Assembly (NCBI RefSeq): GCF_021026315.1
Contig: NZ_JAJNCX010000003.1
Coordinates: 310,001-374,000 of the forward strand
DNA: 64,000 nucleotides
Origin: Rhizobium sp. C4
Lineage (GTDB): Bacteria; Pseudomonadota; Alphaproteobacteria; Rhizobiales; Rhizobiaceae
Reading direction: 5' to 3'
Shown here: positions 1 to 64,000 of the stretch, in pieces
Layout of the letters: each line of letters starts with the position of its first letter
Position numbering within the stretch: position 1 is the first letter of the stretch
Position numbers and translations under genes: made by a program
Notes under the pieces: generated by a model
Databases searched by the model: none
What the model was told of the DNA's origin: nothing
Seen by the model: only the letters and a program-made list of their open reading frames with translations

Positions 1-47
1 TCATCGTTCACATGCACCGGCTGCTTGATCCGAACCACAAGGACTGA
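1..47 (+). CDS. C-terminal end of a DUF4170-like protein (partial)
   Basis: Only the last 14 codons are inside the window. They are read in the third frame and end at TGA 45-47. The peptide ends in HMHRLLDPNHKD, which resembles from memory the conserved C-terminus of the short rhizobial DUF4170 family (RYFIVHxHRLLDP). DUF4170 genes usually sit just upstream of the Kdo transferase gene in Rhizobiaceae, so the position fits. The function of the family is unknown. The assignment rests on a very short peptide plus synteny. Confidence 0.5.
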   Translation, partial: IVHMHRLLDPNHKD

Positions 48-164
48 TCGGCGACAGCCGGGCATGAATTCGACAAGGATTGGCGCTACGCGGCAATCCT
101 CGGGCGCTGTCTGGCTGACAGGGGCTCTCACGGAGCCGAAGGCCCTCAGACGGGAAGGACCAGG

Positions 165-1469
165 ATGTCAAACACGATGGCGCGTTTCGCACTGTCCGCC
201 TACAAGTGGGCGGGCTTCGCGCTTTTTCCGCTTTTGACGCCCTATCTTGCCGTCCGTTCGGCCAAGGGCAAGGAAGACGCCGCGCGCCGCCGCGAGCGCT
301 TCGGCCATCCGGGCCGCGAGCGTCCTGCAGGCCCGCTGGTGTGGTTTCATGCCGCCAGCGTCGGCGAGACGACCGCCGTCATCCCGCTCATCCGCGAAGT
401 GCGCAAGCGCGACATCCATGTGGTCCTGACGACCGGTACGGTCACGTCGGCCAAGGTCGCGAAGGAACGTCTGGACGAGAGCGTCATCCACCAGTTCGTC
501 CCCCTCGACATCAAGCCTGCCGTCGGCCGCTTCCTCGACTACTGGAAGCCGGATCTCGCCATCATCGCGGAATCGGAAATCTGGCCGGTGACGCTGATGG
601 AGCTCGGCGAGCGCCATATTCCGCAGATCCTCGTCAATGGCCGGCTTTCGGATCGCTCGTTTGCCCGCTGGCGTCGCTATTCGGGTCTTGCCGAAGAACT
701 CTTCCGCAACCTGGCTCTGGTGATTGCCCAGTCCGAGTCCGACGCGGCCAAGTATACGCAACTCGGCGCGCTGCCCGTCACGGTCTCCGGCAACCTCAAG
801 GTCGACAACGATTCTCTGCCCTTCGAGGCTGACGCGCTTGCGCGCTACGAGAGCCAGATCGGCGCCCGCAAGACCTGGGCTGCCATCTCCACCTTCGACA
901 AGGAAGAGGCCGCCGCCGGCCGGGTGCACCAGCGCCTGAAGGCGGCCAACGGCCTCCTGACGATCATCGTGCCGCGCCATCCCGAGCGCGCCGACGAGAT
1001 CGAGAAGGAATTGAACGAACTGGGCCTCAAGGTCGCCCGCCGCACCCGCAAGGACCCGATCACGCCCGAGACCGATATCCTGCTCGGCGACACGATCGGC
1101 GAAATGGGGCTTTATCTGCGCCTGACCGAAATCGCCTTCGTCGGCCGCTCGCTCTATGCCGAGGGCGGGCAGAACCCGATGGAGCCGGCGGCGATCGGCT
1201 GCGCGGTTCTGTCCGGCGGCAATGTGCAGAATTTCCGCGACAGCTATCAGCGCCTCGCCGCCAATGGCAGCGCCAAGATCGTCCGCGACGAAGATATCCT
1301 GGCCAAGGGCGTGCACTATCTGATGAACAACGACGCCGTTCGCCGCACCATGATCGAGGCCGGCTTCGATACGGTGCAGAGCATGCGCGGCGCGCTGACA
1401 GCGACGATGAAGAATCTCGAGCCCTATATCAGCCCGCTCGCCATGAAGGCGCGGCTGGATTCGAAGTGA
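165..1469 (+). CDS. waaA: 3-deoxy-D-manno-octulosonic acid (Kdo) transferase
   Basis: Transfers Kdo from CMP-Kdo to the lipid A precursor at the inner face of the inner membrane (glycosyltransferase family 30). The 434 residues match the usual length. A hydrophobic anchor covers about residues 8-30. The RRRERFG motif near residue 44 holds the probable catalytic Glu, HAASVGE lies at 62-68, and the C-terminal half has the GT-B motif EGGQNPMEPAA that binds the nucleotide sugar. GGAAGGACCAGG precedes the ATG. It is followed 13 nt later by a HAD phosphatase gene and then lpxK, so the three probably form one lipid A operon. Confidence 0.95.
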   Translation: MSNTMARFALSAYKWAGFALFPLLTPYLAVRSAKGKEDAARRRERFGHPGRERPAGPLVWFHAASVGETTAVIPLIREVRKRDIHVVLTTGTVTSAKVAKERLDESVIHQFVPLDIKPAVGRFLDYWKPDLAIIAESEIWPVTLMELGERHIPQILVNGRLSDRSFARWRRYSGLAEELFRNLALVIAQSESDAAKYTQLGALPVTVSGNLKVDNDSLPFEADALARYESQIGARKTWAAISTFDKEEAAAGRVHQRLKAANGLLTIIVPRHPERADEIEKELNELGLKVARRTRKDPITPETDILLGDTIGEMGLYLRLTEIAFVGRSLYAEGGQNPMEPAAIGCAVLSGGNVQNFRDSYQRLAANGSAKIVRDEDILAKGVHYLMNNDAVRRTMIEAGFDTVQSMRGALTATMKNLEPYISPLAMKARLDSK

Positions 1470-1482
1470 GGTCGCCAAACCC

Positions 1483-2175
1483 ATGGCCATTGCCGGTATT
1501 CTCTTCGACAAGGACGGCACGCTGATCGACTACTTCAAGAGCTGGTCGCCGGTGAACCGCAAGCTGGCCCTGCTGGCTGCGGAGGGCGACCAGGCGCTGG
1601 CCGACCATCTGCTGCGCGCGACCGGCATGGACCCGCAGACCGGCCACGTCGTGGCCGACAGCCTGCTGGCCGCCGGTAATACCGAAGAGATCGCCGAAGG
1701 CCTCGTGGCCGCCGGCTCGAAGCTTTCCGCCCGGCAACTCGTCGAGGACCTGGACTGGCTGTTTGCCGAGGCGGCGACCAATGCCGTTCCGGTGACCGAT
1801 CTCGAAGATTTCTTCGGTCGCCTCAAGGCGCGCGGGCTGAAGCTGGGCGTCGCCTCAAGCGACAACGAGCAGTCGATCCGCCGCACCGCCGAGCGCTTCG
1901 GCTTCATCGCCTATCTCGACTACATCGCGGGCTATGACAGCGGCCATGGCTGCAAGCCTGAACCCGGCATGGTCTGGGGCTTTGCCGAGGCCACGGGGCT
2001 TGAACATGCCGAAATCCTCGTCGTCGGCGACAACAGCCACGACATGATGATGGGCCGCAATGCCGGCGCCGGCATGACCATCGGCGTGCTGACCGGAACC
2101 GGCACGCGCGAGAGCCTGGGCCCGCTTTCCGACTACTGTCTCAACGACATCACCGAAATCGAAACGATCATCTGA
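1483..2175 (+). CDS. HAD-superfamily hydrolase, phosphoglycolate phosphatase-like
   Basis: A 230-residue haloacid dehalogenase-type phosphatase. Motif I is FDKDGTLID with the nucleophile Asp9 and acid/base Asp11. A helical cap domain follows. The Lys of motif III lies in CKPEPG, and motif IV is GDNSHDMMMGRNAG near 183-196. The closest general family is Gph/phosphoglycolate phosphatase, but the substrate cannot be read from sequence. It sits between waaA (13 nt upstream) and lpxK (67 nt downstream), so it is likely co-transcribed with lipid A genes. A role in that pathway is only suggested by position. Confidence 0.85.
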   Translation: MAIAGILFDKDGTLIDYFKSWSPVNRKLALLAAEGDQALADHLLRATGMDPQTGHVVADSLLAAGNTEEIAEGLVAAGSKLSARQLVEDLDWLFAEAATNAVPVTDLEDFFGRLKARGLKLGVASSDNEQSIRRTAERFGFIAYLDYIAGYDSGHGCKPEPGMVWGFAEATGLEHAEILVVGDNSHDMMMGRNAGAGMTIGVLTGTGTRESLGPLSDYCLNDITEIETII

Positions 2176-2242
2176 GCTCTGAGACCTTGCCATTCGTCGG
2201 GAATCGCGGTTTTGGTGGGCGATCGGCAAACGGGGAGTGACC

Positions 2243-3283
2243 ATGGTTTCCGAATCCCCGCCCTTCTGGTGGACGAAAATCGGCTGGCAGGCGGCGCTTC
2301 TTTGGCCCGCAAGCCTGATCTATGGTGCGATCTCGGGCCGCAACATGCGCCGCGCCCGTCGCGCTCCGGTCGACTGCCCGGTCATCTGCGTCGGCAATTT
2401 CACCGTCGGCGGCGCCGGCAAGACGCCGACCGCGATTGCAATCGCCCGTGCCGCTACGGCACTGGGCTACAAGCCCGGCCTGCTAAGCCGGGGCTATTCC
2501 GGCCTCATCTCCAGGCCGACGATCGTCGATCCTGATCATCATCGCGCGGTCGATGTCGGGGATGAGCCCCTGCTGCTCGCCCGCGCCGGCCTGACCGTGG
2601 TCGCCCGCAACCGGCTCGAAGGTGCAAGGAAACTGATCGCCGAAGGCGCCGATCTCATCATCATGGATGACGGCTTCCAGAGCGCCCGTATCGCCATCGA
2701 CTATGCCCTTGTCGTGGTGGACGGCAAACGCGGCATCGGCAACGGCCTGGTCGTTCCCTCCGGCCCGATCCGGGCGCCGCTGAAGGAACAGCTGCGCCAC
2801 GTCACGACGCTCCTGGCCGTTTCAGGCGGCCCGGCGGCCGACCCGTTCATCCGCCGCATGGCGCGCGCCGGCAAGCAGGTGCTGGAAGCAACCGTTGCTC
2901 CGGTCAACGGGCGGGATTTCAACGGCAAGAAACTGTTCGCCTTTGCCGGCATTGCCGACCCGACGAAATTCTATGGAAGCCTTGCCGATGTCGGGGCCGA
3001 AGTGGTCGCCACGCGTTCGTTCCCCGATCATCACCATTTCGCCGACGACGAACTGCGATCGCTGGTGGTTGATGCAGAACGCGACGGGCTGACGCTCGTC
3101 ACCACCGCCAAGGACCGTGTTCGCCTGTCAGGCCATCACGGGGCGGCGGATGCGCTCTTGGAGCGCATCAATGTGCTGGAAATCGAGATGATGTTCGATG
3201 ATCCGGGAGCCCCCGGTCTGATCGTCGAGCAGGCCTTTGCCAATTTCCGGAAGCGCAAGTTTGCGGTCAGTAAACCGAAATAG
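2243..3283 (+). CDS. lpxK: tetraacyldisaccharide 4'-kinase
   Basis: Phosphorylates the 4' position of the tetraacyldisaccharide 1-phosphate to make lipid IVA, at the inner membrane. An N-terminal membrane segment spans about residues 14-31. The Walker A motif GNFTVGGAGKT is at 51-61 and the acidic MDDGFQS motif follows near 139. A GTG six bases upstream is in frame, but GGGGAG at 2232-2237 is correctly spaced for the ATG at 2243, giving 346 residues. The gene converges on the DUF2093 gene with one base between the two stop codons. Confidence 0.95.
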   Translation: MVSESPPFWWTKIGWQAALLWPASLIYGAISGRNMRRARRAPVDCPVICVGNFTVGGAGKTPTAIAIARAATALGYKPGLLSRGYSGLISRPTIVDPDHHRAVDVGDEPLLLARAGLTVVARNRLEGARKLIAEGADLIIMDDGFQSARIAIDYALVVVDGKRGIGNGLVVPSGPIRAPLKEQLRHVTTLLAVSGGPAADPFIRRMARAGKQVLEATVAPVNGRDFNGKKLFAFAGIADPTKFYGSLADVGAEVVATRSFPDHHHFADDELRSLVVDAERDGLTLVTTAKDRVRLSGHHGAADALLERINVLEIEMMFDDPGAPGLIVEQAFANFRKRKFAVSKPK

Positions 3284-3284
3284 G

Positions 3285-3515
3285 TCAGCGGTGCTGGTTG
3301 GGCAGCGCGCCAGCGCGCTTTTCCGCTTCCAGCGAGGACGCCGCGTCGCAATAGGCTTCCTGGCGCGCAACGCTCCAGTATTTCATCTCGTCGATCGGGA
3401 TCTGCTTGCCGGTGATGGCGCAGATCACATAGGAGCCGGGCGACAGGATCTGGAAATCGCCGTCCAGAAAACGGATTCGCGCCTCACGCCCACCGGGTCC
3501 TTCAAAGCGGTTCAT
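3285..3515 (-). CDS. DUF2093 family protein
   Basis: A 76-residue protein starting MNRFEGPGGREARIRFLDG. The segment SYVICAITGKQIPIDEMKYWS recalls the conserved core of DUF2093, a small alphaproteobacterial family of unknown function that usually neighbours lpxK and mutL. The ATG at 3513-3515 has a good AGGAG ribosome-binding site seven bases upstream; a longer in-frame opening has no support. It lies 91 nt downstream of mutL on the same strand. Confidence 0.85.
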   Translation of the reverse strand: MNRFEGPGGREARIRFLDGDFQILSPGSYVICAITGKQIPIDEMKYWSVARQEAYCDAASSLEAEKRAGALPNQHR

Positions 3516-3606
3516 CCGTTGTCTCCTGAAAAGTTTCGCTAGTGTGCTTCGGCCGCGCATCTGTTCGCCATACCAGACTTGCTGCAGGCGAACAATCCGG
3601 ACCTCT

Positions 3607-5445
3607 TCAGCTCCGCCCGAACAGGCGTTCGATGTCGGCAAGCTTCAGTTCTATATAGGTCGGCCGTCCGTGATTGCACTGACCGGAACCCGGCGTCGCC
3701 TCCATCTGGCGAAGCAGCGCGTTCATTTCTTCCGGCCGCAGCCGTCGTCCCGACCGCACCGAACCATGGCAGGACAGGGTCGCCGCCAGATGGTCGAGCC
3801 GCGAGGCGAGCGTATCCGCCGTGTTCCATTCCGCAATTTCGTCGGCCAATTGCCGGATCAGCCCGCTCGCATCGATCTCGCCGAGCATCGCCGGCGTTTC
3901 GCGCACCGCAATCGCGCCCGGACCGAATCGTTCGTAAGCGAGCCCGAACGTGTCGAGCGCCTGGGCATGCTCCATCAGCCGGTCGCAATCCTCTTCCGGG
4001 AGATCGACGATCTCGGGGATCAGCAGCGCCTGTGACGGGATGCGCCGCGACCGCATGGCCTCGCGCATCGCTTCGAAGACAAGCCGCTCATGGGCGGCAT
4101 GCTGGTCGACGATGACAAGCCCGTCTTCCGTCTGCGCGACGATATAGTTCTCATGCAGCTGCGCGCGCGCCGCCCCGAGCTGGAAGCCCGCAGCCGTTGG
4201 CAGGGCCTGCGGCGCGGGAGCGGGCTCGCGGTCCGCGACCTCGGCCCGTGCGGACGGCGTGGCAAAGGCCTCAAAGCCGGCCTGCCGCGCTTCCGCAAAA
4301 CCTGTGGGTTGTTCCTCTCGCAAGGGCCGGAAGGGGGAAGCCTGCTGGCTCCAGCCGGCGTTGGGCGCACGATAGGCTGCGCCACCGCCGAAACTGCTGG
4401 CGCCGCTTCCCGGCCGGAACGCCTGCATCATGGCAGCCGCACCGGTGGTCGAGGCGCGTGCGCCATCGCGCTGAAGCGCCTCGCGGATCGCCCCGATCAG
4501 CAACCCGCGCACCAGACCCGGATCGCGGAAGCGGACATCGGATTTCGCCGGATGGACGTTCACATCCACAAGCGCCGGATCCATGGTCAGCCAGAGCACG
4601 GCGACCGGATACCGGCCCGAAGGCACGGTCTCGGCATATGCGGCGCGCAGCGCCGAGAGCAACTGGCGGTCCTGAACGGGCCTTCCATTGACGAAGAGAT
4701 ACTGATGCGCGCTGTTGCCCCGGTTGAAGGTCGGCACGCCGGCAAAGCCCGAAAGCGCCACGTCCTCGCGCTCGGCATCGATCTCGATCGCATTGTCCTT
4801 GAACTCGCGGCCCAGCACCTGGGCGATGCGCGCCAGCCGGTCGTCACCGGCGCCGGCAAACTCGAGCGTCGTGCGGTCCTGGCCCGAGAGCGTGAAGCGG
4901 ATGCCCGGAAAGGCAATCGCCATGCGCTTGACGACTTCGGTGACGGCCGCGGCCTCTGCCTTCTCCGTCTTGAGGAATTTCAGCCGGGCAGGCGTCGCAA
5001 AGAACAGGTCGCGGACTTCCACGACGGTTCCCTTGTTCGCGCCCGCCGGGCGAACGGGCTCCACCTTGCCGCCGGTAATGCGGATTTCCGAGCCGGCCTC
5101 GGCGCCTTCCGTGCGGCTGGTGATCTGGACGCGCGCCACCGAGCCGATGGAGGGCAGTGCCTCGCCGCGAAAGCCGAGCGTGCGGATATCGTCGAGCCCG
5201 CTGTCGATCTTGGAGGTGCAATGCCGCCGCACAGCCAGTTCGAGGTCGGCCGGTCCCATGCCGGAGCCGTTGTCGATGATGCGCAGGAGGCTTTTTCCGC
5301 CGCCGGCCGTGGCGATCTCGATGCGTGTCGCGCCGGCGTCGATGGCGTTCTCGATCAGCTCCTTGGCGGCACTCGCCGGCCGCTCGATCACCTCGCCGGC
5401 CGCGATCTGGTTGATGAGCGTTTCTGGCAGCTGTCTGATGGCCAT
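3607..5445 (-). CDS. mutL: DNA mismatch repair protein MutL
   Basis: Couples mismatch recognition by MutS to strand removal. 612 residues. The N-terminal GHKL ATPase has [14 protein letters not shown] and [11 protein letters not shown] proline/alanine-rich linker covers roughly residues 340-410. The C-terminal dimerisation domain carries [12 protein letters not shown] at 447, which satisfies the DQHA-x2-E-x4-E endonuclease motif, plus SCHGS near 559 and CNHGRP at 590. Known biology: MutL proteins with this motif nick DNA themselves, as expected in bacteria without MutH. It is followed on the same strand by the DUF2093 gene. Confidence 0.97.
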
Positions 5446-5771
5446 GGTGTCGAGGGGAATCGCCGGTGGTTTGAGATAGGCTTGCTCTTAGCGCAAAACC
5501 TTGTTTCTCCAAAGCCGCAAGGCACGGGGAGAACAGACATAAATTGCGGCAGGTCAATTAATGGCCGCACTTCTTAAGTCGTCCTTAAGGTGTTGCTGCC
5601 ATCGTCTATCCCATTGGAATGAGCGCGTGTTTCCCCCTTTCAGGGTGGGTGTCTGTACATCGTTGCCGGACGAGTACCCGATGATGCCCGCAACGAAAAC
5701 GCTCCAATCTCACCCCGGCATGATCAGCCAAAAGTCCAGTCAGTGCCTGCGTGCAGGTATAGAGGTCCTTA
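5446..5771. other. intergenic region between mutL and the PAS/receiver gene
   Basis: A 326-base stretch between divergent genes. It should hold both promoters. The only repeats I noticed are two CTTAAG-containing segments at about 5573-5589. An open frame through 5561-5905 runs into the downstream gene in another frame and has no coding character or ribosome-binding site. I see no RNA gene or terminator here. Confidence 0.5.
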
Positions 5772-7448
5772 ATGGGTCATGTTGCGCCCATCGGCAGCGA
5801 CATTGCGAACATCATGTTCGAGACGTGCACCGACGCGCTCGACACGGGCATCGTTGTGTTCTCCAAAAGCGACCACATTCTGGCGGCCAGCCGGAACGCC
5901 GGTAATTTCTTTCCCGTCTCCGACGAGTTCCTGAAGCAGGGGACAAGCCTGCGCGCCTTCCTCATCGCTCTGTTCGAGGTTGGGGCTGCCAGATCCTCGT
6001 CCTCTTCATTTTCCAGACCGGATCTGTCCCGCGACAAATGGGTTTCCGAGCGCATCGCCGCCATGTGGCACGAGCGCGGGGAACACGAGACGCGCGTCGG
6101 TCGCGACCGGGTTCTGTCGCTGACGACGCGGCGGCTGGCGAGCGGCCTCGGCATCCTCATGGCCCGCGATGTCTCCGCACACCGCAAGATGGAAGACCGC
6201 TGGCGGGGCGACCTCGAGCGGGTCGCCATGACCGAAGAGATCCTCGACAACCTGCCGTCCATGCTGTTCGTTCTCGACCGCAATCTCAACTATGTGGCCG
6301 TCAACAAGGCCTATAGCCGTTTTCATGGTGTCCCGCCGGAAGGCCTGCTGGACCGCCGGCTTGTTGATGTCGTCGATCCGGATCAGGCCAAGCGGCACGA
6401 GGCAGAGCTGCGCGACGTGCTGACGACCGGCAAGGCCTTCTCCGGCCGCGAATATGCCGATCACGACGGCGAACAGGTCCTGCTGCTTTCGCAGAGCTTC
6501 AGGCTCGGCAATCCCGGCAACTATTTCGTCGTCACCCTGAAGCAGCAGATTTCCGATGTCGGCGAGGGGAGCCATCACGCGCAGGACACTGTCGCTCACC
6601 ACCCGGACCCAAGGGAAGCCGATCGCCTCTTCGACGAGGTCGAGACGACGCCCGAGCCGGCGTCGACCGGCGCCAGCGCCGTCATCCTGCTCAGCAGCGA
6701 CCAGCGCTTCGGCGCGGCGCTGAACGAGGCACTGCACGCGTTTCGCTTCGATGCCTGCCATGCGTCGAGCCTTGAGGAGACCCGCGACATCGTTCAGGCC
6801 GCGCATGAGGCCGGCCTGGCCGTCGATCTCATCATGGTGGACGAGGCGGATGCCGAACTGTCCGCGCTCGCGCCGCTGGGCATCAGGCTTCTGCCGCTTA
6901 GCCGCACGCGGCCGGTCCATTTTGCCGTCGCCGAGGCAGCCGCGGCCGCCACCCACCGCCTGCGATCGGTCTCGGTCGAGATCGATCCGGATTATCTGCC
7001 CGAGTTTCCCGAGCCCGGCCGCATTCCCGAGCCGTCGGGCTATGATGTCGACCTGCTGGTCGTCGAGGACAATCCGGTCAATCAAGAGGTCTATGCGCAG
7101 ATCCTTGGCAATCTCGGCATCAGTTATGAGCTTGCCAGGGACGGTGCCGAGGCGCTGCGCCTGTGGGACATCCTGCGGCCCTCGCTGATCCTGATGGATC
7201 TGGAACTGCCCGACATGAGCGGTGTCGACGTCGCCCTGCGCATCCGTGACGCCGAGAGCGGCGATGCTGCGCGTGCCACCATCGTCGGCGTGATGCCCAA
7301 GGCCTCGCAGGAAAAGCACGACAGGTGCCTTGCTTCCGGCATGGACGAGACGATCCTGAAGCCGCTGTCCGTCGAGACGCTGGAGGCGCTTTACAAGCGC
7401 CATATGCTGGTCCTTCTTGACCGCCACGAAGAAATGGTCGCCAGCTGA
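5772..7448 (+). CDS. PAS-domain protein with degenerate and intact receiver domains, no kinase
   Basis: A 558-residue signalling protein. An N-terminal PAS-like region (about 15-140) is followed by a second PAS (about 160-265) with FVLDRNLNYVAVNKAYSRFHGV. A receiver-like fold follows at about 300-400, retaining only LIMVDEADAE. A C-terminal receiver (about 428-545) has VVEDNPVNQEVY, the phospho-acceptor Asp in LILMDLELPDMSG, and the Lys in LKPLS. The usual switch Thr/Ser is replaced by Met in IVGVMPKAS. No HisKA or HATPase segment is present, so it cannot autophosphorylate. The ATG follows TATAGAGGTCCTTA. A GGDEF-EAL gene follows on the same strand. Its partner kinase is unknown. Confidence 0.8.
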   Translation: MGHVAPIGSDIANIMFETCTDALDTGIVVFSKSDHILAASRNAGNFFPVSDEFLKQGTSLRAFLIALFEVGAARSSSSSFSRPDLSRDKWVSERIAAMWHERGEHETRVGRDRVLSLTTRRLASGLGILMARDVSAHRKMEDRWRGDLERVAMTEEILDNLPSMLFVLDRNLNYVAVNKAYSRFHGVPPEGLLDRRLVDVVDPDQAKRHEAELRDVLTTGKAFSGREYADHDGEQVLLLSQSFRLGNPGNYFVVTLKQQISDVGEGSHHAQDTVAHHPDPREADRLFDEVETTPEPASTGASAVILLSSDQRFGAALNEALHAFRFDACHASSLEETRDIVQAAHEAGLAVDLIMVDEADAELSALAPLGIRLLPLSRTRPVHFAVAEAAAAATHRLRSVSVEIDPDYLPEFPEPGRIPEPSGYDVDLLVVEDNPVNQEVYAQILGNLGISYELARDGAEALRLWDILRPSLILMDLELPDMSGVDVALRIRDAESGDAARATIVGVMPKASQEKHDRCLASGMDETILKPLSVETLEALYKRHMLVLLDRHEEMVAS

Positions 7449-7515
7449 CCCGCGGCCGAAAACAAAAATGCCGCTCGAACGTGACGCGGGCGGCTATGTA
7501 TTTTAGCCCGTTATT

Positions 7516-7530
7516 TGTGACAGTGTCACA
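7516..7530. promoter_or_regulatory. perfect 15-bp palindrome, putative operator
   Basis: TGTGACA and TGTCACA flank a single central G. It lies 94 bases upstream of the GGDEF-EAL start. It resembles a CRP-type site (TGTGA-N-TCACA), but the spacer is five bases rather than six. The regulator is unknown. Confidence 0.45.
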
Positions 7531-7541
7531 CTATCCATTTC

Positions 7542-7568
7542 TTAATCAATTTGCCGCCAAATGATTAA
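7542..7568 (+). repeat. inverted repeat in the leader of the GGDEF-EAL gene
   Basis: TTAATCA-A-TTTG at 7542-7553 and CAAA-TGATTAA at 7558-7568 can pair with one bulged base across a short CCGC loop. It lies about 40 bases upstream of the likely start codon. It could be an RNA hairpin in the leader or a DNA-binding site. There is no U tract, so it is not an obvious terminator. Confidence 0.4.
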
Positions 7569-7609
7569 TATCAACGTGTTGGGTGCAAAGGTGTCCGGGA
7601 GATGGCGGT

Positions 7610-8962
7610 TTGGTGCAATCTGCAAGCGCAGATGTGATCCTGCAGAGTGAGCAGGCTTCGGGATTCACCGACCCTTTGACGGGTCTCGGGAACCGAAACC
7701 GTTTGCGCGAAAAGGTCACCCAGCTTGCCGCCGAGCGCGCCGACGATCCCGCACCCTTCACCATTGGCATTGCCAACCTCGATGGCTTCCGCCCGATCAA
7801 CGACCTTTTCGGTCGCGACGCCGGCGACGAGATCCTGTGTCAGGTTGCCCATCGCCTCAGCGCCTGCATGCCGAGCGGTGCGATCGTCACGCGCCAGGGC
7901 AGCGACGAATTCGCCTTCGTGCTTCCTCTCGTCTTCGAGCGTCATGGGGCCGAGCGGGTCGGCGCCATGTTCAAGGAAGTGCTCTCGGCACCCTACGATC
8001 TTGGCGATCGCCACGTCCGGCTTTCCGCCTCCTTCGGCTTTGCCGTCTATCCCTTCGCCGGCGAGGACTTTCCGGATCTCCTGAAGAGCGCGGAAACGGC
8101 GCTCTATCGGTCAAAGCGCAAGGGCACGGGCCGCGTGACGGTCTATTCGAGCGAGATTGCCGACGAGATGCGCCGCTCCACGCAGATCGAGCAGGCGCTG
8201 CGCAATGCCATCATCGCCGACGAGGTGGACGTCCATTTCCAGCCGATCGTCAATCTGGCAGGCGACGAAGTCGTGGGCTTCGAAGCGCTCGCCCGCTGGA
8301 CGGATGCCGATCTGGGCTTCGTCTCGCCGGCGGTCTTCGTGCCGCTCGCCGAAGAGCGCGGCTTCATCGACATCCTGACGGAGACGCTGCTGCGCAAGGC
8401 GGCGGCGGCGGCGGTCGCCTGGCCGCATGATCTCTTCCTGTCCTTCAACCTTTCGTCGGCGCAGCTGACCGACCTGCGCACCAGCCAGAACGTGATGTCG
8501 ATCATCAATCGCGTCGGCCTCGATCCACGTCGCCTGGAACTGGAAATCACCGAAACAGCCGTCGTTGCCGATCCGGAAACCGCAGGCAAGATCATCGCCG
8601 ACCTGCGCGCCGAGGGCGTTCGCATTTCGCTCGACGATTTCGGGACCGGGCAGTCGAGCCTTGGCCGTCTGATGGATTTCAGCTTCGACAAGCTGAAGAT
8701 CGACCGCGCCTTTGTCAGCCGCATCACCCAGGATCCTGCCGCCGAACACATCATCCGGGCAATCGTTGCCATGTGCGAAGGCCTGGGCCTCGAGGTCGTG
8801 GCCGAAGGGGTCGAGGACTTTGCCGAGGCCCTCAAGCTCAAGGCGCTGGGCTGCGGCATGGCGCAGGGCTATTTCTACGGCAAGGCCATGGACCGCAATG
8901 CCGTGAAAACCTTCCTCGCCGAAAAATACGTCGATTTCACCGGTCAGTTCGGCCGCGTCTGA
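7610..8962 (+). CDS. GGDEF-EAL protein, probable cyclic di-GMP phosphodiesterase
   Basis: About 450 residues: GGDEF domain first (roughly 15-175), EAL domain second (about 195-435). The GGDEF signature is RQGSDEF, so the second Gly is Ser and diguanylate cyclase activity is doubtful. The EAL domain keeps FEALARW, NLSSAQ, LEITET, SLDDFGTGQSSL, KIDRAF and AEGVE, so hydrolysis of cyclic di-GMP to pGpG is likely. No membrane segment is visible. A GGGAG at 7597-7601 favours TTG 7610 or GTG 7613; an in-frame GTG at 7583 has no ribosome-binding site. It follows the PAS/receiver gene by about 160 bases. Confidence 0.9.
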   Translation: MVQSASADVILQSEQASGFTDPLTGLGNRNRLREKVTQLAAERADDPAPFTIGIANLDGFRPINDLFGRDAGDEILCQVAHRLSACMPSGAIVTRQGSDEFAFVLPLVFERHGAERVGAMFKEVLSAPYDLGDRHVRLSASFGFAVYPFAGEDFPDLLKSAETALYRSKRKGTGRVTVYSSEIADEMRRSTQIEQALRNAIIADEVDVHFQPIVNLAGDEVVGFEALARWTDADLGFVSPAVFVPLAEERGFIDILTETLLRKAAAAAVAWPHDLFLSFNLSSAQLTDLRTSQNVMSIINRVGLDPRRLELEITETAVVADPETAGKIIADLRAEGVRISLDDFGTGQSSLGRLMDFSFDKLKIDRAFVSRITQDPAAEHIIRAIVAMCEGLGLEVVAEGVEDFAEALKLKALGCGMAQGYFYGKAMDRNAVKTFLAEKYVDFTGQFGRV

Positions 8963-8990
8963 ACCGTAAGTCAGCAGCCCAAAAAAACAA

Positions 8991-9014
8991 AAGCCCGGCG
9001 AGAAGGCCGGGCTT
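8991..9014. terminator. hairpin terminator between convergent genes
   Basis: AAGCCCGGC and GCCGGGCTT pair around a GAGAAG loop. The A-rich run just before it becomes a U tract on the minus strand, so it fits best as the gstI terminator. It may also stop transcription from the GGDEF-EAL gene. Confidence 0.8.
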
Positions 9015-9041
9015 AGCTGTTATTCTCCACCAATGCCTGCC

Positions 9042-9239
9042 TCATGAATGGGGCTTGCCGTTGGAGGTTGCGTGCTGCAGTTCTTCGTTGATCGCGTCCT
9101 GATGGTAGGACGAGCTGCAGTCAACGTAGTTCTTAATCCGATCGATATCCTGACTGCCGACGCCGCCTCGCAGAGCAAGGCGTTGCGACAGCGGGAACAT
9201 GTAGATCGTCGCAGACTTGCGATGATGCTCCGTATGCAT
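9042..9239 (-). CDS. gstI: GstI-like small protein (DUF2735), probable glnII translational inhibitor
   Basis: A 65-residue protein beginning MHTEHHRKSATIYMFP, which matches my memory of the rhizobial DUF2735 family (HRxSAxIYxFP near the N-terminus). In Rhizobium leguminosarum a protein of this size, encoded divergently from glnII, is known as GstI and reduces glutamine synthetase II synthesis at the translational level. The divergent position upstream of glnII is the same here. The ATG at 9237-9239 has GAAAGG about seven bases upstream; a longer frame upstream is AT-rich and lacks support. It ends before a hairpin terminator. Confidence 0.75.
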   Translation of the reverse strand: MHTEHHRKSATIYMFPLSQRLALRGGVGSQDIDRIKNYVDCSSSYHQDAINEELQHATSNGKPHS

Positions 9240-9688
9240 GTGTTGGCCTTTCACGGTTCGGTTGTGGGTATCACCCGGTCTATGAGGAGAATATAATCGA
9301 TCCTTCAGCGGAATGCACATGAAATATCCGAAAATTGCAAAAATAATAATCTTTTGCATAAAAAATAAGCACAACACTGTCATGGAAACGATTTTTAAAA
9401 CGGTGGCGAAATTTTAATCGCGGTTTTAGGTCGATTTTGCACTGTCCGGGCCATTCCCCTAAGCTGTTGAGAATCATCTGTTTCGCGCGCGCAACAGAAA
9501 AATCGCGCGTTTCAGCCGTCTTTGTTGCGCTGCAAAACCGAGATTTTTTGCCGATCGGGCGCGGGCGGCGTCAAAACTGGCACGGTCCATGCATGGTATT
9601 TGGCGGCCTTTGGCGGCGGCATGAAGCCGGCAGCCTGACCTGTAGCGGTTTCAAGACCGATCACATTTCAAGGATGAGAGAAACACAA
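9240..9688. other. gstI-glnII divergent regulatory region
   Basis: A 449-base region without a gene. The gstI side (9290-9420) is conspicuously AT-rich. The glnII side holds a sigma-54 promoter at 9578-9593. NtrC sites would be expected upstream; TTTTGCAC at 9435-9442 and the partly palindromic stretch near 9521-9537 are possible half-sites, not convincing on their own. The glnII 5' untranslated region is about 85 bases and would be the target for GstI action. Confidence 0.6.
9578..9593 (+). promoter_or_regulatory. sigma-54 promoter of glnII
   Basis: TGGCACGGTCCATGCA contains the invariant GG (9579-9580) and GC (9591-9592) separated by exactly ten bases, close to the consensus TGGCAC-N5-TTGCA. 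It lies about 95 bases before the glnII start. Sigma-54/NtrC control of glnII is established in rhizobia. Confidence 0.85.
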
Positions 9689-10723
9689 ATGACCAAGTTT
9701 AAGCTCGAGTATATCTGGCTCGATGGTTACAAGCCGGTTCCGAACCTGCGCGGCAAGACGCAGATCAAGGAATTCGACGAATTCCCGACGCTCGAACAGC
9801 TTCCGCTTTGGGGCTTTGACGGCTCCTCCACCCAGCAGGCTGAAGGTCACAGCTCCGACTGCGTTCTGAAGCCGGTCGCGATCTATCCGGATCCGGTCCG
9901 CACCAACGGTGCGCTCGTCATGTGCGAAGTCATGATGCCCGATGGCGTCACGCCGCATCCGTCGAACGCCCGCGCCACGATCCTCGACGACGAGGGCGCA
10001 TGGTTCGGCTTCGAACAGGAATATTTCTTCTACAAGGACGGCCGTCCGCTCGGCTTCCCGGAACAGGGCTACCCGGCTCCGCAGGGTCCGTACTACACCG
10101 GCGTCGGCTACAAGAACGTTGGTGACATCGCCCGCGAGATCGTCGAAGAGCACCTCGACATCTGCCTCGAAGCCGGCATCAACCACGAAGGCATCAACGC
10201 CGAAGTGGCCAAGGGCCAGTGGGAATTCCAGATCTTCGGCAAGGGCTCCAAGCGCGCCGCCGACGAAATCTGGATGGCTCGTTACCTGCTTGAGCGCGTT
10301 TGCGAAAAGTATGGCGTCGACGTCGAATATCATTGCAAGCCGCTCGGCGACACCGACTGGAACGGCTCGGGCATGCATTGCAACTTCTCCACCAAGTTCA
10401 TGCGCGAAGTTGGCGGCAAGGAGTATTTCGAAGCCCTGATGGCCCAGTTCGCAAAGAACTGGAAGGAACACATCGACGTTTACGGTCCGGACAACGACAA
10501 GCGCCTGACCGGCAAGCACGAAACGGCTCCGTGGAACAAGTTCTCCTACGGCGTTGCCGACCGTGGCGCCTCGATCCGCGTTCCGCACTCGTTCGTCAAG
10601 AACGACTACCGCGGCTACCTGGAAGACCGTCGCCCGAACTCGCAAGGGGACCCCTACCAGATCGCTTCGCGCGTTCTGCAGACCATTGCTGAAGTTCCGC
10701 TCAAGGCTTCCGCTGCAGCCTGA
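9689..10723 (+). CDS. glnII: type II glutamine synthetase (eukaryotic-like GSII)
   Basis: Joins ammonia and glutamate to make glutamine using ATP; octameric, heat-labile and not adenylylated. The 344 residues start MTKFKLEYIWLDGYKPVPN, as in rhizobial GlnII, and keep the catalytic segments WGFDGSST, WFGFEQEYFF, GINHEGINAEV, GSGMHCNFSTK, GKHETAPWNKFSYG and EDRRPNSQGDPY. An upstream in-frame ATG at 9674 has no spaced ribosome-binding site; GAGAG at 9676-9680 suits the ATG at 9689. Expression should be induced under nitrogen limitation through the sigma-54 promoter. A strong terminator follows. Confidence 0.97.
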   Translation: MTKFKLEYIWLDGYKPVPNLRGKTQIKEFDEFPTLEQLPLWGFDGSSTQQAEGHSSDCVLKPVAIYPDPVRTNGALVMCEVMMPDGVTPHPSNARATILDDEGAWFGFEQEYFFYKDGRPLGFPEQGYPAPQGPYYTGVGYKNVGDIAREIVEEHLDICLEAGINHEGINAEVAKGQWEFQIFGKGSKRAADEIWMARYLLERVCEKYGVDVEYHCKPLGDTDWNGSGMHCNFSTKFMREVGGKEYFEALMAQFAKNWKEHIDVYGPDNDKRLTGKHETAPWNKFSYGVADRGASIRVPHSFVKNDYRGYLEDRRPNSQGDPYQIASRVLQTIAEVPLKASAAA

Positions 10724-10758
10724 GACTTCAGTCCCTTCTCGTCATGAGGGGAACAATC

Positions 10759-10788
10759 AGCCGGGGCAGGCAACTGCTCCGGCTTTTT
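10759..10788 (+). terminator. rho-independent terminator of glnII
   Basis: AGCCGGGGCAG and CTGCTCCGGCT form an 11-bp stem with one mismatch around a GCAA loop. TTTTT follows at once. Confidence 0.92.
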
Positions 10789-10933
10789 CATGCCTGCCTT
10801 CCGGGTCCTGTCACGTCTCCGCGGGCGCCCGCCCATCGATCCATCACGCGCGCTGATGGCCCTGTCAGTGAAATTTGCTTACGCAGAACGACCGTTTGGC
10901 GTAGGAGGTTGAACGCACAACCGGAGACGAGGC

Positions 10934-11812
10934 ATGAGACCGCGCGAAATTCTTCTGGCGCTTTTCGTCGTCATCGCCTGGGGCGTCAATTTCGTGATCA
11001 TCCAGGTCGGGCTCGGCACGATGCCGCCGCTGCTGCTCGCGGCGCTCAGATTTGCCGTCGCCGCACTTCCGGCGATCTTCATTCCACGTCCCGCAGTGCC
11101 GTGGCCGCGCTTCATCTTCATCGGCCTGGTTCTCTTCACCGGCCAGTTCGGGCTTCTCTTCCTGGGCATGAAGGTCGGCATGCCGGCAGGGCTTGCCTCG
11201 GTCGTCATCCAGTCGCAGGCGTTCCTGACCGGTCCGATCGCAGCTGTTGTCCTTGGCGAAAGGGTGAGCCCGCGTCAGATGGGCGGCACGGCCATTGCCC
11301 TGATTGGCCTTGCTGCCATCGCGTCAACCGCCGGCGGGGGAGGGGTGACACTCGTCGGCCTGCTTCTGTGCCTCGGCGCCGCCCTTTGCTGGGCGATTGG
11401 CAACGTGGCGCTGCGCGGCGCGGGCAAGATCGACATGTTCGCCATGGTGACATGGCTCAGCATCATTCCGCCGCTGCCGCTGCTCGCCCTGTCGTTCCTG
11501 TTCGAGGGGCCTCAGGCGATCGAGGCGGCCGTCCTTCACATGGGCTGGGTCGGCATCGGCGCGGTTGCCTATATCGCCATCATCTCGACCAATATCGGCT
11601 ATGGCATCTGGGCCCATCTGCTGAAGCTTTATCCGGCAGCCCAGGTCGCGCCATTCTCGCTGCTGGTGCCCATCGTCGGCATCATTTCGGCGGCCCTGCT
11701 GCTTGGCGAACAGTTCGGGCCCGTCCGCCTTGCCGGCATGGTTCTCGTCTTCGCCGGTCTGATCGTCGCCGTCTTCCCGTTCGGCAGGTTCAGGTCGCGG
11801 ACCGCGGGCTAG
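10934..11812 (+). CDS. EamA-family (DMT superfamily) transporter
   Basis: A 292-residue inner-membrane exporter with ten predicted transmembrane helices in two repeated EamA halves. The N-terminus LLALFVVIAWGVNFVIIQVG and the repeat GLLLCLGAALCWAIGNVALR are typical. Family members export amino acids, including cysteine/O-acetylserine, or other metabolites; the substrate here is not evident. GAGACGAGGC precedes the ATG. It converges on the sugar-acid operon with only 37 bases between the stop codons. Confidence 0.88.
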   Translation: MRPREILLALFVVIAWGVNFVIIQVGLGTMPPLLLAALRFAVAALPAIFIPRPAVPWPRFIFIGLVLFTGQFGLLFLGMKVGMPAGLASVVIQSQAFLTGPIAAVVLGERVSPRQMGGTAIALIGLAAIASTAGGGGVTLVGLLLCLGAALCWAIGNVALRGAGKIDMFAMVTWLSIIPPLPLLALSFLFEGPQAIEAAVLHMGWVGIGAVAYIAIISTNIGYGIWAHLLKLYPAAQVAPFSLLVPIVGIISAALLLGEQFGPVRLAGMVLVFAGLIVAVFPFGRFRSRTAG

Positions 11813-11849
11813 GAGCGCCGCCTTCAGACGGCGCTCTGGCCGGTCGCTC

Positions 11850-12743
11850 TCAGTCCCACTTGAAGTCGGGCTCGAAGCGGCCGTTCACCTTGATGCCGAG
11901 ATCGAAGGTGAAACCTGCCTGCGGCTCGGAGGCGAGCCGGGCTTCGTCCATGCCTTCCGCAGCACTTGTGACCATCAGGCGGTCGGCGTTCTGGCCGATG
12001 AAGGCCGGGCAGGAGGTTTGCGGCGTCGGCAGCTTGTAGATCGCAAGCTTGCGGCCCGACGGGTCGAACTGGTGAACGCTGCCACCATCCCAATGCGCGC
12101 TCCAGACATTGCCGTCCGCATCGCAGACCGCACCATCGGCAGAGCCTTCTCCCTCGCGCTCGTCGGAAAACACGCGCGGCTCGCCGGCGGGCAGACCCGT
12201 CTTCGGATCGACGGCAACGCTCTTGATGATGTTCTCCATCGTGTCGACGAAATAGGCCGTTGCGCCATCCGGCGAGAAGCAGATGCTGTTCGGGATGGAA
12301 ATTCCCGAATAGAGCTTCGTCACCTTGCGGCCGGCCACATGGTAGATCGAGCCCGCGCCCTTGCGGCCTTCGCCGGTCTTGGTCATCGTACCGAACCACA
12401 GCGCACCGCTCTGGTGCACGCGCCCGTCGTTGGAGCGCATGTTCGGCTGGTCGGCCTCGATCTCGAGAACAAGTTCGGTCGCGCCCGTCTCGCGGTCGCG
12501 GATATAGATGCCGTTTTCGGAAACCAGCGCCTGACGCCGGTCATCGATGCGGGCCAGCACCGAGCACATGGCCGGCAGGCTGTGCACTTGCTTGGCTCCG
12601 GTGGACAGCTCCAGCTCGTGGAGTTCCCTGTCGACGATGTTGAACCAGTAGGCCGTATCGGTTGCCCGGTCATAGGCTGGACCTTCGCCAAGGTGAAGAT
12701 TGGTCTTGCAGAGGGCATGGCCCTTGAATTCGTGCGTTTTCAT
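11850..12743 (-). CDS. SMP-30/gluconolactonase family sugar lactonase
   Basis: A 297-residue six-bladed beta-propeller hydrolase. Metal-binding residues are seen in LGEGPAYD (Glu), ISIPNSICFSPDG (Asn) and DGAVCDADGNVW (Asp); RSNDGRVHQSGALWFGTM is the substrate-side motif. It should open a sugar acid lactone. Last gene of an operon with an SDR dehydrogenase, dgoK and dgoA; its start overlaps the dgoA stop by four bases. The context suggests D-galactono-lactone as substrate, made by the dehydrogenase and opened here. Galactonate dehydratase is not in the window. Confidence 0.88.
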   Translation of the reverse strand: MKTHEFKGHALCKTNLHLGEGPAYDRATDTAYWFNIVDRELHELELSTGAKQVHSLPAMCSVLARIDDRRQALVSENGIYIRDRETGATELVLEIEADQPNMRSNDGRVHQSGALWFGTMTKTGEGRKGAGSIYHVAGRKVTKLYSGISIPNSICFSPDGATAYFVDTMENIIKSVAVDPKTGLPAGEPRVFSDEREGEGSADGAVCDADGNVWSAHWDGGSVHQFDPSGRKLAIYKLPTPQTSCPAFIGQNADRLMVTSAAEGMDEARLASEPQAGFTFDLGIKVNGRFEPDFKWD

Positions 12744-13384
12744 GCGTTGGACGCTCCAAAGACGGCATCATAGGCGGCAATCGTCGCGCGGGCGCGCAAT
12801 TGCACTTCCTGCGCCTTCATGCCGGGCTTGTAGATGCTGGAGCCGAGGCCGAAGGCCTTGATGCCCACCTTGGCATATTCGCCGAAGTTCTTGTCGGAGA
12901 CACCGCCAACGGCCGCAATCATCAGGTCGGCAGGCAGCACCGCCCGGATCGCGTTGATACCGTCGGGGCCAAGAACCGAGGCCGGGAAAAACTTGAGGCC
13001 CGTCGCGCCTGCGCGCGCAGCGGCGAGCGCTTCCGTTGCGGTAAAGACGCCCGGCAGCGTGACCATGCCGAGATCGACGGCGCGCGTCAGCACCGGAACG
13101 TCGACATTGGGGCTGACGAAGAGACGTCCGCCGGCATCATGCAGCTGGTTGACATCGCCCACCGTCAGGATGGTTCCGGCGCCGATGAGCGCGGAGGACG
13201 GCGCATGGCGTGCCGCGATCTCGATCGACTTGAACGGCTCCGGCGAGTTCAGCGGAATTTCGATGGCCTCGAAGCCTTCATCGAGAAGGACGCCGACAAT
13301 GTCCTGCGCCTCCTCGGGCTTCAGGCCGCGCAGGATGGCGACCAGCGGATAGCGGATCGGCGGAAACGGAACCGGGACGGGCAT
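12740..13384 (-). CDS. dgoA: 2-dehydro-3-deoxy-6-phosphogalactonate aldolase
   Basis: Class I aldolase that splits KDPGal into pyruvate and glyceraldehyde 3-phosphate. 214 residues, usual length. Seen: PLVAILRGLKPEEA, the catalytic Glu in AIEIPLNSPEP, GAGTILTV, and the Schiff-base Lys in GLKFFPAS. The C-terminal AVGGVSDKN / AFGLGSSIYKPG phosphate-binding part is typical of DgoA rather than Eda. The ATG is preceded by AGGAGTGAAGG. It lies 33 bases after dgoK and overlaps the lactonase gene, so all are translated from one message. Confidence 0.93.
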   Translation of the reverse strand: MPVPVPFPPIRYPLVAILRGLKPEEAQDIVGVLLDEGFEAIEIPLNSPEPFKSIEIAARHAPSSALIGAGTILTVGDVNQLHDAGGRLFVSPNVDVPVLTRAVDLGMVTLPGVFTATEALAAARAGATGLKFFPASVLGPDGINAIRAVLPADLMIAAVGGVSDKNFGEYAKVGIKAFGLGSSIYKPGMKAQEVQLRARATIAAYDAVFGASNA

Positions 13385-13417
13385 GTGCCTTCACTCCTAG
13401 AATTTCAGATGAGATGT

Positions 13418-14323
13418 TCAGGACCAGATTTGACGGGCGGCTGTCGACAGCCCCTTGCGGACGGCGTCATCGGCATCAATGCTTTCAAAAGCGATATCGA
13501 TCGTCTTGAAGGCGCTTTCATACAATGCGCGCATCGCGCCGGAGGCGACAAGTCGGACTTTGTGCCGGTTGTCGCTGCCTGTCGCGCCACCGATTTCCGC
13601 GCCGATCAGCGTGCCGGAAATGTGGGCAAGCGCCGCTGCCGGCGTTGCACCGTTCAGAAGCTGGCCGGAACGGGCGGCAAACAGCTGGCTGGTGATCCGG
13701 CCCGGCTGGGCAAAGGCTGCGCGCACGGCATCCTTGAACGACGGACTGTCGGCGCCTTCAGGCACCGTCCTGTCGGGGGCGGCAAGAATCGTGTGCTTGC
13801 TGATCGCGTCATAGAGTTCGCCGGTCATGTAGGTCGAGAAACTCTCCACCCGACCCTGGTCGATCGTCACCCATTTGGAATGCGTGCCCGGCATGCAGAC
13901 CAGCGAGCGCTCGGTCAGCGCGCTGGCGGCGCCTAGCAGCTGCGTCTCCTCGCCGCGCATGACGTCCGGACGGCCGGCGAAACGCTGGCAGAGGCCGGGC
14001 AGGATGCGAATGTCGCGCTTGATGCCGGGGGCGGCAATGGCGCCCTGGCTGATCGCGGTCAGCTCCGCCGGTGTCTCCACATAGCCGGCTTCGGCCCATC
14101 CGCCACGCGCGCCGGCCATGCCGCAGATGAGAATGGGTCTGTCCGCCGGTGCTTTCGCGGCCTTCAGATGCCTCAGGAGGACGTTGGCGAAACCCTCGCG
14201 GGCCGCAAACAGCATGCCGTCGCCACCGCGGCTTTCGGAAAGCACGTTGGCGTCGTGGTCGAGAACCCAAAGCCGGAAGGAGGATGTCCCCCAGTCGACA
14301 GCAATCAGGGCAGGTTCAGTCAT
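13418..14323 (-). CDS. dgoK: 2-dehydro-3-deoxygalactonokinase
   Basis: Phosphorylates 2-dehydro-3-deoxy-D-galactonate for the following aldolase (DeLey-Doudoroff pathway). 301 residues starting MTEPALIAVDWGTSSFRLW, the phosphate-1 motif of the sugar kinase/actin fold. MAGARGGWAEAGYVETPA and VCMPGTHSKWV are family motifs. The start overlaps the stop codon of the upstream SDR gene by one base (TGATG). A longer in-frame opening upstream would overlap the SDR gene and lacks a ribosome-binding site. Confidence 0.93.
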   Translation of the reverse strand: MTEPALIAVDWGTSSFRLWVLDHDANVLSESRGGDGMLFAAREGFANVLLRHLKAAKAPADRPILICGMAGARGGWAEAGYVETPAELTAISQGAIAAPGIKRDIRILPGLCQRFAGRPDVMRGEETQLLGAASALTERSLVCMPGTHSKWVTIDQGRVESFSTYMTGELYDAISKHTILAAPDRTVPEGADSPSFKDAVRAAFAQPGRITSQLFAARSGQLLNGATPAAALAHISGTLIGAEIGGATGSDNRHKVRLVASGAMRALYESAFKTIDIAFESIDADDAVRKGLSTAARQIWS

Positions 14324-15093
14324 CAAAAAACGCCTCCGTCGACGATGATGGATTGCGCCGTCATCGCAGCCGATTGCGACGAGGCGAGGAAAAGGCAGGG
14401 GCCGACCATGTCGATCGCTTCGAGCGGCCGCTTCAGGCATTGCCGGTCGGCGACGAAACGGGCGACGCCCTCATCGGTCAGCCAGAGCTTCTTCTGCCGC
14501 TCGGTCACCACCATGCCCGGCAGGACCGCGTTGACGCGGATGCCCGAAGGGCCGAAGCGGCCGGCGAGCGTCTTGGTCAGCCCGATGATCCCGGCCTTGG
14601 CTGCGCCATAGGCCGGCAGATCGCCCATGTTGAGCAGGTAGGCAATCGAGGAGAAGTTGACGATCGCGGCGCCCGACGCCTTTTCGAGATAGGGCACCGC
14701 AGCCTGCGTCACGAACATCAGCGGCTTGAGATTGACCGCCTGGCTCGCATCCCATTCCGCTTCGCTGATGGTCGCCGGATCGTGACGGTCGTCGCGCGCT
14801 GCATTGTTGACGAGGATCTTGATCCCGCCCAGCAGTTCGGCGGCCCGGCGCACGGCCGCCTGCGCTTCGGATACGCGCGACAGATCGGCCTGAATGAACT
14901 GCGGGACATGCGCTGCATCCTCAAGCGAACGCACCAGCGCAGCCCCTGCCGCGTCGTCGATATCGATAAAGGCGGTGCGCGCACCCTGGCGGGCAAAGCC
15001 GGCAACAAGGCTCGCGCCGATGCCGCTTGCGCCCCCGGTGACGAGAACCGGCGCATCCCGCAAGCAGGCATATTCCACGGAGACCGGCTGCAT
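14323..15093 (-). CDS. SDR-family oxidoreductase, probable sugar dehydrogenase
   Basis: A 256-residue classical short-chain dehydrogenase: TGGASGIG for NAD(P), an acidic residue after beta-2 (FIDIDD) favouring NAD, NNAA, catalytic Ser in NFSSIAY and the YGAAK catalytic Tyr/Lys, and a C-terminal QSIIVDGG. First gene of the dgoK-dgoA-lactonase operon, so it is likely an aldose 1-dehydrogenase (D-galactose or a similar sugar) feeding the lactonase; this is inference from context. The ATG at 15091-15093 follows GGGAGGATGG, a strong ribosome-binding site. Two palindromes lie just upstream. Confidence 0.85.
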   Translation of the reverse strand: MQPVSVEYACLRDAPVLVTGGASGIGASLVAGFARQGARTAFIDIDDAAGAALVRSLEDAAHVPQFIQADLSRVSEAQAAVRRAAELLGGIKILVNNAARDDRHDPATISEAEWDASQAVNLKPLMFVTQAAVPYLEKASGAAIVNFSSIAYLLNMGDLPAYGAAKAGIIGLTKTLAGRFGPSGIRVNAVLPGMVVTERQKKLWLTDEGVARFVADRQCLKRPLEAIDMVGPCLFLASSQSAAMTAQSIIVDGGVF

Positions 15094-15152
15094 CCATCCT
15101 CCCAGATCCGCGTCCTGGTCACGACGTGGCAGGGCGTGACAGCGCGGCTGTT

Positions 15153-15190
15153 GTTCCATTATTTGGAACTATGTTTGACTATTCGGAATA
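15153..15190. promoter_or_regulatory. paired palindromes, probable IclR-family operators
   Basis: GTTCCA-TTATT-TGGAAC at 15153-15169 is a perfect inverted repeat. TATTC-G-GAATA at 15180-15190 is a second, weaker one, with centres 24 bases apart. Both lie between the divergent SDR operon and the IclR gene, the usual place for IclR self- and target-regulation. Confidence 0.7.
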
Positions 15191-15248
15191 ATCGGGCTTA
15201 TCCTGATTGTCGTCAAGTCATTTTGAATTCCCTTGCGAGGCAGAAGCC

Positions 15249-16028
15249 GTGGGCGCACACGATACCGGAACCCTGGGCAAGGCCATGGCCATCCTTGATG
15301 TGGTGGCGCGCTCCCCGTCGCCGATGCGCTTCTCCGATCTTCTGGCCGCCACGGGAGAGCCGCGGGGCACGCTTCACCGGCGGCTGCATCAGATGCTGGA
15401 GGAAGGCCTGCTGGAAACCGGCAGCGACGGACGCTACAGTCTGGGCTTGAGGCTCATGCAGTTTGCCTCCGTCGCATGGGCACGCAATGATCTCAGGACC
15501 ATCGTCCGACCGCATCTCGAGGCCTTGCGCGAGAAGGTCGGCGAAACGGTGCATTTCGGGGTGCTCAATGGTGTCGAGATCGCCTATCTCGACAAGGTCG
15601 AGGCCCTGCAGAATGTCCGCATGCATTCCCGCGTCGGCGCAGTTTCGCCGGTCTATTGCACGGGGATCGGAAAGGCGGCGCTGGCGCTCCTCGACGACCG
15701 TATTTTAGCAGAATTGCTGCCTAACATAAGCTTCAGGCAATTTACGCAGACAACAATAAGGGACGGTGATCAATTGCTTGCGGCTGTGAGGAGCGTGCGT
15801 CAACAAGGTGTGGCCTACGATCTTGAAGAGCACGAGCCGGGAATTTGCTGTATTGCTGTCGGAATAGCAGCTGGAGAAAAGGCCTGCGGGGTTTCCATCA
15901 CCGCGCCGGCCTATCGGGCTGACAGGCAGCGCCTTGATTCGTGGCGCGAAGACCTGGTCGATGCGGCAAGACGAATCGAGCTTGAATTGTTTGCGCGACT
16001 GGGTCCCGGGGGGCGATCCGTTGCGTAG
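15249..16028 (+). CDS. IclR-family transcriptional regulator
   Basis: About 259 residues. The N-terminal winged helix-turn-helix (about 5-65) includes LGKAMAILDVVARSPSPMRF and GEPRGTLHRRLHQMLEEGLL. The C-terminal IclR effector domain (about 80-250) includes VHFGVLNGVEIAYLDKVE and SPVYCTGIGKAALA. GTG 15249 with GCGAGG about eight bases upstream is the best start; the in-frame TTG at 15207 is weaker. It is divergent from the SDR-dgoK-dgoA-lactonase operon and probably controls it through the palindromes between. Codons around 15700-15870 are noticeably AT-richer than the flanks. Confidence 0.9.
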   Translation: MGAHDTGTLGKAMAILDVVARSPSPMRFSDLLAATGEPRGTLHRRLHQMLEEGLLETGSDGRYSLGLRLMQFASVAWARNDLRTIVRPHLEALREKVGETVHFGVLNGVEIAYLDKVEALQNVRMHSRVGAVSPVYCTGIGKAALALLDDRILAELLPNISFRQFTQTTIRDGDQLLAAVRSVRQQGVAYDLEEHEPGICCIAVGIAAGEKACGVSITAPAYRADRQRLDSWREDLVDAARRIELELFARLGPGGRSVA

Positions 16029-16220
16029 CGTCGGGGATGCAATAAGAGAACAACATGAAAGTGTGGTTCATCGTAAGGTCGGATGACTTTGGATTGAACT
16101 CGACAACGAATTGGCTTGAGTCAAGTTTATGATGTGCTAATTCAGAAATTGATCGATTGACTTTCTCTATCGTATTGATGTCGATGGTCGCTCTGATTTG
16201 CGTAATGTTCATCTTTGCGG

Positions 16221-17006
16221 ATGATGAGCCCAGTGAAAGGTATTGTCTTGCGGCAAGCATTGTTCACAGAGCGAGATATCGCTGAATTGTGGAAGGCAGG
16301 CGCCAGGTTTGAGCTGGAGTTCTCAGAGCTGAGAACCCAGTTCGATGTGTTTCGCGCACTCAAGCGTGTGACGGCCGACTTCGGCTGGCGTGCTTTCATG
16401 GTCATGCGGATGCCGCGCGATCTTGAAGACATCACGCTTTCGGCGCTCTCCATCATCTGTAGCTGGCCGGCGGAACTGGTCAACCGTTATGATGAGCTCG
16501 GTCTGCTGAAGCGCAGCCCGATCCTGGCGCGTCTGCGCAAATCGGTCACGCCGTTTCGCTTCGACATGACGACAATCCCCGAGGCCGAGATGCAGGGGGC
16601 CGTCGGATCGGCTGTCGCGCTGTTCGGCAGCTTCAACATGTCGAGGGGCCTCTATCTGCCCGTTCATGACGTGCTGGGCAATCGCGCGGCGGTCATGCTG
16701 TCGGGCGACCGCGAACCCGCGGAAATCAACGAAATGCTGCAACTTTCGATGATCGCGACGCTTCTCTATGAACGCATCTCGCAGCTTCAATATGCCGACG
16801 AGAAGCCGACGGAAGAGCTGAGCGAACGCGAAGTCGAATGCCTCATCCTTACCTCGGCCGGGCGCACAAGCGCAGAAATCTCGGAAATCCTGGGTGTCTC
16901 CGAACACTCGGTGAACCACTACCTCAACCGGGCCGCCAAGAAGCTGGGAACATCCAACCGCACCCAGGCCGTGGCGAAAGCCCTGAGGATCGGCCTGATC
17001 CGCTGA
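16221..17006 (+). CDS. LuxR-family regulator with an autoinducer-binding-like domain
   Basis: About 261 residues. The N-terminal part (roughly 30-170) has the look of the LuxR autoinducer-binding fold with GWRAFMVMRMP and NMSRGLYLPVHD. The C-terminal GerE helix-turn-helix (about 195-260) reads LSEREVECLILTSAGRTSAE and ILGVSEHSVNHYLNRAAKKL. No LuxI-type synthase is in the window, so it would be an orphan (solo) regulator; ligand unknown. The start is uncertain: ATG 16221, ATG 16224 and GTG 16233 are in frame and none has a good ribosome-binding site. Confidence 0.8.
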   Translation: MMSPVKGIVLRQALFTERDIAELWKAGARFELEFSELRTQFDVFRALKRVTADFGWRAFMVMRMPRDLEDITLSALSIICSWPAELVNRYDELGLLKRSPILARLRKSVTPFRFDMTTIPEAEMQGAVGSAVALFGSFNMSRGLYLPVHDVLGNRAAVMLSGDREPAEINEMLQLSMIATLLYERISQLQYADEKPTEELSEREVECLILTSAGRTSAEISEILGVSEHSVNHYLNRAAKKLGTSNRTQAVAKALRIGLIR

Positions 17007-17061
17007 GGCGCTTCCGCATCAGATTTACGTGGATATTGTTGGGCCGCTTGCGCTAATGACA

Positions 17062-17090
17062 TTGGTAGGTTTCCATGCGGCGCTTATATA
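17062..17090 (+). promoter_or_regulatory. candidate sigma-70 promoter for the GT2 gene
   Basis: TTGGTA (17062-17067) and TATATA (17085-17090) are separated by 17 bases and lie 27 bases before the start codon. Confidence 0.55.
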
Positions 17091-17116
17091 GGGCGCCGTA
17101 ATCATCGGAAGGCGCC

Positions 17117-18121
17117 ATGAGTTCAATCGATAGCCCGCTGAAAGTCTCCATTGTCGCGCCCTGCTATAATGAAGAGGAAGTGATCGAGGAATTCGCTCGG
17201 CGTTCTCTCGCCGCCGGCCGTGCGGCAGCAGGCGACAGTTTCGAGCTCGTTCTGGTCGATGACGGTTCCCGCGATACCACCTGGTCGAAGATCGAGGCCA
17301 TGTCGAGCCAGAACCCCGAGATCGTCGGCGTGCGGCTGATGCGCAACCATGGTCACGAGCTTGCGTCGACCGCCGGCATTGCCTCCTCGCGCGGTGCCCG
17401 CGTCCTCCTGATCGATGCAGACCTTCAGGATCCGCCGGAACTGCTGAGCGAGATGATGACGATCATGGATCGCGGCGCCGACGTCGTGTATGGCCAGCGC
17501 GGCATCCGCAAGGGCGAGAGCTGGATGAAGCTGACGACGGCGGCGGTGTTCTACCGGCTGCTCCGCTGGCTTGCGAGCGTCGACATTCCCTCCGACACCG
17601 GCGATTTCCGCCTCATGACACGGCGTGTGGCCGAGCTTCTTCTCTGCATGCCGGAGCGCGACCGCTTCCTGCGCGGCATGATCAGCTGGATCGGCGGCCG
17701 TCAGGTCCCGATCATCTACGAGCGTGACGAACGCCATGCCGGGACGACAAAATACTCCTATTCCAAGCTGCTGCGTCTGGCGCTCGATGCCATCACCGGC
17801 TTTTCGGCGCGCCCCTTGCGCATTGCGTCCTGGGCCGGGGTAATCACCGCCTTCATCGCCATGGCGCTGCTCGCCTACACATTCTACAGTTTCGAAGCCG
17901 GCTGGGCCGTCACCGGCTGGTCGAGCACCATGGTGGCCATCACCGTGTTCAGCGCCGTGCAGCTGATAACCCTCGGCATTCTCGGCGAATATGTCGGACG
18001 CCTCGTCCAGCAGAGCAAGGGCCGCCCCCTCTTCATGGTCGATCGCATGGTGCGCGGCGGCGAGGACGTGCCGCCGGTCGATAGCCCCGATAGGCGGCCC
18101 AGAACCGGTCCTTACCCTTGA
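17117..18121 (+). CDS. family 2 glycosyltransferase, GtrB/dolichol-phosphate-mannose-synthase type
   Basis: 334 residues. The cytosolic GT-A domain (1-235) has VSIVAPCYNEEEV, LVDDGSRDTT and the metal-binding DADLQDPPE. Two C-terminal transmembrane helices (about 238-260 and 272-295) are as in bactoprenol-phosphate glucosyltransferases. It most likely loads a sugar onto a polyprenyl phosphate at the inner membrane for later transfer. No flippase or GtrA partner is adjacent, so the acceptor pathway is unknown. GGAAGGCGCC precedes the ATG. Confidence 0.88.
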   Translation: MSSIDSPLKVSIVAPCYNEEEVIEEFARRSLAAGRAAAGDSFELVLVDDGSRDTTWSKIEAMSSQNPEIVGVRLMRNHGHELASTAGIASSRGARVLLIDADLQDPPELLSEMMTIMDRGADVVYGQRGIRKGESWMKLTTAAVFYRLLRWLASVDIPSDTGDFRLMTRRVAELLLCMPERDRFLRGMISWIGGRQVPIIYERDERHAGTTKYSYSKLLRLALDAITGFSARPLRIASWAGVITAFIAMALLAYTFYSFEAGWAVTGWSSTMVAITVFSAVQLITLGILGEYVGRLVQQSKGRPLFMVDRMVRGGEDVPPVDSPDRRPRTGPYP

Positions 18122-18222
18122 TCCTGCGATCCCTGCTTGCCGGAAAGCCTGCGCTACCTTAAATGAGGCCCCGAAATGCGGCCGTTCACAAGGACGGCGC
18201 GGGCAAGTGCAAGGAGAATGCG

Positions 18223-19350
18223 ATGTCGGCAGAACTTTCAGCAAGCGTCCTCGACAAGCTGAAAACGCTGCAAATGCCGGGCACGGGAAAAGACGTCGTC
18301 AGCCTTGGGCTGGTGTCGGATGTCTTCGTGTCGCAGGGCAAGGCCTATTTCTCCATTTCCGTTCCATCCGAATCCGCAAACAGCCTCGAGCCCCTGCGCG
18401 AGCAGGCCGCCGCCCTCGCGGCTTCTGTTCCGGGCATCACGGCCGCGACTGTCGTGCTGACTGCTGACCGCAAGGCCGGCGCGCCCACGCCGCCGCCGCA
18501 GGCGCAACGCCCGGCACATACGCATGCGCAGCCACGCGCGGTAGCCAAGCAGGCGATCCCCGGCATTGGCGCTATCGTCGCTGTCGCCTCCGGCAAGGGC
18601 GGCGTCGGCAAGTCGACGACCGCGGTCAATCTCGCACTCGCCTTCCAGGCCAACGGCCTGCGCGCCGCGGTTCTGGACGCCGACATCTATGGCCCGTCGC
18701 TGCCGCGCCTGATGAACATTTCCGGCCGGCCGCAGCAGATTGACGGTCGCCTGATCCGCCCGATGGAAAACTACGGCATGAAGGTCATGTCGATGGGCTT
18801 CCTCGTTGATGAGGGCACGGCCATGATCTGGCGCGGTCCCATGATCCAGTCGGCGCTCCTGCAGATGCTGCGCGAAGTCGCCTGGGGCGATCTCGACGTT
18901 CTGGTCATCGACATGCCGCCGGGCACCGGCGACGTGCAGCTGACGCTTGCCCAGCAGGCGGCGCTTGCCGGCGCGGTCATCGTCTCGACGCCGCAGGACC
19001 TTGCGCTCATCGACGCCCGCAAGGCCGTCAACATGTTCAACAAGGTCGAGGTGCCGATCCTCGGCATCGTTGAAAACATGAGCCATTTCGTCTGCCCCAA
19101 TTGCGGCACGACCCACGATATCTTCGGCCACGGCGGTGCGAAGGCGGAGGCGACCAAGATCGGCGCGCCGTTCCTCGGCGAAATTCCGCTCGACATGGAG
19201 ATCCGCCTGAATTCCGATGCCGGCACGCCCGTTGTCGTCAGCCATCCCGATGGCCCTCATGCCAAGGCCTATCGCGACATCGCCCGCAAGGTCTGGGAAG
19301 GGATCGAAGGCCGCGCAGCCCCGGCATTCCCGGAGATTTCCTTTGAATGA
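18223..19350 (+). CDS. mrp: Mrp/NBP35-family iron-sulfur carrier ATPase
   Basis: 375 residues. An N-terminal DUF59/MIP18 domain (1-85) and a proline/alanine-rich linker precede a P-loop ATPase with the deviant Walker A GKGGVGKSTT near 124-133 and the Fe-S-binding CPNC in SHFVCPNCGT. The family (also called ApbC) carries Fe-S clusters to apoproteins. AAGGAG eleven to six bases before ATG 18223 fixes the start; the frame is open further upstream without support. Confidence 0.93.
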   Translation: MSAELSASVLDKLKTLQMPGTGKDVVSLGLVSDVFVSQGKAYFSISVPSESANSLEPLREQAAALAASVPGITAATVVLTADRKAGAPTPPPQAQRPAHTHAQPRAVAKQAIPGIGAIVAVASGKGGVGKSTTAVNLALAFQANGLRAAVLDADIYGPSLPRLMNISGRPQQIDGRLIRPMENYGMKVMSMGFLVDEGTAMIWRGPMIQSALLQMLREVAWGDLDVLVIDMPPGTGDVQLTLAQQAALAGAVIVSTPQDLALIDARKAVNMFNKVEVPILGIVENMSHFVCPNCGTTHDIFGHGGAKAEATKIGAPFLGEIPLDMEIRLNSDAGTPVVVSHPDGPHAKAYRDIARKVWEGIEGRAAPAFPEISFE

Positions 19351-19472
19351 TGCGGGCGAGACCTGTTGCCCCAGCGACGGTACGCCACAGGTGCACATCT
19401 CTGAAAAGCCGGATTTTCGTCAAATTTCCGCTTGGAATCTTAACCGGCCTGTGGTTTGAATGCAGCGCAGCA

Positions 19473-19512
19473 GGAGCCTTCCCGGGGTGGTTACGGAAAC
19501 CCGCCTGGCTCC
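19473..19512 (+). repeat. inverted repeat in the leader before corA
   Basis: GGAGCC at 19473-19478 can pair with GGCTCC at 19507-19512 around a 28-base loop. It lies in the 273-base mrp-corA gap and has no U tract. Its function is unknown; a regulatory leader is one possibility. Confidence 0.3.
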
Positions 19513-19623
19513 CGCATAATTGAAATGAACGTAGGAAAAATCCTTAGGACAGCGGACGCGGCTTTCGAGCCTGACGATAACACCGCACACGACGTTTCAA
19601 ATTGGCAGGGACCATCCCGTTTC

Positions 19624-20601
19624 ATGATCATGCTTTATGGCGCTGATGGCAGCGCACGGCCTCTTGCAGCCGCAGAGCCGATTGATGTCTGTCCGGACGA
19701 GACCGTCTGGATCGATCTTCATTGCCCGACGCGCGATGAGGAAACGCTGGTCGAACGCCTGCTGGGCATTGCCGTTCCCACCCGCGACGAGCTGAAGGAC
19801 ATTGAGCCGTCGAGCCGCCTCTACTCCGAAAACGGCGCCATCTACATGACGGCCTCGGTGGTCTGGCGCGCCGAGAGCGAACAGCCGGAACTGGTGGACG
19901 TGGGTTTCGTTCTGGCCAAGGACCGGCTCGTCACCATTCGCTATGCCGAGCCGAAGTCGATCAGCCTGTTCGTCGGCGCGTTTCCGCGCTGCGTGGACGG
20001 CCGCTGGTCCGGCATGAAGGTTCTGTCGCGCCTGCTCGAAACCATCAGCGACCGCAACGCCGAAATCCTCGAAATGGCCGAACGCAAGGTCGACGGCATT
20101 TCCCGCCAGGTCTTTTCCGCAAACGTGCGCGAAGGGCAGCGGAGCAGGGCGTTTCCGCAGGCCATCCTCTTCCATATCGGCGAAGAACAGCGCCTCGTCG
20201 CCAAGACCCGCGACAGCCTCGCCTCGCTCTATCGGCTCCTGACTTTCTTCTATGCCCTGCCGGTGCTGCAGGAGGACAAGGACATGCGCGAACTGTGCCG
20301 CACGATCACGCGGGACGTTCAGTCGCTCTCCGAACACGCCAACTTCGTGTCCGGCAATATCACCTTTCTTCTTGATGCCTCGCTCGGCTTCATCAATCTC
20401 GAGCAGAACGCCATCATCAAGATCTTCTCGATCGCCAGTGTCGTGTTTTTGCCGCCGACGCTGGCCGCATCCGTCTACGGCATGAATTTCAAGGTCATGC
20501 CGGAACTCGAATGGACCTTTGGCTATCCGTTTGCGTTATGTGTGATGGTCGTGTCGGCAGTCGTTCCATTTTTCTTTTTCCGTTGGAAAGGGTGGCTCTG
20601 A
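19624..20601 (+). CDS. corA: CorA-family magnesium/divalent cation transporter
   Basis: About 325 residues. A large N-terminal cytosolic domain is followed by two C-terminal membrane helices. The signature YGMNF, with GMN at about 286-288, ends the first helix and forms the selectivity filter. The start is chosen from family length (MIMLYGADG). The frame is open upstream to TTG 19456, and ATG 19525 is an alternative that would add 33 residues. Kup follows 30 bases later on the same strand, so both ion transporters may share a message. Confidence 0.88.
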   Translation: MIMLYGADGSARPLAAAEPIDVCPDETVWIDLHCPTRDEETLVERLLGIAVPTRDELKDIEPSSRLYSENGAIYMTASVVWRAESEQPELVDVGFVLAKDRLVTIRYAEPKSISLFVGAFPRCVDGRWSGMKVLSRLLETISDRNAEILEMAERKVDGISRQVFSANVREGQRSRAFPQAILFHIGEEQRLVAKTRDSLASLYRLLTFFYALPVLQEDKDMRELCRTITRDVQSLSEHANFVSGNITFLLDASLGFINLEQNAIIKIFSIASVVFLPPTLAASVYGMNFKVMPELEWTFGYPFALCVMVVSAVVPFFFFRWKGWL

Positions 20602-20631
20602 GCGTCACAGCTTGGAGCGCGAAGGTTCATC

Positions 20632-22533
20632 ATGAGCAATTCCGTTGAAAATGAAAATCAGGAGCCCGGCGGGCTGAAGAGCCTGCTGACGCTGGCGCTG
20701 GGTTCCGTCGGCGTCGTCTATGGCGACATCGGCACCAGCCCGCTCTACGCCTTCAAGGAGGCGTTGCGTCCGGTCTCCGCCGACGGTCTTGATCGCTTCG
20801 AGGTCATCGGCATCATCTCGCTGATGCTGTGGACGCTGACGATCATCGTCACGCTGAAATACGTGCTCTTCCTGCTGCGCGCCGACAACGGCGGCGAAGG
20901 CGGCACGCTGTCGCTGCTCGCCTTGCTGATGAAGACGGCCAATGGCCATGCGGCCATCCTCTTCTTCATGGGCATTGCAGGCTCGGCACTTTTCCTGGGC
21001 GATGCTATGATCACGCCGGCGCTGTCGGTCCTGTCGGCTGTCGAAGGTCTCCAGCTCGTCACGCCGGAGCTGAAGGAATTCGTCCTGCCGCTGTCGCTGA
21101 CGATCCTTGTCATCCTGTTCCTGGTGCAGTCGCGCGGCACCGAAGCCGTTTCTGCCTTCTTCGGCCCGATCACGGCGCTGTGGTTCCTCGTCATGGGCGC
21201 CATCGGCGTCTACCATATCGCCGATGACCTCACGATCTTCACGGCACTCAACCCCTACCATGCGGCAACCTTCCTCGTTCAGGAGAAATGGATCGGCATC
21301 GTTGTTCTGGGTGCAGTCTTCCTGACGGTCACGGGCGCCGAAGCGCTCTATGCCGACCTTGGCCACTTTGGCCGCCGGCCGATCCAGTTCGCCTGGTTCG
21401 GGCTCGTCTTTCCGGCGCTGATGTTGAATTATCTTGGGCAGGGTGCGTTCATTCTGAAGCATCCGGAAGGCGCCGAAAATCCTTTCTTCCTGATGTTCCC
21501 GTCCTGGGCACTGCTGCCGGCCATCATTCTGGCCGCCGCCGCGACCATCATCGCCAGCCAGGCCGTCATCACCGGCGCGTTCTCTCTGGTGCGTCAGGCC
21601 ATCCACCTCAACTTCCTGCCGCGCATGGAAATCCAGCACACGTCCGAGACCCATACCGGCCAGATCTTCCTGCCGGGCGTGAACCTCATCCTGATGTTCG
21701 GCGTGGTGCTTCTGGTTCTCGGCTTCCGCAGTTCCGACGCGCTGGCAACGGCCTATGGCATTTCGGTGACCGGCGCGATGACGATCACCACGATCATGGC
21801 CTTCGAGTTTGTCCGCAAGCAGTGGCACTGGAGCCTCGCCGCCGCGATTGCCGGTCTGCTGCCGCTTCTGGCACTGGAACTCGTTTTCCTCGGTGCGAAC
21901 CTCTTCAAGATCCATGACGGCGGCTACGTTCCGATCATGATCGCTGGCGGCATCGTCGTCGTCATGTGGACCTGGCGTCGTGGCAGCCGCATCCTCGCCG
22001 AAAAGGCCAAGGCCAACAACATTCCGATCGACAAGTTCATCGAGATGGTGAGCCGCGAGAGCGACCACGCGCCGGTCACCGTTCCCGGCACCGCCATCTT
22101 CCTGACCTCCGATCCGGGGTTTGCGCCGGCGACGCTCCTGCACAACATCAAGCACAACCACGTCCTGCACAAACAGAACATCATCCTGTCGGTGCGCACG
22201 GCCAACAAGCCCTATGTGCCGGATGACATCCGCTATTCGCTGTCGCATCTGTCGGATCGCTTCACCAGCCTCGAAGTCCGTTTCGGCTTCATGGAAATGC
22301 CCGACATCACCAAGACGCTCGGCCGTATCCGCAAGGAAGGGATGAAGTTCGAGATCATGTCGACCTCGTTCTATCTCGGCCGCCGGCAGCTGCTGGCAAG
22401 CCCGGATGGCGGCATGCCGCTCTGGCAGGACAAGCTCTTCATCGGCCTTGCCAACACCGCGACGCGTCCCTCGGACTACTTCCGCCTGCCGTCCAACCGC
22501 GTGGTCGAACTGGGTTCGCAGGTCGTCATCTGA
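20632..22533 (+). CDS. kup: Kup-family potassium uptake transporter
   Basis: 633 residues. K+/H+ symporter of the inner membrane with about 12 membrane helices in the first 440 residues and a C-terminal cytosolic domain. Signature: [20 protein letters not shown] near residue 23, and [15 protein letters not shown] lies upstream of the ATG. It is 30 bases downstream of corA. Confidence 0.95.
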
Positions 22534-22651
22534 CGCTTGCATTGCAGCCGGCTTGCGGGCACAACTGCGCGTGTGAGGCATGTTAACCAAGTATCAAGGT
22601 TAATAATGCATTTTCATCTGCATCGAAGAAATGCAGTTTGGAGTTGCGTGC

Positions 22652-23827
22652 GTGCGTAGGAATGCGATTGCGCTGGGCGCCAGCGGCTTTGTGAACCGCA
22701 AGTTATTGACGATTGCCGCCTTTGGCCTTGCAGCGCATATGGCGATGCCCACGGAAACCGGGCGATCGGACATTGCCGCCTATCTGGCCGGCTTGAACAG
22801 CGGTGGCGGCAACATGCTGCTCACCCGTTCGCCTGCGGGCTCCATCCAGCAGGCCGATGTCGTCTTCAAGGATCCGACGAAAACCAGCAGCATTGTCGGC
22901 GGCGGTGGCCTCGCCATGCCCGACGGCACAAAGGTCGCATTGCGGGACGAAACAAAGGGCGAGGGCGGCACCCCGGACGAAGCCCGCGTAACCCGGAGCC
23001 TGAAAAAATCGCGCATCCTGGCCATCATCCCGGTCGCGCCGCCAAAGGCCTTCACGGCAGGCTCCATCCTCGACCGCACCAGCTTCAACTTCGCGCCGCT
23101 GACCAAGCTCGACAAGGAGCTGGCCTTCGTGAAGCCGAAGATCGGTGGCAAGGAGCTCCAGATCGCCGGCACCTTCTATGTAAAGAAGCAGCCGCAGGCG
23201 GTTGACGACACGGTGCCGACGGAAATCGCCGAACTCGTCACCAACAAGCGCGCCGATATCCTGGCGACAGCCTATGCCAGTTCCGGCCCCGACTATGCGC
23301 GCGTCTCCCCCTTCGATTCGATCCTGAACAAGGATGCCGACGACGGACGCTTCATTCCTGAAATCGGTCCTAAGGATCACGCCTGGGCTGCAACGCCGCT
23401 GCCACCGATTGTCTTCAACGAGGAAGAGCAGGACTGCCTGACGCGCGGCATCTATTTCGAAGCGCGTGGCGAAGAGTTGAAGGGCCAGGCCGCCGTGGCC
23501 CAGGTCATCCTCAACCGCGTGCGCAATCCCGCCTATCCGAAAACCATCTGCGGCGTCGTCTTCCAGAACGAAAGCTGGCAGAACCGCTGCCAGTTCTCCT
23601 TTGCCTGCGACAACTTCCTCGACCGCATCCTGAACCGTGACAGCTGGAAGATCGCCAAGGATGTCGCCATGGCCGTCACGGCCGGCAAGATCTGGCTTCC
23701 GGAAGTGGGTTCGGCCACGCACTATCACGCCACCTACGTTCATCCCGCATGGGCGCGAAGCATGAAACGGGTGGCGCGCATCGGCGATCACATCTTCTAT
23801 CGCACCCGTTATGGCGGCTGGAGCTAG
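22652..23827 (+). CDS. SleB-type cell wall hydrolase
   Basis: About 391 residues. An N-terminal hydrophobic signal or anchor is followed by a long variable region (40-265) and a C-terminal Hydrolase_2 domain (about 275-385) with the catalytic Glu in LTRGIYFEARGE, QVILNRVRN, CQFSFACD and ATHYHATYVHPAW. It is predicted to cut peptidoglycan glycan strands in the periplasm. GGAG eight bases upstream supports GTG 22652; ATG 22631 is the longer alternative. Such proteins occur in rhizobia outside sporulation. Confidence 0.85.
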   Translation: MRRNAIALGASGFVNRKLLTIAAFGLAAHMAMPTETGRSDIAAYLAGLNSGGGNMLLTRSPAGSIQQADVVFKDPTKTSSIVGGGGLAMPDGTKVALRDETKGEGGTPDEARVTRSLKKSRILAIIPVAPPKAFTAGSILDRTSFNFAPLTKLDKELAFVKPKIGGKELQIAGTFYVKKQPQAVDDTVPTEIAELVTNKRADILATAYASSGPDYARVSPFDSILNKDADDGRFIPEIGPKDHAWAATPLPPIVFNEEEQDCLTRGIYFEARGEELKGQAAVAQVILNRVRNPAYPKTICGVVFQNESWQNRCQFSFACDNFLDRILNRDSWKIAKDVAMAVTAGKIWLPEVGSATHYHATYVHPAWARSMKRVARIGDHIFYRTRYGGWS

Positions 23828-23954
23828 GCTTCCGGCCCTTCGACTGCGGCCTTTTGACCCCTTTATTGCAGTCAATTCCGGATAACTTTCGTCTCGCATT
23901 TGCAACCAATTGATTTTGCTTGTGAAACTCTTTGAAAGATCATTCCCGGTCAGC

Positions 23955-23984
23955 CTTGACTAGACGGGTTCACAAAACTATGTT
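23955..23984 (+). promoter_or_regulatory. promoter of the ATP synthase F0 operon
   Basis: CTTGAC (23955-23960) and CTATGT (23978-23983) are 17 bases apart, a near-exact match to the rhizobial housekeeping consensus CTTGAC-N17-CTATAT. It lies about 100 bases before atpI. Confidence 0.8.
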
Positions 23985-24085
23985 GCGCGCGAATTGAGGA
24001 ACGGGCCATACTGGCGCCGCAAAACTGCCGTGTTGGCGCGATTGCCGGAAGATCGCTGTACAAACGGACCGTGGAGGGCGCTGAC

Positions 24086-24421
24086 ATGGACGACGGGGAA
24101 GACGGTCTCGACAGGCGCCTGAACGAATTGGGCGAGCGTCTGGCGGAGCGAAAGACGGCCGCTGACAGGGCAGGGGACAAGGCCAGGGGCGCAGACAAGA
24201 GCGCATATTCCCAGGCAATCAAGGTTTCCAGCGAGTTCATTGCGGGCGTCATCGCGGGCGCATTGATCGGTTATCTCGTCGACACGCTGGCCGGAACCGG
24301 GCCCTGGGGGATGATTGTCTTCCTGATGCTCGGGTTCGCTGCGGCGGTACTGAATGTAATGCGCGCGCTCGGCGTGGTGGCGACACCCCAGCCTCAGAAG
24401 CGCGGCGACGACAGGAAATGA
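24086..24421 (+). CDS. atpI: ATP synthase accessory protein AtpI
   Basis: 111 residues. A charged, Lys/Arg/Asp-rich N-terminus (1-50) is followed by two membrane helices (about 57-78 and 86-105), with SSEFIAGVIAGALIGYLVD typical of AtpI. It assists c-ring assembly and is not part of the final complex. ATG 24086 with GGAGG upstream is preferred to the GTG at 24071. First gene of the F0 operon. Confidence 0.9.
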   Translation: MDDGEDGLDRRLNELGERLAERKTAADRAGDKARGADKSAYSQAIKVSSEFIAGVIAGALIGYLVDTLAGTGPWGMIVFLMLGFAAAVLNVMRALGVVATPQPQKRGDDRK

Positions 24422-24505
24422 ACTGCCCGGGCGTGATGCTCGCGGCAACGATGATGAAAAGACGCGATCCCGAACGGATTGCGACAGAACGAAAGAGACT
24501 TGACT

Positions 24506-25267
24506 GTGTCTGCAGCTGACAAGGTTGATCCGATCCACCAGTTCCATCTGAAGGAACTCTTTCACATCGAATTTGGCGGGCTGAACCTCTCGTTCACCAA
24601 TTCCTCGCTCTTCATGGCGCTGACCGTGATTGCGGCAGCCGCATTCCTCTACCTTGCGACCTCCAGCCGCGCGCTCGTTCCGGGCCGCGGCCAGTCGATG
24701 GCAGAGATGAGCTACGAATTCGTGGCCAATATGCTGCGCGACGGCGCCGGCGCCCACGGGATGAAGTTCTTCCCGCTGGTCTTCTCGCTGTTCATGTTTA
24801 TTCTGGTCGCCAACCTTCTTGGCATGATCCCGTATTTCTTCACGGTGACGAGCCACATCATCGTTACTTTCGCGCTGGCCATCCTTGTGATCGGCCTCGT
24901 CGTGGTCTACGGTCTCTACAAGCATGGCTTCCACTTCCTGAAGGTGTTCGTTCCGAGCGGCGTTCCCGGCGTTCTTCTGCCGCTCGTCGTTGCCATCGAA
25001 ATCATCTCGTTCCTGTCCCGCCCGATCAGCCTCGCGGTTCGTCTTTTCGCCAACATGCTGGCCGGACACATCACGCTGAAGGTGTTTGCGGGCTTCGTCT
25101 TCTCGCTCGGTTCTCTTGGCGCCGTCGGCGTCGTGGGCGCTGTCCTGCCGCTCCTGATGGCAGTCGCGCTGACCGGTCTCGAATTCCTCGTCGCGTTCCT
25201 CCAGGCATACGTCTTTGCAGTACTGACCTGCATGTACCTCAACGACGCTCTGCACCCGGGACACTAA
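24506..25267 (+). CDS. atpB: ATP synthase F0 subunit a
   Basis: 253 residues, multi-spanning stator channel for protons. The essential Arg is in [15 protein letters not shown], and the last helices carry [19 protein letters not shown]. The likely start is GTG 24506 after AAAGAGACTTGACT; a TTG nine codons upstream is also in frame. It lies between atpI and atpE. Confidence 0.97.
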
Positions 25268-25337
25268 GGAAAAAAACGTTGACGCCAAATCGGCGTCAGT
25301 CTAAAGCCGCAACAAAACCATTTCCAAGGAGTAGAAC

Positions 25338-25562
25338 ATGGATCCTCAAGCAGCAAAGTACATCGGCGCTGGTATCGCTTGCCTCGGCATGGGCGGCGCA
25401 GGCATCGGCCTCGGCACCATTTTCGGTAACTACCTCGCTGGCGCACTGCGCAACCCGTCGGCAGCTGACGGCCAGTTCGGCCGCCTGATCTTCGGCTTCG
25501 CCGTTACGGAAGCTCTGGGCATCTTCTCGCTGCTCGTAGCACTGCTCGCCCTGTTCGGCTGA
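25338..25562 (+). CDS. atpE: ATP synthase F0 subunit c
   Basis: A 74-residue hairpin of two membrane helices that forms the proton-driven rotor ring. The glycine-rich first helix reads [10 protein letters not shown], the polar loop [11 protein letters not shown], and the proton-binding carboxylate is Glu58 in [15 protein letters not shown] lies upstream of the ATG. A terminator-like hairpin follows before the b' gene. Confidence 0.98.
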
Positions 25563-25581
25563 TACCTCTTCGATCCAAAGA

Positions 25582-25623
25582 GGGCCACGGGCTTCGCAAG
25601 GCGAAACATCGTGGCCCTTTTTT
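25582..25623 (+). terminator. intra-operon terminator or attenuator after atpE
   Basis: GGGCCACG (25582-25589) and CGTGGCCC (25610-25617) form an 8-bp stem enclosing a smaller CTTCGC/GCGAA pairing. TTTTTT follows. It lies inside the F0 operon between atpE and the b' gene, so partial termination would lower b/b' message relative to subunit c. Confidence 0.8.
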
Positions 25624-25651
25624 CATGACGTATCCGCACCTGGAGGTGACA

Positions 25652-26242
25652 ATGTTCGTGACATCGGCTTTTGCCGCGTCAACGGAAGCTGCAGCGCAGG
25701 ACGCGCATGCCGCCGGAACGCAGGTTCCCGCGGAAGCAGCCGGCCACGAAGGCGGTTTCCCGCCGTTCAACCCGTACTACTTCGGCTCCCAGATCCTCTG
25801 GCTGGCGATTACGTTCGGGATTTTCTACCTGATCATTTCCCGCGCGGTTGCGCCTCGCATCGGTGCGATCCTTGAAGATCGCCAGGACCGGATTGCGCGC
25901 GACCTCGACGAAGCTTCGCGTATGAAGGCCGAATCGGATGCAGCCGTTGCTGCCTTCGAAAAGGAACTCGCCGACGCGCGCTCCAAGGCTGCCGGCATCG
26001 CTGCCGAAGCCGGTGCCGCCGTCAAGGCCGAGGCCGAGAAGGAACGCGCCGCTGTTGAAGCAAGCCTGTCTGAAAAGCTGGCTGCTGCCGAAAAGCACAT
26101 CGCATCGATCAAGACTGCGGCTCTCGCAGAAGTCGGTTCGATTGCCGAAGAAACCGTAATCGAAATCGTCCGTCAGGTCGTTGGCGTTGAGCTGACGAGC
26201 GCGGAAGCCGCTGCCGCCGTCAAGTCGGCCGCAGGCAACTGA
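25652..26242 (+). CDS. ATP synthase F0 subunit b'
   Basis: 196 residues. One N-terminal membrane helix (about 43-65, SQILWLAITFGIFYLIISR) is followed by a long Ala/Glu/Lys coiled coil, forming half of the peripheral stalk. The alphaproteobacterial b' type has an extra N-terminal stretch before the helix, as here. The start ATG 25652 has GGAGG upstream. It is 13 bases ahead of the b gene, with which it would form a heterodimer. Confidence 0.93.
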   Translation: MFVTSAFAASTEAAAQDAHAAGTQVPAEAAGHEGGFPPFNPYYFGSQILWLAITFGIFYLIISRAVAPRIGAILEDRQDRIARDLDEASRMKAESDAAVAAFEKELADARSKAAGIAAEAGAAVKAEAEKERAAVEASLSEKLAAAEKHIASIKTAALAEVGSIAEETVIEIVRQVVGVELTSAEAAAAVKSAAGN

Positions 26243-26255
26243 GGAGGGTTCTTCG

Positions 26256-26747
26256 ATGAACGCAACAGATTGGGCAACACTCTGGGCCTTCGTTTCGCTG
26301 CTTCTGTTCCTCGGCCTTGTGATCTACCTCAAGGTTCCGGGCACGATCGGCAAGGCTCTCGACAAGCGCGCTGACGACATCAAGTCACAGCTTGCTGAAG
26401 CCGCTCGTCTGCGCGAAGAGGCTCAGGCGCTGCTGGCTGAATACCAGCGCAAGCGCAAGGAAGCCGAAGCCGAGGCAGAACACATCCTGGCCAGCGCCAA
26501 GCGCGAAGCGGCCATGCTTGCCGACGAAGCCAAGCGCAAGACGGAAGACTATGTCGCGCGTCGCAACCAGCTGTCCGAGCAGAAGATCAAGCAGGCTGAA
26601 GCCGACGCGATCAACGCCGTTCGCTCTGCTGCCGTCGACATTGCCATCGCAGCTGCCCAGAAGGTTGCCGCCGAAAAGGCAACCGGCGCCACTGGCGACG
26701 CACTCTTCCAGAACGCGATCGAGCAGGTTCGCACGCGCCTGAACTGA
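26256..26747 (+). CDS. atpF: ATP synthase F0 subunit b
   Basis: 163 residues. The N-terminal membrane helix (about 8-26) and the long charged coiled coil (30-140) form the other half of the peripheral stalk with b'. GAGGAGGG precedes the ATG. Last gene of the F0 operon; the F1 genes (atpHAGDC) are not in this window, as expected for the split arrangement in alphaproteobacteria. Confidence 0.95.
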   Translation: MNATDWATLWAFVSLLLFLGLVIYLKVPGTIGKALDKRADDIKSQLAEAARLREEAQALLAEYQRKRKEAEAEAEHILASAKREAAMLADEAKRKTEDYVARRNQLSEQKIKQAEADAINAVRSAAVDIAIAAAQKVAAEKATGATGDALFQNAIEQVRTRLN

Positions 26748-26771
26748 TCAGTCGCTTGAAACGGATTTTCG

Positions 26772-26799
26772 AAAAGGCCGGCCTCGCGCCGGCCTTTTT
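26772..26799 (+). terminator. rho-independent terminator of the F0 operon
   Basis: AAAAGGCCGGC and GCCGGCC pair around a CTCGC loop and TTTTT follows. The A run on the left also makes it usable on the minus strand for rnhB. Confidence 0.92.
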
Positions 26800-26877
26800 G
26801 CGTTTGGGGTGATGAAGATCCAGCATTGCGGCTGAATGGCCATTTGGCCGCCATCGACGCGGCCGGCCCCCCCGGGT

Positions 26878-27561
26878 TCACTCGGAGCCGCTGTTTTCCA
26901 CGGCGCTATCGTCCCTGCGAAGCGGGCGGAAGCTCCAGCGGTGCAGCATGCAGCCGCCCACCATCGTGATCGCGGCACGATGCTCGGCCGTCGCATATCC
27001 GGCATGGCGTTCGAAGCCATAGGCCGGATAGACGAGGCCGGCACGCGTCATCATGCGGTCGCGCGTCACCTTGGCAATGATCGAGGCTGCAGCGATGGAG
27101 ATTGAACGCGCGTCGCCCTTGACGATTGCCTTGCCGGGACAATGCAGCCCTGCGGGCACATCGCGCCCGTCGATCAGTGCATAGTCCGGCTGCACGGTGA
27201 GAAGCAGCAGCGCCCGGCGCATGGCATCAAGGCTCGCCTTGCGAATGTCGGTCCGGTCGATCGTGGGGGCGCTGGAGGAGGCGATGGCAACGCTCGCGGT
27301 CGCCATGATCTCATCGAAGAGATATTCGCGCTGCGCCATGCTGAGCTGTTTGGAGTCGTTCAGTCCCCTGGGGGCGGCCCGCTTGTCGTGGAAGATGACG
27401 GCGGCGGCCACGACCGGCCCCGCCAGCGGACCACGCCCGGCCTCATCCGCGCCCGCAACCTGCGAAAAGCCTTCGCGACGCGCCATGTCCTCGAAGGCGA
27501 AATCCGGCCCATCGGGGAGGGCGAAAAGAGTGGGGGAATCGGCGGGCACGCGTTTGATCAT
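26878..27561 (-). CDS. rnhB: ribonuclease HII
   Basis: 227 residues. Removes ribonucleotides from DNA and RNA of RNA-DNA hybrids. Catalytic acidic residues: Asp39 and Glu40 in [12 protein letters not shown], Asp131 in ALIDGRD, plus the downstream [10 protein letters not shown] motif. ATG 27559-27561 fits the family; a 12-residue upstream extension is unlikely. It lies 110 bases downstream of the radical SAM gene on the same strand. Confidence 0.95.
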
Positions 27562-27671
27562 GCGGCGATTTTGGCATGCCGCGCCGATTCCCCGCAAGTC
27601 CCGGCGGAGAGGCGGTCCGCCGGGTGAGCAGCCGTGAAGCGGGGAACATCACGGCGACTGGAGAGCAAAGA

Positions 27672-28829
27672 TCACAGTAAGGACAGCTGCACGCCTGATC
27701 CAAGCGGCGGGACGAAGAGATCGTCGCGCAAGGGCAGGCGCTGCTGGTCGAGACCCAGCCGCTTGCAGGCCATCTGGAAGCGGCGATGGATCTGCCAGGC
27801 ATAGGGCCCGGCGCCCTTCATCCGCTTGCCGAATTCGGCGTCATAATCCTTGCCATCGCGCATCGAGCGCACCAGCGACATGACATGGCGATAGCGGTCC
27901 GGATAGTTGCGCAGCAGCCAGTCGCGGAAGAGCGGACTGACCTCGAAGGGCAGGCGCAGGATCACATAATTCGCTTCCCGCGCACCGGCCGTCTTCACGC
28001 TTTCCAGCACCCGCTCGATCTCGTGGTCGTTCAGGCCTGGAATGATCGGTGCCATCATTGCACCGACGGGAATGCCGGCCTCCGAAAGCTCGCGGATCGC
28101 TTCCAGCCGCTTTGCTGGCGTTGCGGCGCGCGGCTCCATGGCGCGGGCCAGCGGGCGGTCCAGCGTCGTCACCGAGAGCGCGACCTTTGCCAGCCCCTTC
28201 TGCGCCATCCGGGAGAGAATATCGATGTCGCGGGTGACAAGCGCCGACTTCGTCACGATCGTGACCGGATGATGCGCCGTCTCCAGGATCTCGAGAACCT
28301 GGCGCATGATCCGCCATTCCTTCTCGATCGGCTGGTAGGGGTCCGTGTTGGTGCCGATGGCGATCGGCCGCGGCTTGTAGCCGGGCTTGGAAAGCTCGCG
28401 TTCCAGAAGCTTGGCGATATCGGGCTTGGCAAACAGCTTGGCCTCGAAGTCGAGCCCAGCCGAAAGGCCCATGTAGGAATGCGTCGGCCGCGCGAAGCAA
28501 TAGATGCAGCCATGCTCGCAGCCGCGATAGGGGTTGATCGAGCGGTCGAAGGGAATATCGGGCGACTCGTTGCGCGTCAGCGCCGTGCGCGGCTTTTCCA
28601 CCTGCACTTCGGTCTTGAAAGGTGGCAGTTCCTCGGGGATGTCCCAGCCGTCGTCGGTCCGCGTGCGCTCCAGCGTCTCGAAGCGGCCCGCCATGTTGAG
28701 GGCCGAGGCACGGCCGCGCCGGCGGTTGATCTCGATGCGCGCACCGGATGCGTTTGCCAGCGCTTCGGCCATGTCTGCCCTGTGCGAGGGCGCGAAAGCA
28801 CCCTCGGCAAAATCCGTTCGAATTGCCAT
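27672..28829 (-). CDS. PA0069-family radical SAM protein
   Basis: 385 residues. The radical SAM cluster motif is CEHGCIYC at 104-111 (CxxxCxxC spacing), close to the SplB/spore photoproduct lyase group. Conserved GTNTDPYQPIEKEWRIMRQ, KSALVTRDIDIL and APIIPGLND agree with the PA0069 family, whose reaction is not known. The ATG follows AAGGAG. The family often sits near rnhB in alphaproteobacteria. Confidence 0.9.
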   Translation of the reverse strand: MAIRTDFAEGAFAPSHRADMAEALANASGARIEINRRRGRASALNMAGRFETLERTRTDDGWDIPEELPPFKTEVQVEKPRTALTRNESPDIPFDRSINPYRGCEHGCIYCFARPTHSYMGLSAGLDFEAKLFAKPDIAKLLERELSKPGYKPRPIAIGTNTDPYQPIEKEWRIMRQVLEILETAHHPVTIVTKSALVTRDIDILSRMAQKGLAKVALSVTTLDRPLARAMEPRAATPAKRLEAIRELSEAGIPVGAMMAPIIPGLNDHEIERVLESVKTAGAREANYVILRLPFEVSPLFRDWLLRNYPDRYRHVMSLVRSMRDGKDYDAEFGKRMKGAGPYAWQIHRRFQMACKRLGLDQQRLPLRDDLFVPPLGSGVQLSLL

Positions 28830-28974
28830 CGGAAACTCCTTGGCGACCAGACTCGCCGCCGTTTCAATGACTATATTCCTATCGCGAAAAAGAGAACAAG
28901 ACAAGAACAAACTTGCGGGCAGCCCCGATGACAGAATTGTGGCATTTCATGCTGCAATGCGTTAAATCGGTTTC

Positions 28975-29505
28975 ATGCTGACGATCATCATGGAATGCAG
29001 AGATCAGGAGACAGAGGCGGCGCATACGCTGAATGCGCTGGTGTCCGGTGCTGTCGAGGGCCTCGTTTCGGATGTTCTCATTCTCGACAAGGGCTCGAGC
29101 GACGGCATCCAGAAGCTCGCCGAAGCGGCGGGCTGCCGCTATTACGACGACTGGGACATGAAGGACGTGCTGGACGCTGCGCGCGGCGATTGGCTGTTTC
29201 TCATCGAACCGGGCGCCCGGCCGCAACCCGGCTGGATCGAGGAAATCTTCGAATACGCGTCCGTGACCCGCGACCCGGCACGGTTTTCCGATTCCCGAAC
29301 CTTTAGAAAGCCGTTCCTCAAGCGCATCGGCCGCAAGCGCTCGGCGCTGGAAAATGGCGTCATCCTCACCAAGCGTCAGGCGATTTCCATCGTCCGCACC
29401 GGCTTTGATCTGGAGACGTTGGCCTCGGGGCTGAAGAAGCGCGTGCTGCGCTCCGAAATCATTCCGGCCTGGGTGACGGCGCGCGAGCGCGCACTGGCCG
29501 ACTGA
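28975..29505 (+). CDS. family 2 glycosyltransferase-like protein
   Basis: 176 residues, shorter than usual GT2 enzymes. The N-terminus MLTIIMECRDQE and the segment VLILDKGSSDGIQKLAE resemble the GT-A nucleotide-binding start, but the metal-binding DxD is replaced by EPGARPQPG, so transfer activity is uncertain. No membrane segment is visible. It ends one base before the moaB stop and is divergent from the radical SAM gene. Confidence 0.7.
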   Translation: MLTIIMECRDQETEAAHTLNALVSGAVEGLVSDVLILDKGSSDGIQKLAEAAGCRYYDDWDMKDVLDAARGDWLFLIEPGARPQPGWIEEIFEYASVTRDPARFSDSRTFRKPFLKRIGRKRSALENGVILTKRQAISIVRTGFDLETLASGLKKRVLRSEIIPAWVTARERALAD

Positions 29506-30057
29506 TCACTTGGGCTGGCCGCGCCTCAGATGCTCGTCCAGCCGCGGCATGATCTCCACGAAATTGCAGGGCATGTGGCGATAGTCGAGCTGCCCCTTCA
29601 GAATGCCGTCCCAGGCGTCCTTGCAGGCGCCGGGTGATCCCGGCAGGACGAAGATGAAGGTCGCATTGGCAACGCCACCCGTGGCGCGCGACTGGATCGT
29701 CGAGGTGCCGATCTTGTCGTAGGAAATCCGGTGGAAGACTTCCGAGAAACCATCCATCCGCTTCTCGAACAGTGGCTCCAGAGCTTCCGGTGTCACATCG
29801 CGCCCGGTAAAGCCGGTGCCGCCGGTGGTGATGACGACATCGATATCGTCCTGTTTCGTCCAGGCTTCGACGCGGGCGCGGATCAGCGCCTTGTCGTCGG
29901 TCACGATGGCGCGGTCGATCAGCGTGTGCCCGGCGTCCAGAACCCGCCCCTGCAGCGTATCGCCCGACTTGTCGTCGGCAAGCGTTCGCGTGTCGGAGAC
30001 GGTCAGGATCGCAATGCCGACGGGGATGAAGGGCCGCGTCTCGTCAAGTCCGGGCAT
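29506..30057 (-). CDS. moaB: molybdenum cofactor biosynthesis protein B
   Basis: 183 residues of the MoCF/MogA fold. VGIAILTVSDTRTLADDKSGD and the molybdopterin-binding TTGGTGFTGRDVTPEA are clear, and ATGGVANATFIFVLPGSPGACK is the second conserved part. Known role of the fold: adenylation of molybdopterin (Mog-like) or a related step. The start overlaps the end of ispE by 14 bases, so the two are probably co-transcribed. Confidence 0.93.
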   Translation of the reverse strand: MPGLDETRPFIPVGIAILTVSDTRTLADDKSGDTLQGRVLDAGHTLIDRAIVTDDKALIRARVEAWTKQDDIDVVITTGGTGFTGRDVTPEALEPLFEKRMDGFSEVFHRISYDKIGTSTIQSRATGGVANATFIFVLPGSPGACKDAWDGILKGQLDYRHMPCNFVEIMPRLDEHLRRGQPK

Positions 30058-30949
30058 CGTTCATGTCTCCGATTCCAACCGTGCGGGTCTGCATGAAGAA
30101 CCATTGCGGCCGTGCTGCCGTCAGCCGCTCCAGACTCTCGCTCGCCTGCTCTTCCCGCTCATAGAGCGCAAAGCAGCTTGCACCCGAACCGGACATCCTG
30201 ACAAGGGCAGCGCCGGAATCCTGCATCAAGCCGGAGAGTTCGGCAATGCGGCTTTGCAGCTGCCGCGCCGGCGGTTCCAGATCGTTGCGGAGGCTCGCCA
30301 GCCAGGCAAGCCAATCGCCCGTGCCGGAGAGGACGGGCAGCGCTCCCATCGACGGATTGTTCTTCTCCGTCAGCCGCTGGAACACCTGCGGCGTCGAAAC
30401 CGGCTGCAGGGGATTGGCAACAATGCCGTGGAAGGAGGGCATGCCGGGCAGGAGGGCAAGGTTTTCGCCGACGCCGCTGGCCATCAGCGGCCTGCCCACC
30501 ATGCACATCGGAATGTCCGCACCAAGCTTCAGGCTCAGCTTGTCGAGCGTCGCCGCCGCCGGTGCTGCATGCCAGTGGCGCAGCAGCGCGCGCAAGGTCG
30601 CCGCCGCATCCGCAGAGCCGCCGCCGATGCCGGACGCGACCGGCAGGTTCTTTTCGAGATGAATGGCAACAGGTGGGGCGCTCAGCCCCTCCTCGGCGAG
30701 TGCCTCGCGCAGCGCATCGCGCGCCCGGAGCACCAGATTGCCGTCGGATCCGCCGGCTTCCCGCGACAGACCCTGCGAGAAGCGGCCGGACATCGAGAAT
30801 GAATCCTCCGGCGCCGCATCGACCGTCACGACATCGCCGGCGTCAGAGAAGGTCACGACCGTTTCGAGGAGATGATAGCCATCCTCGCGCTGCCCGGTGA
30901 CGTGCAGCGCAAGATTGATCTTCGCCGGGGCGATTTCAGTCAGAGCCAT
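30044..30949 (-). CDS. ispE: 4-diphosphocytidyl-2-C-methyl-D-erythritol kinase
   Basis: 301 residues, GHMP kinase of the MEP isoprenoid pathway. Lys10 in APAKINLALHV and Asp in GADIPMC are the catalytic pair; LPVASGIGGGSADAAA is the ATP loop. The product feeds IPP/DMAPP, used by the polyprenyl synthase encoded nearby. It overlaps moaB downstream and follows the TPR protein gene by 27 bases on the same strand. Confidence 0.96.
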   Translation of the reverse strand: MALTEIAPAKINLALHVTGQREDGYHLLETVVTFSDAGDVVTVDAAPEDSFSMSGRFSQGLSREAGGSDGNLVLRARDALREALAEEGLSAPPVAIHLEKNLPVASGIGGGSADAAATLRALLRHWHAAPAAATLDKLSLKLGADIPMCMVGRPLMASGVGENLALLPGMPSFHGIVANPLQPVSTPQVFQRLTEKNNPSMGALPVLSGTGDWLAWLASLRNDLEPPARQLQSRIAELSGLMQDSGAALVRMSGSGASCFALYEREEQASESLERLTAARPQWFFMQTRTVGIGDMNDART

Positions 30950-30976
30950 GGCGAAATGTCCTATACGGTTGCCCGG

Positions 30977-32830
30977 TCAGGACTTCTTGCCCGGCGCATC
31001 GGCTGCGGGCGTCTGCATGGCCTTTTCGGCGTCCGCTTCGGCCGGCGTCTTGCCGTTGAGGTCCGGCAGGCCGTCCTTCAGCTTGGCCTTGATCTTGGCT
31101 TCGAGGTCAGGCTCCGGCTTGGCGATCAGCGCACGGTTCCACTGGAAGGTCGCTTCCAGCTTCCGGCCAACCCGCCACAGCGCATCGCCGTAGTGGTCGT
31201 TGATCGTGGCGTCGCCTTCCTTCAGTTGCACGGCGCGCTGAAGCTCGCGCACGGCGTCTTCATACTTGCCGGTGCGATAATAGGCCCAGCCGAGCGAATC
31301 GACGATGTAGCCGTCGTCAGGGCGAAGCTCGACAGCCTTCCGGATCATCGCCATGCCCTCGTCGAGGTTCAGGTTCATGTCGATCCAGGAATAGCCGAGA
31401 TAGTTGAGCACCTGCGGCTGGTCGGGGAAGAGTTCCAGAGCCTTCTTGAAGTTCGGCTCAGCATCCGCCCACTTCTTCAGCCGCTCATAGGCAATGCCGC
31501 GCTGGTAGAAGACCGCCCACTGGCCGCGCGTCGGGTTGGGGCCGATCGCCTTCACCGCGTCGTCATAGGTCGACGCCATGGCGGCATAGTTTTCCTTGTC
31601 GGCATAAACGCTGCCGAGCGCAAGATAGGAGCGGAAGTCGGACGGATCTTCGGCAATCAGCGTCTTGAGATGCTGCTCGGCCTCGTCCGACTTGCCGGTC
31701 TGGCTGAGATCGAGACCCAGCTGCAGTTCCGAAACGCGATGCATCGGCGAGGCGCGGTCGACCTTGCGGTAGAATTCAATCGCCTTTTCCGGCTTGCCGG
31801 CGCCATCGGCCACATTACCGAGAAGGATCATGACATCGGCGCTGTCCGGCGAAAGCGCCAGCGCAGCATTCAAATAGAACGCCACGATTTCCTGCGCATT
31901 GTCGCGCATGCCGATATTGCCGCTGACCGACTGGTTCAGCGCGCTGCCGACGGAGAAGAGCACGGCGCCTGCACCGTCAGCCGGCGTTGCCACCTGCGGC
32001 TTGATCGGCTCGCCCTTTTCGATCATGGCGCGAACGGTCTGGAATGGCGCATAGCGGCCCGTCAGGCCTTCGCCGGACGCCAGTGCATCGAATGCCTTCT
32101 GCTTCTCGCCGGCCTGCGCCTCGAAGCCCGCAAGCGCAATCACGGAACGCACGAAGACGTCCTGTGCAGCCGCGCCGCCTTCCTTGTCGGTGATGGCTTC
32201 GGAGAGATACTTCCGCGCGCCGTCCTTGTCGCCGGCAAGCGCCGACATGACGCCGGCATGATAGTTCTTGAAGATCTTGAACCATTCCGGGCCGTTCAGA
32301 TTGACGACGGTGTCCAGCGCCTCCTTCTTCTTGCCTGCGCCGAAATCGGCCCAGGCGAGGAGAAGCGTGTTCATCATGCGGTCGAGATCGTTCGGCCCCT
32401 TGTAGACGAGGAGCTTGCGCGCCTTGGCATATTGCTTCTGGCGGATCGCGTCGATGCCGAGCGAAAGCGTCGTGACGCGCTCGACAGCCGGATCCTTCTT
32501 CAGCGTCTGGGCGAGCTTGACGCCCTCTTCGAAATTGCCGTTCAGGAACAGGTTGATCATCAACCGCTCCTGGATCTGCAGATTGTTCGGCTCGAAATCG
32601 AGCGCGACGCGGTAAAGATCAATCGCGTTCTTGTGGTCGCCATCGCTGTCGGCGGTAAAGGCCGCGAGATAGGCGCCGGAGAAACTGTCGACCGAGCCGG
32701 GATCGAATTTCACTTCGACTTCCGGCTTGGCAGGCGTGTCCGCCGACTTGGCCCATGCACCGCCTGCGCCGGCCAGAACTGCCGCAAGCGCCGCGCTGCA
32801 AAGAAGGGCCGAAAGTGACAATTTCCGCAT
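30977..32830 (-). CDS. periplasmic tetratricopeptide repeat protein
   Basis: About 617 residues. A signal peptide (MRKLSLSALLCSAALAAVLA...) is followed by at least eight TPR-type helical pairs; the clearest are in the C-terminal half, for example AEPNFKKALELFPDQPQVLN and AVRELQRAVQLKEGDATIND. The C-terminal tail is charged. TPR proteins scaffold complexes; the partner is not evident. The start at 32830 has GAAAGG upstream; an ATG six codons earlier is the alternative. It precedes ispE and moaB. Confidence 0.85.
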   Translation of the reverse strand: MRKLSLSALLCSAALAAVLAGAGGAWAKSADTPAKPEVEVKFDPGSVDSFSGAYLAAFTADSDGDHKNAIDLYRVALDFEPNNLQIQERLMINLFLNGNFEEGVKLAQTLKKDPAVERVTTLSLGIDAIRQKQYAKARKLLVYKGPNDLDRMMNTLLLAWADFGAGKKKEALDTVVNLNGPEWFKIFKNYHAGVMSALAGDKDGARKYLSEAITDKEGGAAAQDVFVRSVIALAGFEAQAGEKQKAFDALASGEGLTGRYAPFQTVRAMIEKGEPIKPQVATPADGAGAVLFSVGSALNQSVSGNIGMRDNAQEIVAFYLNAALALSPDSADVMILLGNVADGAGKPEKAIEFYRKVDRASPMHRVSELQLGLDLSQTGKSDEAEQHLKTLIAEDPSDFRSYLALGSVYADKENYAAMASTYDDAVKAIGPNPTRGQWAVFYQRGIAYERLKKWADAEPNFKKALELFPDQPQVLNYLGYSWIDMNLNLDEGMAMIRKAVELRPDDGYIVDSLGWAYYRTGKYEDAVRELQRAVQLKEGDATINDHYGDALWRVGRKLEATFQWNRALIAKPEPDLEAKIKAKLKDGLPDLNGKTPAEADAEKAMQTPAADAPGKKS

Positions 32831-32992
32831 GAAGAAACCTTTCAACAACGTCCACGGACGCGGACATCAGACGGTCGCGTCGCCGCCTTTATGATTCGGA
32901 CCGAGCATGGCTTTTTTGAAGCAGCGCCGCAACAAATTCCATCCCGCGAGCGGCCGCCTTTCCGCCACTCAAGGCTTTGAGGCGGCCGTGTC

Positions 32993-34009
32993 TCAGCTCA
33001 CCCGCTCGATACAGAAGTCGATGACTTCCAGCAGCGCGGCCTTGAGCTGTGTGTCCGGCAAGGGGGCCAGTGCATCGCGGGCAATCGTGCCGTAGTGGCG
33101 GGCGCGGGTGATCGTGTCGGCAAGGCTGCCATATTTCTTGATGAGACCCAGCGCAATCGCGAGGTTCTCGTCGCTGGACTGGCCTTCCTCGATCGCTCGC
33201 TTCCAGAAGGCACGCTCCTCGTCCGAACCCCGGCGATAGGCGAGGATGACCGGCAGCGTGATCTTGCCTTCGCGGAAGTCGTCGCCGGTGTTCTTGCCCA
33301 GCTCTGCCGTCGTGCCGCCATAGTCGAGCACGTCGTCGACAAGCTGGAAGGCGAGGCCGAGATTCATCCCGTAGGATTTGAGCGCATTGCGAATCGCCTT
33401 GCTTTCGCCGGCAACGATCGGGCCGACTTCGGCGGCGGCGGCAAAGAGGGCCGCCGTCTTGGCGCGGATGACGGCGAGATAGTCGTCTTCCGTCGTTTCC
33501 ATGTTCTTGGCGGCCGAAAGCTGCATGACCTCGCCTTCGGCAATCACGGTGGCTGCCGTGGCCAGAACGTCGAGCGCATCCATCGAGCCGGCATCGACCA
33601 TCATCTTGAAGGCCTGACCGAGCAGGAAGTCGCCGACGAGAACGCTGGCCTGGTTGCCCCAGATCATCCGCGCGGTCGACTTGCCCCGCCGCATGGCACT
33701 CTCATCCACGACGTCGTCGTGGAGAAGCGTGGCGGTATGCATGAACTCCACGGATGCGGCGAGCCGAATATGGTTCTCGCCGACATAGCCGCACAGTTCT
33801 GCCGCAGCCAGCGTCAGCATCGGACGCAGCCGCTTGCCGCCGGAGGAAATGAGGTGATTGGCCACTTCCGGTATCATCTCGACATCCGAGCCGGCCTTCG
33901 ACAGGATCAACTGGTTGACGCGCTGCATGCCGCTCTTGGTCAGGTCCACGAGTGGCTTGACCGATGCCTGTTTGTTTTTGTTTTCTTCAAGCGGTATGAC
34001 GACGCCCAA
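32993..34009 (-). CDS. trans-polyprenyl diphosphate synthase (octa/decaprenyl type)
   Basis: 338 residues. Builds the side chain of ubiquinone from IPP; rhizobia make CoQ10, so decaprenyl product is expected. The first aspartate-rich motif is LLHDDVVDES and the second is LVDDVLDYGG. GGKRLRPML is the IPP-binding region. TTG at 34007-34009 is the best start, with AGGAG eight bases upstream and the family N-terminus GVVIPLEENK following. It is divergent from the DUF2007 gene with 104 bases between. Confidence 0.92.
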   Translation of the reverse strand: MGVVIPLEENKNKQASVKPLVDLTKSGMQRVNQLILSKAGSDVEMIPEVANHLISSGGKRLRPMLTLAAAELCGYVGENHIRLAASVEFMHTATLLHDDVVDESAMRRGKSTARMIWGNQASVLVGDFLLGQAFKMMVDAGSMDALDVLATAATVIAEGEVMQLSAAKNMETTEDDYLAVIRAKTAALFAAAAEVGPIVAGESKAIRNALKSYGMNLGLAFQLVDDVLDYGGTTAELGKNTGDDFREGKITLPVILAYRRGSDEERAFWKRAIEEGQSSDENLAIALGLIKKYGSLADTITRARHYGTIARDALAPLPDTQLKAALLEVIDFCIERVS

Positions 34010-34113
34010 CGAAAGCACTCCTGCTATTATGTCAGCCGACAATAGCGAAGGGGCCAAAGGTGCGGCAAGAGGCGAATTGCCTCGCGGACCAGTTTTTAAG
34101 GAGAATAAGGACC

Positions 34114-34347
34114 TTGGAAGAGCTTGTGCGGACGAATGATCCGGTTCTGATCTCCTTTCTGGAAAGCCTGATGCGGGATGCCGGCATTGTCTGCATGGTT
34201 GCCGACCAGACGATGAGCATTCTGGACGGATCCATCGGTGCGATTCCCCGCCGCGTCCTGGTCGACAGCGACCGCATCGAGGAAGCCCGTTCGATCGTCA
34301 CAGACGTGGGCCTCGGCGCCGAGCTCAGGGACAGGAAGCCGACGTGA
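34114..34347 (+). CDS. DUF2007 family protein
   Basis: 77 residues, starting EELVRTNDPVLISFLESLM after a TTG codon. AAGGAG lies 10 bases upstream. The family is a small putative signal-transducing/metal-binding-like fold of unknown role, commonly next to the tRNA methyltransferase-like gene. Its stop overlaps the GTG of the next gene by four bases, so translation is coupled. Confidence 0.85.
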   Translation: MEELVRTNDPVLISFLESLMRDAGIVCMVADQTMSILDGSIGAIPRRVLVDSDRIEEARSIVTDVGLGAELRDRKPT

Positions 34348-35129
34348 CCGTCGAGACGATCGATGCCTTCCATTTCGGCAAGTTCTACGTCGTCCAGCCG
34401 GCGACGGGCGGACACCGTTCGGGCATGGACGCCATGCTTCTTGCCGCCATGGTCGCGGGCGACGGAAAACTGAAGGTTGCCGACCTTGGCGCCGGAGCAG
34501 GGGCCGCCGGCCTCGCCGTGGCCTCAAGGCTTCAACAGGCGGAGGTGACGCTTGTCGAGCGCTCGCCAGACATGGCGGCCTTTGCCCGCAAGTCGATTGC
34601 CCTTGCGGAAAATGCGCATGTCGCATCGCGCGTTTGCGTCATCGAGGCCGATGTGACCTTGCGGGGCAAGGCACGCGTGGCAGCGGGGCTGGAAGACGAG
34701 GTCTTCGACCACGTCATTATGAACCCGCCGTTCAACGCCGCCGCTGATCGTCGCACGCCCGATGCGCTGAAGGCGGATGCCCATGCGATGACGGAAGGCC
34801 TGTTCGAGAGCTGGATCAGAACCGCCGGTGCCATGTTGAAACCGGGCGGCGAACTCTCGTTGATTGCCCGCCCGGAATCGATTGCCGATGTGATCGCTGC
34901 CTGCGGCCAGCGCTTCGGCGGGCTGCAGGTCACGCTCATCCACCCGCGGGACGGGGAGCCGGCGATCCGGATGCTGGTGTCGGCGGTGAAGGGGTCCCGC
35001 GCCCGGCTTGTCTTCCGTGCACCGTTCATCATGCATGAGGAGGGGCATCACTTCTCCTCCTTCGTCGATAATCTCAACAATGGCCGCGCCGCTTATGCCC
35101 GCCTTGGACGCAAGCGCAGCGCCAGATAA
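34344..35129 (+). CDS. SAM-dependent methyltransferase, TrmN6-like
   Basis: 261 residues. The SAM motif I is VADLGAGAGAAGLAVA. NPPF in HVIMNPPFNAAAD marks N6-adenine/amino methyltransferases, and the N-terminus with GHRSGMDAMLLAA matches tRNA1(Val) m6A37 methyltransferases. The target is inferred from that family. GTG start, coupled to the DUF2007 gene. Confidence 0.9.
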   Translation: MTVETIDAFHFGKFYVVQPATGGHRSGMDAMLLAAMVAGDGKLKVADLGAGAGAAGLAVASRLQQAEVTLVERSPDMAAFARKSIALAENAHVASRVCVIEADVTLRGKARVAAGLEDEVFDHVIMNPPFNAAADRRTPDALKADAHAMTEGLFESWIRTAGAMLKPGGELSLIARPESIADVIAACGQRFGGLQVTLIHPRDGEPAIRMLVSAVKGSRARLVFRAPFIMHEEGHHFSSFVDNLNNGRAAYARLGRKRSAR

Positions 35130-35219
35130 GGCCGGCAGGGCGATTTTCGCCTCGTTCCATTGCGTTTTTGCTGCTGATCCCTACATCTCCTGTCAGCACA
35201 CGCAATTGAAGGCATCTCG

Positions 35220-36086
35220 ATGAAAGACCTGTTCCGCCGTTATCTTCCCGCCCGTTTCCGCAAGGAGGAGACGGTTATCCCGGTGGTTCGGTTGCAGGGA
35301 ACGATCATGGCAGGCGGCAGCCAGTTCCGCCCCGCGCTCAATCTCGCAAGCGTGGCGCCTGCGCTGGAAAAGGCCTTTGCCTCGAAGAAATCCTCAGCTG
35401 TCGCCATCGTGGTGAATTCGCCCGGCGGTTCGCCCGTGCAGTCGCGGCTGATCTATCGCCGCATTCGCGATCTTGCTGCCGAGCACAACAAGAAGGTCTA
35501 TGTCTTCGCCGAGGATGTGGCGGCTTCCGGCGGCTACATGATCGCGCTCGCCGGCGATGTCATCATCGCGGATGAAACCTCCATCGTCGGCTCCATCGGC
35601 GTCGTGTCGGGCGGCTTCGGCTTTCCGGAGCTTCTGAAGAAGATCGGCGTCGAGCGCCGCGTCTACACGGCCGGTGAAAACAAGGCGATCCTCGATCCGT
35701 TCCAGCCGGAAAAGGAAGCCGATATCGAATATCTGAAGACGCTCCAGCTCGAGATCCACAAGGTCTTCATCGACATGGTGAAACAGCGTCGCGGATCCAA
35801 ACTCGTTGATGATCTGACGATCTTCTCCGGATTGTTCTGGACCGGCGTCAAGGCGAAGGAACTCGGCCTCATCGACGGTCTCGGACATGCGCGTGAAGTT
35901 CTGCGCCGCGACTTCGGCGACAAGGTGAAGCTCGAACTCGTCTCCGGCCAGCGCTCGCTCTTCGGCCGCCGCGTGCCGGGCGTCAATGTCGGCAGCGATA
36001 TCGGGGCCGCAGCCGGGGAGGGTGCGATTGCAGCCCTTGCGCAGACGGCGGAAGACAAGGCATTATGGGGTCGGTTCGGGCTGTAA
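35220..36086 (+). CDS. S49-family serine peptidase (SppA/SohB-like)
   Basis: 288 residues. The Ser/Lys dyad is Ser103 in VAASGGYMIAL and Lys155 in YTAGENKAILDPF; NSPGGSPVQ forms the oxyanion region. There is no clear signal peptide, only a weak hydrophobic stretch near the N-terminus. Members degrade signal peptides or membrane protein fragments. The ATG follows GGCATCTCG. A small membrane protein gene follows 24 bases later. Confidence 0.9.
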   Translation: MKDLFRRYLPARFRKEETVIPVVRLQGTIMAGGSQFRPALNLASVAPALEKAFASKKSSAVAIVVNSPGGSPVQSRLIYRRIRDLAAEHNKKVYVFAEDVAASGGYMIALAGDVIIADETSIVGSIGVVSGGFGFPELLKKIGVERRVYTAGENKAILDPFQPEKEADIEYLKTLQLEIHKVFIDMVKQRRGSKLVDDLTIFSGLFWTGVKAKELGLIDGLGHAREVLRRDFGDKVKLELVSGQRSLFGRRVPGVNVGSDIGAAAGEGAIAALAQTAEDKALWGRFGL

Positions 36087-36110
36087 CAGCCCTGATTTAT
36101 CGAGGACACG

Positions 36111-36302
36111 ATGCCCCAGGCAATCTTCCTGCTGATCATCGCAGCAGGCGTTTACATTTTCTACAAGCGTTTTGTCGCCGAGGCCCGCAAGGCGTCGGAA
36201 CAGGCGAATGCGCGCCGACGCGAAGTCGAAAACGGCGCGCACGGGACCCTCGTGAAGGATCCCGTGACGGGTGAATATCGCCTCAAGAAGGACGATACCT
36301 GA
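36111..36302 (+). CDS. small single-span membrane protein
   Basis: 63 residues. One membrane helix (about 3-19, IFLLIIAAGVYIFYKRF) is followed by a charged cytosolic tail rich in Arg and Glu. The C-terminus LVKDPVTGEYRLKKDD resembles small proteins seen beside the S49 peptidase gene in rhizobia. GAGGACACG precedes the ATG. Function unknown. Confidence 0.75.
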   Translation: MPQAIFLLIIAAGVYIFYKRFVAEARKASEQANARRREVENGAHGTLVKDPVTGEYRLKKDDT

Positions 36303-36325
36303 GCAGCCTTCAGGCCGCCTTGTCC

Positions 36326-37564
36326 CTACGCGGCCTTGTGCCGCACATCCGGCAGGAAAATCGCCAGCAATCCGATCGCCGGCAGCATCGAGCAGACCTC
36401 GTAGACGAAGCCGATCGACGTATGGTCGGCCAGGACGCCGAGCAGTGCTGCACCGATACCGCCCATGCCGAAGGCAAATCCGAAGAAGAGACCTGCAATC
36501 GTACCCGGCTTGCCCGGAACGAGTTCCTGCGCATAGACGACGATGGCCGGGAAGGCCGACGCCAGGATGAAGCCGATCGGGATCGTCAGGATGACGGTCC
36601 AGGTCAGGTTCGCAAAGGGCAGGGCCAGCGTGAAGGGCAGCACGCCGAGGATCGAGAACCAGATGACCCGGCGGCGGCCGATGCGGTCGCCAATTGGGCC
36701 GCCGGCAATTGTGCCCGCGGCGACCGAGCCCAGATAGACGAAGAGCAGCAACTGCGCGGTCGAGGTCGAGATGCCGAACGTGTTCATCGTGTAGAAAGTG
36801 TAATAGCTCGACAGGCTCGCCATATAGAGAAACTTCGAGAAGATCAGCGCGCAGAGGATAACGATCGAGCGGATGAGCACGCTGCGGCTGACCGGCGATT
36901 CATGCGCGACGGCGGCCTTGCCCTTGGCTGAACGGCGCTCCTCGCGATACCAGAAGCCGACGCGCGTCAGGATCGCCATGCCGGCCAGCGCGAAAATGCC
37001 GAAATAGCTGATCGCATGCTGGCCGTAGGGCACGACGAGGAGCATGGCCAACAGCGGTCCGATGGCCGAGCCGAAATTGCCGCCCACCTGAAACAGCGAC
37101 TGCGCGAACCCATGCCGCCCGCCGGACGCCATGCGTGCGACGCGCGAGGATTCCGGGTGGAAAATCGATGAACCGACCCCGATGGCGGCAACGCCGATCA
37201 GCAGGTGGTGAAACGAGGTGGCAAAGGCCATCAGCAGGAGGCCGACCAGCGTACAGCCCATGCCAAAGGCAAGGCTGAAGGGCTTGGGATGCTTGTCGGT
37301 ATAAAAGCCGACGCCCGGCTGCAGGATCGAGGCCGTCAGCTGCCAGGTAAAGGTCAGGAGGCCGACATCCGAATAGGAAAGCTGGAACTTGTCCTTCAGG
37401 ATCGGATAGACAGAGGGTACGACCGACTGCATCAGGTCGTTCAGCATATGGGATACGCTGATCATGATGAGGATTGCCATGGCAGGGCCTGTGGCGGCCT
37501 TGGCCAGGCTGGCGGATGCAGTGGACGCTTGCGACGGCGTCGCGCTCTCGGTGACGGCGCTCAA
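36326..37564 (-). CDS. MFS transporter, fosmidomycin-resistance (Fsr) type
   Basis: About 412 residues and 12 membrane helices. The N-terminal ISVSHMLNDLMQSVVPSVYP and FHPESSRVARMASGGRHGFA are hallmarks of the Fsr branch of drug-efflux MFS proteins. The central loop is Lys/Arg-rich. TTG 37562-37564 with AAGGAAA upstream is the likely start; a further 18 codons are open. Substrate specificity is not proven by sequence. Confidence 0.88.
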   Translation of the reverse strand: MSAVTESATPSQASTASASLAKAATGPAMAILIMISVSHMLNDLMQSVVPSVYPILKDKFQLSYSDVGLLTFTWQLTASILQPGVGFYTDKHPKPFSLAFGMGCTLVGLLLMAFATSFHHLLIGVAAIGVGSSIFHPESSRVARMASGGRHGFAQSLFQVGGNFGSAIGPLLAMLLVVPYGQHAISYFGIFALAGMAILTRVGFWYREERRSAKGKAAVAHESPVSRSVLIRSIVILCALIFSKFLYMASLSSYYTFYTMNTFGISTSTAQLLLFVYLGSVAAGTIAGGPIGDRIGRRRVIWFSILGVLPFTLALPFANLTWTVILTIPIGFILASAFPAIVVYAQELVPGKPGTIAGLFFGFAFGMGGIGAALLGVLADHTSIGFVYEVCSMLPAIGLLAIFLPDVRHKAA

Positions 37565-37732
37565 CGGATGTTTCCTTCGGGATCGTTTATCGTCGGGCTC
37601 TCGTGCCCTTTTGAGCACTGACTATGCCTTGCTCTTGCAAATCCGCAAGGACGTTTGCTGCAGATTTGGTACGTCGGCCTTATCATGACAAAGAGTTAAT
37701 CGATTTTTGTCTCGAATGGTCTTGCGCCGATA

Positions 37733-38365
37733 TCAGTCGCCTGAGCCTTTGCTGCCGTCTTCTCCGGCCCAGCCCAGTTGAATATCGCTGACATGGGGGT
37801 TCAGTTTGGCAAGCTTGGCGTCCGAGGAGGGGATGCTTTTCTCACCCGAAAGCGCGGCGGGAACCTCCTTGCCCTCGGGCGGATTGAAGCGGATCGTGAC
37901 GATACAGCCGCCATCGAGCGCGGACAGCTTGCCGCCCTTGAGGTCGGTGATATAGCCGCCATAGTCCCAGTCGAAACCGCTGATCTCGAATTTCCCGCCA
38001 TTGGCCTTGATGACATCGGCAAGCGTCGAGCCGAGCGTCAGGCCTGCAATTGTCCAGTGCGTCGCGCCCGGGGCGGGGCCAACGGCCGAAAGCTTCGTCA
38101 TCTCGTCATCGAAGAAGGACACGAAGAGCTTGCGCGCCGGGTCCTTGGGGAAGATCGCCAAAGCCTTGGCGGTCGCACCTTCCGCGCCCGCCGTTTCTTC
38201 GATCGCCGTCTCACCCTTGTATCGCGCCTCGATCGTCTTCGCCGTATCGCCAGCCTTCACGATGCTGGTGCAGGTCAGCGCCTCCGTCGGCTTGGCGTCA
38301 CCCGCAGCATGGGCCGATGCAAGAGAAGCGGCGGCAAGAGGAAGAGCAAGCAGAATGCGGCGCAT
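37733..38365 (-). CDS. exported protein of unknown function
   Basis: 210 residues. A clear signal peptide ([20 protein letters not shown]) is followed by a globular domain with two Cys residues. The middle part (about 105-160) has [20 protein letters not shown], a pattern seen in small periplasmic beta-rich domains. I do not recognise the family. It is divergent from glyQ. Confidence 0.65.
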
Positions 38366-38527
38366 GTCGATCTCCGTAAACAATCGGGGCAAGTCTATCG
38401 CAGCCAATGGTGGATGCAACGCTGCTCTTATTCATGTGCACCCTCCATGCCCGGTCACATGCTTGACCCTGTCGGGAATAATATGCCAAACGACAGGCAC
38501 GATTTTACAAGGCTTACGGCTGATCAC

Positions 38528-39484
38528 ATGACCACGACCCTCGCTCCCCATATGGACCCGAAGCGCTCTTTCCAGGCGCTGATCCTGACCCTGCACAATT
38601 ATTGGGCCGACAAGGGCTGCGCCGTGCTGCAGCCCTATGACATGGAAGTGGGCGCCGGTACGTTCCATCCGGCAACGACGCTGCGCGCGCTCGGCCCGAA
38701 GCCGTGGAAGGCCGCTTACGTGCAGCCCTCGCGCCGCCCGTCTGACGGCCGCTATGGCGAGAACCCCAACCGTCTTCAGCACTATTACCAGTATCAGGTC
38801 ATCCTGAAGCCGAACCCGTCGAACCTGCAGGAGCTTTATCTCGGCTCGCTGGAGGCCATCGGCCTCGATCCGCTGGTCCACGATATCCGTTTCGTCGAGG
38901 ACGACTGGGAAAGCCCGACGCTTGGCGCCTGGGGGCTGGGCTGGGAATGCTGGTGCGACGGCATGGAAGTCTCGCAGTTCACCTACTTCCAGCAGGTCTG
39001 CGGCATCGAATGCGCGCCCGTCGCCGGCGAACTGACCTACGGCCTCGAACGCCTCGCCATGTATGTGCAGGGCGTCGACAATGTCTACGACCTGAACTTC
39101 AACGGCCGCGAAGGCGACGAGAAGATCAGCTATGGCGACGTCTTCCTTCAGGCCGAGCAGGAATATTCCCGCCATAACTTCGAATTCGCCGACACAGAAA
39201 TGCTGCACCGGCATTTCATCGACGCGGAAAAGGAATGCCAGGCGCTTCTCGCGGCCGGCGCGCCCGGAGACAACGATAACCTGCGCCTCCACAAATGCGT
39301 CTTCCCGGCCTATGACCAATGCATCAAGGCCTCCCACGTCTTCAACCTGCTCGACGCCCGCGGCGTGATTTCCGTCACCGAACGGCAGTCCTACATCCTG
39401 CGCGTCCGCACGCTGGCCAAGGCCTGCGGCGAGGCATTCCTGCTGACGGATGCCGGTGGCGTGAACTGGAAGGATGTGGCGTAA
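38528..39484 (+). CDS. glyQ: glycyl-tRNA synthetase alpha subunit
   Basis: 318 residues, catalytic class II subunit of the alpha2beta2 enzyme. [37 protein letters not shown] and [18 protein letters not shown] are invariant segments. The ATG at 38528 gives [15 protein letters not shown]; a second ATG nine codons later is possible. glyS lies about 5.9 kb downstream, with vapBC, lemA, aroA and DUF2207 genes between. Confidence 0.97.
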
Positions 39485-39489
39485 GCCAC

Positions 39490-39552
39490 ATCTACGCCGC
39501 GCTTGGAAAAACCGGGCACTTGATCTACATTTGCCGTGAGGTTCATCTACAT
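39490..39552 (+). repeat. ATCTACAT direct repeats upstream of vapB, putative operator
   Basis: ATCTACAT occurs at 39523-39530 and 39545-39552, with a partial copy ATCTAC at 39490-39495. Spacings are 22 and 33 bases, whole helical turns, so the sites would face the same side of DNA. Their place just before vapB suits autoregulation by the antitoxin complex. Confidence 0.45.
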
Positions 39553-39560
39553 GGTGCATC

Positions 39561-39803
39561 ATGGCGATCAATGTGAACAATCCGGAAGCCGATCAACTGA
39601 CGCGGAAATTCGCGCAGGTTGAAGGTGTCAGCATTACAGATGCGATCGTCATCGCAATGAAGGAAGCGCTTGCGCGCCGAAGTGCGAACGAAACGCCATC
39701 GCAAACTGCGCGGCGCCTGCGAGAGCAATATGGCGTAACGTTGAACGAGCAGGCCAGACAACCGCTATCGCGCGAAACCTTCAATAGCCTCTGGGGTGAA
39801 TGA
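39561..39803 (+). CDS. vapB: VapB-type antitoxin
   Basis: 80 residues. Starts MAINVNNPEADQLTRKFAQV, matching the PSK_trans_fac/Rv0623-like antitoxin family: a ribbon-helix-helix-like N-terminus, then a flexible C-terminal tail that wraps the toxin. The stop overlaps the toxin start (ATGATG). Expected to neutralise VapC and repress the operon. Confidence 0.9.
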   Translation: MAINVNNPEADQLTRKFAQVEGVSITDAIVIAMKEALARRSANETPSQTARRLREQYGVTLNEQARQPLSRETFNSLWGE

Positions 39804-40204
39804 TGTTCGTCGATGCCTGCGCGATTATCGCGATTTTGTCCGATGAGCCCGAAGCAGATCGAATTTCAAAGGTTCTGAAGGAGGCTCGCTCTCCGATCAC
39901 GTCTCCGGTTGCCATCCTTGAGGTCGTGCTCGCGCTTTCAAGGCCCGACAAGTTCGGTTTGCCGATGTCTACCGTTGAATCCCTCGTCCTCGATTTTCTT
40001 TTGGAAAGAGGCATCGAGATCAAGGATATGCCACCCGCATATGAGACAACGAAGCTGGCGATCTCTGCTGCGGATCGTTATCGCGCGGGGCGTTACGGTT
40101 TGAATTTGGGTGACTGCTTGCACTATGCTTGCGCCCGGCATTATCGCGTCCCGATATTGGCGACAGCTGATGAGTTCAAGCAAACAGATCTCGAAACGGT
40201 CTAA
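39800..40204 (+). CDS. vapC: VapC-type PIN-domain toxin ribonuclease
   Basis: 134 residues. The PIN acidic residues are Asp5 in FVDACAIIAI, Glu in AILEVVLAL, Asp in LGDCLHYACA and Asp in ATADEF. Members cut tRNA or rRNA at specific sites when freed from VapB. The start is ATG 39800 or the adjacent ATG 39803. The pair is AT-richer than its neighbours and sits in the glyQ-lemA interval, which suggests acquisition. Confidence 0.92.
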   Translation: MMFVDACAIIAILSDEPEADRISKVLKEARSPITSPVAILEVVLALSRPDKFGLPMSTVESLVLDFLLERGIEIKDMPPAYETTKLAISAADRYRAGRYGLNLGDCLHYACARHYRVPILATADEFKQTDLETV

Positions 40205-40398
40205 CCCCGCTCGCCCCACTTCACGCCCATCTCCCAGACCGGCTTCAGCGTCGGATAGGTCCCAACATCGGTCTGCTTTGCGATCGTTCTCAGGCAACGG
40301 CGCGTGCCGGCGGGCTCGACCTTCTGCATCGCGACGGCATAGTCGATGAAGAGGACGAGGAGCGGGAGTGCTGCGCAGAGCCTGATGGCGGTTTTCAT
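40201..40398 (-). CDS. small putative secreted protein
   Basis: 65 residues. The N-terminus (MKTAIRLCAALPLLVLFIDY) is a signal peptide or membrane anchor. The rest has two Cys and ends PVWEMGVKWGERG. Its last codons overlap the end of vapC on the other strand by four bases. The family is unknown. Supported mainly by the signal sequence and codon pattern. Confidence 0.5.
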   Translation of the reverse strand: MKTAIRLCAALPLLVLFIDYAVAMQKVEPAGTRRCLRTIAKQTDVGTYPTLKPVWEMGVKWGERG

Positions 40399-40467
40399 GA
40401 TCGTTCCCCGGAACTGGTGTTCGTTGGGGACGATCTTCCGCCGATTGGCCGCGCCGCGCCGCTCCCT

Positions 40468-40502
40468 GGGTAACAGGGGAGGGCGCCTCCCGCCGTTTAC
40501 CC
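40468..40502. repeat. GC-rich hairpin upstream of lemA
   Basis: GGGTAA (40468-40473) and TTACCC (40497-40502) enclose a GGGGAGG/CCTCCC inner stem. It lies between the divergent small gene and lemA. There is no U tract. It could be a leader structure or a binding site. Confidence 0.4.
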
Positions 40503-40576
40503 TGCACTAAAATCCCGGATGACTTTGCCGCCGGCCAAGGCTAATCTCCCGGCAACAGTCGGGGAGAGGGAAACCC

Positions 40577-41125
40577 ATGTATGCATTGATCATTATCGTG
40601 GCGATCGCGGCCTATGCGGTCATCGTCTATAACGGCCTTGTGCGCTCGCGCCAGATGGCTGAGGAAGCGTGGTCCGGCATCGATGTACAGTTGAAGCGCC
40701 GCGCCGACCTGATCCCGAACCTCATCGAAACGGTGAAGGGCTATGCCAGCCACGAGAAGTCGACGCTGGAAGAGGTGGTCGAGCTGCGCAACAAGGCGCA
40801 GGCCGTGCCGCAGGGCGATGTCGCCGGCCGCGGGGTCGCCGAAGGCATGCTGAGCCAGGCTTTGGGCAAGGTGATTGCGCTCGCCGAAGCCTATCCGGAC
40901 CTCAAGGCCAACCAGAACTTCATCGAATTGCAGAAGTCGCTCGAAACCATTGAGGGCGAAGTGCAGATGGCGCGCCGCTATTACAATGGTGCGGCCCGCG
41001 AGCTGAACGTCAAGGTCGAAAGCGTTCCGTCCAACTTCGTCGCCAAGGCCTTCGGTTTTGTGAAGATGGCCTATTTCGAAATCACCAACGAGGCCGACAG
41101 GGCTGTTCCTCAGGTCAAGTTCTGA
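40577..41125 (+). CDS. lemA: LemA family protein
   Basis: 182 residues. An N-terminal membrane helix (2-20) is followed by the LemA helical bundle: YNGLVRSRQMAEEAWSGIDV, QLKRRADLIPNLIETVKGYA and ANQNFIELQKSLETIEGEVQ. Membrane-anchored, biochemical role unknown. GAGAGGGAAACCC precedes the ATG. In many genomes LemA is encoded next to a DUF2207 protein; here an aroA-type gene separates them. Confidence 0.93.
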   Translation: MYALIIIVAIAAYAVIVYNGLVRSRQMAEEAWSGIDVQLKRRADLIPNLIETVKGYASHEKSTLEEVVELRNKAQAVPQGDVAGRGVAEGMLSQALGKVIALAEAYPDLKANQNFIELQKSLETIEGEVQMARRYYNGAARELNVKVESVPSNFVAKAFGFVKMAYFEITNEADRAVPQVKF

Positions 41126-41167
41126 TAAAGGGCGGGGGAGATTTTCTTCCGCCGAGACCCTTAAGAC

Positions 41168-42430
41168 ATGAACAAAGATACGCTCACCGTCATCCCGCCG
41201 GCCCATGCGCTGACTGGCCGCGTGATGCCGCCCGGCTCCAAGTCGATCACCAATCGCGCGCTGCTGCTCGCCGGCCTCGCCAGGGGTACGAGCCGGCTGA
41301 CCGGCGCGCTGAAAAGCGACGACACGCTCTATATGGCAGAGGCCCTGCGTGCCATGGGCGTGACGGTCGAGGAGCCGGACGCCACGACCTTCGTCGTCAC
41401 CAGCTCCGGCACGTTCAACCCGCCGGAAAAGCCGCTCTTCCTCGGCAATGCCGGCACGGCCACGCGCTTTCTCACCGCTGCGGTCGCCATGTTCGATGGC
41501 CGCTTCGTCGTCGATGGCGACGAGCATATGCGCAAGCGCCCCATCGCCCCGCTGGTCGCCTCGCTCGCTTCTCTCGGCGTTGAGATCGAGGCGTCCACCG
41601 GCTGCCCGCCCGTTACGGTGGACGCCAAGGGCGGCTTCACCGCCAATCGCGTCGTCATCGATGCAGGACTCTCCTCGCAATATGTCTCGGCGCTGCTGAT
41701 GGCGGCAGCCTGCGGGCGCGAGCCCTTCACTGTCGAGCTGGCCGGCTCCGCCATCGGTGCGCGTGGCTATATTACCTTGACGACGGCCTGCATGACCGCC
41801 TTCGGCGCTGACGTGCGCGAGGAGGGCAATGCCCGCTGGGTCATCGCGCCGACCGGCTACCGCGCTGCCGATTATCTCATCGAGCCTGACGCTTCGGCTG
41901 CCACCTATCTCTGGGGAGCCGAAGTGCTGACCAGGGGCAAGATCAACCTCGGCGTCGCCGCGACCGAATTTTCCCAGCCCGATGCCCGTTCCTACGACAT
42001 GATCGCCGCTTTCCCTCACATGCCCGCCGAGATCGACGGCAGCCAGATGCAGGATGCCATCCCCACGCTCGCCGTGCTCGCGGCGTACAATGAAACGCCC
42101 GTGCGCTTCACCGGCATCGAGAACCTGCGCGTCAAGGAATGCGACCGCATCCGCGCACTTTCGCTCGGCCTCAACAATATCCGCGCCGGCCTTGCCCGCG
42201 AGGAGGGCGATGATCTGATCGTCACCGGCGATCCGGCGCTTGCCGGCCAGACGGTTTCGGCGCTGATCGACACCTTCGCCGATCACCGCATCGCCATGAG
42301 CTTCGCGCTGGCTGGTCTGAAAACATCCGGCATCGCCATCGAAAACCCGTCCTGCGTCGCCAAGACCTATCCGAACTATTGGGACGCGCTCGGCTCGCTC
42401 GGCGTGACGTTTGAACGCAAGGCGGGATAG
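41168..42430 (+). CDS. aroA: 3-phosphoshikimate 1-carboxyvinyltransferase (EPSP synthase), class I-like
   Basis: 420 residues. Joins shikimate 3-phosphate and PEP. Seen: PPGSKSITNRALLLAGLARG (20-39), LFLGNAGTATRFL (90-102), EIDGSQMQDAIPTL, RVKECDRI and DHRIAMSFALAG. The glycine loop aligns with Escherichia coli numbering so that Pro101 is Phe and Met99 is Thr. The PGSKS...LGNAGTA pattern is class I. Rhizobial housekeeping EPSP synthase is class II (CP4-like), so this may be a second copy; that cannot be tested here. It lies 42 bases after lemA and 20 before the DUF2207 gene. Confidence 0.92.
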   Translation: MNKDTLTVIPPAHALTGRVMPPGSKSITNRALLLAGLARGTSRLTGALKSDDTLYMAEALRAMGVTVEEPDATTFVVTSSGTFNPPEKPLFLGNAGTATRFLTAAVAMFDGRFVVDGDEHMRKRPIAPLVASLASLGVEIEASTGCPPVTVDAKGGFTANRVVIDAGLSSQYVSALLMAAACGREPFTVELAGSAIGARGYITLTTACMTAFGADVREEGNARWVIAPTGYRAADYLIEPDASAATYLWGAEVLTRGKINLGVAATEFSQPDARSYDMIAAFPHMPAEIDGSQMQDAIPTLAVLAAYNETPVRFTGIENLRVKECDRIRALSLGLNNIRAGLAREEGDDLIVTGDPALAGQTVSALIDTFADHRIAMSFALAGLKTSGIAIENPSCVAKTYPNYWDALGSLGVTFERKAG

Positions 42431-42450
42431 TCCGCAACAGGGGGAACGGC

Positions 42451-44373
42451 ATGCAACGGTTCAAGGCGAAGATCTGCGCGGTCGCAGCATTTTTGATCCT
42501 GTCATGCCTCCCCGCCAGCGCTGCCGAGGTCATCCGCAATTTCCACGCTGATGTGGCGCTGGCCAAAAGCGGCCTCGTCACCGTGACCGAGCGGATTGAG
42601 GTGAATGCCGAAGGCCATGACGTCAAGCATGGCATCTTCCGCGATTTCCCGCTCACCTTCCGCAAGGAAGACGGCGCGATCGGCGAGGTGGATTTCTCGT
42701 TGAAGGCCGTGCGCCGCGATGGCCGGGACGAGCCCTACAAGACCGAATATATCGACAACGGCATCCGCATTTATGCCGGTGACGCCGACACATATGTCAG
42801 CTCCGGTCCACATGTTTATGAAATCGTCTACGAGACGAACCGGCAGGTCCGCTACGGGCCGGATGCCGATCTCTTCGCCTGGAACATCACCGGCAATTTC
42901 TGGAAATTCCCGATCCTGCGCGCCGATGCAGACATTCACCTTCCCGACGGGGTGCGGCCGACAAGCCTCAAGGTCTATACCGGCGAGGCGGGGGCAACCG
43001 GCAGCGACGCGACGATCCGCGACAATGGCCCGACCGTCAATGTACAGGCCACACGCAGCCTCAAGCCGAAAGATGGCATGACCGCCTGGATCACACTGCC
43101 GAAAGGCGCCATCGATGCGCCGACTGGAGCCCAGCAACGCTGGTGGTGGATCAAGGATCACCGCAATGCCTTCATTGCGCTCATTGGCCTGGTGCTCGTC
43201 TGGGCCTGGTATGGCTGGTCGTGGGCAAAGGTCGGGCGCGATCCGCCGCGCGGCATCATCGTGCCGCGCTGGGATGCGCCGGACGGCATTTCGCCGGCGC
43301 TGGTCAACTATATCGACAACAAGGGTTTCGGCGATGGCGGCTGGAAGGCGTTTTCGGCAGCAGCGCTGAACCTGGCCGTCAACGGCCGGCTGAAGCTTGA
43401 AGACCTGAAGACGTCGATCATCCTCACGGATACGAAGAGCGGCGGCCCGGAGAAACTGCCGCCCGGCGAAGGGGCCATCATGGCGCGCGTCGTTTCTGCC
43501 GGCGGGACGCTCAGGCTCGACAAGTCCAATGGCACCGCCGTGCAGGCGGCGGGTTCTGCCTTTGTCGGCGCGATCACCAAGGAAAATCGCGGCAAATATT
43601 ACAATGCCAATGTCGGCTATGTGATCCTCGGCGTCATTCTTTCCGTCGTCACCTTCGTCGCGCTGATCGCCTTCGGTCGGTTCTCGTCCGACGACATCGC
43701 CCTGCTTGTCGTTCCGCTCATTCTTGCCGTTGTGCTCGGCGTCTTTGCCGGCGTGCTCGGCAAGGGCTTCCAGCCGGGCGTCTCGGTGGCGCGCAAGATT
43801 TTCTATATCGTGGTTCTCGGGTTCCTTGGCCTCATGGCCTTCACAGCCCTCGGCTCGCTGGTCTCGTTGATGTTCGAGGAGCTGCTCTCGCATGGCGAAC
43901 TCCCCGTTATCGTCGGCCTCGGCGGCATCATCATTGCCAACATCCTCGCTTTCTTCATCATGGGCGCACCGACGGCGCTTGGCGCCAAGATGATGGATGG
44001 CATAGACGGGCTCCGCCAATATCTGACGCTGGCCGAAAAGGACCGGATGAACATGGCGGGCGCCCCGCAAATGTCGCCGCAGCATTTCGAAAAGCTTCTG
44101 CCCTATGCCGTGGCGCTCGGCGTCGAAAAGCCCTGGACGGAGACCTTCGACAAGTGGCTGGCTGCGGCCCAGATGGATGACTATCACCCCGGCTGGTATT
44201 CAGGCTCCAATTATGGTGGCTTTGCCGGCTCGGTCGGCGGCTTCTCGCATTCCATGGCGTCCACCATCCAGTCGACGCTGCCGGCGCCAGCACCCTCCAG
44301 TTCCTCCGGCGGCTCCAGTGGTGGCGGCTCGTCGGGCGGCGGGGGAGGCGGCGGTGGTGGCGGTGGCTGGTAA
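42451..44373 (+). CDS. DUF2207 membrane protein
   Basis: 640 residues. A signal peptide (1-24) is followed by a periplasmic beta domain (about 25-225) with the DUF2207 pattern GIFRDFPLTF. Membrane helices lie near 241-259, 390-410, 415-435, 450-475 and 480-505, with a cytosolic segment between the first and second. The C-terminal tail is Ser/Gly-rich and ends in a run of Gly then Trp. The DUF2207 and LemA families are often paired. GGGGGA precedes the ATG. Function unknown. Confidence 0.88.
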   Translation: MQRFKAKICAVAAFLILSCLPASAAEVIRNFHADVALAKSGLVTVTERIEVNAEGHDVKHGIFRDFPLTFRKEDGAIGEVDFSLKAVRRDGRDEPYKTEYIDNGIRIYAGDADTYVSSGPHVYEIVYETNRQVRYGPDADLFAWNITGNFWKFPILRADADIHLPDGVRPTSLKVYTGEAGATGSDATIRDNGPTVNVQATRSLKPKDGMTAWITLPKGAIDAPTGAQQRWWWIKDHRNAFIALIGLVLVWAWYGWSWAKVGRDPPRGIIVPRWDAPDGISPALVNYIDNKGFGDGGWKAFSAAALNLAVNGRLKLEDLKTSIILTDTKSGGPEKLPPGEGAIMARVVSAGGTLRLDKSNGTAVQAAGSAFVGAITKENRGKYYNANVGYVILGVILSVVTFVALIAFGRFSSDDIALLVVPLILAVVLGVFAGVLGKGFQPGVSVARKIFYIVVLGFLGLMAFTALGSLVSLMFEELLSHGELPVIVGLGGIIIANILAFFIMGAPTALGAKMMDGIDGLRQYLTLAEKDRMNMAGAPQMSPQHFEKLLPYAVALGVEKPWTETFDKWLAAAQMDDYHPGWYSGSNYGGFAGSVGGFSHSMASTIQSTLPAPAPSSSSGGSSGGGSSGGGGGGGGGGGW

Positions 44374-44402
44374 AGCCCAAGGCATCACGCGGACATGAAA
44401 AA

Positions 44403-44432
44403 CCCGCCGCTCCAGGGGTCGAAGGCGGCGGG
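44403..44432 (-). terminator. hairpin terminator of the downstream minus-strand gene
   Basis: CCCGCCGC and GCGGCGGG form an 8-bp stem with a 14-base loop. The adjacent A run (GAAAAA) gives a U tract when read on the minus strand. It separates the convergent DUF2207 gene and the secreted protein gene. Confidence 0.75.
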
Positions 44433-44459
44433 CAAGGGTCATTCAAAATAATGCCTGCT

Positions 44460-45137
44460 TTACTGCACGGTCTTCTTCGTGGCCGGTGCAGTGGTTCCGG
44501 TTGCCTTCTTGGCAGGGCCGGCAGCGGCGATTTCCTTCGCCAGACCAGCGGCACCACCCGGATGCGCGGCAATTGCCTTCGCAAGCGCGGGGTCGTTCTT
44601 GGCGAGCTTCGCATCGACCGCGGCGATCGTCGTCGCATCAAGCGGCTTGTTGGCGGCCTTTTCCAGCGCGGCATGGACGTCGGCCGCCGTCTTGGCATTC
44701 GCGCCACCGGCAAGGTAGGAGTTCAGCGCATCGGCATAGCCATGCGTGACAAGCCCGATTTCCGAATTCGGAGCCGCCTTCTGCAGCGCCTCGGGCGAGG
44801 CATGCAGGAATCCGTTCAGCTTGCCGAGATCGGACGCGCCGCTCTTGTTCGCGGACTTGTCCTTGCTCATGTCATGGCTCTTGTCGGAGCCCGTGTCGGA
44901 GTGTTTCGTGGTCTTGTCCATCGTTGTCGCGGCGCCCGGTGTCGCAGAGTTGCCGGACTTGCCACCGCCATTGTCGCTGGCCGAATGGCTGGCGCTGTTG
45001 CCGCCGGCGTTACCGCCACTGTTGCCATCGCCGTTTCCGCCGCCATTGCCGTTGCCGGCCGCGAATGCAGGGGCCGCAACCATGCTGCCGACGATGAGGG
45101 CTACCGCAGATATGCGGGAAAATTTGTTCGTGTGCAT
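44460..45137 (-). CDS. secreted low-complexity protein
   Basis: 225 residues. A signal peptide (1-26, ends APAFA) is followed by a Gly/Asn/Ser/Asp-rich region (27-105) with GNGNGGGNGDGN repeats. A helical Ala-rich C-terminal part (about 105-210) includes KLNGFLHASPEALQKAAPNS, then a Thr/Lys/Ala tail. No known domain is recognised. It is probably an exported, disordered protein. Divergent from glyS. Confidence 0.75.
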   Translation of the reverse strand: MHTNKFSRISAVALIVGSMVAAPAFAAGNGNGGGNGDGNSGGNAGGNSASHSASDNGGGKSGNSATPGAATTMDKTTKHSDTGSDKSHDMSKDKSANKSGASDLGKLNGFLHASPEALQKAAPNSEIGLVTHGYADALNSYLAGGANAKTAADVHAALEKAANKPLDATTIAAVDAKLAKNDPALAKAIAAHPGGAAGLAKEIAAAGPAKKATGTTAPATKKTVQ

Positions 45138-45364
45138 CTGATCTCCTTCCGGCCAACCGTTCGCGGCGACCTATATTCCTGAGCACTGACGAAACCGAAT
45201 GTGAAATCCGCTCATGTCCGAATTGCGGTTCGAAAGCGAAATCTTCGGGGCCATTCGCGGGCAGGCCTCTGCCGATTTTGGCCGCTTTGGTGATGACAAG
45301 GCGGCCACGGCTTGCTAAGTCCCGCGCACTGAAAAACAACCTTTAAAGATTGTGCGCCAAGACC

Positions 45365-47494
45365 ATGCCGGACCTTCTGCTTGAACTTCGCTCTGAGGAA
45401 ATCCCCGCCCGCATGCAGAGAAAAGCTGCCGGCGACCTGAAGAAGCTGGTGACCGATGCGCTGGTCGAGGCGGGTCTGACCTATGAGGGCGCGCGTGAAT
45501 ACTGGACGCCGCGCCGCCTGACGCTCGACGTTCGCGGCCTCACCGCCCGCTCTGCCGATACGCGCGAGGAAAAGAAGGGCCCCCGCACGGATGCGCCGGC
45601 ACAAGCCATCGAAGGCTTCCTGCGCTCGGCTGGCCTGACGTCCGTCGATCAGGCCGAAAAGGTCACCGACCCCAAGAAGGGCGAATTCTACATCGCCGTG
45701 ATCCAGAAGCCCGGCCGCGCGGCGGAAGAGATCATCGCCGATGTCATGCCCGGCATCATCCGCAATTTCCCCTGGCCCAAGTCCATGCGTTCGGGTGCGG
45801 CTTCCGCCAAGCCCGGTGCGCTGCGCTGGGTGCGACCGCTGCAATCCATCGTCTGCATGTTCGGCCCCGAACATGACGAAACGGTCGCCATCCCGTTTGA
45901 AGTCGATGGCATCGTCGCCGGCAATGTCACCTATGGCCACCGCTTCCATGCGCCAGCCGCCATCACCGTCAAGCGCTTCGACGATTATGCCGCCAGCCTC
46001 GAAAAGGCCAAGGTCGTGCTCGACGCCGAACGCCGCAGGCAGATCATCCTGCAGGACGCGCAGAACCTCGCCTTCGCCTCGGGGCTCGAACTGGTCGAGG
46101 ACGAAGGCCTGCTCGATGAAGTCTCCGGCCTTGTCGAATATCCGCATGTGCTGATGGGCACGTTCGAGGAAGAATTCCTCGAAATCCCCGCCGAAATCAT
46201 CCGCCTCACCATCAAGACGAACCAGAAGTGTTTCGTCTGCCGTCCCGCCCATTCTCAGGAGGGGGGCGGCGAGGGGCTGGCCAACCGCTTCATCCTCGTT
46301 TCCAACATCGAGGCCAAGGACGGCGGCAAGGAAATCATGCATGGCAATGGCAAGGTCGTGCGCGCCCGCCTTTCGGACGCTGCCCATTTCTACAAGCGCG
46401 ACCAGAAGGACATGCCCGACCTCGGCGACCTGAAGGAAAGCGCGGCGAAATTCGGCCTCGACCTCAAGAAGCCGCTCGACCAGCGCATGGCCAAGCTCGA
46501 CCATCTGGGCGTCACCTTCCACGCCAAGCTCGGCTCGCAGGGCGAACGCGTCACGCGCATCCGCGCGCTGGCCGCCGCACTCGCCAGGATCACCGGCGCC
46601 GATGCCGCCAAGGTCGACCGCGCCGTTGTGCTGGCGAAAGCCGACCTGCGCACCGAAGCCGTCGGCGAATTCCCTGAGCTTCAGGGCCTCATGGGCCGCA
46701 AATATGCGATCCTGCAGGGCGAAGACGCCGACGTCGCCGCCGCGATCGAAGAGCACTACAAGCCGCTCGGCCCGTCCGACAGTCTGCCGACCAACCCGGT
46801 CGCCGTGACCGTTGCGCTGGCCGACAAGCTCGACACGCTGGTCGGCTTCTGGGCGATTGACGAAAAGCCGACGGGCTCGAAGGATCCTTATGCGCTGCGA
46901 CGTGCAGCGTTGGGTGTGATCCGGGTGTTGCTGGAGAAGGGCGTGCGGTTGAAGCTCCTTTCCGTCGCCAAGGATACCGACCTCCTCTCCTTCTTCCACG
47001 ACCGCCTGAAGGTCTATCTCCGCGATCTCGGTGCGCGTCACGACATCATCGACGCCGTGCTGACGCCGGATGCGGATGATCTGCTGATGGTCGCCCGCCG
47101 CGCCGAGGCGCTGACGGCCTTCATCACCTCGGAAGACGGCAAGAACCTGCTCGCCGGCACCAAGCGCGCCACGCAGCTGCTCGCCGCCGAAGAGAAGAAG
47201 GGCACGACAATTGCAACGTCCGTGGACGATGCGATCTTCACCGAAGAGGCCGAAAAGGCGCTCTATGCGGCCGTAGCCCTTGCCCGTCAGGAAGCCGACG
47301 AGGCTGTCAAGCGCGAGGACTTCCGCGACGCCATGGCAGCCCTTTCCAAGCTCCGCGGCCCGGTCGACCGTTTCTTCACCGACGTTCTGGTCAACGACGA
47401 AAACCCAGCGATCCGCGCCAACCGGCTTGCGCTTCTGGCGCTGATCCGCGAGGCCACGGGCACGGTTGCGGACTTCTCGAAGATTTCGGGGTGA
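45365..47494 (+). CDS. glyS: glycyl-tRNA synthetase beta subunit
   Basis: 709 residues, starting [20 protein letters not shown]. The beta subunit binds and recognises tRNA(Gly). [28 protein letters not shown] and a C-terminal anticodon-binding-like domain are typical; the HD-like core is around 380-520. A weak ribosome-binding site precedes ATG 45365; in-frame codons upstream lack support. Partner glyQ is about 5.9 kb upstream on the same strand. A repeat copy begins four bases after the stop. Confidence 0.96.
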
Positions 47495-47497
47495 TCT

Positions 47498-47573
47498 CCT
47501 CTCCCCTTGTGGGAGAGGACGGAAAATCAGCATCTTAGCTTCAGCTAAGTGCTAGATTTTCCAGGTGAGGGGT
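47498..47573 (-). repeat. modular intergenic hairpin repeat, copy A
   Basis: Read on the minus strand: a C-rich end (ACCCCTCACC), then a hairpin with outer arms GGAAAATC/GATTTTCC and inner arms CTTAGC/GCTAAG, then CCTCTCCC-loop-GGGAGAGG. Same order as copies D and E. It starts directly after the glyS stop and may terminate it. Confidence 0.8.
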
Positions 47574-47604
47574 CACGATTTGGCCCCGTCGTACACCACA
47601 ATTC

Positions 47605-47680
47605 ACCCCTCACCAAGCCTGCCAAGCCAATCGGCTTACGCCTCTTGGGGCAGGCTATCCTCTCCCACAGGGGGGAGAGG
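47605..47680 (+). repeat. modular intergenic hairpin repeat, copy B
   Basis: Inverted relative to copy A across a 31-base spacer. It has CACCCCTCACC, a middle hairpin with arms AGCCTGCC/GGCAGGCT and inner GCC/GGC pairing, then CCTCTCCC/GGGAGAGG. The middle hairpin differs in sequence from copy A, but the plan is kept. Confidence 0.7.
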
Positions 47681-47705
47681 AGGGGCGGTGCGCATGCCCC
47701 ATCCG

Positions 47706-47750
47706 ATCTCCCCCCTTGCGGGGGAGATGTCCGGCAGGACAGAGGGGGGT
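47706..47750 (-). repeat. modular intergenic hairpin repeat, short copy C
   Basis: A shorter form: ACCCCCCTCT, a small GTCC-TGCC-GGAC hairpin, then ATCTCCCCC/GGGGGAGAT when read on the minus strand. It lies just before the DUF523 gene. Confidence 0.65.
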
Positions 47751-47779
47751 GCTACCGGTGCACAGCAGAGGACCAACCC

Positions 47780-48265
47780 ATGAAAATCCTCATCAGCGCC
47801 TGCCTCCACGGCGAACCCGTCCGCTATGACGGACAGGCGAAGACGCTCGATCATCCCCATGTCGCGCGCTGGCGTGAGGAAGGTCGCCTCGTCGCCATCT
47901 GTCCCGAACTTGCCGGCGGTTTCGATACGCCGCGCCTGCCGGCTGAGATCGAGCAGGGCATGAGCGGCGCGGATGTCCTCGCCGGCCGCGCCCGTGTGCT
48001 TGATAGCGCCGGAACCGATGTCACCGCCGCCTATATCGATGGTGCGAAGGCAACGCTTGATCTCGCACGCCAGACGGGTTGCGTGGCGGCCCTGCTCATC
48101 GACGGCAGCCCGTCCTGCGGGTCGCGGGCGATCTATGACGGCACGTTTTCCGGGGCGAAACATGCAGGCGAGGGTGTGACGGCAGCGCTGTTTGCCGCCG
48201 CCGGCCTGCCGGTGTTCTCGCATGAAGAGATTGAGGCACTCGCGGAATTTCTCCGCGAGGCCTGA
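47780..48265 (+). CDS. DUF523 family protein
   Basis: 161 residues. Starts MKILISACLHGEPVRYDGQ, and GSPSCGSRAIYDGTFSG is the second family motif; the Cys residues may bind a metal. The YbbK/DUF523 family has no settled function. ATG 47780 has AGAGGA upstream; longer frames run into the repeat cluster and are not coding. It abuts the MATE gene stop. Confidence 0.88.
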   Translation: MKILISACLHGEPVRYDGQAKTLDHPHVARWREEGRLVAICPELAGGFDTPRLPAEIEQGMSGADVLAGRARVLDSAGTDVTAAYIDGAKATLDLARQTGCVAALLIDGSPSCGSRAIYDGTFSGAKHAGEGVTAALFAAAGLPVFSHEEIEALAEFLREA

Positions 48266-49645
48266 TCACACAGTCGCATGAAAGATCCCAAGCCGCGCGC
48301 CCGTCTTCGCTGCTGCATTCCTGAGCGCCAGTCCGACGACGATCAGCATCATCAGATCGCCGACCGGCGAGGCAAGCCAGATACCCTTTTCGCCGACCGC
48401 GAATGGCAGCGCTAGAATGAGCGGCACGGACAGCAGATAGGGCTTGGTGAGGCTCAAGAGCCCCGCCATCCGCGCCTGGCCGAGCGCCTGGAAATAGCCG
48501 GCCAACACATTCATCGGCGCATAGATGACATAGGTTGCCATCGCATAAGGCAGGAGCCGGGCGACCTCGGCAATGACCGCCGGATTGTCGACAAACACCC
48601 GCCCGACCGTGCCGGGAAAGAGCACCAGCCCGGTCTCCAGCACGGCCGCATAGATGAGTGCGGCACCCAGCGCAAAGATCGCCGTGCGGTCGGAGCGGGC
48701 ATAGAGCCCGGCGCCGTAATTGTTGCCGGCAATGCTTTGTGCGGCAAGGTTCAGGCCGAGGAGCGGCAGGAAGGCGAAGCTCATGATCCGCACGACAATG
48801 CCATAGGCGGCGATCGTGTCGGCATAGTTCGCGCCTGCCCAGGCCTGCACGCTGGCGATGATGGCGGTGGAGGCCAGCGCAATGCCGACGAAGGAGAGCG
48901 ATGGCGGCAGGCCGAGCCGCACGATCTCGCCCCAATGCGCCATCGGCCGGAAGCCGGCGGGTGCCACGAAGGTGAGCGGCAGGCGGTCACGCAGCCGGAT
49001 CGATAGGATCACGACAAGCGCCAACGCCTGTGCTGCAATCGTGCCGGCGGCAGACCCCGCCGTGCCATAGCCCATCCGGCCGATCAGGATATAGTTGAAC
49101 AGGATGTTGAGGAGGGTCGCGACAACCGCCAGCATCGCCATCAGCCCCGCCTTGCCCTCCGAGCGCAGCGTATCGCCCTGCAGCGACAGGAAGAAGGTGA
49201 TGGGGGCGGCATAGATGGTGATCGCCATGAAGCGCCAGCCCTGTTCGGCCAGCCCCGCATCATGGTTCGCAGCCAGCAGGATCGCCCGCCAGCCGAGCAA
49301 AGCAAAGAGCGCGGCCAGCACGGCCCAGAAGCCGAGCGACAGCGTGTGCGCCGAGAGGAAGACCGATTGCGCGCGCTCCCGTTCGCCGGCGCCCAGCGCC
49401 CGGGCGACATGGCTCGCCATGCCGGCCCCCGCCATGGTGGTCAGCGCGATCATCAGCATGGAGATCGGGAAGGTGAGCGTGACGGCGGTCAGGGCATCGG
49501 CGCCGGCATAGACGCCGAGAAAGAAGGCATCGACCACGGCGAAAAGCCCGTTGACGACCATGACGAGGATCATCGGCAGGGCGGTGCGGACGAAAAGCGC
49601 GCCGATCGGCGCGTGAAGAAACGGATTGGAATTCGGGTTTTTCAT
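48266..49645 (-). CDS. MATE-family multidrug/metabolite exporter
   Basis: 459 residues and 12 membrane helices. ALPMILVMVVNGLFAVVDAF, LGAGERERAQ and NYGAGLYARS are typical of MATE cation antiporters. Substrate unknown. The ATG at 49643-49645 is in a weak ribosome-binding context. It converges with the DUF523 gene, stop to stop. Confidence 0.9.
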   Translation of the reverse strand: MKNPNSNPFLHAPIGALFVRTALPMILVMVVNGLFAVVDAFFLGVYAGADALTAVTLTFPISMLMIALTTMAGAGMASHVARALGAGERERAQSVFLSAHTLSLGFWAVLAALFALLGWRAILLAANHDAGLAEQGWRFMAITIYAAPITFFLSLQGDTLRSEGKAGLMAMLAVVATLLNILFNYILIGRMGYGTAGSAAGTIAAQALALVVILSIRLRDRLPLTFVAPAGFRPMAHWGEIVRLGLPPSLSFVGIALASTAIIASVQAWAGANYADTIAAYGIVVRIMSFAFLPLLGLNLAAQSIAGNNYGAGLYARSDRTAIFALGAALIYAAVLETGLVLFPGTVGRVFVDNPAVIAEVARLLPYAMATYVIYAPMNVLAGYFQALGQARMAGLLSLTKPYLLSVPLILALPFAVGEKGIWLASPVGDLMMLIVVGLALRNAAAKTGARLGIFHATV

Positions 49646-49814
49646 GACGGCAAGCTCGCTTTGTCACCCGGTGTCCGGTGGGGCCCGCATTGCCACAAGT
49701 CGGGTGGTTTCGAACTTGTTTGCTTCTGTCGTTCTTGCTTCACCGGATTGCGGGCGGCAGGTGCAAGAAACCTGACGTCGTGGATAGGCTGCAGCTTGTG
49801 GCTTGTCAAACGAA

Positions 49815-49838
49815 AAGGCCGCCTTGATGGGCGGCCTT
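49815..49838 (-). terminator. hairpin terminator downstream of the minus-strand secreted protein gene
   Basis: AAGGCCGCC and GGCGGCCTT pair around a short loop. The adjacent A run serves as a U tract on the minus strand. Confidence 0.75.
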
Positions 49839-49863
49839 CGGAAACCTCGTCTGTGGCGACGCG

Positions 49864-50376
49864 TCAGCGCAGGCGCAGCGTCAGGCTGTTGGGGTCGAAG
49901 GCAGCGGCTTCTGCGCCCACGGCGGCGGTGGTCGCCTCGCGGTCGATGCCGGCGAAGCTGGTGGTGCCGCGTTCGTCCGGCGGAAGCCGGGTTGCGGCCT
50001 TCATCTCGATCGTCTGCAGTTCGGCCTTGCGCGCGGCGATCTTCGCCTCATGCGCCTTCGTTTCGATGGCCGACATCTCTTCGATCAGCGGCGCTTGTGT
50101 CTTCGAAAGCGTCGTCACTGCCGAGCCGCCCATGAACTTGTCGACGCGCACCACTTCCGGCTTGCCGTCCTTGTCGATGATTTCCATCGACGTGACGCCG
50201 GCGAGTTCGGGAACCTGATAGCTCATCTTGCGAGCCGGCGCCGCCTTGCAGTCCGGGCAGGAAACCTGCACGATGCTGCCTTCCTTGACCTTGCCGGACG
50301 TCACTTTCTCGACGGATGCTGCCTGGGCAGTCACCGCTGCCGAAGCCATCAGCGTTGCGAACAACAGGGTACGCAT
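49864..50376 (-). CDS. exported protein, tentatively HPE1-like domain
   Basis: 170 residues. The signal peptide is MRTLLFATLMASAAVTAQAA. A CPDC motif (SCPDCKAAP) and SYQVPELAGVTSMEIIDKDG / VDKFMGGSAVTTLSK follow. From memory the core resembles the rhizobial 'plant virulence effector HPE1-like' annotation, but I am not certain. A charged coiled-coil-like stretch covers 100-140. GGGAG precedes ATG 50374-50376. It lies 78 bases downstream of purD on the same strand. Confidence 0.65.
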   Translation of the reverse strand: MRTLLFATLMASAAVTAQAASVEKVTSGKVKEGSIVQVSCPDCKAAPARKMSYQVPELAGVTSMEIIDKDGKPEVVRVDKFMGGSAVTTLSKTQAPLIEEMSAIETKAHEAKIAARKAELQTIEMKAATRLPPDERGTTSFAGIDREATTAAVGAEAAAFDPNSLTLRLR

Positions 50377-50454
50377 ACTCAAACTCCCATGGTTATGGGG
50401 AGACTGTAGCAAGGCAAGCTTTACAACCGGTCAGCAGAAAGAGTTAACGCTGGA

Positions 50455-51723
50455 TTAATTTTCTCGCGCCACCGCACGCCAGCCGATATCGCGGCGCATG
50501 AAGCCGTTTGGCCACTCCACCTGATCGGCCATGGCATAGGCGCGGCTCTGAGCCTCCGTGACCGTGCTGCCGAAGGCGGTGACGTTCAGCACGCGGCCGC
50601 CGGTCGCCACCAGCTGCCCGTCCTTCAGCGCCGTGCCGGCATGGAAGATGCGCTGCGTTTCGGTCGCCGCGGGAAGTGCCGCGATCGGCGTGTTCTTGTC
50701 GTAAGAGCCCGGATAGCCCTTGGAGGCCATGACGATGGTCAGCGCCGTCTCGTCGCGCCATTCTGCGGACACTTCATGTAGCCGGCCTTCGGCGGTGGCG
50801 AGAAGCAGTTCCAGCAGGTCCGATTTCAGGCGCATCATCAGCACCTGGCATTCCGGGTCGCCGAAGCGGACATTGTATTCGATGAGCTCCGGACCCTTCT
50901 CCGTGATCATCAGTCCGGCAAAGAATACACCGGAGAAGGGGTGTCCGTCCGCGGCCATGCCGCGCATGGTCGGCTCGATGATCTCCTTCATCGTCCGCTC
51001 GACGATGTCGGGCGTCATCACCGGGGCAGGGGAATAGGCGCCCATGCCACCCGTGTTCGGACCCGTGTCGCCGTCGCCGACGCGCTTGTGGTCCTGCGCG
51101 GAGGCGAGCGCCAGCAAGGTCTTGCCGTCGCAGAGGCAGAAGAAGGAGGCTTCCTCACCATCGAGATAGGCCTCGACCACGACTTCCGCCCCGGCGGCGC
51201 CGAATGCACCTTCAAAGCAGTCATCGATCGCGGCACAGGCCTCGTCCACGGTCATGGCCACGGTCACGCCCTTGCCGGCGGCAAGCCCGTCCGCCTTGAC
51301 GACGATCGGCGCGCCCTCAGCCCGCACATAGGCTTTCGCTTTCGGCGCATTGTTGAAGCGCTGATAGGCCCCGGTCGGGATATTGTACTTGGCGCAGAGG
51401 TCCTTGGTGAAGCCCTTGGAGCCTTCGAGTTGCGCGGCAGCGGAAGAGGGACCGAAGACGGCGATGCCTTCGGCGCGCAGCGCATCGGAAAGGCCGGCGA
51501 CCAGCGGCGCTTCCGGCCCGACGATGACGAAGGGGATCGATTTTTCGCTGCAGAAGGCGATGACGGCGGCGTGGTCATCGACATTCAGCGTCACGCAGGT
51601 GGCGCAGTCTGCAATGCCGGGATTGCCGGGGGCGGCGTAAAGCGTCGTCAGCTTCGGCGACTGTGCGATCTTCCATGCCAGTGCATGTTCGCGACCACCC
51701 GAACCGATCAAGAGCACGTTCAT
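50455..51723 (-). CDS. purD: phosphoribosylamine-glycine ligase
   Basis: 422 residues, ATP-grasp enzyme of purine synthesis. [62 protein letters not shown] and [11 protein letters not shown] are invariant. The start overlaps no neighbour. It is divergent from ubiA. Confidence 0.97.
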
Positions 51724-51858
51724 TGTCAGCCTCCGTTATTGCCCGTGCTGGAGCCGTTAAGGGCGGCAGCGGCTTGCGTCAAGGCGATGCCACGCTTTTC
51801 CCGGCAAACCGGGCAGCAAGTCTTGACGCCCGGCCCTGCCGCTGCCAACAAAAGCAGC

Positions 51859-52812
51859 ATGAGCAAGACCGAACAGACCGAATCCCGCGTCGCCGATGCG
51901 ACCCCCGACAACTGGGTTTACCGCTGGCTGCCGCGCGCCGCCTGGCCCTATGCGCAGCTCGCCCGCCTCGACCGGCCGATCGGCTGGCAGTTGCTGATGT
52001 GGCCGTGCTTCTGGTCTGCGGGCATGGCGGCCAATGTTACGGCTGCGGCTGGCAGCTTCAGCATCTGGCAATTCATCGCCCATCTCTTCCTGTTCTTCGT
52101 CGGTGCAGTCGTCATGCGTGGTGCCGGCTGCACCTATAATGACCTGATCGATCATGAGATCGACGCCCAGGTCGCCCGCACGCGTTCCCGTCCGCTGCCC
52201 TCGGGCCGGGCAACCCGCAAGCAGGCGAAGATCTTCATGGTCGCGCAGGCCCTGGTCGGCCTCGTCGTGCTCCTGCAGTTCAATGCGTTCTCGATTGTGC
52301 TGGGCATCGCCTCGCTCGCCGTCGTGGCGCTTTACCCCTTTGCCAAGCGCTTCACCGACTGGCCGCAGTTCTTCCTGGGCCTTGCCTTTTCCTGGGGTGC
52401 GCTGATGGGCTGGGCGGCTGTTTTCGGGACAGTCTCTCTGGCCGCTGTCATCATGTATGTCGCAGCCGTTGCCTGGACGATCGGCTATGACTCGATCTAC
52501 GCGCATCAGGACCGGGAAGACGACGCCCTGATCGGTGTTCGCTCCACCGCGCGTCTCTTCGGCGACAATACGGCCAACTGGCTGATTGCGCTTTATGGCC
52601 TGACGCTGGTGCTGCTGGCCATCGCCTATGCTCTGGCCCATCTCGGCGTTGTCGCCTATCTGGGCTTGCTGGCGGCTGGCATTGCCTTCGTCTGGCAGAT
52701 CAAGGTTCTGGATATTGACGATACGGCTCAATGCCTGAAGCTCTTCCGCTTCAATCACATTGTCGGGGCCATCATCTTTGCCGGCCTGCTTTTCGCCATT
52801 CCGCTGGCCTGA
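51859..52812 (+). CDS. ubiA: 4-hydroxybenzoate polyprenyltransferase
   Basis: 317 residues, inner-membrane prenyltransferase of ubiquinone synthesis. First acidic motif NDLIDHEID (94-102) followed by RTRSRPLPSG; second motif YDSIYAHQDREDD. Eight to nine membrane helices. It uses the polyprenyl diphosphate made by the synthase encoded at 33.0-34.0 kb. The ATG has a weak ribosome-binding site. DUF6101 lies convergent downstream, as is usual in rhizobia. Confidence 0.95.
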   Translation: MSKTEQTESRVADATPDNWVYRWLPRAAWPYAQLARLDRPIGWQLLMWPCFWSAGMAANVTAAAGSFSIWQFIAHLFLFFVGAVVMRGAGCTYNDLIDHEIDAQVARTRSRPLPSGRATRKQAKIFMVAQALVGLVVLLQFNAFSIVLGIASLAVVALYPFAKRFTDWPQFFLGLAFSWGALMGWAAVFGTVSLAAVIMYVAAVAWTIGYDSIYAHQDREDDALIGVRSTARLFGDNTANWLIALYGLTLVLLAIAYALAHLGVVAYLGLLAAGIAFVWQIKVLDIDDTAQCLKLFRFNHIVGAIIFAGLLFAIPLA

Positions 52813-52826
52813 CCGGAAAAGAAAAA

Positions 52827-52856
52827 GGGCCGACCTTCAGGGGAAAAGGCCGGCCC
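52827..52856. terminator. hairpin terminator between ubiA and DUF6101
   Basis: GGGCCGACC and GGCCGGCCC pair with one mismatch. The A-rich run on the left is the U tract for the minus-strand DUF6101 gene. Confidence 0.78.
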
Positions 52857-52898
52857 AAAGAGTGACTGGAGTCCTCTTTGAATGCTTCTTCTGGGTAT

Positions 52899-53471
52899 TT
52901 AGTTCCGGGCGATGATCTCCCGGCCTTCAATTTTCATGGTCACGCCCAGCTGGCCGATCGAGCGGCGAACGAGGAAGCGCGGGCGGCGGTCGGCAAAGTA
53001 GGAGTGCCGGCGGCGCGGTGCCGAGTTCTTGTTGGCGATGTTGGTCAGGTGTTCTTCTAGCGGACGGGCAACGCCATCGGCCTCCACCATCAGCATCGGA
53101 ATATTGTAGGCATCGGCCCAGCTGCGCCAGTCGGCGGCGATGTCGCAGAGGTCGTGGGCGACGAGAAGCGGAATGCTCAGCTCAGGATCGTCATGATGCA
53201 GTTCCAGCGTGACGGTCACGCGGCCATCGCCATGATCGATGGCGCGGGCGGCAACGCCGCGGAAGGTTCGGGCAGGCAGAGCGAAGGAAATCGGCAGGCC
53301 GCTCGAAGGAAGAAGTTTCCGCAGGACTGCGCCGCGCTCGTCGAGCGTGATCGATACATCGCCGGCATTCGTCTGACCAGAATAGGACACCTGCTGGGGC
53401 AAGTGTTTCGGATCGAGCCGAAAGGTTGCTTCAGCCCAGACCGGGCCCATTGCTACGTTGCGCATGTTCAT
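52899..53471 (-). CDS. DUF6101 family protein
   Basis: 190 residues, no membrane segment. ADWRSWADAYNIPMLMVE and RRRHSYFADRRPRFLVRRSIG are the most conserved-looking parts; the latter is strongly basic. From memory this is a rhizobial family found next to ubiA. Function unknown. ATG 53471, or the one two codons later, is the start. Confidence 0.75.
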   Translation of the reverse strand: MNMRNVAMGPVWAEATFRLDPKHLPQQVSYSGQTNAGDVSITLDERGAVLRKLLPSSGLPISFALPARTFRGVAARAIDHGDGRVTVTLELHHDDPELSIPLLVAHDLCDIAADWRSWADAYNIPMLMVEADGVARPLEEHLTNIANKNSAPRRRHSYFADRRPRFLVRRSIGQLGVTMKIEGREIIARN

Positions 53472-53738
53472 TACACCCTGTTTTCCTTGAGAGCCGGGGG
53501 CTCTTCTTTCGGGGCTTTTGCCCTCTTGGTAGGGTGAAGTTAGCGGGCCGATCTTCCGTCCGGCTTAATATTCGCGGTTAAGAAATCTTTGCATTCCCAG
53601 ATGGTTATCGAAGTCAAACCCGACACGGTTGAGGGAGTGTGAACGGGAATGCTCGGCTTGTTCATGTTGCCTTAAAGGTTTGGGCAAGGTTTCTCGTGTA
53701 GGCTTTGATCTCCGGAAATGCGCGCGCGGAAGTCGCCG

Positions 53739-55943
53739 ATGGTTTCGACCTTTCTCAGCTACGACCTGATCGCCAGGGACATGTCCAAGTCCCTGGATCG
53801 CGTTGCGTCCGAAGGTCTGACCAAGCGCGAGACCGAATATTTCCAGACCAATATCAAGAAGGTCACGACGGTCGACGGGTTCATGGGCGACTACCGCCTG
53901 TATTCCTATGCGATGAAAGCCTATGGGCTCGATGACATGACCTATGCCAAGGCCTTCATGAAGAAGGTTCTGGACAGCGATCTCACCGACCCGCAAAGCT
54001 TCGTCAATCGCCTCTCCGACCAGAAATATCGCGACTTTGCCAACGCCTTCCAGTTCGGCAAGGCCACCGCGACGGTCCAGACGACCGCCCAGAAGGACTC
54101 CACCGTCCAGGCCTACAAGGATCAGCTGGCCGCCGAAGAAGCCGCCGTCTCCACGGACACCGCCTACTACAAGAAGGCGATCACCTCCGTGAAGAACGTC
54201 GATGAATTCATGCAGAACAGCAAGCTCTACACCTACGCAATGAAGGCGACGGGCCTCGATCCGGATACCTATTCCAAGGACTTCATCAAGAAGGTCCTGA
54301 CCAGCGACATCAACAGCAGCACCAGCTACGTCAATAGCCTGCCGACCGACACGGCAGCACGCTATCTTTTGAAGCAGAAGGCGCTCGACCTGCGCAACGC
54401 GTTCAATTTCAATACGAGCGGCGGTCTCGACAGCGGCGTCACGGCCCAGACGACTGCGCAGGCGAACAAGACGACCGAAACCTATGTCACCACGGTGCCG
54501 AGCCATGTGACACCCATCGCGGCGCAGATGAACAACACCTATCTGGCCGATCAGATGGCGAAGGTCACCAAGGTCAGCGATATTACCAGCAACGACCGGC
54601 TCTTCTCGCTGGTCAAGACGGCGCTCGGCCTCTCCTCCACGATGCTGGCGACAACCTTCCAGAATATCGTCAGCAGCGACACGTCGACGTCCAACAATTA
54701 TGCCAACCAGCAGGGCGGGGCGACCTGGACTGCCATCGCCAAGATGTTCAACTTCGATACCAATGGCGATGTGAAGGCCGGCGGCTCGGCGATGACCAGC
54801 GACAACCTGTCGAAGTTGCAGAACCGCTATCTGGGCAATTACGGCAAGGACGACGATGCCAACGATGCGACCATCTATAATTACTATGGCACCCACATCG
54901 GCCAGGTGAAGAAGGTCGACGACCTCATCAACAACTCCGCCCTATACAGTTTCGCGCTGCATTCCGTGGGCTTGGCCGCGCAGGACGAGTCGCAGGCCAA
55001 GATCAGGATGGTTCTGGAAAGCGACGTCAACGATCCCAAGAGCTACGTGAACCAGCTGTCCGACAAGCGCTATCTGGCGCTCGCCAATGAGTATAATTTC
55101 GACAAGGACGGCAAGATCGGCGCACCGCGTCTTGCCCAGTCGCAGGCCGAAATCACGCTGATGGCGCAGAACTACGTCAAGATGCAGACGCGCTATGGCA
55201 ACACGGCCGCCAAGGCGGGCGCCACCGACGACATGAACTACTATACCAAGACGATCCAGGGGATCGACTCGGTCGACAAGCTTCTCTCCGACAGCAAGCT
55301 GGTCAAGGTCGTGCTCGGCTCCTACGGGTTCGACCCAGCGAAGGTGACGAAGGACTTTCTCAAGAAGGTCTTCTCCTCGGATCTGAATGATCCCAAGAGT
55401 TTCGCCAATGCGCAGACCGACCAGCGCTGGGCGCAGATGGCCGGTGCGTTCAATTTCGACAACAAGACAGGCAAGATCGCGACGGTCGATCAGGCCGGCG
55501 CGATGGATCGCCGCGCCCGTATCGCCACCGTCGACAACTATTACCAGCAGACGCTGGAAACCGAAGCGGGCGATGAGAATGCCGGCACGCGCCTCGCGCT
55601 CTATTTCCAGCGCATGGCCCCGACCATCACCTCGGCCTATGATATCCTGGCCGACCAGGCGCTGCTGCAGTTCTTCAAGACCAGCAACAACCTGCCGGAC
55701 GGCTTCTCGACCCTGCCGATCGATACCCAGGCCGCCAAGGTCAAGTCGGTGATGAACCTCAAGGACCTGTCCGACCCCGACAAGGTCAAGGACATGGTCA
55801 AGAAGTTCACCGCTCTCTTCGATATCCAGAACAACACCATCAGCGGCGGCGCTTCGGCGCTTTCCATCCTGTCGCCCGGCAGCGGTGGTGCCTCGCTCAG
55901 CGCCGACACGCTTTTCACCCTCTCCCAGCTCAAGCGCGGATAA
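53739..55943 (+). CDS. multi-repeat DUF1217 protein
   Basis: 734 residues. Six degenerate units of about 110-120 residues, each opening with V-x2-VD-x-(L/F)-(M/L)-x-(N/D)-x2-L(Y/F)-x7-GL. The clearest are at about 42, 150, 276, 389 and 508; a sixth is near 631. Several units continue into KKVL-x-SD-(L/I)-x-DP-x-S(F/Y)-x-N and an AFNF/FNF(D) motif. DUF1217 proteins are known from rhizobial flagellar clusters; this one is outside any flagellar locus here. GGAAG precedes ATG 53739. Surface or structural role is inference. Confidence 0.8.
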   Translation: MVSTFLSYDLIARDMSKSLDRVASEGLTKRETEYFQTNIKKVTTVDGFMGDYRLYSYAMKAYGLDDMTYAKAFMKKVLDSDLTDPQSFVNRLSDQKYRDFANAFQFGKATATVQTTAQKDSTVQAYKDQLAAEEAAVSTDTAYYKKAITSVKNVDEFMQNSKLYTYAMKATGLDPDTYSKDFIKKVLTSDINSSTSYVNSLPTDTAARYLLKQKALDLRNAFNFNTSGGLDSGVTAQTTAQANKTTETYVTTVPSHVTPIAAQMNNTYLADQMAKVTKVSDITSNDRLFSLVKTALGLSSTMLATTFQNIVSSDTSTSNNYANQQGGATWTAIAKMFNFDTNGDVKAGGSAMTSDNLSKLQNRYLGNYGKDDDANDATIYNYYGTHIGQVKKVDDLINNSALYSFALHSVGLAAQDESQAKIRMVLESDVNDPKSYVNQLSDKRYLALANEYNFDKDGKIGAPRLAQSQAEITLMAQNYVKMQTRYGNTAAKAGATDDMNYYTKTIQGIDSVDKLLSDSKLVKVVLGSYGFDPAKVTKDFLKKVFSSDLNDPKSFANAQTDQRWAQMAGAFNFDNKTGKIATVDQAGAMDRRARIATVDNYYQQTLETEAGDENAGTRLALYFQRMAPTITSAYDILADQALLQFFKTSNNLPDGFSTLPIDTQAAKVKSVMNLKDLSDPDKVKDMVKKFTALFDIQNNTISGGASALSILSPGSGGASLSADTLFTLSQLKRG

Positions 55944-55992
55944 TCGAACGTCCGCGCTGCGGTGCATGTCGCCCGGTTGCTTTCCGTCGGGA

Positions 55993-56020
55993 GTCGTTAT
56001 ATCCAGTGAGACATAACGAC
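55993..56020 (+). promoter_or_regulatory. ModE operator upstream of modA
   Basis: GTCGTTAT (55993-56000) and ATAACGAC (56013-56020) are perfect inverted arms 12 bases apart, matching the ModE consensus CGTTATAT-N-ATAACG. The left arm overlaps a -10-like TTATAT. It lies 13 bases before modA. Mo-loaded ModE would block transcription. Confidence 0.85.
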
Positions 56021-56033
56021 TTGGGAGAACTTC

Positions 56034-56816
56034 ATGCATCGTCGCACATTCGCCACCGGCCTTCTGGCTGCAACCGCTTTCGCACTCTCCGTCTTCACCG
56101 CCGCGGCTGCCAATGCCGGCGAGGTCAAGGTCTTTGCCGCCGCGAGCCTCAAGAACGCGCTCGACGGGATCGCCAAGGACTGGAAGGCTGAAACGGGCAA
56201 TGACGTCGTTCTGACCTATGCCGCAAGCTCGGCGCTGGCCAAGCAGGTCGAGGCCGGCGCGCCCGCCGATCTCTTCATCTCCGCCGACCTCAAGTGGATG
56301 GACTATCTGGCCAAGGCCGACCAGATCAAAAAGGACAGCCGCGAAAACCTACTCGGCAACGCGCTGGTTCTGGTTGGTCCGAAGGATGCCGCCAAGACCT
56401 ACGAGATCGCCAAGGGCTTCGACCTTGCCGGAGCGCTTGGCGGCGGTCGTCTCGCTGTTGGCGCTGTCGAAAGCGTCCCGGCCGGCATCTATGCCAAGCA
56501 GGCTCTGACGAGCCTCGGCGCATGGGATGGCGTGAAGGACAAGCTGGCGGAGTCCGAAAATGTCCGCGCGGCCCTGCTTCTCGTCTCGCGCGGCGAAGCC
56601 CCGCTCGGCATCGTCTACATGACCGACAGCAAGGCGGACGCCGGCGTCAAGGTTGTGGGCACCTTCCCGGAAAACTCGCACGAGCCGATCATCTATCCGG
56701 TTGCCGAGCTGAAAAACGCGCCGGCACTTGCCGCCGAGTTCCAGAAATATCTTCGCTCGAAGAAGGCGCAAGCCGGCTTCACAGGGCAGGGCTTTACGGT
56801 ATTGTCCGCGAAGTGA
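56034..56816 (+). CDS. modA: molybdate ABC transporter, periplasmic binding protein
   Basis: 260 residues. A signal peptide (1-28) with a Tat-like MHRRTF start precedes the ModA fold: KVFAAASLKNAL, SSALAKQVEAGAPADLFISAD and GIVYMTDS. Binds molybdate/tungstate and delivers it to ModB. First gene of modABC, controlled by the operator upstream. GGGAG precedes the ATG. Confidence 0.96.
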   Translation: MHRRTFATGLLAATAFALSVFTAAAANAGEVKVFAAASLKNALDGIAKDWKAETGNDVVLTYAASSALAKQVEAGAPADLFISADLKWMDYLAKADQIKKDSRENLLGNALVLVGPKDAAKTYEIAKGFDLAGALGGGRLAVGAVESVPAGIYAKQALTSLGAWDGVKDKLAESENVRAALLLVSRGEAPLGIVYMTDSKADAGVKVVGTFPENSHEPIIYPVAELKNAPALAAEFQKYLRSKKAQAGFTGQGFTVLSAK

Positions 56817-56837
56817 TGGCGGACAAGCGGCAGCGGA

Positions 56838-57536
56838 ATGATACTTTCTGAAGAAGACTGGGTGGCGCTGGCGATCAGCCTCAAGGTGGCCGTCGTCGCA
56901 AGCGCCGCCAGCCTGCCCTTCGGCATTGCGGTGGCCTGGCTGCTCGCGCGCAAGTCCTTTCCGGGCAAGAGCGTGCTCAACGGTCTGGTCCACCTGCCGC
57001 TCATCCTGCCGCCGGTGGTGACGGGCTATATCCTGCTCATCCTCTTCGGCCGCAAGGGTGCGATCGGCAGTGTACTGGATCAGGTCTTCGGCATTGTCCT
57101 CTCCTTCCGCTGGACAGGGGCGGCGCTCGCCGCCGCCGTCATGGGCTTTCCGCTGATGGTCCGCGCCATCCGCCTTTCCATAGAAAGCCTCGACAAGGGA
57201 CTGGAAGCCGCCGCCTCGACGCTCGGGGCTGGCCGTTTCAATGTCTTCCGCACCATCACCCTGCCGCTGATCATGCCGGGCATCGTGACGGGAACCATCC
57301 TCTCCTTCGCCAAGGCCATGGGCGAATTCGGCGCCACCATCACCTTCGTCTCCGCCATTCCCGGCGAGACGAAGACGCTGGCCGCCGCGATTTACAGCTA
57401 CACGCAGGTGCCGGGCGGCGATGAAGGCGCGATGCGGCTCACGCTGATTTCCGTCGTCGTGTCGCTGGCAGCACTGCTTGCCTCCGAACTACTGGCCCGC
57501 CGGGTTCAGACCCGCACGGAGGGTCGCGATGTTTGA
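56838..57536 (+). CDS. modB: molybdate ABC transporter permease
   Basis: 232 residues, five to six membrane helices. The EAA loop that docks ModC is in LEAAASTLGAGRFNVFRTIT. Start ATG 56838 lies 21 bases after modA. The 3' end overlaps modC by eight bases. Confidence 0.96.
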   Translation: MILSEEDWVALAISLKVAVVASAASLPFGIAVAWLLARKSFPGKSVLNGLVHLPLILPPVVTGYILLILFGRKGAIGSVLDQVFGIVLSFRWTGAALAAAVMGFPLMVRAIRLSIESLDKGLEAAASTLGAGRFNVFRTITLPLIMPGIVTGTILSFAKAMGEFGATITFVSAIPGETKTLAAAIYSYTQVPGGDEGAMRLTLISVVVSLAALLASELLARRVQTRTEGRDV

Positions 57537-58629
57537 GATCGACATCCGCCACGCGCAGGGCGACTTTAAGCTCGAAGCCGCCTTCACCGCCGGCGACGGC
57601 CTGACGGCGCTGGTCGGTCCCTCCGGCTCCGGCAAGACAACGCTTGCGAACATCGCCGCCGGCCTCATCCGCCCGGAGGAGGGCCGCGTTACCTTCAACG
57701 GCGAGACATGGTTCGACAGCGAACGAACGATATTCCTCCCCGCCGACCGCCGCCGCATCGGCTATGTCTTTCAGGAAGGCCGGCTCTTCCCGCACATGAC
57801 GGTGCGGCAGAACCTCAACTACGCCCGCCATTTCCGCCCGACGCGGACGAATGAAGCGGCGGATGCCCGCCTGATCGAGCTGCTCGGCATCGGCCATCTG
57901 CTGGAGCGCCGCCCGGCTGGGCTTTCCGGCGGCGAGAAAAGCCGCGTCGCCATCGGCCGCGCGCTCTTCTCCGCCCCGTCGCTCCTCATCATGGACGAGC
58001 CGCTCTCGGCGCTTGATCCGGCCCGCAAGGCTGAAATCCTGCCGCATCTAGAATATGTTCGCGATGAGATCGGCATTCCGATCCTCTATGTCAGCCATGC
58101 GATGGAAGAGGTCGCGCGGCTTGCCAATCGCGTCGTGTCGGTTGCCGGCGGCCGCGTGGTGGCCGAGGGCGAGCCGGGCGCGGTTCTGGGCGGCGCGCGT
58201 CCGATGCCGGACGACATGGAGCCCGCGACCTTCATCAGCGCCCGCATTAGCCACCATCTGGAAAGCGAGGGGCTGACCGTTGCCAACAGCCGGGCAGGGC
58301 GCATCTTTTTGAAACGCAGCGCCGCCGAGCCCGGCGACTGGGTCCGGGTCTATATCTCCGCGCAGGATATCATTCTTGGCATCGGTGAGCCCGGGAACCT
58401 TTCCGCCCTCAATCGTCTCGACGGGCGCATTCTGGGGCTTGCCGAGCGCGGCGGCAGCGTCTGGGTGACGGTTGATTGCTCCGGCGAGGTCGTGCTGGCG
58501 CAGGTCACGCGCCATTCGGCGGCGCGCATGGGGCTGGCGGAAGGCCAGCCGGTCAGCCTGTTGTTCAAGTCGGTGTCGATCGACACGCAGGGTCTGTTCA
58601 GGCGTCAGGCGCCTGATGCCTTGCCGTAG
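57529..58629 (+). CDS. modC: molybdate ABC transporter ATPase
   Basis: 366 residues. Walker A GPSGSGKTT, signature LSGGEKSR, Walker B LLIMDEPLSALD, then a C-terminal Mop/TOBE-type domain (about 290-360) that may sense bound molybdate. ATG 57529 overlaps modB. The last 25 bases overlap, tail to tail, the minus-strand MFS gene. Confidence 0.95.
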   Translation: MFEIDIRHAQGDFKLEAAFTAGDGLTALVGPSGSGKTTLANIAAGLIRPEEGRVTFNGETWFDSERTIFLPADRRRIGYVFQEGRLFPHMTVRQNLNYARHFRPTRTNEAADARLIELLGIGHLLERRPAGLSGGEKSRVAIGRALFSAPSLLIMDEPLSALDPARKAEILPHLEYVRDEIGIPILYVSHAMEEVARLANRVVSVAGGRVVAEGEPGAVLGGARPMPDDMEPATFISARISHHLESEGLTVANSRAGRIFLKRSAAEPGDWVRVYISAQDIILGIGEPGNLSALNRLDGRILGLAERGGSVWVTVDCSGEVVLAQVTRHSAARMGLAEGQPVSLLFKSVSIDTQGLFRRQAPDALP

Positions 58630-59783
58630 GCCCAGAGGAGCACGATACCGATGACCATGGTGATGGCCGCCATGATCATGCCGATATCATAGCTGCCCGT
58701 CATATCCGCAATCCGGCCCACAACGGCGGGCGCGACAATCTGCGCCACGCCATAGGATAGCGTCAGCCGCGCCATGGCGCCGGAAGGATTGTCGCTGTTG
58801 CGTTTTCCCGCCAGCGCGAGCGTCAGCGCCACGATCCCCATGAAGGTTCCGCCGAAGAGCAGCGCCCCGCCAATGGCCGCAAGCGCGCTATGGCTCACGA
58901 GCGGCAGAATGATGCCGACGATCTGCAAGGCATAGGCCAGGATCAGGGTCGGCACATCACCGATCCGCCGCGCCAGCCGATCCCAGGCGAGCGTCGCCGG
59001 GATGGCGGCCACACCGACAACGATCCAGATGAAGGGCCCAAGATGCGAAAGCTGCGGCACTTTGGCCGCCGCCGCGACGACAAATGTGGCGCTGACGACG
59101 AAGCCGACGCCGGCGCAGAAATAGGAAAGATTGAGCAGCCATGCGCCGGGATGCGGAACCTTGGCAGCACCCGCCGCACGGGTCGTGGTCGCACCATCCG
59201 GCGCGGGCATCCAGAACCATGCCGGGATGAGCAGAGCCAGCGTGACCGCGCCGAACACATGCCATTGTCCCGCCCAGTCGAGCGACCCGTTCGTTGCCAT
59301 CACCAGCGCGCCGGACAGGATAATACCGACCGCGAGCCCGATGAAATGCAGCCCCAGCTCCGGCCGCCGTCCGTGGCGGACGAGAAAGGCCAGAACCATG
59401 CCCGAAGCGAGCAGCATGCCCGAGGCCCCGCCGACGCCGGCAATGTAGCGAAGCAGGAGCCATGCCCAGGTTTGCGTTGTCAGCCCCATCCCGGCCGTGC
59501 CGATGACGCCGGCGATCAGGCCCACCCGGTAGACAAGAAAGCGCTTCCGTGCATCGGAAATCGTCGAGGCCATGAGCGCCCCGGTCATGTAGCCGGCATA
59601 GTTGACGGTCGCGAGCAGCCCGCCGACGAAGGGCGACATGCCCGTCTGCGCCTGCATCAACGGCAGCATCGGCGTATAGGCAAAGCGCGCAATCCCCACC
59701 GTCAACAACATCGCCGCCATCCCGGCCGCCATGACCTGCCAGGGCTTGATGGTTTCGGATTGGGGCAGTGCGATATTCGACAT
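58605..59783 (-). CDS. MFS transporter, YbfB/YjiJ family
   Basis: 392 residues and 12 membrane helices. The N-terminal GIARFAYTPMLPLM and YAGYMTGAL motifs are diagnostic of the YbfB family. Substrate unknown. The ATG lies 127 bases downstream (on the plus strand upstream) of repeat copy D. Its 3' end overlaps modC, so the two transcripts are antisense there. Confidence 0.88.
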   Translation of the reverse strand: MSNIALPQSETIKPWQVMAAGMAAMLLTVGIARFAYTPMLPLMQAQTGMSPFVGGLLATVNYAGYMTGALMASTISDARKRFLVYRVGLIAGVIGTAGMGLTTQTWAWLLLRYIAGVGGASGMLLASGMVLAFLVRHGRRPELGLHFIGLAVGIILSGALVMATNGSLDWAGQWHVFGAVTLALLIPAWFWMPAPDGATTTRAAGAAKVPHPGAWLLNLSYFCAGVGFVVSATFVVAAAAKVPQLSHLGPFIWIVVGVAAIPATLAWDRLARRIGDVPTLILAYALQIVGIILPLVSHSALAAIGGALLFGGTFMGIVALTLALAGKRNSDNPSGAMARLTLSYGVAQIVAPAVVGRIADMTGSYDIGMIMAAITMVIGIVLLWAYGKASGA

Positions 59784-59910
59784 GGGGGTGTCCGGCTTTG
59801 CTACATGATAATGTCAGCAAGACCTAACACGTTCCCTGTGTCGGGATTATTGAACTTTTGGACAGAAACTTGTGCCCGGGGGCGCTGGAGAGTGCTGTTG
59901 GCGGTAGTGG

Positions 59911-59988
59911 ACCCCCTCTCTTGCGATTTCTAACACTTAGCTAAAGCTAAGATGTTGAAATCGCTTTCTCCCCCACCGAGGGGGAGAT
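59911..59988 (+). repeat. modular intergenic hairpin repeat, copy D
   Basis: ACCCCCTCTCTTGC, a hairpin with outer arms GCGATTTC/GAAATCGC and inner arms CTTAGC/GCTAAG, then TCTCCCCC/GGGGGAGA. It forms an inverted pair with copy E. Confidence 0.85.
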
Positions 59989-60017
59989 TGGAAAACGCGG
60001 GCACGGCATACTCCCCC

Positions 60018-60096
60018 TCTCCCCCCTGGTGGGGGAGAACGCAAAATCACGGTCTTAGGCGAAGCCTAAGTCGTAGATTTTGCAAGAGAGGGGGGT
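60018..60096 (-). repeat. modular intergenic hairpin repeat, copy E
   Basis: Inverted copy of D across a 29-base spacer: outer arms GCAAAATC/GATTTTGC, inner arms CTTAGGC/GCCTAAG, and TCTCCCCC/GGGGGAGA. It lies 10 bases from the modE stop and may end that transcript. Confidence 0.85.
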
Positions 60097-60105
60097 AGTT
60101 CCGCC

Positions 60106-60480
60106 TTACTCCGCCTCATCCTTCTTCACCACAGGCTCCCCAAGCGCCGCTTCGATCCACTCGAGATCGCCGCCCATGGCCTTTTCCGCTCGCTTCTCCA
60201 TGCTGCGAAACCGCGCCAGCAATTCCTCGCCAAAGGGCGTCAGCGTCGCCCCGCCGCCCTGCTTGCCGCCCTGGGCCTTCAGCACGACCGGCTCGCGGAA
60301 CATGCCGTTCAGCTCGTCGATCAGCAGCCACGCCCGGCGATAGGACATGTTCATCGCAGCCCCCGCCGAGCGGATCGAGCCGTGGGTCTTGATCAGTTCC
60401 ATCAGCTGCGCCTTGCCCGGCCCCAGCGGATGGTCGCCCGGCATGGAAAGACGGAGTTTGAAGCCGATCTTGTCGCTCAT
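60106..60480 (-). CDS. modE: ModE-family molybdate regulator, DNA-binding domain only
   Basis: 124 residues. The ModE winged helix is clear: GSIRSAGAAMNMSYRRAWLL and the QGGKQGGGATLTPFGEELL wing. The C-terminal molybdate-binding (TOBE/Mop) domains of full-length ModE are absent. Short ModE proteins of this type exist in rhizobia. It probably represses modABC through the operator at 55993. The start overlaps the FAD oxidase stop by four bases, so both are co-transcribed. Confidence 0.88.
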   Translation of the reverse strand: MSDKIGFKLRLSMPGDHPLGPGKAQLMELIKTHGSIRSAGAAMNMSYRRAWLLIDELNGMFREPVVLKAQGGKQGGGATLTPFGEELLARFRSMEKRAEKAMGGDLEWIEAALGEPVVKKDEAE

Positions 60481-61892
60481 TGCAGCACCTTGCCGGGGTT
60501 CATGATGCCGGCGGGATCGAAGGCGGCCTTGATGCGATGCATGAGATCCATTTCGATCGGGCTTCGAATGCTGGCAAGCTCGTCGCGCTTCAGCTGGCCG
60601 ATGCCATGTTCGGCCGAAATCGAGCCGCCATGCTTCAGCACGATGCCGTGGACGATGGCGTTCACCTCGCGCCAGCGGGCGAGATAGGCCGCCTTGTCCG
60701 CGCCGACCGGCTGGGAAATATTGTAATGGATATTGCCGTCGCCGAGATGCCCGAAGGCGCAGATGCGGGCGCCGGGCACGGCCGCCATCACGGCCTTTTC
60801 CGCCTCCGCCATGAAATCCGGCACCTGCGACACCGGCACGGAAACGTCATGCTTGATCGATCCGCCCTCCGGCTTTTGCGAATCCGACATGCTCTCGCGC
60901 ATATGCCAGATCGCCTTGCGCTGCGCCTCGGAGGAAGCCACGACCGCATCATCGATCAGCCCGCGCTCATAGGCCGTTTCCAGCAGGGTGCCGATCATCC
61001 GCTCGGCCGTCTCTTCCGCATCCGAGGTCGAAATATCGATCAGCGCATACCACGGGTGAACGGTGACAAGCGGGTCGCGCACATTCGGAATATGCCGCGT
61101 GGTGAACTCGACGCCGATGCGCGGCATCAGCTCGAACCCGGTCAGCGCCGTGCCGCAAAGTCCGGCGGCAAACTCGAAAAGCTTCAGCGCATCCGCCGGG
61201 CTCCTCAGTCCCACGAAGGCGACCTGATGCCCGCGCGGGCGGGGGAAGAGCTTCAGCACCGCCCCGGTGATGACGCCAAGCGTGCCTTCCGCACCGATGA
61301 AGAGATCACGCAGGTCATAGCCCGTATTGTCCTTCTTCAGCCGCCGCATGCCGTCCCAGATTTCGCCGGTCGGCAGCACGACTTCGAGACCGAGGCAGAG
61401 CTGGCGCATATTGCCATAGGCGAGAACCGCAGTCCCCCCCGCATTGGTGGAGAGATTGCCCGCCACCCGGCAGGAGCCTTCCGAGCCGAGCGACAGCGGA
61501 AACAGCCGGTCGACCTCTTCGGCCGCCTTGTGGACGTCTTCGAGAATGACGCCGCCATCGACGGCAATCACATTGGCAACCGGATCGACATCGCGGATGC
61601 GGTTGAGCCGGGCAAGCGACATCACGATATCGGCACCGTCCGTGCGCGGCACGCCACCGCCGACAAGCCCGGTTCCGCCGCTGACGGGCACGATGGGCGT
61701 CTTCGTTTGGCTCGCAAGCTTCATGATCGCCGCGACCTCTTCCGTCGATCCTGGCTTGAGGACAAGCGGAGTGGCGCCACGATAAAGTCCACGACCTTCG
61801 GTCAGATAGGGTTCCACATCGGCAGGCACACGAAGCGCATTGCCGGTTCCGACGATGGCGGCGAAACGGTCAAGCAGGTCGGCAGACGGCAT
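60477..61892 (-). CDS. FAD-linked oxidase, D-2-hydroxyacid dehydrogenase (GlcD/D-lactate DH) type
   Basis: 471 residues. The PCMH FAD-binding domain (about 35-215) has PVSGGTGLVGGGVP and GSEGSCRVAGNLSTNAGG. The FAD-oxidase C-terminal domain has the metal-binding GHLGDGNIHYN and EHGIG motifs. Substrate could be D-2-hydroxyglutarate, D-lactate or glycolate; sequence alone does not decide. It is coupled to modE and lies two bases after the Sua5-type gene stop. Confidence 0.88.
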   Translation of the reverse strand: MPSADLLDRFAAIVGTGNALRVPADVEPYLTEGRGLYRGATPLVLKPGSTEEVAAIMKLASQTKTPIVPVSGGTGLVGGGVPRTDGADIVMSLARLNRIRDVDPVANVIAVDGGVILEDVHKAAEEVDRLFPLSLGSEGSCRVAGNLSTNAGGTAVLAYGNMRQLCLGLEVVLPTGEIWDGMRRLKKDNTGYDLRDLFIGAEGTLGVITGAVLKLFPRPRGHQVAFVGLRSPADALKLFEFAAGLCGTALTGFELMPRIGVEFTTRHIPNVRDPLVTVHPWYALIDISTSDAEETAERMIGTLLETAYERGLIDDAVVASSEAQRKAIWHMRESMSDSQKPEGGSIKHDVSVPVSQVPDFMAEAEKAVMAAVPGARICAFGHLGDGNIHYNISQPVGADKAAYLARWREVNAIVHGIVLKHGGSISAEHGIGQLKRDELASIRSPIEMDLMHRIKAAFDPAGIMNPGKVLQ

Positions 61893-61894
61893 TC

Positions 61895-62872
61895 TTATTT
61901 TCCTCGGGGAGCAGCAGCACGCATCAGGCGATCATTGATCGCTTCGCCCAATCCTGTCATGGGAACGGCCGCAATCGCAATCGAAAATGCACCCGTCCGG
62001 TCTGCCGCGCGCAGCGTCGAGAAGAGATTGGCCGCCGCCTCGCGCAGGTTGCCGGAAGGGCTCAGATCGAAGATCGCGACCGCCTTGTCGGCATCGACAA
62101 TCGTCTGCCCACCGAAATTGATCAGCGCCTCGCCAAGCGACACGCGGGTCGCATTGAGCCGCACCTTGGCGTCGGGCGCATAATGCGATGCGAGCATGCC
62201 CGGCGCTTCGATGGCCGCCGTCTGGCTGACATCGCGAAGCACCCGCCCGCCGATGACGCGCTCGATATCCTCGACCGAAAGCCCGCCGGGACGCAGCAGA
62301 TGCACGCCCGTCTCGTCCGATTTGACGATGGTCGATTCAACGCCGACCTTTGTTTGTCCGCCATCGAGAATGACGCGCAGCTTCTGGCCGAGATCGTCTT
62401 CGACATCGATTGCCGTGGTCGGGCTGATGCGGCCGGATGTGTTGGCGCTGGGGGCGGCAAGCGGCTTGCCGAAGCGGGCAATCAGCTTGCCGGCAAAGCC
62501 GGCGGGAACGCGGAGGCCGACAGTCGAGAGGCCGGCGGTTGCCAGCGGATGGATCTCGCTGCCCGGCTTCAGCGGCACGACCAGCGTCAGCGGCCCCGGC
62601 CAGAAGGCGAGCGCCAGCTTGCGCGACATCGTGTCGAACTCGCCATATTGCTCGGCCATCGCAAGATCGGAGACATGGCAGATCAGCGGGTTGAAGCGCG
62701 GGCGGCCCTTCTTTTCGTAGATGGCGGAAATCGCATAGGGACTGGTCGCATCCGCCGCGAGCCCGTAGACCGTCTCGGTCGGGATCGCCACCGGCTCTTC
62801 GCGGGCAAGCGCCTTCAGCGCCGCGTCCATCCCGGCTTCCGCTTCTGTCTCAATGTCGTAGATCGTCGCCAT
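61895..62872 (-). CDS. L-threonylcarbamoyladenylate synthase (Sua5 type)
   Basis: 325 residues. Makes the threonylcarbamoyl-AMP used for t6A37 in tRNA. The YrdC domain (about 15-200) has IPTETVYGLAADAT, KGRPRFNPLI and PSANTSGRISPT. A C-terminal Sua5 extension with GMLASHYAP follows. ATG 62870-62872 has GGAAGGG upstream. First gene of the three-gene run with the FAD oxidase and modE. Confidence 0.93.
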   Translation of the reverse strand: MATIYDIETEAEAGMDAALKALAREEPVAIPTETVYGLAADATSPYAISAIYEKKGRPRFNPLICHVSDLAMAEQYGEFDTMSRKLALAFWPGPLTLVVPLKPGSEIHPLATAGLSTVGLRVPAGFAGKLIARFGKPLAAPSANTSGRISPTTAIDVEDDLGQKLRVILDGGQTKVGVESTIVKSDETGVHLLRPGGLSVEDIERVIGGRVLRDVSQTAAIEAPGMLASHYAPDAKVRLNATRVSLGEALINFGGQTIVDADKAVAIFDLSPSGNLREAAANLFSTLRAADRTGAFSIAIAAVPMTGLGEAINDRLMRAAAPRGK

Positions 62873-62961
62873 GCGCACCCTTCCGTAGGGCTTCACTACA
62901 CGCCCGTGCGGTTGAAATGCAATGGATGAGTGGAAAGGCTTTCTGAGCCGTCACTGAAATA

Positions 62962-63579
62962 TCAGCCGATGGCGCGGATGATGGCGCGCAGCTGCTCGTT
63001 ACGCGCGCCCAGCATCAGCACGTTCTTCATCGCCGTCTTCGGATCATGGGTGCGGAAGAGCAGCCCGTTGCCGCGCACCGCAGTGTTGATCGTCAGCTTC
63101 TTCTTGTCGCCGTTCTGGTCTGCCGCCATGGCGACCGCGAAATACATCCGGCCCTGGCGCGGGTTGATGTGCTCGAAAAAGCTCTCCGACGTTCCGATCT
63201 CGGCCAGAAAGTTCGCGATGTAGAAGCCCCAGGTCACATCGTCATATTCGGCAAATTTCGTCTTGGAGGCCGTCACATGGCAGTAGCCGAGATGCGGGGC
63301 GGCGGCCAGCGTGCGGTGGAAGATCAGCTTGGGAAACTGGATGGCGCGGTGAAACCCGTTCAGCCGCTCATGCGTCGTCTCGCCGGCGCGTTCGAGCCGC
63401 TTGCCGGTAATGGCCGCCACCTCTTCATAGCTGAGATAGCGCTTCTCTTCCTCGACCCAGGTATCTTCAGGCCGGACGATGCGTCCGGTACGCAGAAATT
63501 CCGAATGCACGGCAACAGGAAGCCGTGATTTCTTCTTCATCCTGCTGCTGTCGAAATATCTGAGAACCGGCATGTCCAT
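62962..63579 (-). CDS. conserved-looking protein of unknown function
   Basis: About 205 residues, no signal or membrane helix. A basic N-terminus (MKKKSRLP) is followed by a globular domain with YLSYEEVAAITGKRLERAGE and NPRQGRMYFAVAMAADQNGD. I do not recognise the family. Starts at ATG 63577-63579 or nearby; the GTG four codons upstream is also in frame. It lies 89 bases upstream of the Sua5-type gene on the same strand. Confidence 0.7.
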   Translation of the reverse strand: MDMPVLRYFDSSRMKKKSRLPVAVHSEFLRTGRIVRPEDTWVEEEKRYLSYEEVAAITGKRLERAGETTHERLNGFHRAIQFPKLIFHRTLAAAPHLGYCHVTASKTKFAEYDDVTWGFYIANFLAEIGTSESFFEHINPRQGRMYFAVAMAADQNGDKKKLTINTAVRGNGLLFRTHDPKTAMKNVLMLGARNEQLRAIIRAIG

Positions 63580-63715
63580 TAAATCCGCCACTCAACCAAC
63601 CCAAATTCTGCCGCAACATGGTTAATCTTTTATTGACCCTGGATTGCTCAGGACTGGAGTGCTGAGCCGGTTTTGCATCGTCTTCGCAGGGTCTGCAGCG
63701 GGCTGAATTCCGCCC

Positions 63716-63745
63716 TTGACGTTGACGTGCACGTAAAAATAAACT
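63716..63745 (+). promoter_or_regulatory. promoter with palindrome in its spacer, LiuR-like site
   Basis: TTGACG (63716-63721) and TAAACT (63740-63745) form a -35/-10 pair with an 18-base spacer. The spacer holds TTGACGTGCACGTAAA (63722-63737), a near-perfect 16-bp palindrome. MerR-family regulators bind in such spacers; the sequence resembles LiuR sites of fatty acid and branched-chain amino acid genes, from memory. Confidence 0.6.
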
Positions 63746-63817
63746 AGCCATTGGACGAATTGACAAACGTGCGCAACACCTTGTGTATGGGCGCGAAAAT
63801 TGTCGGGAGGATTATCG

Positions 63818-64000
63818 ATGTACAAGGCGCCTGTTGAAGAAATCGCGTTCACGCTCAAGCATGTGGCGGGTATCGGCGAAGCCATGGAGCAGGGACTGCT
63901 CGGCGATCTGAGCGAAGATCTGCTGGATGCGATCCTGACCGAGGCTGGCCGTTTTGCCGAAGAGGAAGTCGCACCGCTCGCCGACAATGGCGACAAGCAG
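63818..64000 (+). CDS. acyl-CoA dehydrogenase, N-terminal part (truncated by window end)
   Basis: The first 61 codons. MYKAPVEEIAFTLKHVAGIG and AGRFAEEEVAPLADNGDKQ match the N-terminal helical domain of rhizobial acyl-CoA dehydrogenases of the DUF/Acyl-CoA_dh_N type. FAD enzyme of fatty acid beta-oxidation. GGGAGG eight bases upstream sets the start. Control by the palindromic promoter upstream is likely. Confidence 0.8.
   Translation, partial: MYKAPVEEIAFTLKHVAGIGEAMEQGLLGDLSEDLLDAILTEAGRFAEEEVAPLADNGDKQ

Follow-up and report, generated by a model that had tools for sequence, protein, structure and literature searches.

A dispersed palindromic repeat of Rhizobiaceae built from inverted module pairs with unlike arms

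Background

The RIME, the Sm repeats and the A, B and C motifs of Sinorhizobium meliloti are said to have been described by Osteras in 1995, and the BIME of Escherichia coli reportedly combines units of unlike types. The ITR of adeno-associated virus is palindromic, and its two unlike internal arms exist in two orders, flip and flop. It serves here as an analogy of working only, with no relation claimed; the rhizobial element described below is not terminal, and we know of no Rep-type nuclease for it.

Dispersed palindromic repeats of rhizobia have long been annotated, with function unknown (PMC2573895, in excerpt), and the S. meliloti repeats are named in excerpts of PMC2573895 and PMC2245857. 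In a window of 64,000 nucleotides from Rhizobium sp. C4 (the whole stretch of DNA that was analysed) we characterised an element that is, like them, a rhizobial, intergenic, palindromic repeat; the comparison was made by description, and no unlike arms, cross or flips were met in the excerpted descriptions of those repeats. In the BIME, REPs recur as palindromic units at regular spacing, one orientation alternating with the other (PMC2817692). The rhizobial element likewise has alternating palindromic units at conserved spacing and differs, again by description, in its longer units, in a genus where no Y1_Tnp was found and in flips at orthologous sites. REPINs are inverted doublets; their spacer varies, and folding has been predicted for them in single-stranded DNA or mRNA (PMC3116915, in excerpt). 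Inverted doublets, fixed spacing and a mostly intergenic position were found here too; no RAYT was found for the element, however, and unlike REPINs it has unlike arms and, by DNA energies, is predicted to form four arms and not one long hairpin. The Bru-RS of Brucella, in the same order, is also dispersed and palindromic (103–105 bp in the literature, 118 bp there; PMC2267715, in excerpt), a likeness by description. REP elements of Bradyrhizobium are located in 3'-UTRs (PMC5082802, in excerpt). The literature on rhizobial repeats that was covered, partly as excerpts and with older work mostly outside it, contained no account of unlike arms or flips. The element is best read as a RIME/BIME-like mosaic palindromic element, probably non-autonomous, and not as a REPIN.

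Repeat units in the window

A preliminary description of the window had proposed five repeat copies at two loci, with inverted copies about 30 bases apart at both. Each of the five was matched by a covariance model, the arm pairs named were all found and are complementary, and the inverted pair proved to be the unit: two A-B-C modules, about 185 bp, with fixed spacing and in three classes. The single plan proposed for all copies needs amending at 47604 and 47705, where other B cassettes (large and short, respectively) are carried.

47490..47685, no strand: whole class II unit; predicted four-armed cross with C/C' base, B arm, A/A' arm plus spacer, and G arm
47496..47574, minus strand: copy 1, A-B-C (model R1 98.7 bits, alignment, class call); long-B half of the class II pair; B outer arm GGAAAATC/GATTTTCC, second stem AGCA/TGCT
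47575..47603, no strand: spacer of the class II pair, A modules inside; measured between model matches (30 bases by unit boundaries)
47604..47682, plus strand: copy 2, A-B-C, partner of copy 1 (R1 36.5 bits); B is the large 'G' cassette AGCCTGCC...GGCAGGCT
47705..47751, minus strand: copy 3, short-B form (A, GTCCTGCCGGAC, C; R1 25.7 bits)
59910..60097, no strand: whole class I unit; predicted four-armed cross with A/A' base, B arm, C/C' arm plus spacer, and B' arm
59911..59989, plus strand: copy 4, A-B-C, left half of the class I pair (R1 100.8 bits); B outer arm GCGATTTC/GAAATCGC, second stem AACA/TGTT
59990..60015, no strand: spacer of the class I pair, 26 bp, C modules inside
60016..60095, minus strand: copy 5, A-B-C, right half of the class I pair (R1 84.2 bits); B outer arm GCAAAATC/GATTTTGC, second stem ACGA

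In relatives, the site of the class I unit also holds a class I unit in G004 and none in G001, G002 and G005; the slot of the class II unit is occupied by a class I unit in G001, G002, G004 and G005.

Distribution and classes

The covariance search of this genome and other Rhizobiaceae that had been suggested returned dozens of copies, mostly in inverted pairs, and thus a dispersed family and not chance palindromes. At E<=1e-3 this genome had 92 matches, of which 42 scored more than 60 bits; this is a lower bound, since 150 of 1052 first-look candidates were scored. BLAST gave 34. All six genomes of the genus (own included) carried the family, G003 with 31 matches in the genus search. Matches were present in at least 77 of 247 Rhizobiaceae-family genomes, which is a lower bound because the family-wide search used stricter filters, scored no more than 19 candidates in each genome and missed G003.

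Genus copies were fetched from part of the listed matches, leaving out G003 elements. After one of 172 HMM hits (<50 bits) was dropped, 171 long-B copies remained (51 in G001, 40 in the own genome, 38 in G004, 29 in G005 and 13 in G002). From other genera 40 stretches were taken in, and hits below 35 bits were excluded. A neighbour lay within 70 bp of 157 of the 171 copies. Class I comprised 41 pairs (gap 25–26 bp in 36), class II 37 (G plus long-B, five genomes) and class III 19. The unit counts leave out an L+ L- pair of neighbours 67 bp apart as well as nine more pairs (3 G+L-, 2 G+L+, 1 L+L+, 2 s-s+, 1 G+s-).

The short-B form of copy 3 was found in 178 plasmid records, widely spread over Sinorhizobium, Rhizobium and Shinella, with 68 records from Sinorhizobium; the copy at 47705-47751 matched S. 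meliloti plasmids at 94–96% over about 51 bases. The plasmid search with the class I unit gave one record (72%), and that with the insertion-sequence end and with element D gave none. At E<=1e-6, long-B elements had no match in one Sinorhizobium (S. glycinis) and two Ensifer genomes, and R1 none in the Ochrobactrum and Falsochrobactrum genomes searched. Rfam gave no match at gathering score in the window or in L034, L006, L008 and L285; seven hits to microRNA and Xist models, scoring far under their thresholds, were rejected.

Predicted fold

The composite fold of 59910-60097 had z = -12.7 (RNA) and -12.3 (DNA), and that of 47490-47685 z = -11.2 (RNA). As predicted for single-stranded DNA, the fold is a four-armed cross in which the outer modules pair mutually, the inner ones pair around the spacer and each B folds on itself. 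With DNA energies this cross beat one long hairpin in 40/40 class I, 37/37 class II and 17/19 class III pairs; with RNA energies it did so in only 23/40 class I and 6/19 class III pairs. TCTCCCC-loop-GGGGAGA, described previously as a hairpin of its own, is present as a stretch but finds its better pairing partner in the equivalent stretch of the other copy: in RNA folds, own C hairpins on both sides were seen in 0/40 class I, 0/37 class II and 3/19 class III pairs. Full orthogonality of the B arms was considered and found too strong a statement, as near-identical outer arms exist and RNA folds show B-B' pairing. Plain RNA folds had at least one B-B' pair in 26/40 class I units, with just two such bases in some (e.g. 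G001_C4a:52437).

Position behind genes

Units were mostly intergenic (1/96 inside a called gene). Among the 84 placed units (11 of the 96 were not placed), 54 were in tandem, 29 in convergent and 1 in divergent context, a scarcity of divergent sites with Fisher P=7e-7, and the median distance was 19 bp to a gene 3' end and 107 to a 5' end. This avoidance of divergent regions and closeness to 3' ends, the strong RNA folds at both window units and the 3'-UTR location of the Bradyrhizobium elements would suit selection at the RNA level only, with an array of stems at the 3' end (stabilising the mRNA, or serving its processing or termination) kept by transcript selection and the DNA geometry incidental. 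Counted in mRNA sense, G.U exceeded A.C in the same direction, 25 to 13, which is not significant (P=0.07). Several results weigh against this reading, which we consider somewhat unlikely. A terminator scan gave no site at either window unit, TTTT occurred within 12 bases outside the unit in just 2/192 outward flanks, and the class III cross is not favoured by RNA energies. G.T is scarce in the B stems, with 24 of 3135 cells against 58 A.C on the same strand, 28 of these 58 coming from one lineage at the fourth pair of the second stem. Many G-U variants were seen in the neighbouring element D, from which the B stems differ in this respect. One weak terminator-like site was noted at 47405-47421, inside the upstream gene. 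An element of the family follows the gene at 45350-47494.

Unlike arms

Identical outer B arms within a pair were found in 0/84 long-B pairs from 14 genomes. Shuffling gave expectations of 14.6 for class I (observed 0/40) and 4.3 for class III (0/19); with orthologues collapsed, the counts were 0/23 against 8.0 expected (P=0.0001) and 0/17 against 4.2 (P=0.007). Seven other genera (nine genomes), whose arm sequences differ from those of the genus, gave 0/25, and no two G copies were neighbours within 300 bp. Near-identity does occur in the genus, where 9/59 long-B pairs differ at one of 8 outer bases and 4/59 at two. Short-form copies have like-with-like inverted neighbours at wider spacing (4/5 short-short neighbour pairs inverted), which confines the test of the rule to the long and G forms.

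The compensatory arms reported earlier were borne out: across 31 distinct copies 96.3% of cells were paired with 107 two-sided changes, against 1–17 when the partner column was slid. So was the exchangeable central cassette, since arms differ or change place at orthologous sites. Selection on structure, which the covariation had suggested at the time, stands as one reading; the same pattern would also be expected from cassette replacement and from template switching that corrects palindromes. Same-type arms were 92.2% identical between species (44 arms; long-B 93.5%), a figure that covers type-keeping arms and excludes exchanged ones; spacers were 61.1% (19 comparisons) and the flanking 60 bp 68.7% identical. 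In situ, 15 two-sided Watson-Crick changes and 9 one-sided losses were counted over 671 pairs in 37 arm comparisons, some of which have an event in common.

Neutral palindromes might produce much of this, if the unlike arms go back to few founder pairs and quasi-palindrome-correcting template switching keeps the stems without selection. There are few arm types per genus, and arm changes come in blocks (outer positions 5 and 6 read AT in 94 and 95 and TA in 75 and 75 of the 171 copies); some pairs differ at a single outer base, and the flips described below point to template switching. A founder effect could indeed account for part of the unlike-arm rule. As a full account we regard neutrality as rather unlikely: four species show four arm combinations at one slot, differing in single arms, yet no identical pair; unlike outer arms recur in the seven other genera with other sequences; and the unpaired T is identical in 171/171 long-B copies, with same-type arms conserved.

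Flips at orthologous sites

The B arms stood in opposite order between species in 15 of 27 orthologous class I comparisons, in 7 of 10 slots. Most genomes are drafts of 20–50 contigs, so some flips could be assembly errors, and G001 (6 contigs) is least suspect. The spacer kept its orientation in slots a, b and g despite flipped B, was turned together with B in slot c and, weakly in two of four comparisons, in slot e, and was turned alone in slot d; spacers thus flip independently of B. Eight slots held more than one class, at least three of them involving arrays whose units share copies.

A MITE-like element might instead have inserted repeatedly and independently at these intergenic slots, the 'flips' being separate insertions; this would explain slots of more than one class. 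Clean empty sites exist, and in slots f, g and i, where the junctions and their homology are not clear-cut, an independent insertion could mimic a flip. This explanation is nonetheless improbable in view of junctions that correspond on visual inspection in slots a, b, c and e, of spacers in a and b that align in the same orientation despite flipped B, and of the absence of target duplication. None of 96 units had a direct repeat of 5 or more, and direct repeats at unit ends averaged 1.07 against 0.98 when shuffled (78/300 shuffles as high).

A REPIN mobilised by a RAYT (Y1) transposase, whose inverted doublets and less conserved spacers are matched here (PMC3116915, in excerpt), can be dismissed as highly improbable, since Y1_Tnp (PF01797) was found in 0/6 genus genomes, own included, against 5/14 control genomes; the idea could survive only if the enzyme had been lost or had diverged strongly. 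No mobilising enzyme was found. The earlier REP/RIME-type assignment therefore keeps its dispersed, rhizobial, mosaic palindromic element and loses its REP/RAYT link.

Proposed explanation and significance

The best explanation as a whole, held tentatively and at a little short of an even chance, is an inverted-pair element of the RIME/BIME kind combined with a cross, unlike-arm selection, template switching and 3' structure. A pair made single-stranded, e.g. during replication, would extrude the four-armed cross, its long-range stems formed by A/A' and C/C' and its side arms by B and B', each folding on itself; such a cross may form in vivo. With equal B arms, a unit of about 185 bp would become an almost perfect palindrome interrupted by a short spacer and be liable to cutting or deletion. 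Cells cut or delete such near-perfect palindromes with SbcCD. If equal-arm pairs are lost in this way, unlike-arm pairs persist, and we infer selection against perfect palindromes. At the nested inverted repeats, template switching (the presumed source of the flips) or recombination would turn two segments round, namely the spacer enclosed by C and C' and everything enclosed by A and A'; single arms would be replaced by recombination with dispersed copies. Behind stop codons, the symmetric element would place a strong 3' structure on neighbouring transcripts; because it is symmetric and lies there, flips would be tolerated. More specifically, it may be maintained as a DNA four-way junction, with two unlike arms that fold on themselves and have long-range stems in common. 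Arm order and spacer would flip time and again in place, and arms would be exchanged among dispersed copies but never give an identical pair, possibly with flipping in living populations and tuning of the 3' ends of neighbouring transcripts, which we consider speculative and unlikely as it stands.

Natural variation here separates what is conserved (arms that are not identical, modules that pair, a place behind stop codons) from what is free (arm order, spacer, arm type). Repeats of unknown function thereby yield claims that can be tested, on how stable palindromes are, on template switching at replication forks and on mRNA 3' ends; the family also allows flips to be counted at fixed sites across species. 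It is an unusually clear case of repeats that keep their shape while their parts are exchanged.

Anatomy and distribution of the repeat

All five repeat copies that the preliminary description had placed in the window were found at their positions. A copy is composed of three modules, A, B and C. Module A is CCCC(C)TC followed by TCTT or ACCT. Module B, in its long form (long-B), runs from an outer arm of 8 pairs through an unpaired T, 4 pairs and an inner stem CTTAGC-loop-GCTAAG to the partner strands; the 3' side of the inner stem carries an unpaired base, usually A. B also occurs in a short form (short-B) and as a large cassette (G). Module C is CTCCCCC or CCTCTCCC, a short loop and then the complement.

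Outer B arms were fully paired (G.T allowed) in 161 of the 171 long-B copies of five genus genomes, where five main arm forms were present in 57, 50, 29, 12 and 6 copies and the unpaired position was T in 171/171. Outside the genus, nine genomes of seven genera supplied 91 copies, of which 82 paired fully, with outer arms such as GCAATTTC/GAAATTGC, GTGATTTC/GAAATCAC and GGATTTTC/GAAAATCC. The covariation of the arms claimed in the preliminary description was borne out, with 107 two-sided cells vs 1 to 17 in slid controls (31 distinct rows) and paired fractions of 96.6% and 95.8% in the two helices; one of five covariation measures, further pair types, did not exceed shuffles (21 vs 22.7).

Copy 4 (59911-59989) as a DNA query gave 34 matches in the genome of Rhizobium sp. 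C4. The suggested genome search with a covariance model (R1, built from 32 copies) revealed a dispersed family, with 92 matches in the same genome at E<=1e-3 (150 of 1052 first-look candidates scored): 42 above 60 bits, 10 at 34-42 bits (including the large G partners) and 40 at 28-33 bits, the majority of these being 43-51 bp short forms. All six genus genomes, C4 included, had R1 matches (31 to 115 each). Across the family, at E<=1e-6, at least 77/247 genomes and 47/109 genera were matched, a lower bound given that at most 19 candidates were scored per genome and genus genome G003 was missed. At this threshold 14 of 32 named genomes had matches, including Rhizobium skierniewicense (17), Peteryoungia aggregata (21), Phyllobacterium bourgognense (18), Neorhizobium galegae (8) and Jiella pacifica (6); none was found in the one Sinorhizobium, two Ensifer, two Shinella and one Agrobacterium genome tested, or in the tested genomes of R. 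leguminosarum, Ochrobactrum, Falsochrobactrum, Bartonella and Bosea.

Inverted pairs as repeat units

A neighbour within 70 bp was present for 157 of the 171 long-B copies and absent for 14; the repeat unit is a pair of copies. Three classes were distinguished: class I, two long-B copies with the C modules inside (41 neighbours, gap 25 or 26 bp in 36); class II, a G and a long-B copy with the A modules inside (37); and class III, two long-B copies with A inside (19). A gap limit of 45 bp left 40 class I, 37 class II and 19 class III units (96) for subsequent analysis. The window contains the following:

47496-47682, sole class II unit (copy 1 on the minus and copy 2 on the plus strand)
47705-47751, minus strand, short-B copy
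59911-60095, sole class I unit (copy 4 on the plus and copy 5 on the minus strand)

The first two lie between the 3' end of gene 45350-47494 and the next gene, whose probable start, ATG 47781, is common to relatives; the class I unit lies between two minus-strand genes, 60106-60480 and 58605-59783. Candidate identities for the four genes are glyS, a DUF523 gene, a modE-type regulator and an MFS transporter. A terminator scan found no terminator-like site at the class I or class II unit of the window. The short-B form of 47705-47751 is widespread, occurring in 178 plasmid records (including Sinorhizobium 68, Rhizobium 62), and is probably the long-known rhizobial repeat.

Arrays of several units sharing copies were seen within 1-3 kb (G001 stretches L225 and L227; G004 stretch L245). 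By eye, a conserved tail like AACCyrGCCgCACC stands beside the C module of GGAAAATC copies in several units, and a second, like GCGGCGGAGTAGG, beside the G copy in several units; such tails were seen flanking units of classes II and III (e.g. left in L235; right in L232, L244 and L283) and may be further modules of the mosaic.

Unlike arms within a unit

Identical outer B arms were found in 0/40 class I units (14.6 expected, never fewer than 4 in 20000 shuffles) and 0/19 class III units (4.3 expected, P=0.005 by shuffling), where arm shuffling takes no account of shared ancestry; with orthologous sites counted once, the values were 0/23 (8.0 expected, P=0.0001) and 0/17 (4.2 expected, P=0.007). 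None was found in 25 pairs from the nine genomes of seven other genera. Class II joins two kinds by definition, and G copies were never neighbours of each other within 300 bp. The 8 outer bases differed at one position in 9, at two in 4 and at three in 37 of the 59 long-B pairs within the genus, and the remainder of B adds further differences. Like-with-like inverted neighbours do exist among short-form copies, at wider spacing.

Predicted fold

The predicted class I fold is a four-armed cross, in which A pairs with A', C/C' enclose the spacer, and B and B' are each self-paired; in class II, C/C' would form the base and A/A' the spacer arm. A/A' (at least 5 bases) and C/C' (at least 6) were both paired in 40/40 class I units, and pairing was predicted in 35/37 and 37/37 class II and 19/19 and 16/19 class III units, respectively. 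A comparison on natural sequences set the best fold lacking B-B' pairs against the best lacking B self-pairs. The cross was better with DNA energies in 40/40 class I, 37/37 class II and 17/19 class III units, and with RNA energies in 23/40, 37/37 and 6/19. Counting against the cross, the unconstrained RNA fold had at least one B-B' pair in 26/40 class I and 13/19 class III units, the contact being sometimes just two bases, as in G001_C4a:52437.

Orthologous slots, flips and arm exchange

The 96 units of five genomes fell into 59 slots (orthologous intergenic sites), 20 of them common to at least two genomes; no target duplication was present at the units. More than one class occupied 8 slots, at least 3 of which involve arrays with units sharing copies. 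The slot behind gene 45350-47494 holds class II in C4, class I in G001, G002, G004 and G005, a short-B form in Mycoplana (L134), and just ~20-45 bases in Shinella/Rhizobium relatives (L096, L105, L109, L098, L101, L102). The element at 59911-60095 is present in C4 and G004 and absent in G001, G002 and G005; the empty G005 site (L161, about 1065-1131) retains AGAGAGGGGG and a C run, which looks like an outer-module remnant or deletion scar.

B order was the same in 12 and opposite in 15 of 27 orthologous class I comparisons (10 slots), and both orders were present in 7/10 slots, the flip count being less sure in slots f, g and i, where junction agreement is unclear. On visual inspection, the junctions of slots a and b (four species each) and of c and e differ by no more than a few bases, so that a single old insertion occurs there in both orders. 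Spacer orientation was constant despite the B flip in slots a, b and g, followed the turn of B in slots c and e (clearly so in two of four comparisons for e), turned by itself in d and not readable in f and i. Two nested inversions, A-A' and C-C', would yield every observed flip state. Small hairpin-linked inversions have been reported, mostly from plastids.

One slot held four arm combinations in four species: one arm is G or GCAAAATC, the opposite one GGAAAATC or GCGATTTC. Part of the right flank of this slot belongs to repeat D (see below), so its orthology depends chiefly on the left flank. In slot a, beneath an identical outer arm, G001 carries GATG/CATC and G005 AACA/TGTT. Orthologous same-type arms showed 15 two-sided Watson-Crick changes and 9 one-sided losses (671 stem pairs, 37 comparisons, some sharing one event). 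With exchanged arms left out, arms keeping their type were 92.2% identical (44 arms; long-B 93.5%, G 86.2%) vs 61.1% for spacers (19 comparisons) and 68.7% for the adjoining 60 bp, so the arms are kept, whether through selection or through homogenisation among dispersed copies.

Insertion sequence and repeat D

One end of a multicopy insertion sequence was found at 10 places in the C4 genome and abuts a C-type hairpin at 8/8 junctions read (contigs C1 and C15 left out).

Contigs C5, C8, C9, C18, C23, C28, C33, C35: one end of the insertion sequence
Contigs C18, C27, C34: apparent other end, abutting a C hairpin in 3/3 contig ends read
L329, L331, L333, L335-L338, L027, L029, L035, L054: insertion-sequence stretches

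With a C hairpin at all 8 + 3 junctions, the insertion sequence seems to target the repeat. A remnant gave a weak DDE_Tnp_1 match (E=0.18, below the cut-off), at most a tentative pointer to its family. Every copy of ISRm22 of S. meliloti is reportedly inserted in REP elements, at the palindrome axis (PMC1525189).

Repeat D is a noncoding sequence of 440-480 bp at L034:1578-2060 (C4 contig C47:258386-258868) and 10 further places of the C4 genome, 11 matches in total. It was matched in 5/297 family genomes, all of the genus, with none in G003 (two candidates scored per genome). It had no Rfam family, and one copy had 3-5 stops per frame. Two-sided changes occurred in 23 of 122 consensus pairs (20 copies), with many G-U variants, and repeat D is a candidate new large structured RNA. 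Six of its 11 C4 matches have a long-B copy no more than 50 bp away.

Relation to known repeats

RIMEs, Sm repeats and A, B and C motifs are annotated S. meliloti repeats of unknown function (PMC2573895); REP doublets, BIME and REPINs have been described, and REPs occur in Bradyrhizobium 3'-UTRs. In the literature searched, whose scope did not include the original RIME paper (Osteras 1995), no description of unlike arms, of a cross geometry or of flips was met for rhizobial repeats.

Genomic setting

The setting was determined with a purpose-written simple hexamer gene caller. Between two genes, 84/96 units could be placed (54 tandem, 29 convergent, 1 divergent). Of the remaining 12, one fell within a called gene and 11 were not placeable. 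The tandem, convergent and divergent background was 487, 118 and 153 (intergenic at least 20 bp) or 126, 27 and 58 (at least 180 bp). With orthologues not collapsed, Fisher tests showed divergent sites to be depleted (P=7e-7, or 9e-9) and convergent ones enriched (P=6e-5, or 5e-5). Median distances were 19 bp to a 3' end (112 ends) and 107 bp to a 5' end (56), and 45/54 tandem units were closer to the upstream stop.

On the given strand, B stems contained 24 G.T and 58 A.C among 3135 cells; in the mRNA sense, 25 G.U vs 13 A.C (103 copies, P=0.07) gave no firm signal. Three features favour a constraint at the DNA level: the few G.T pairs, a cross that comes out better under DNA energies, and the fact that flips are tolerated. 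Location behind stop codons favours an effect at the transcript level, and the two may coexist.
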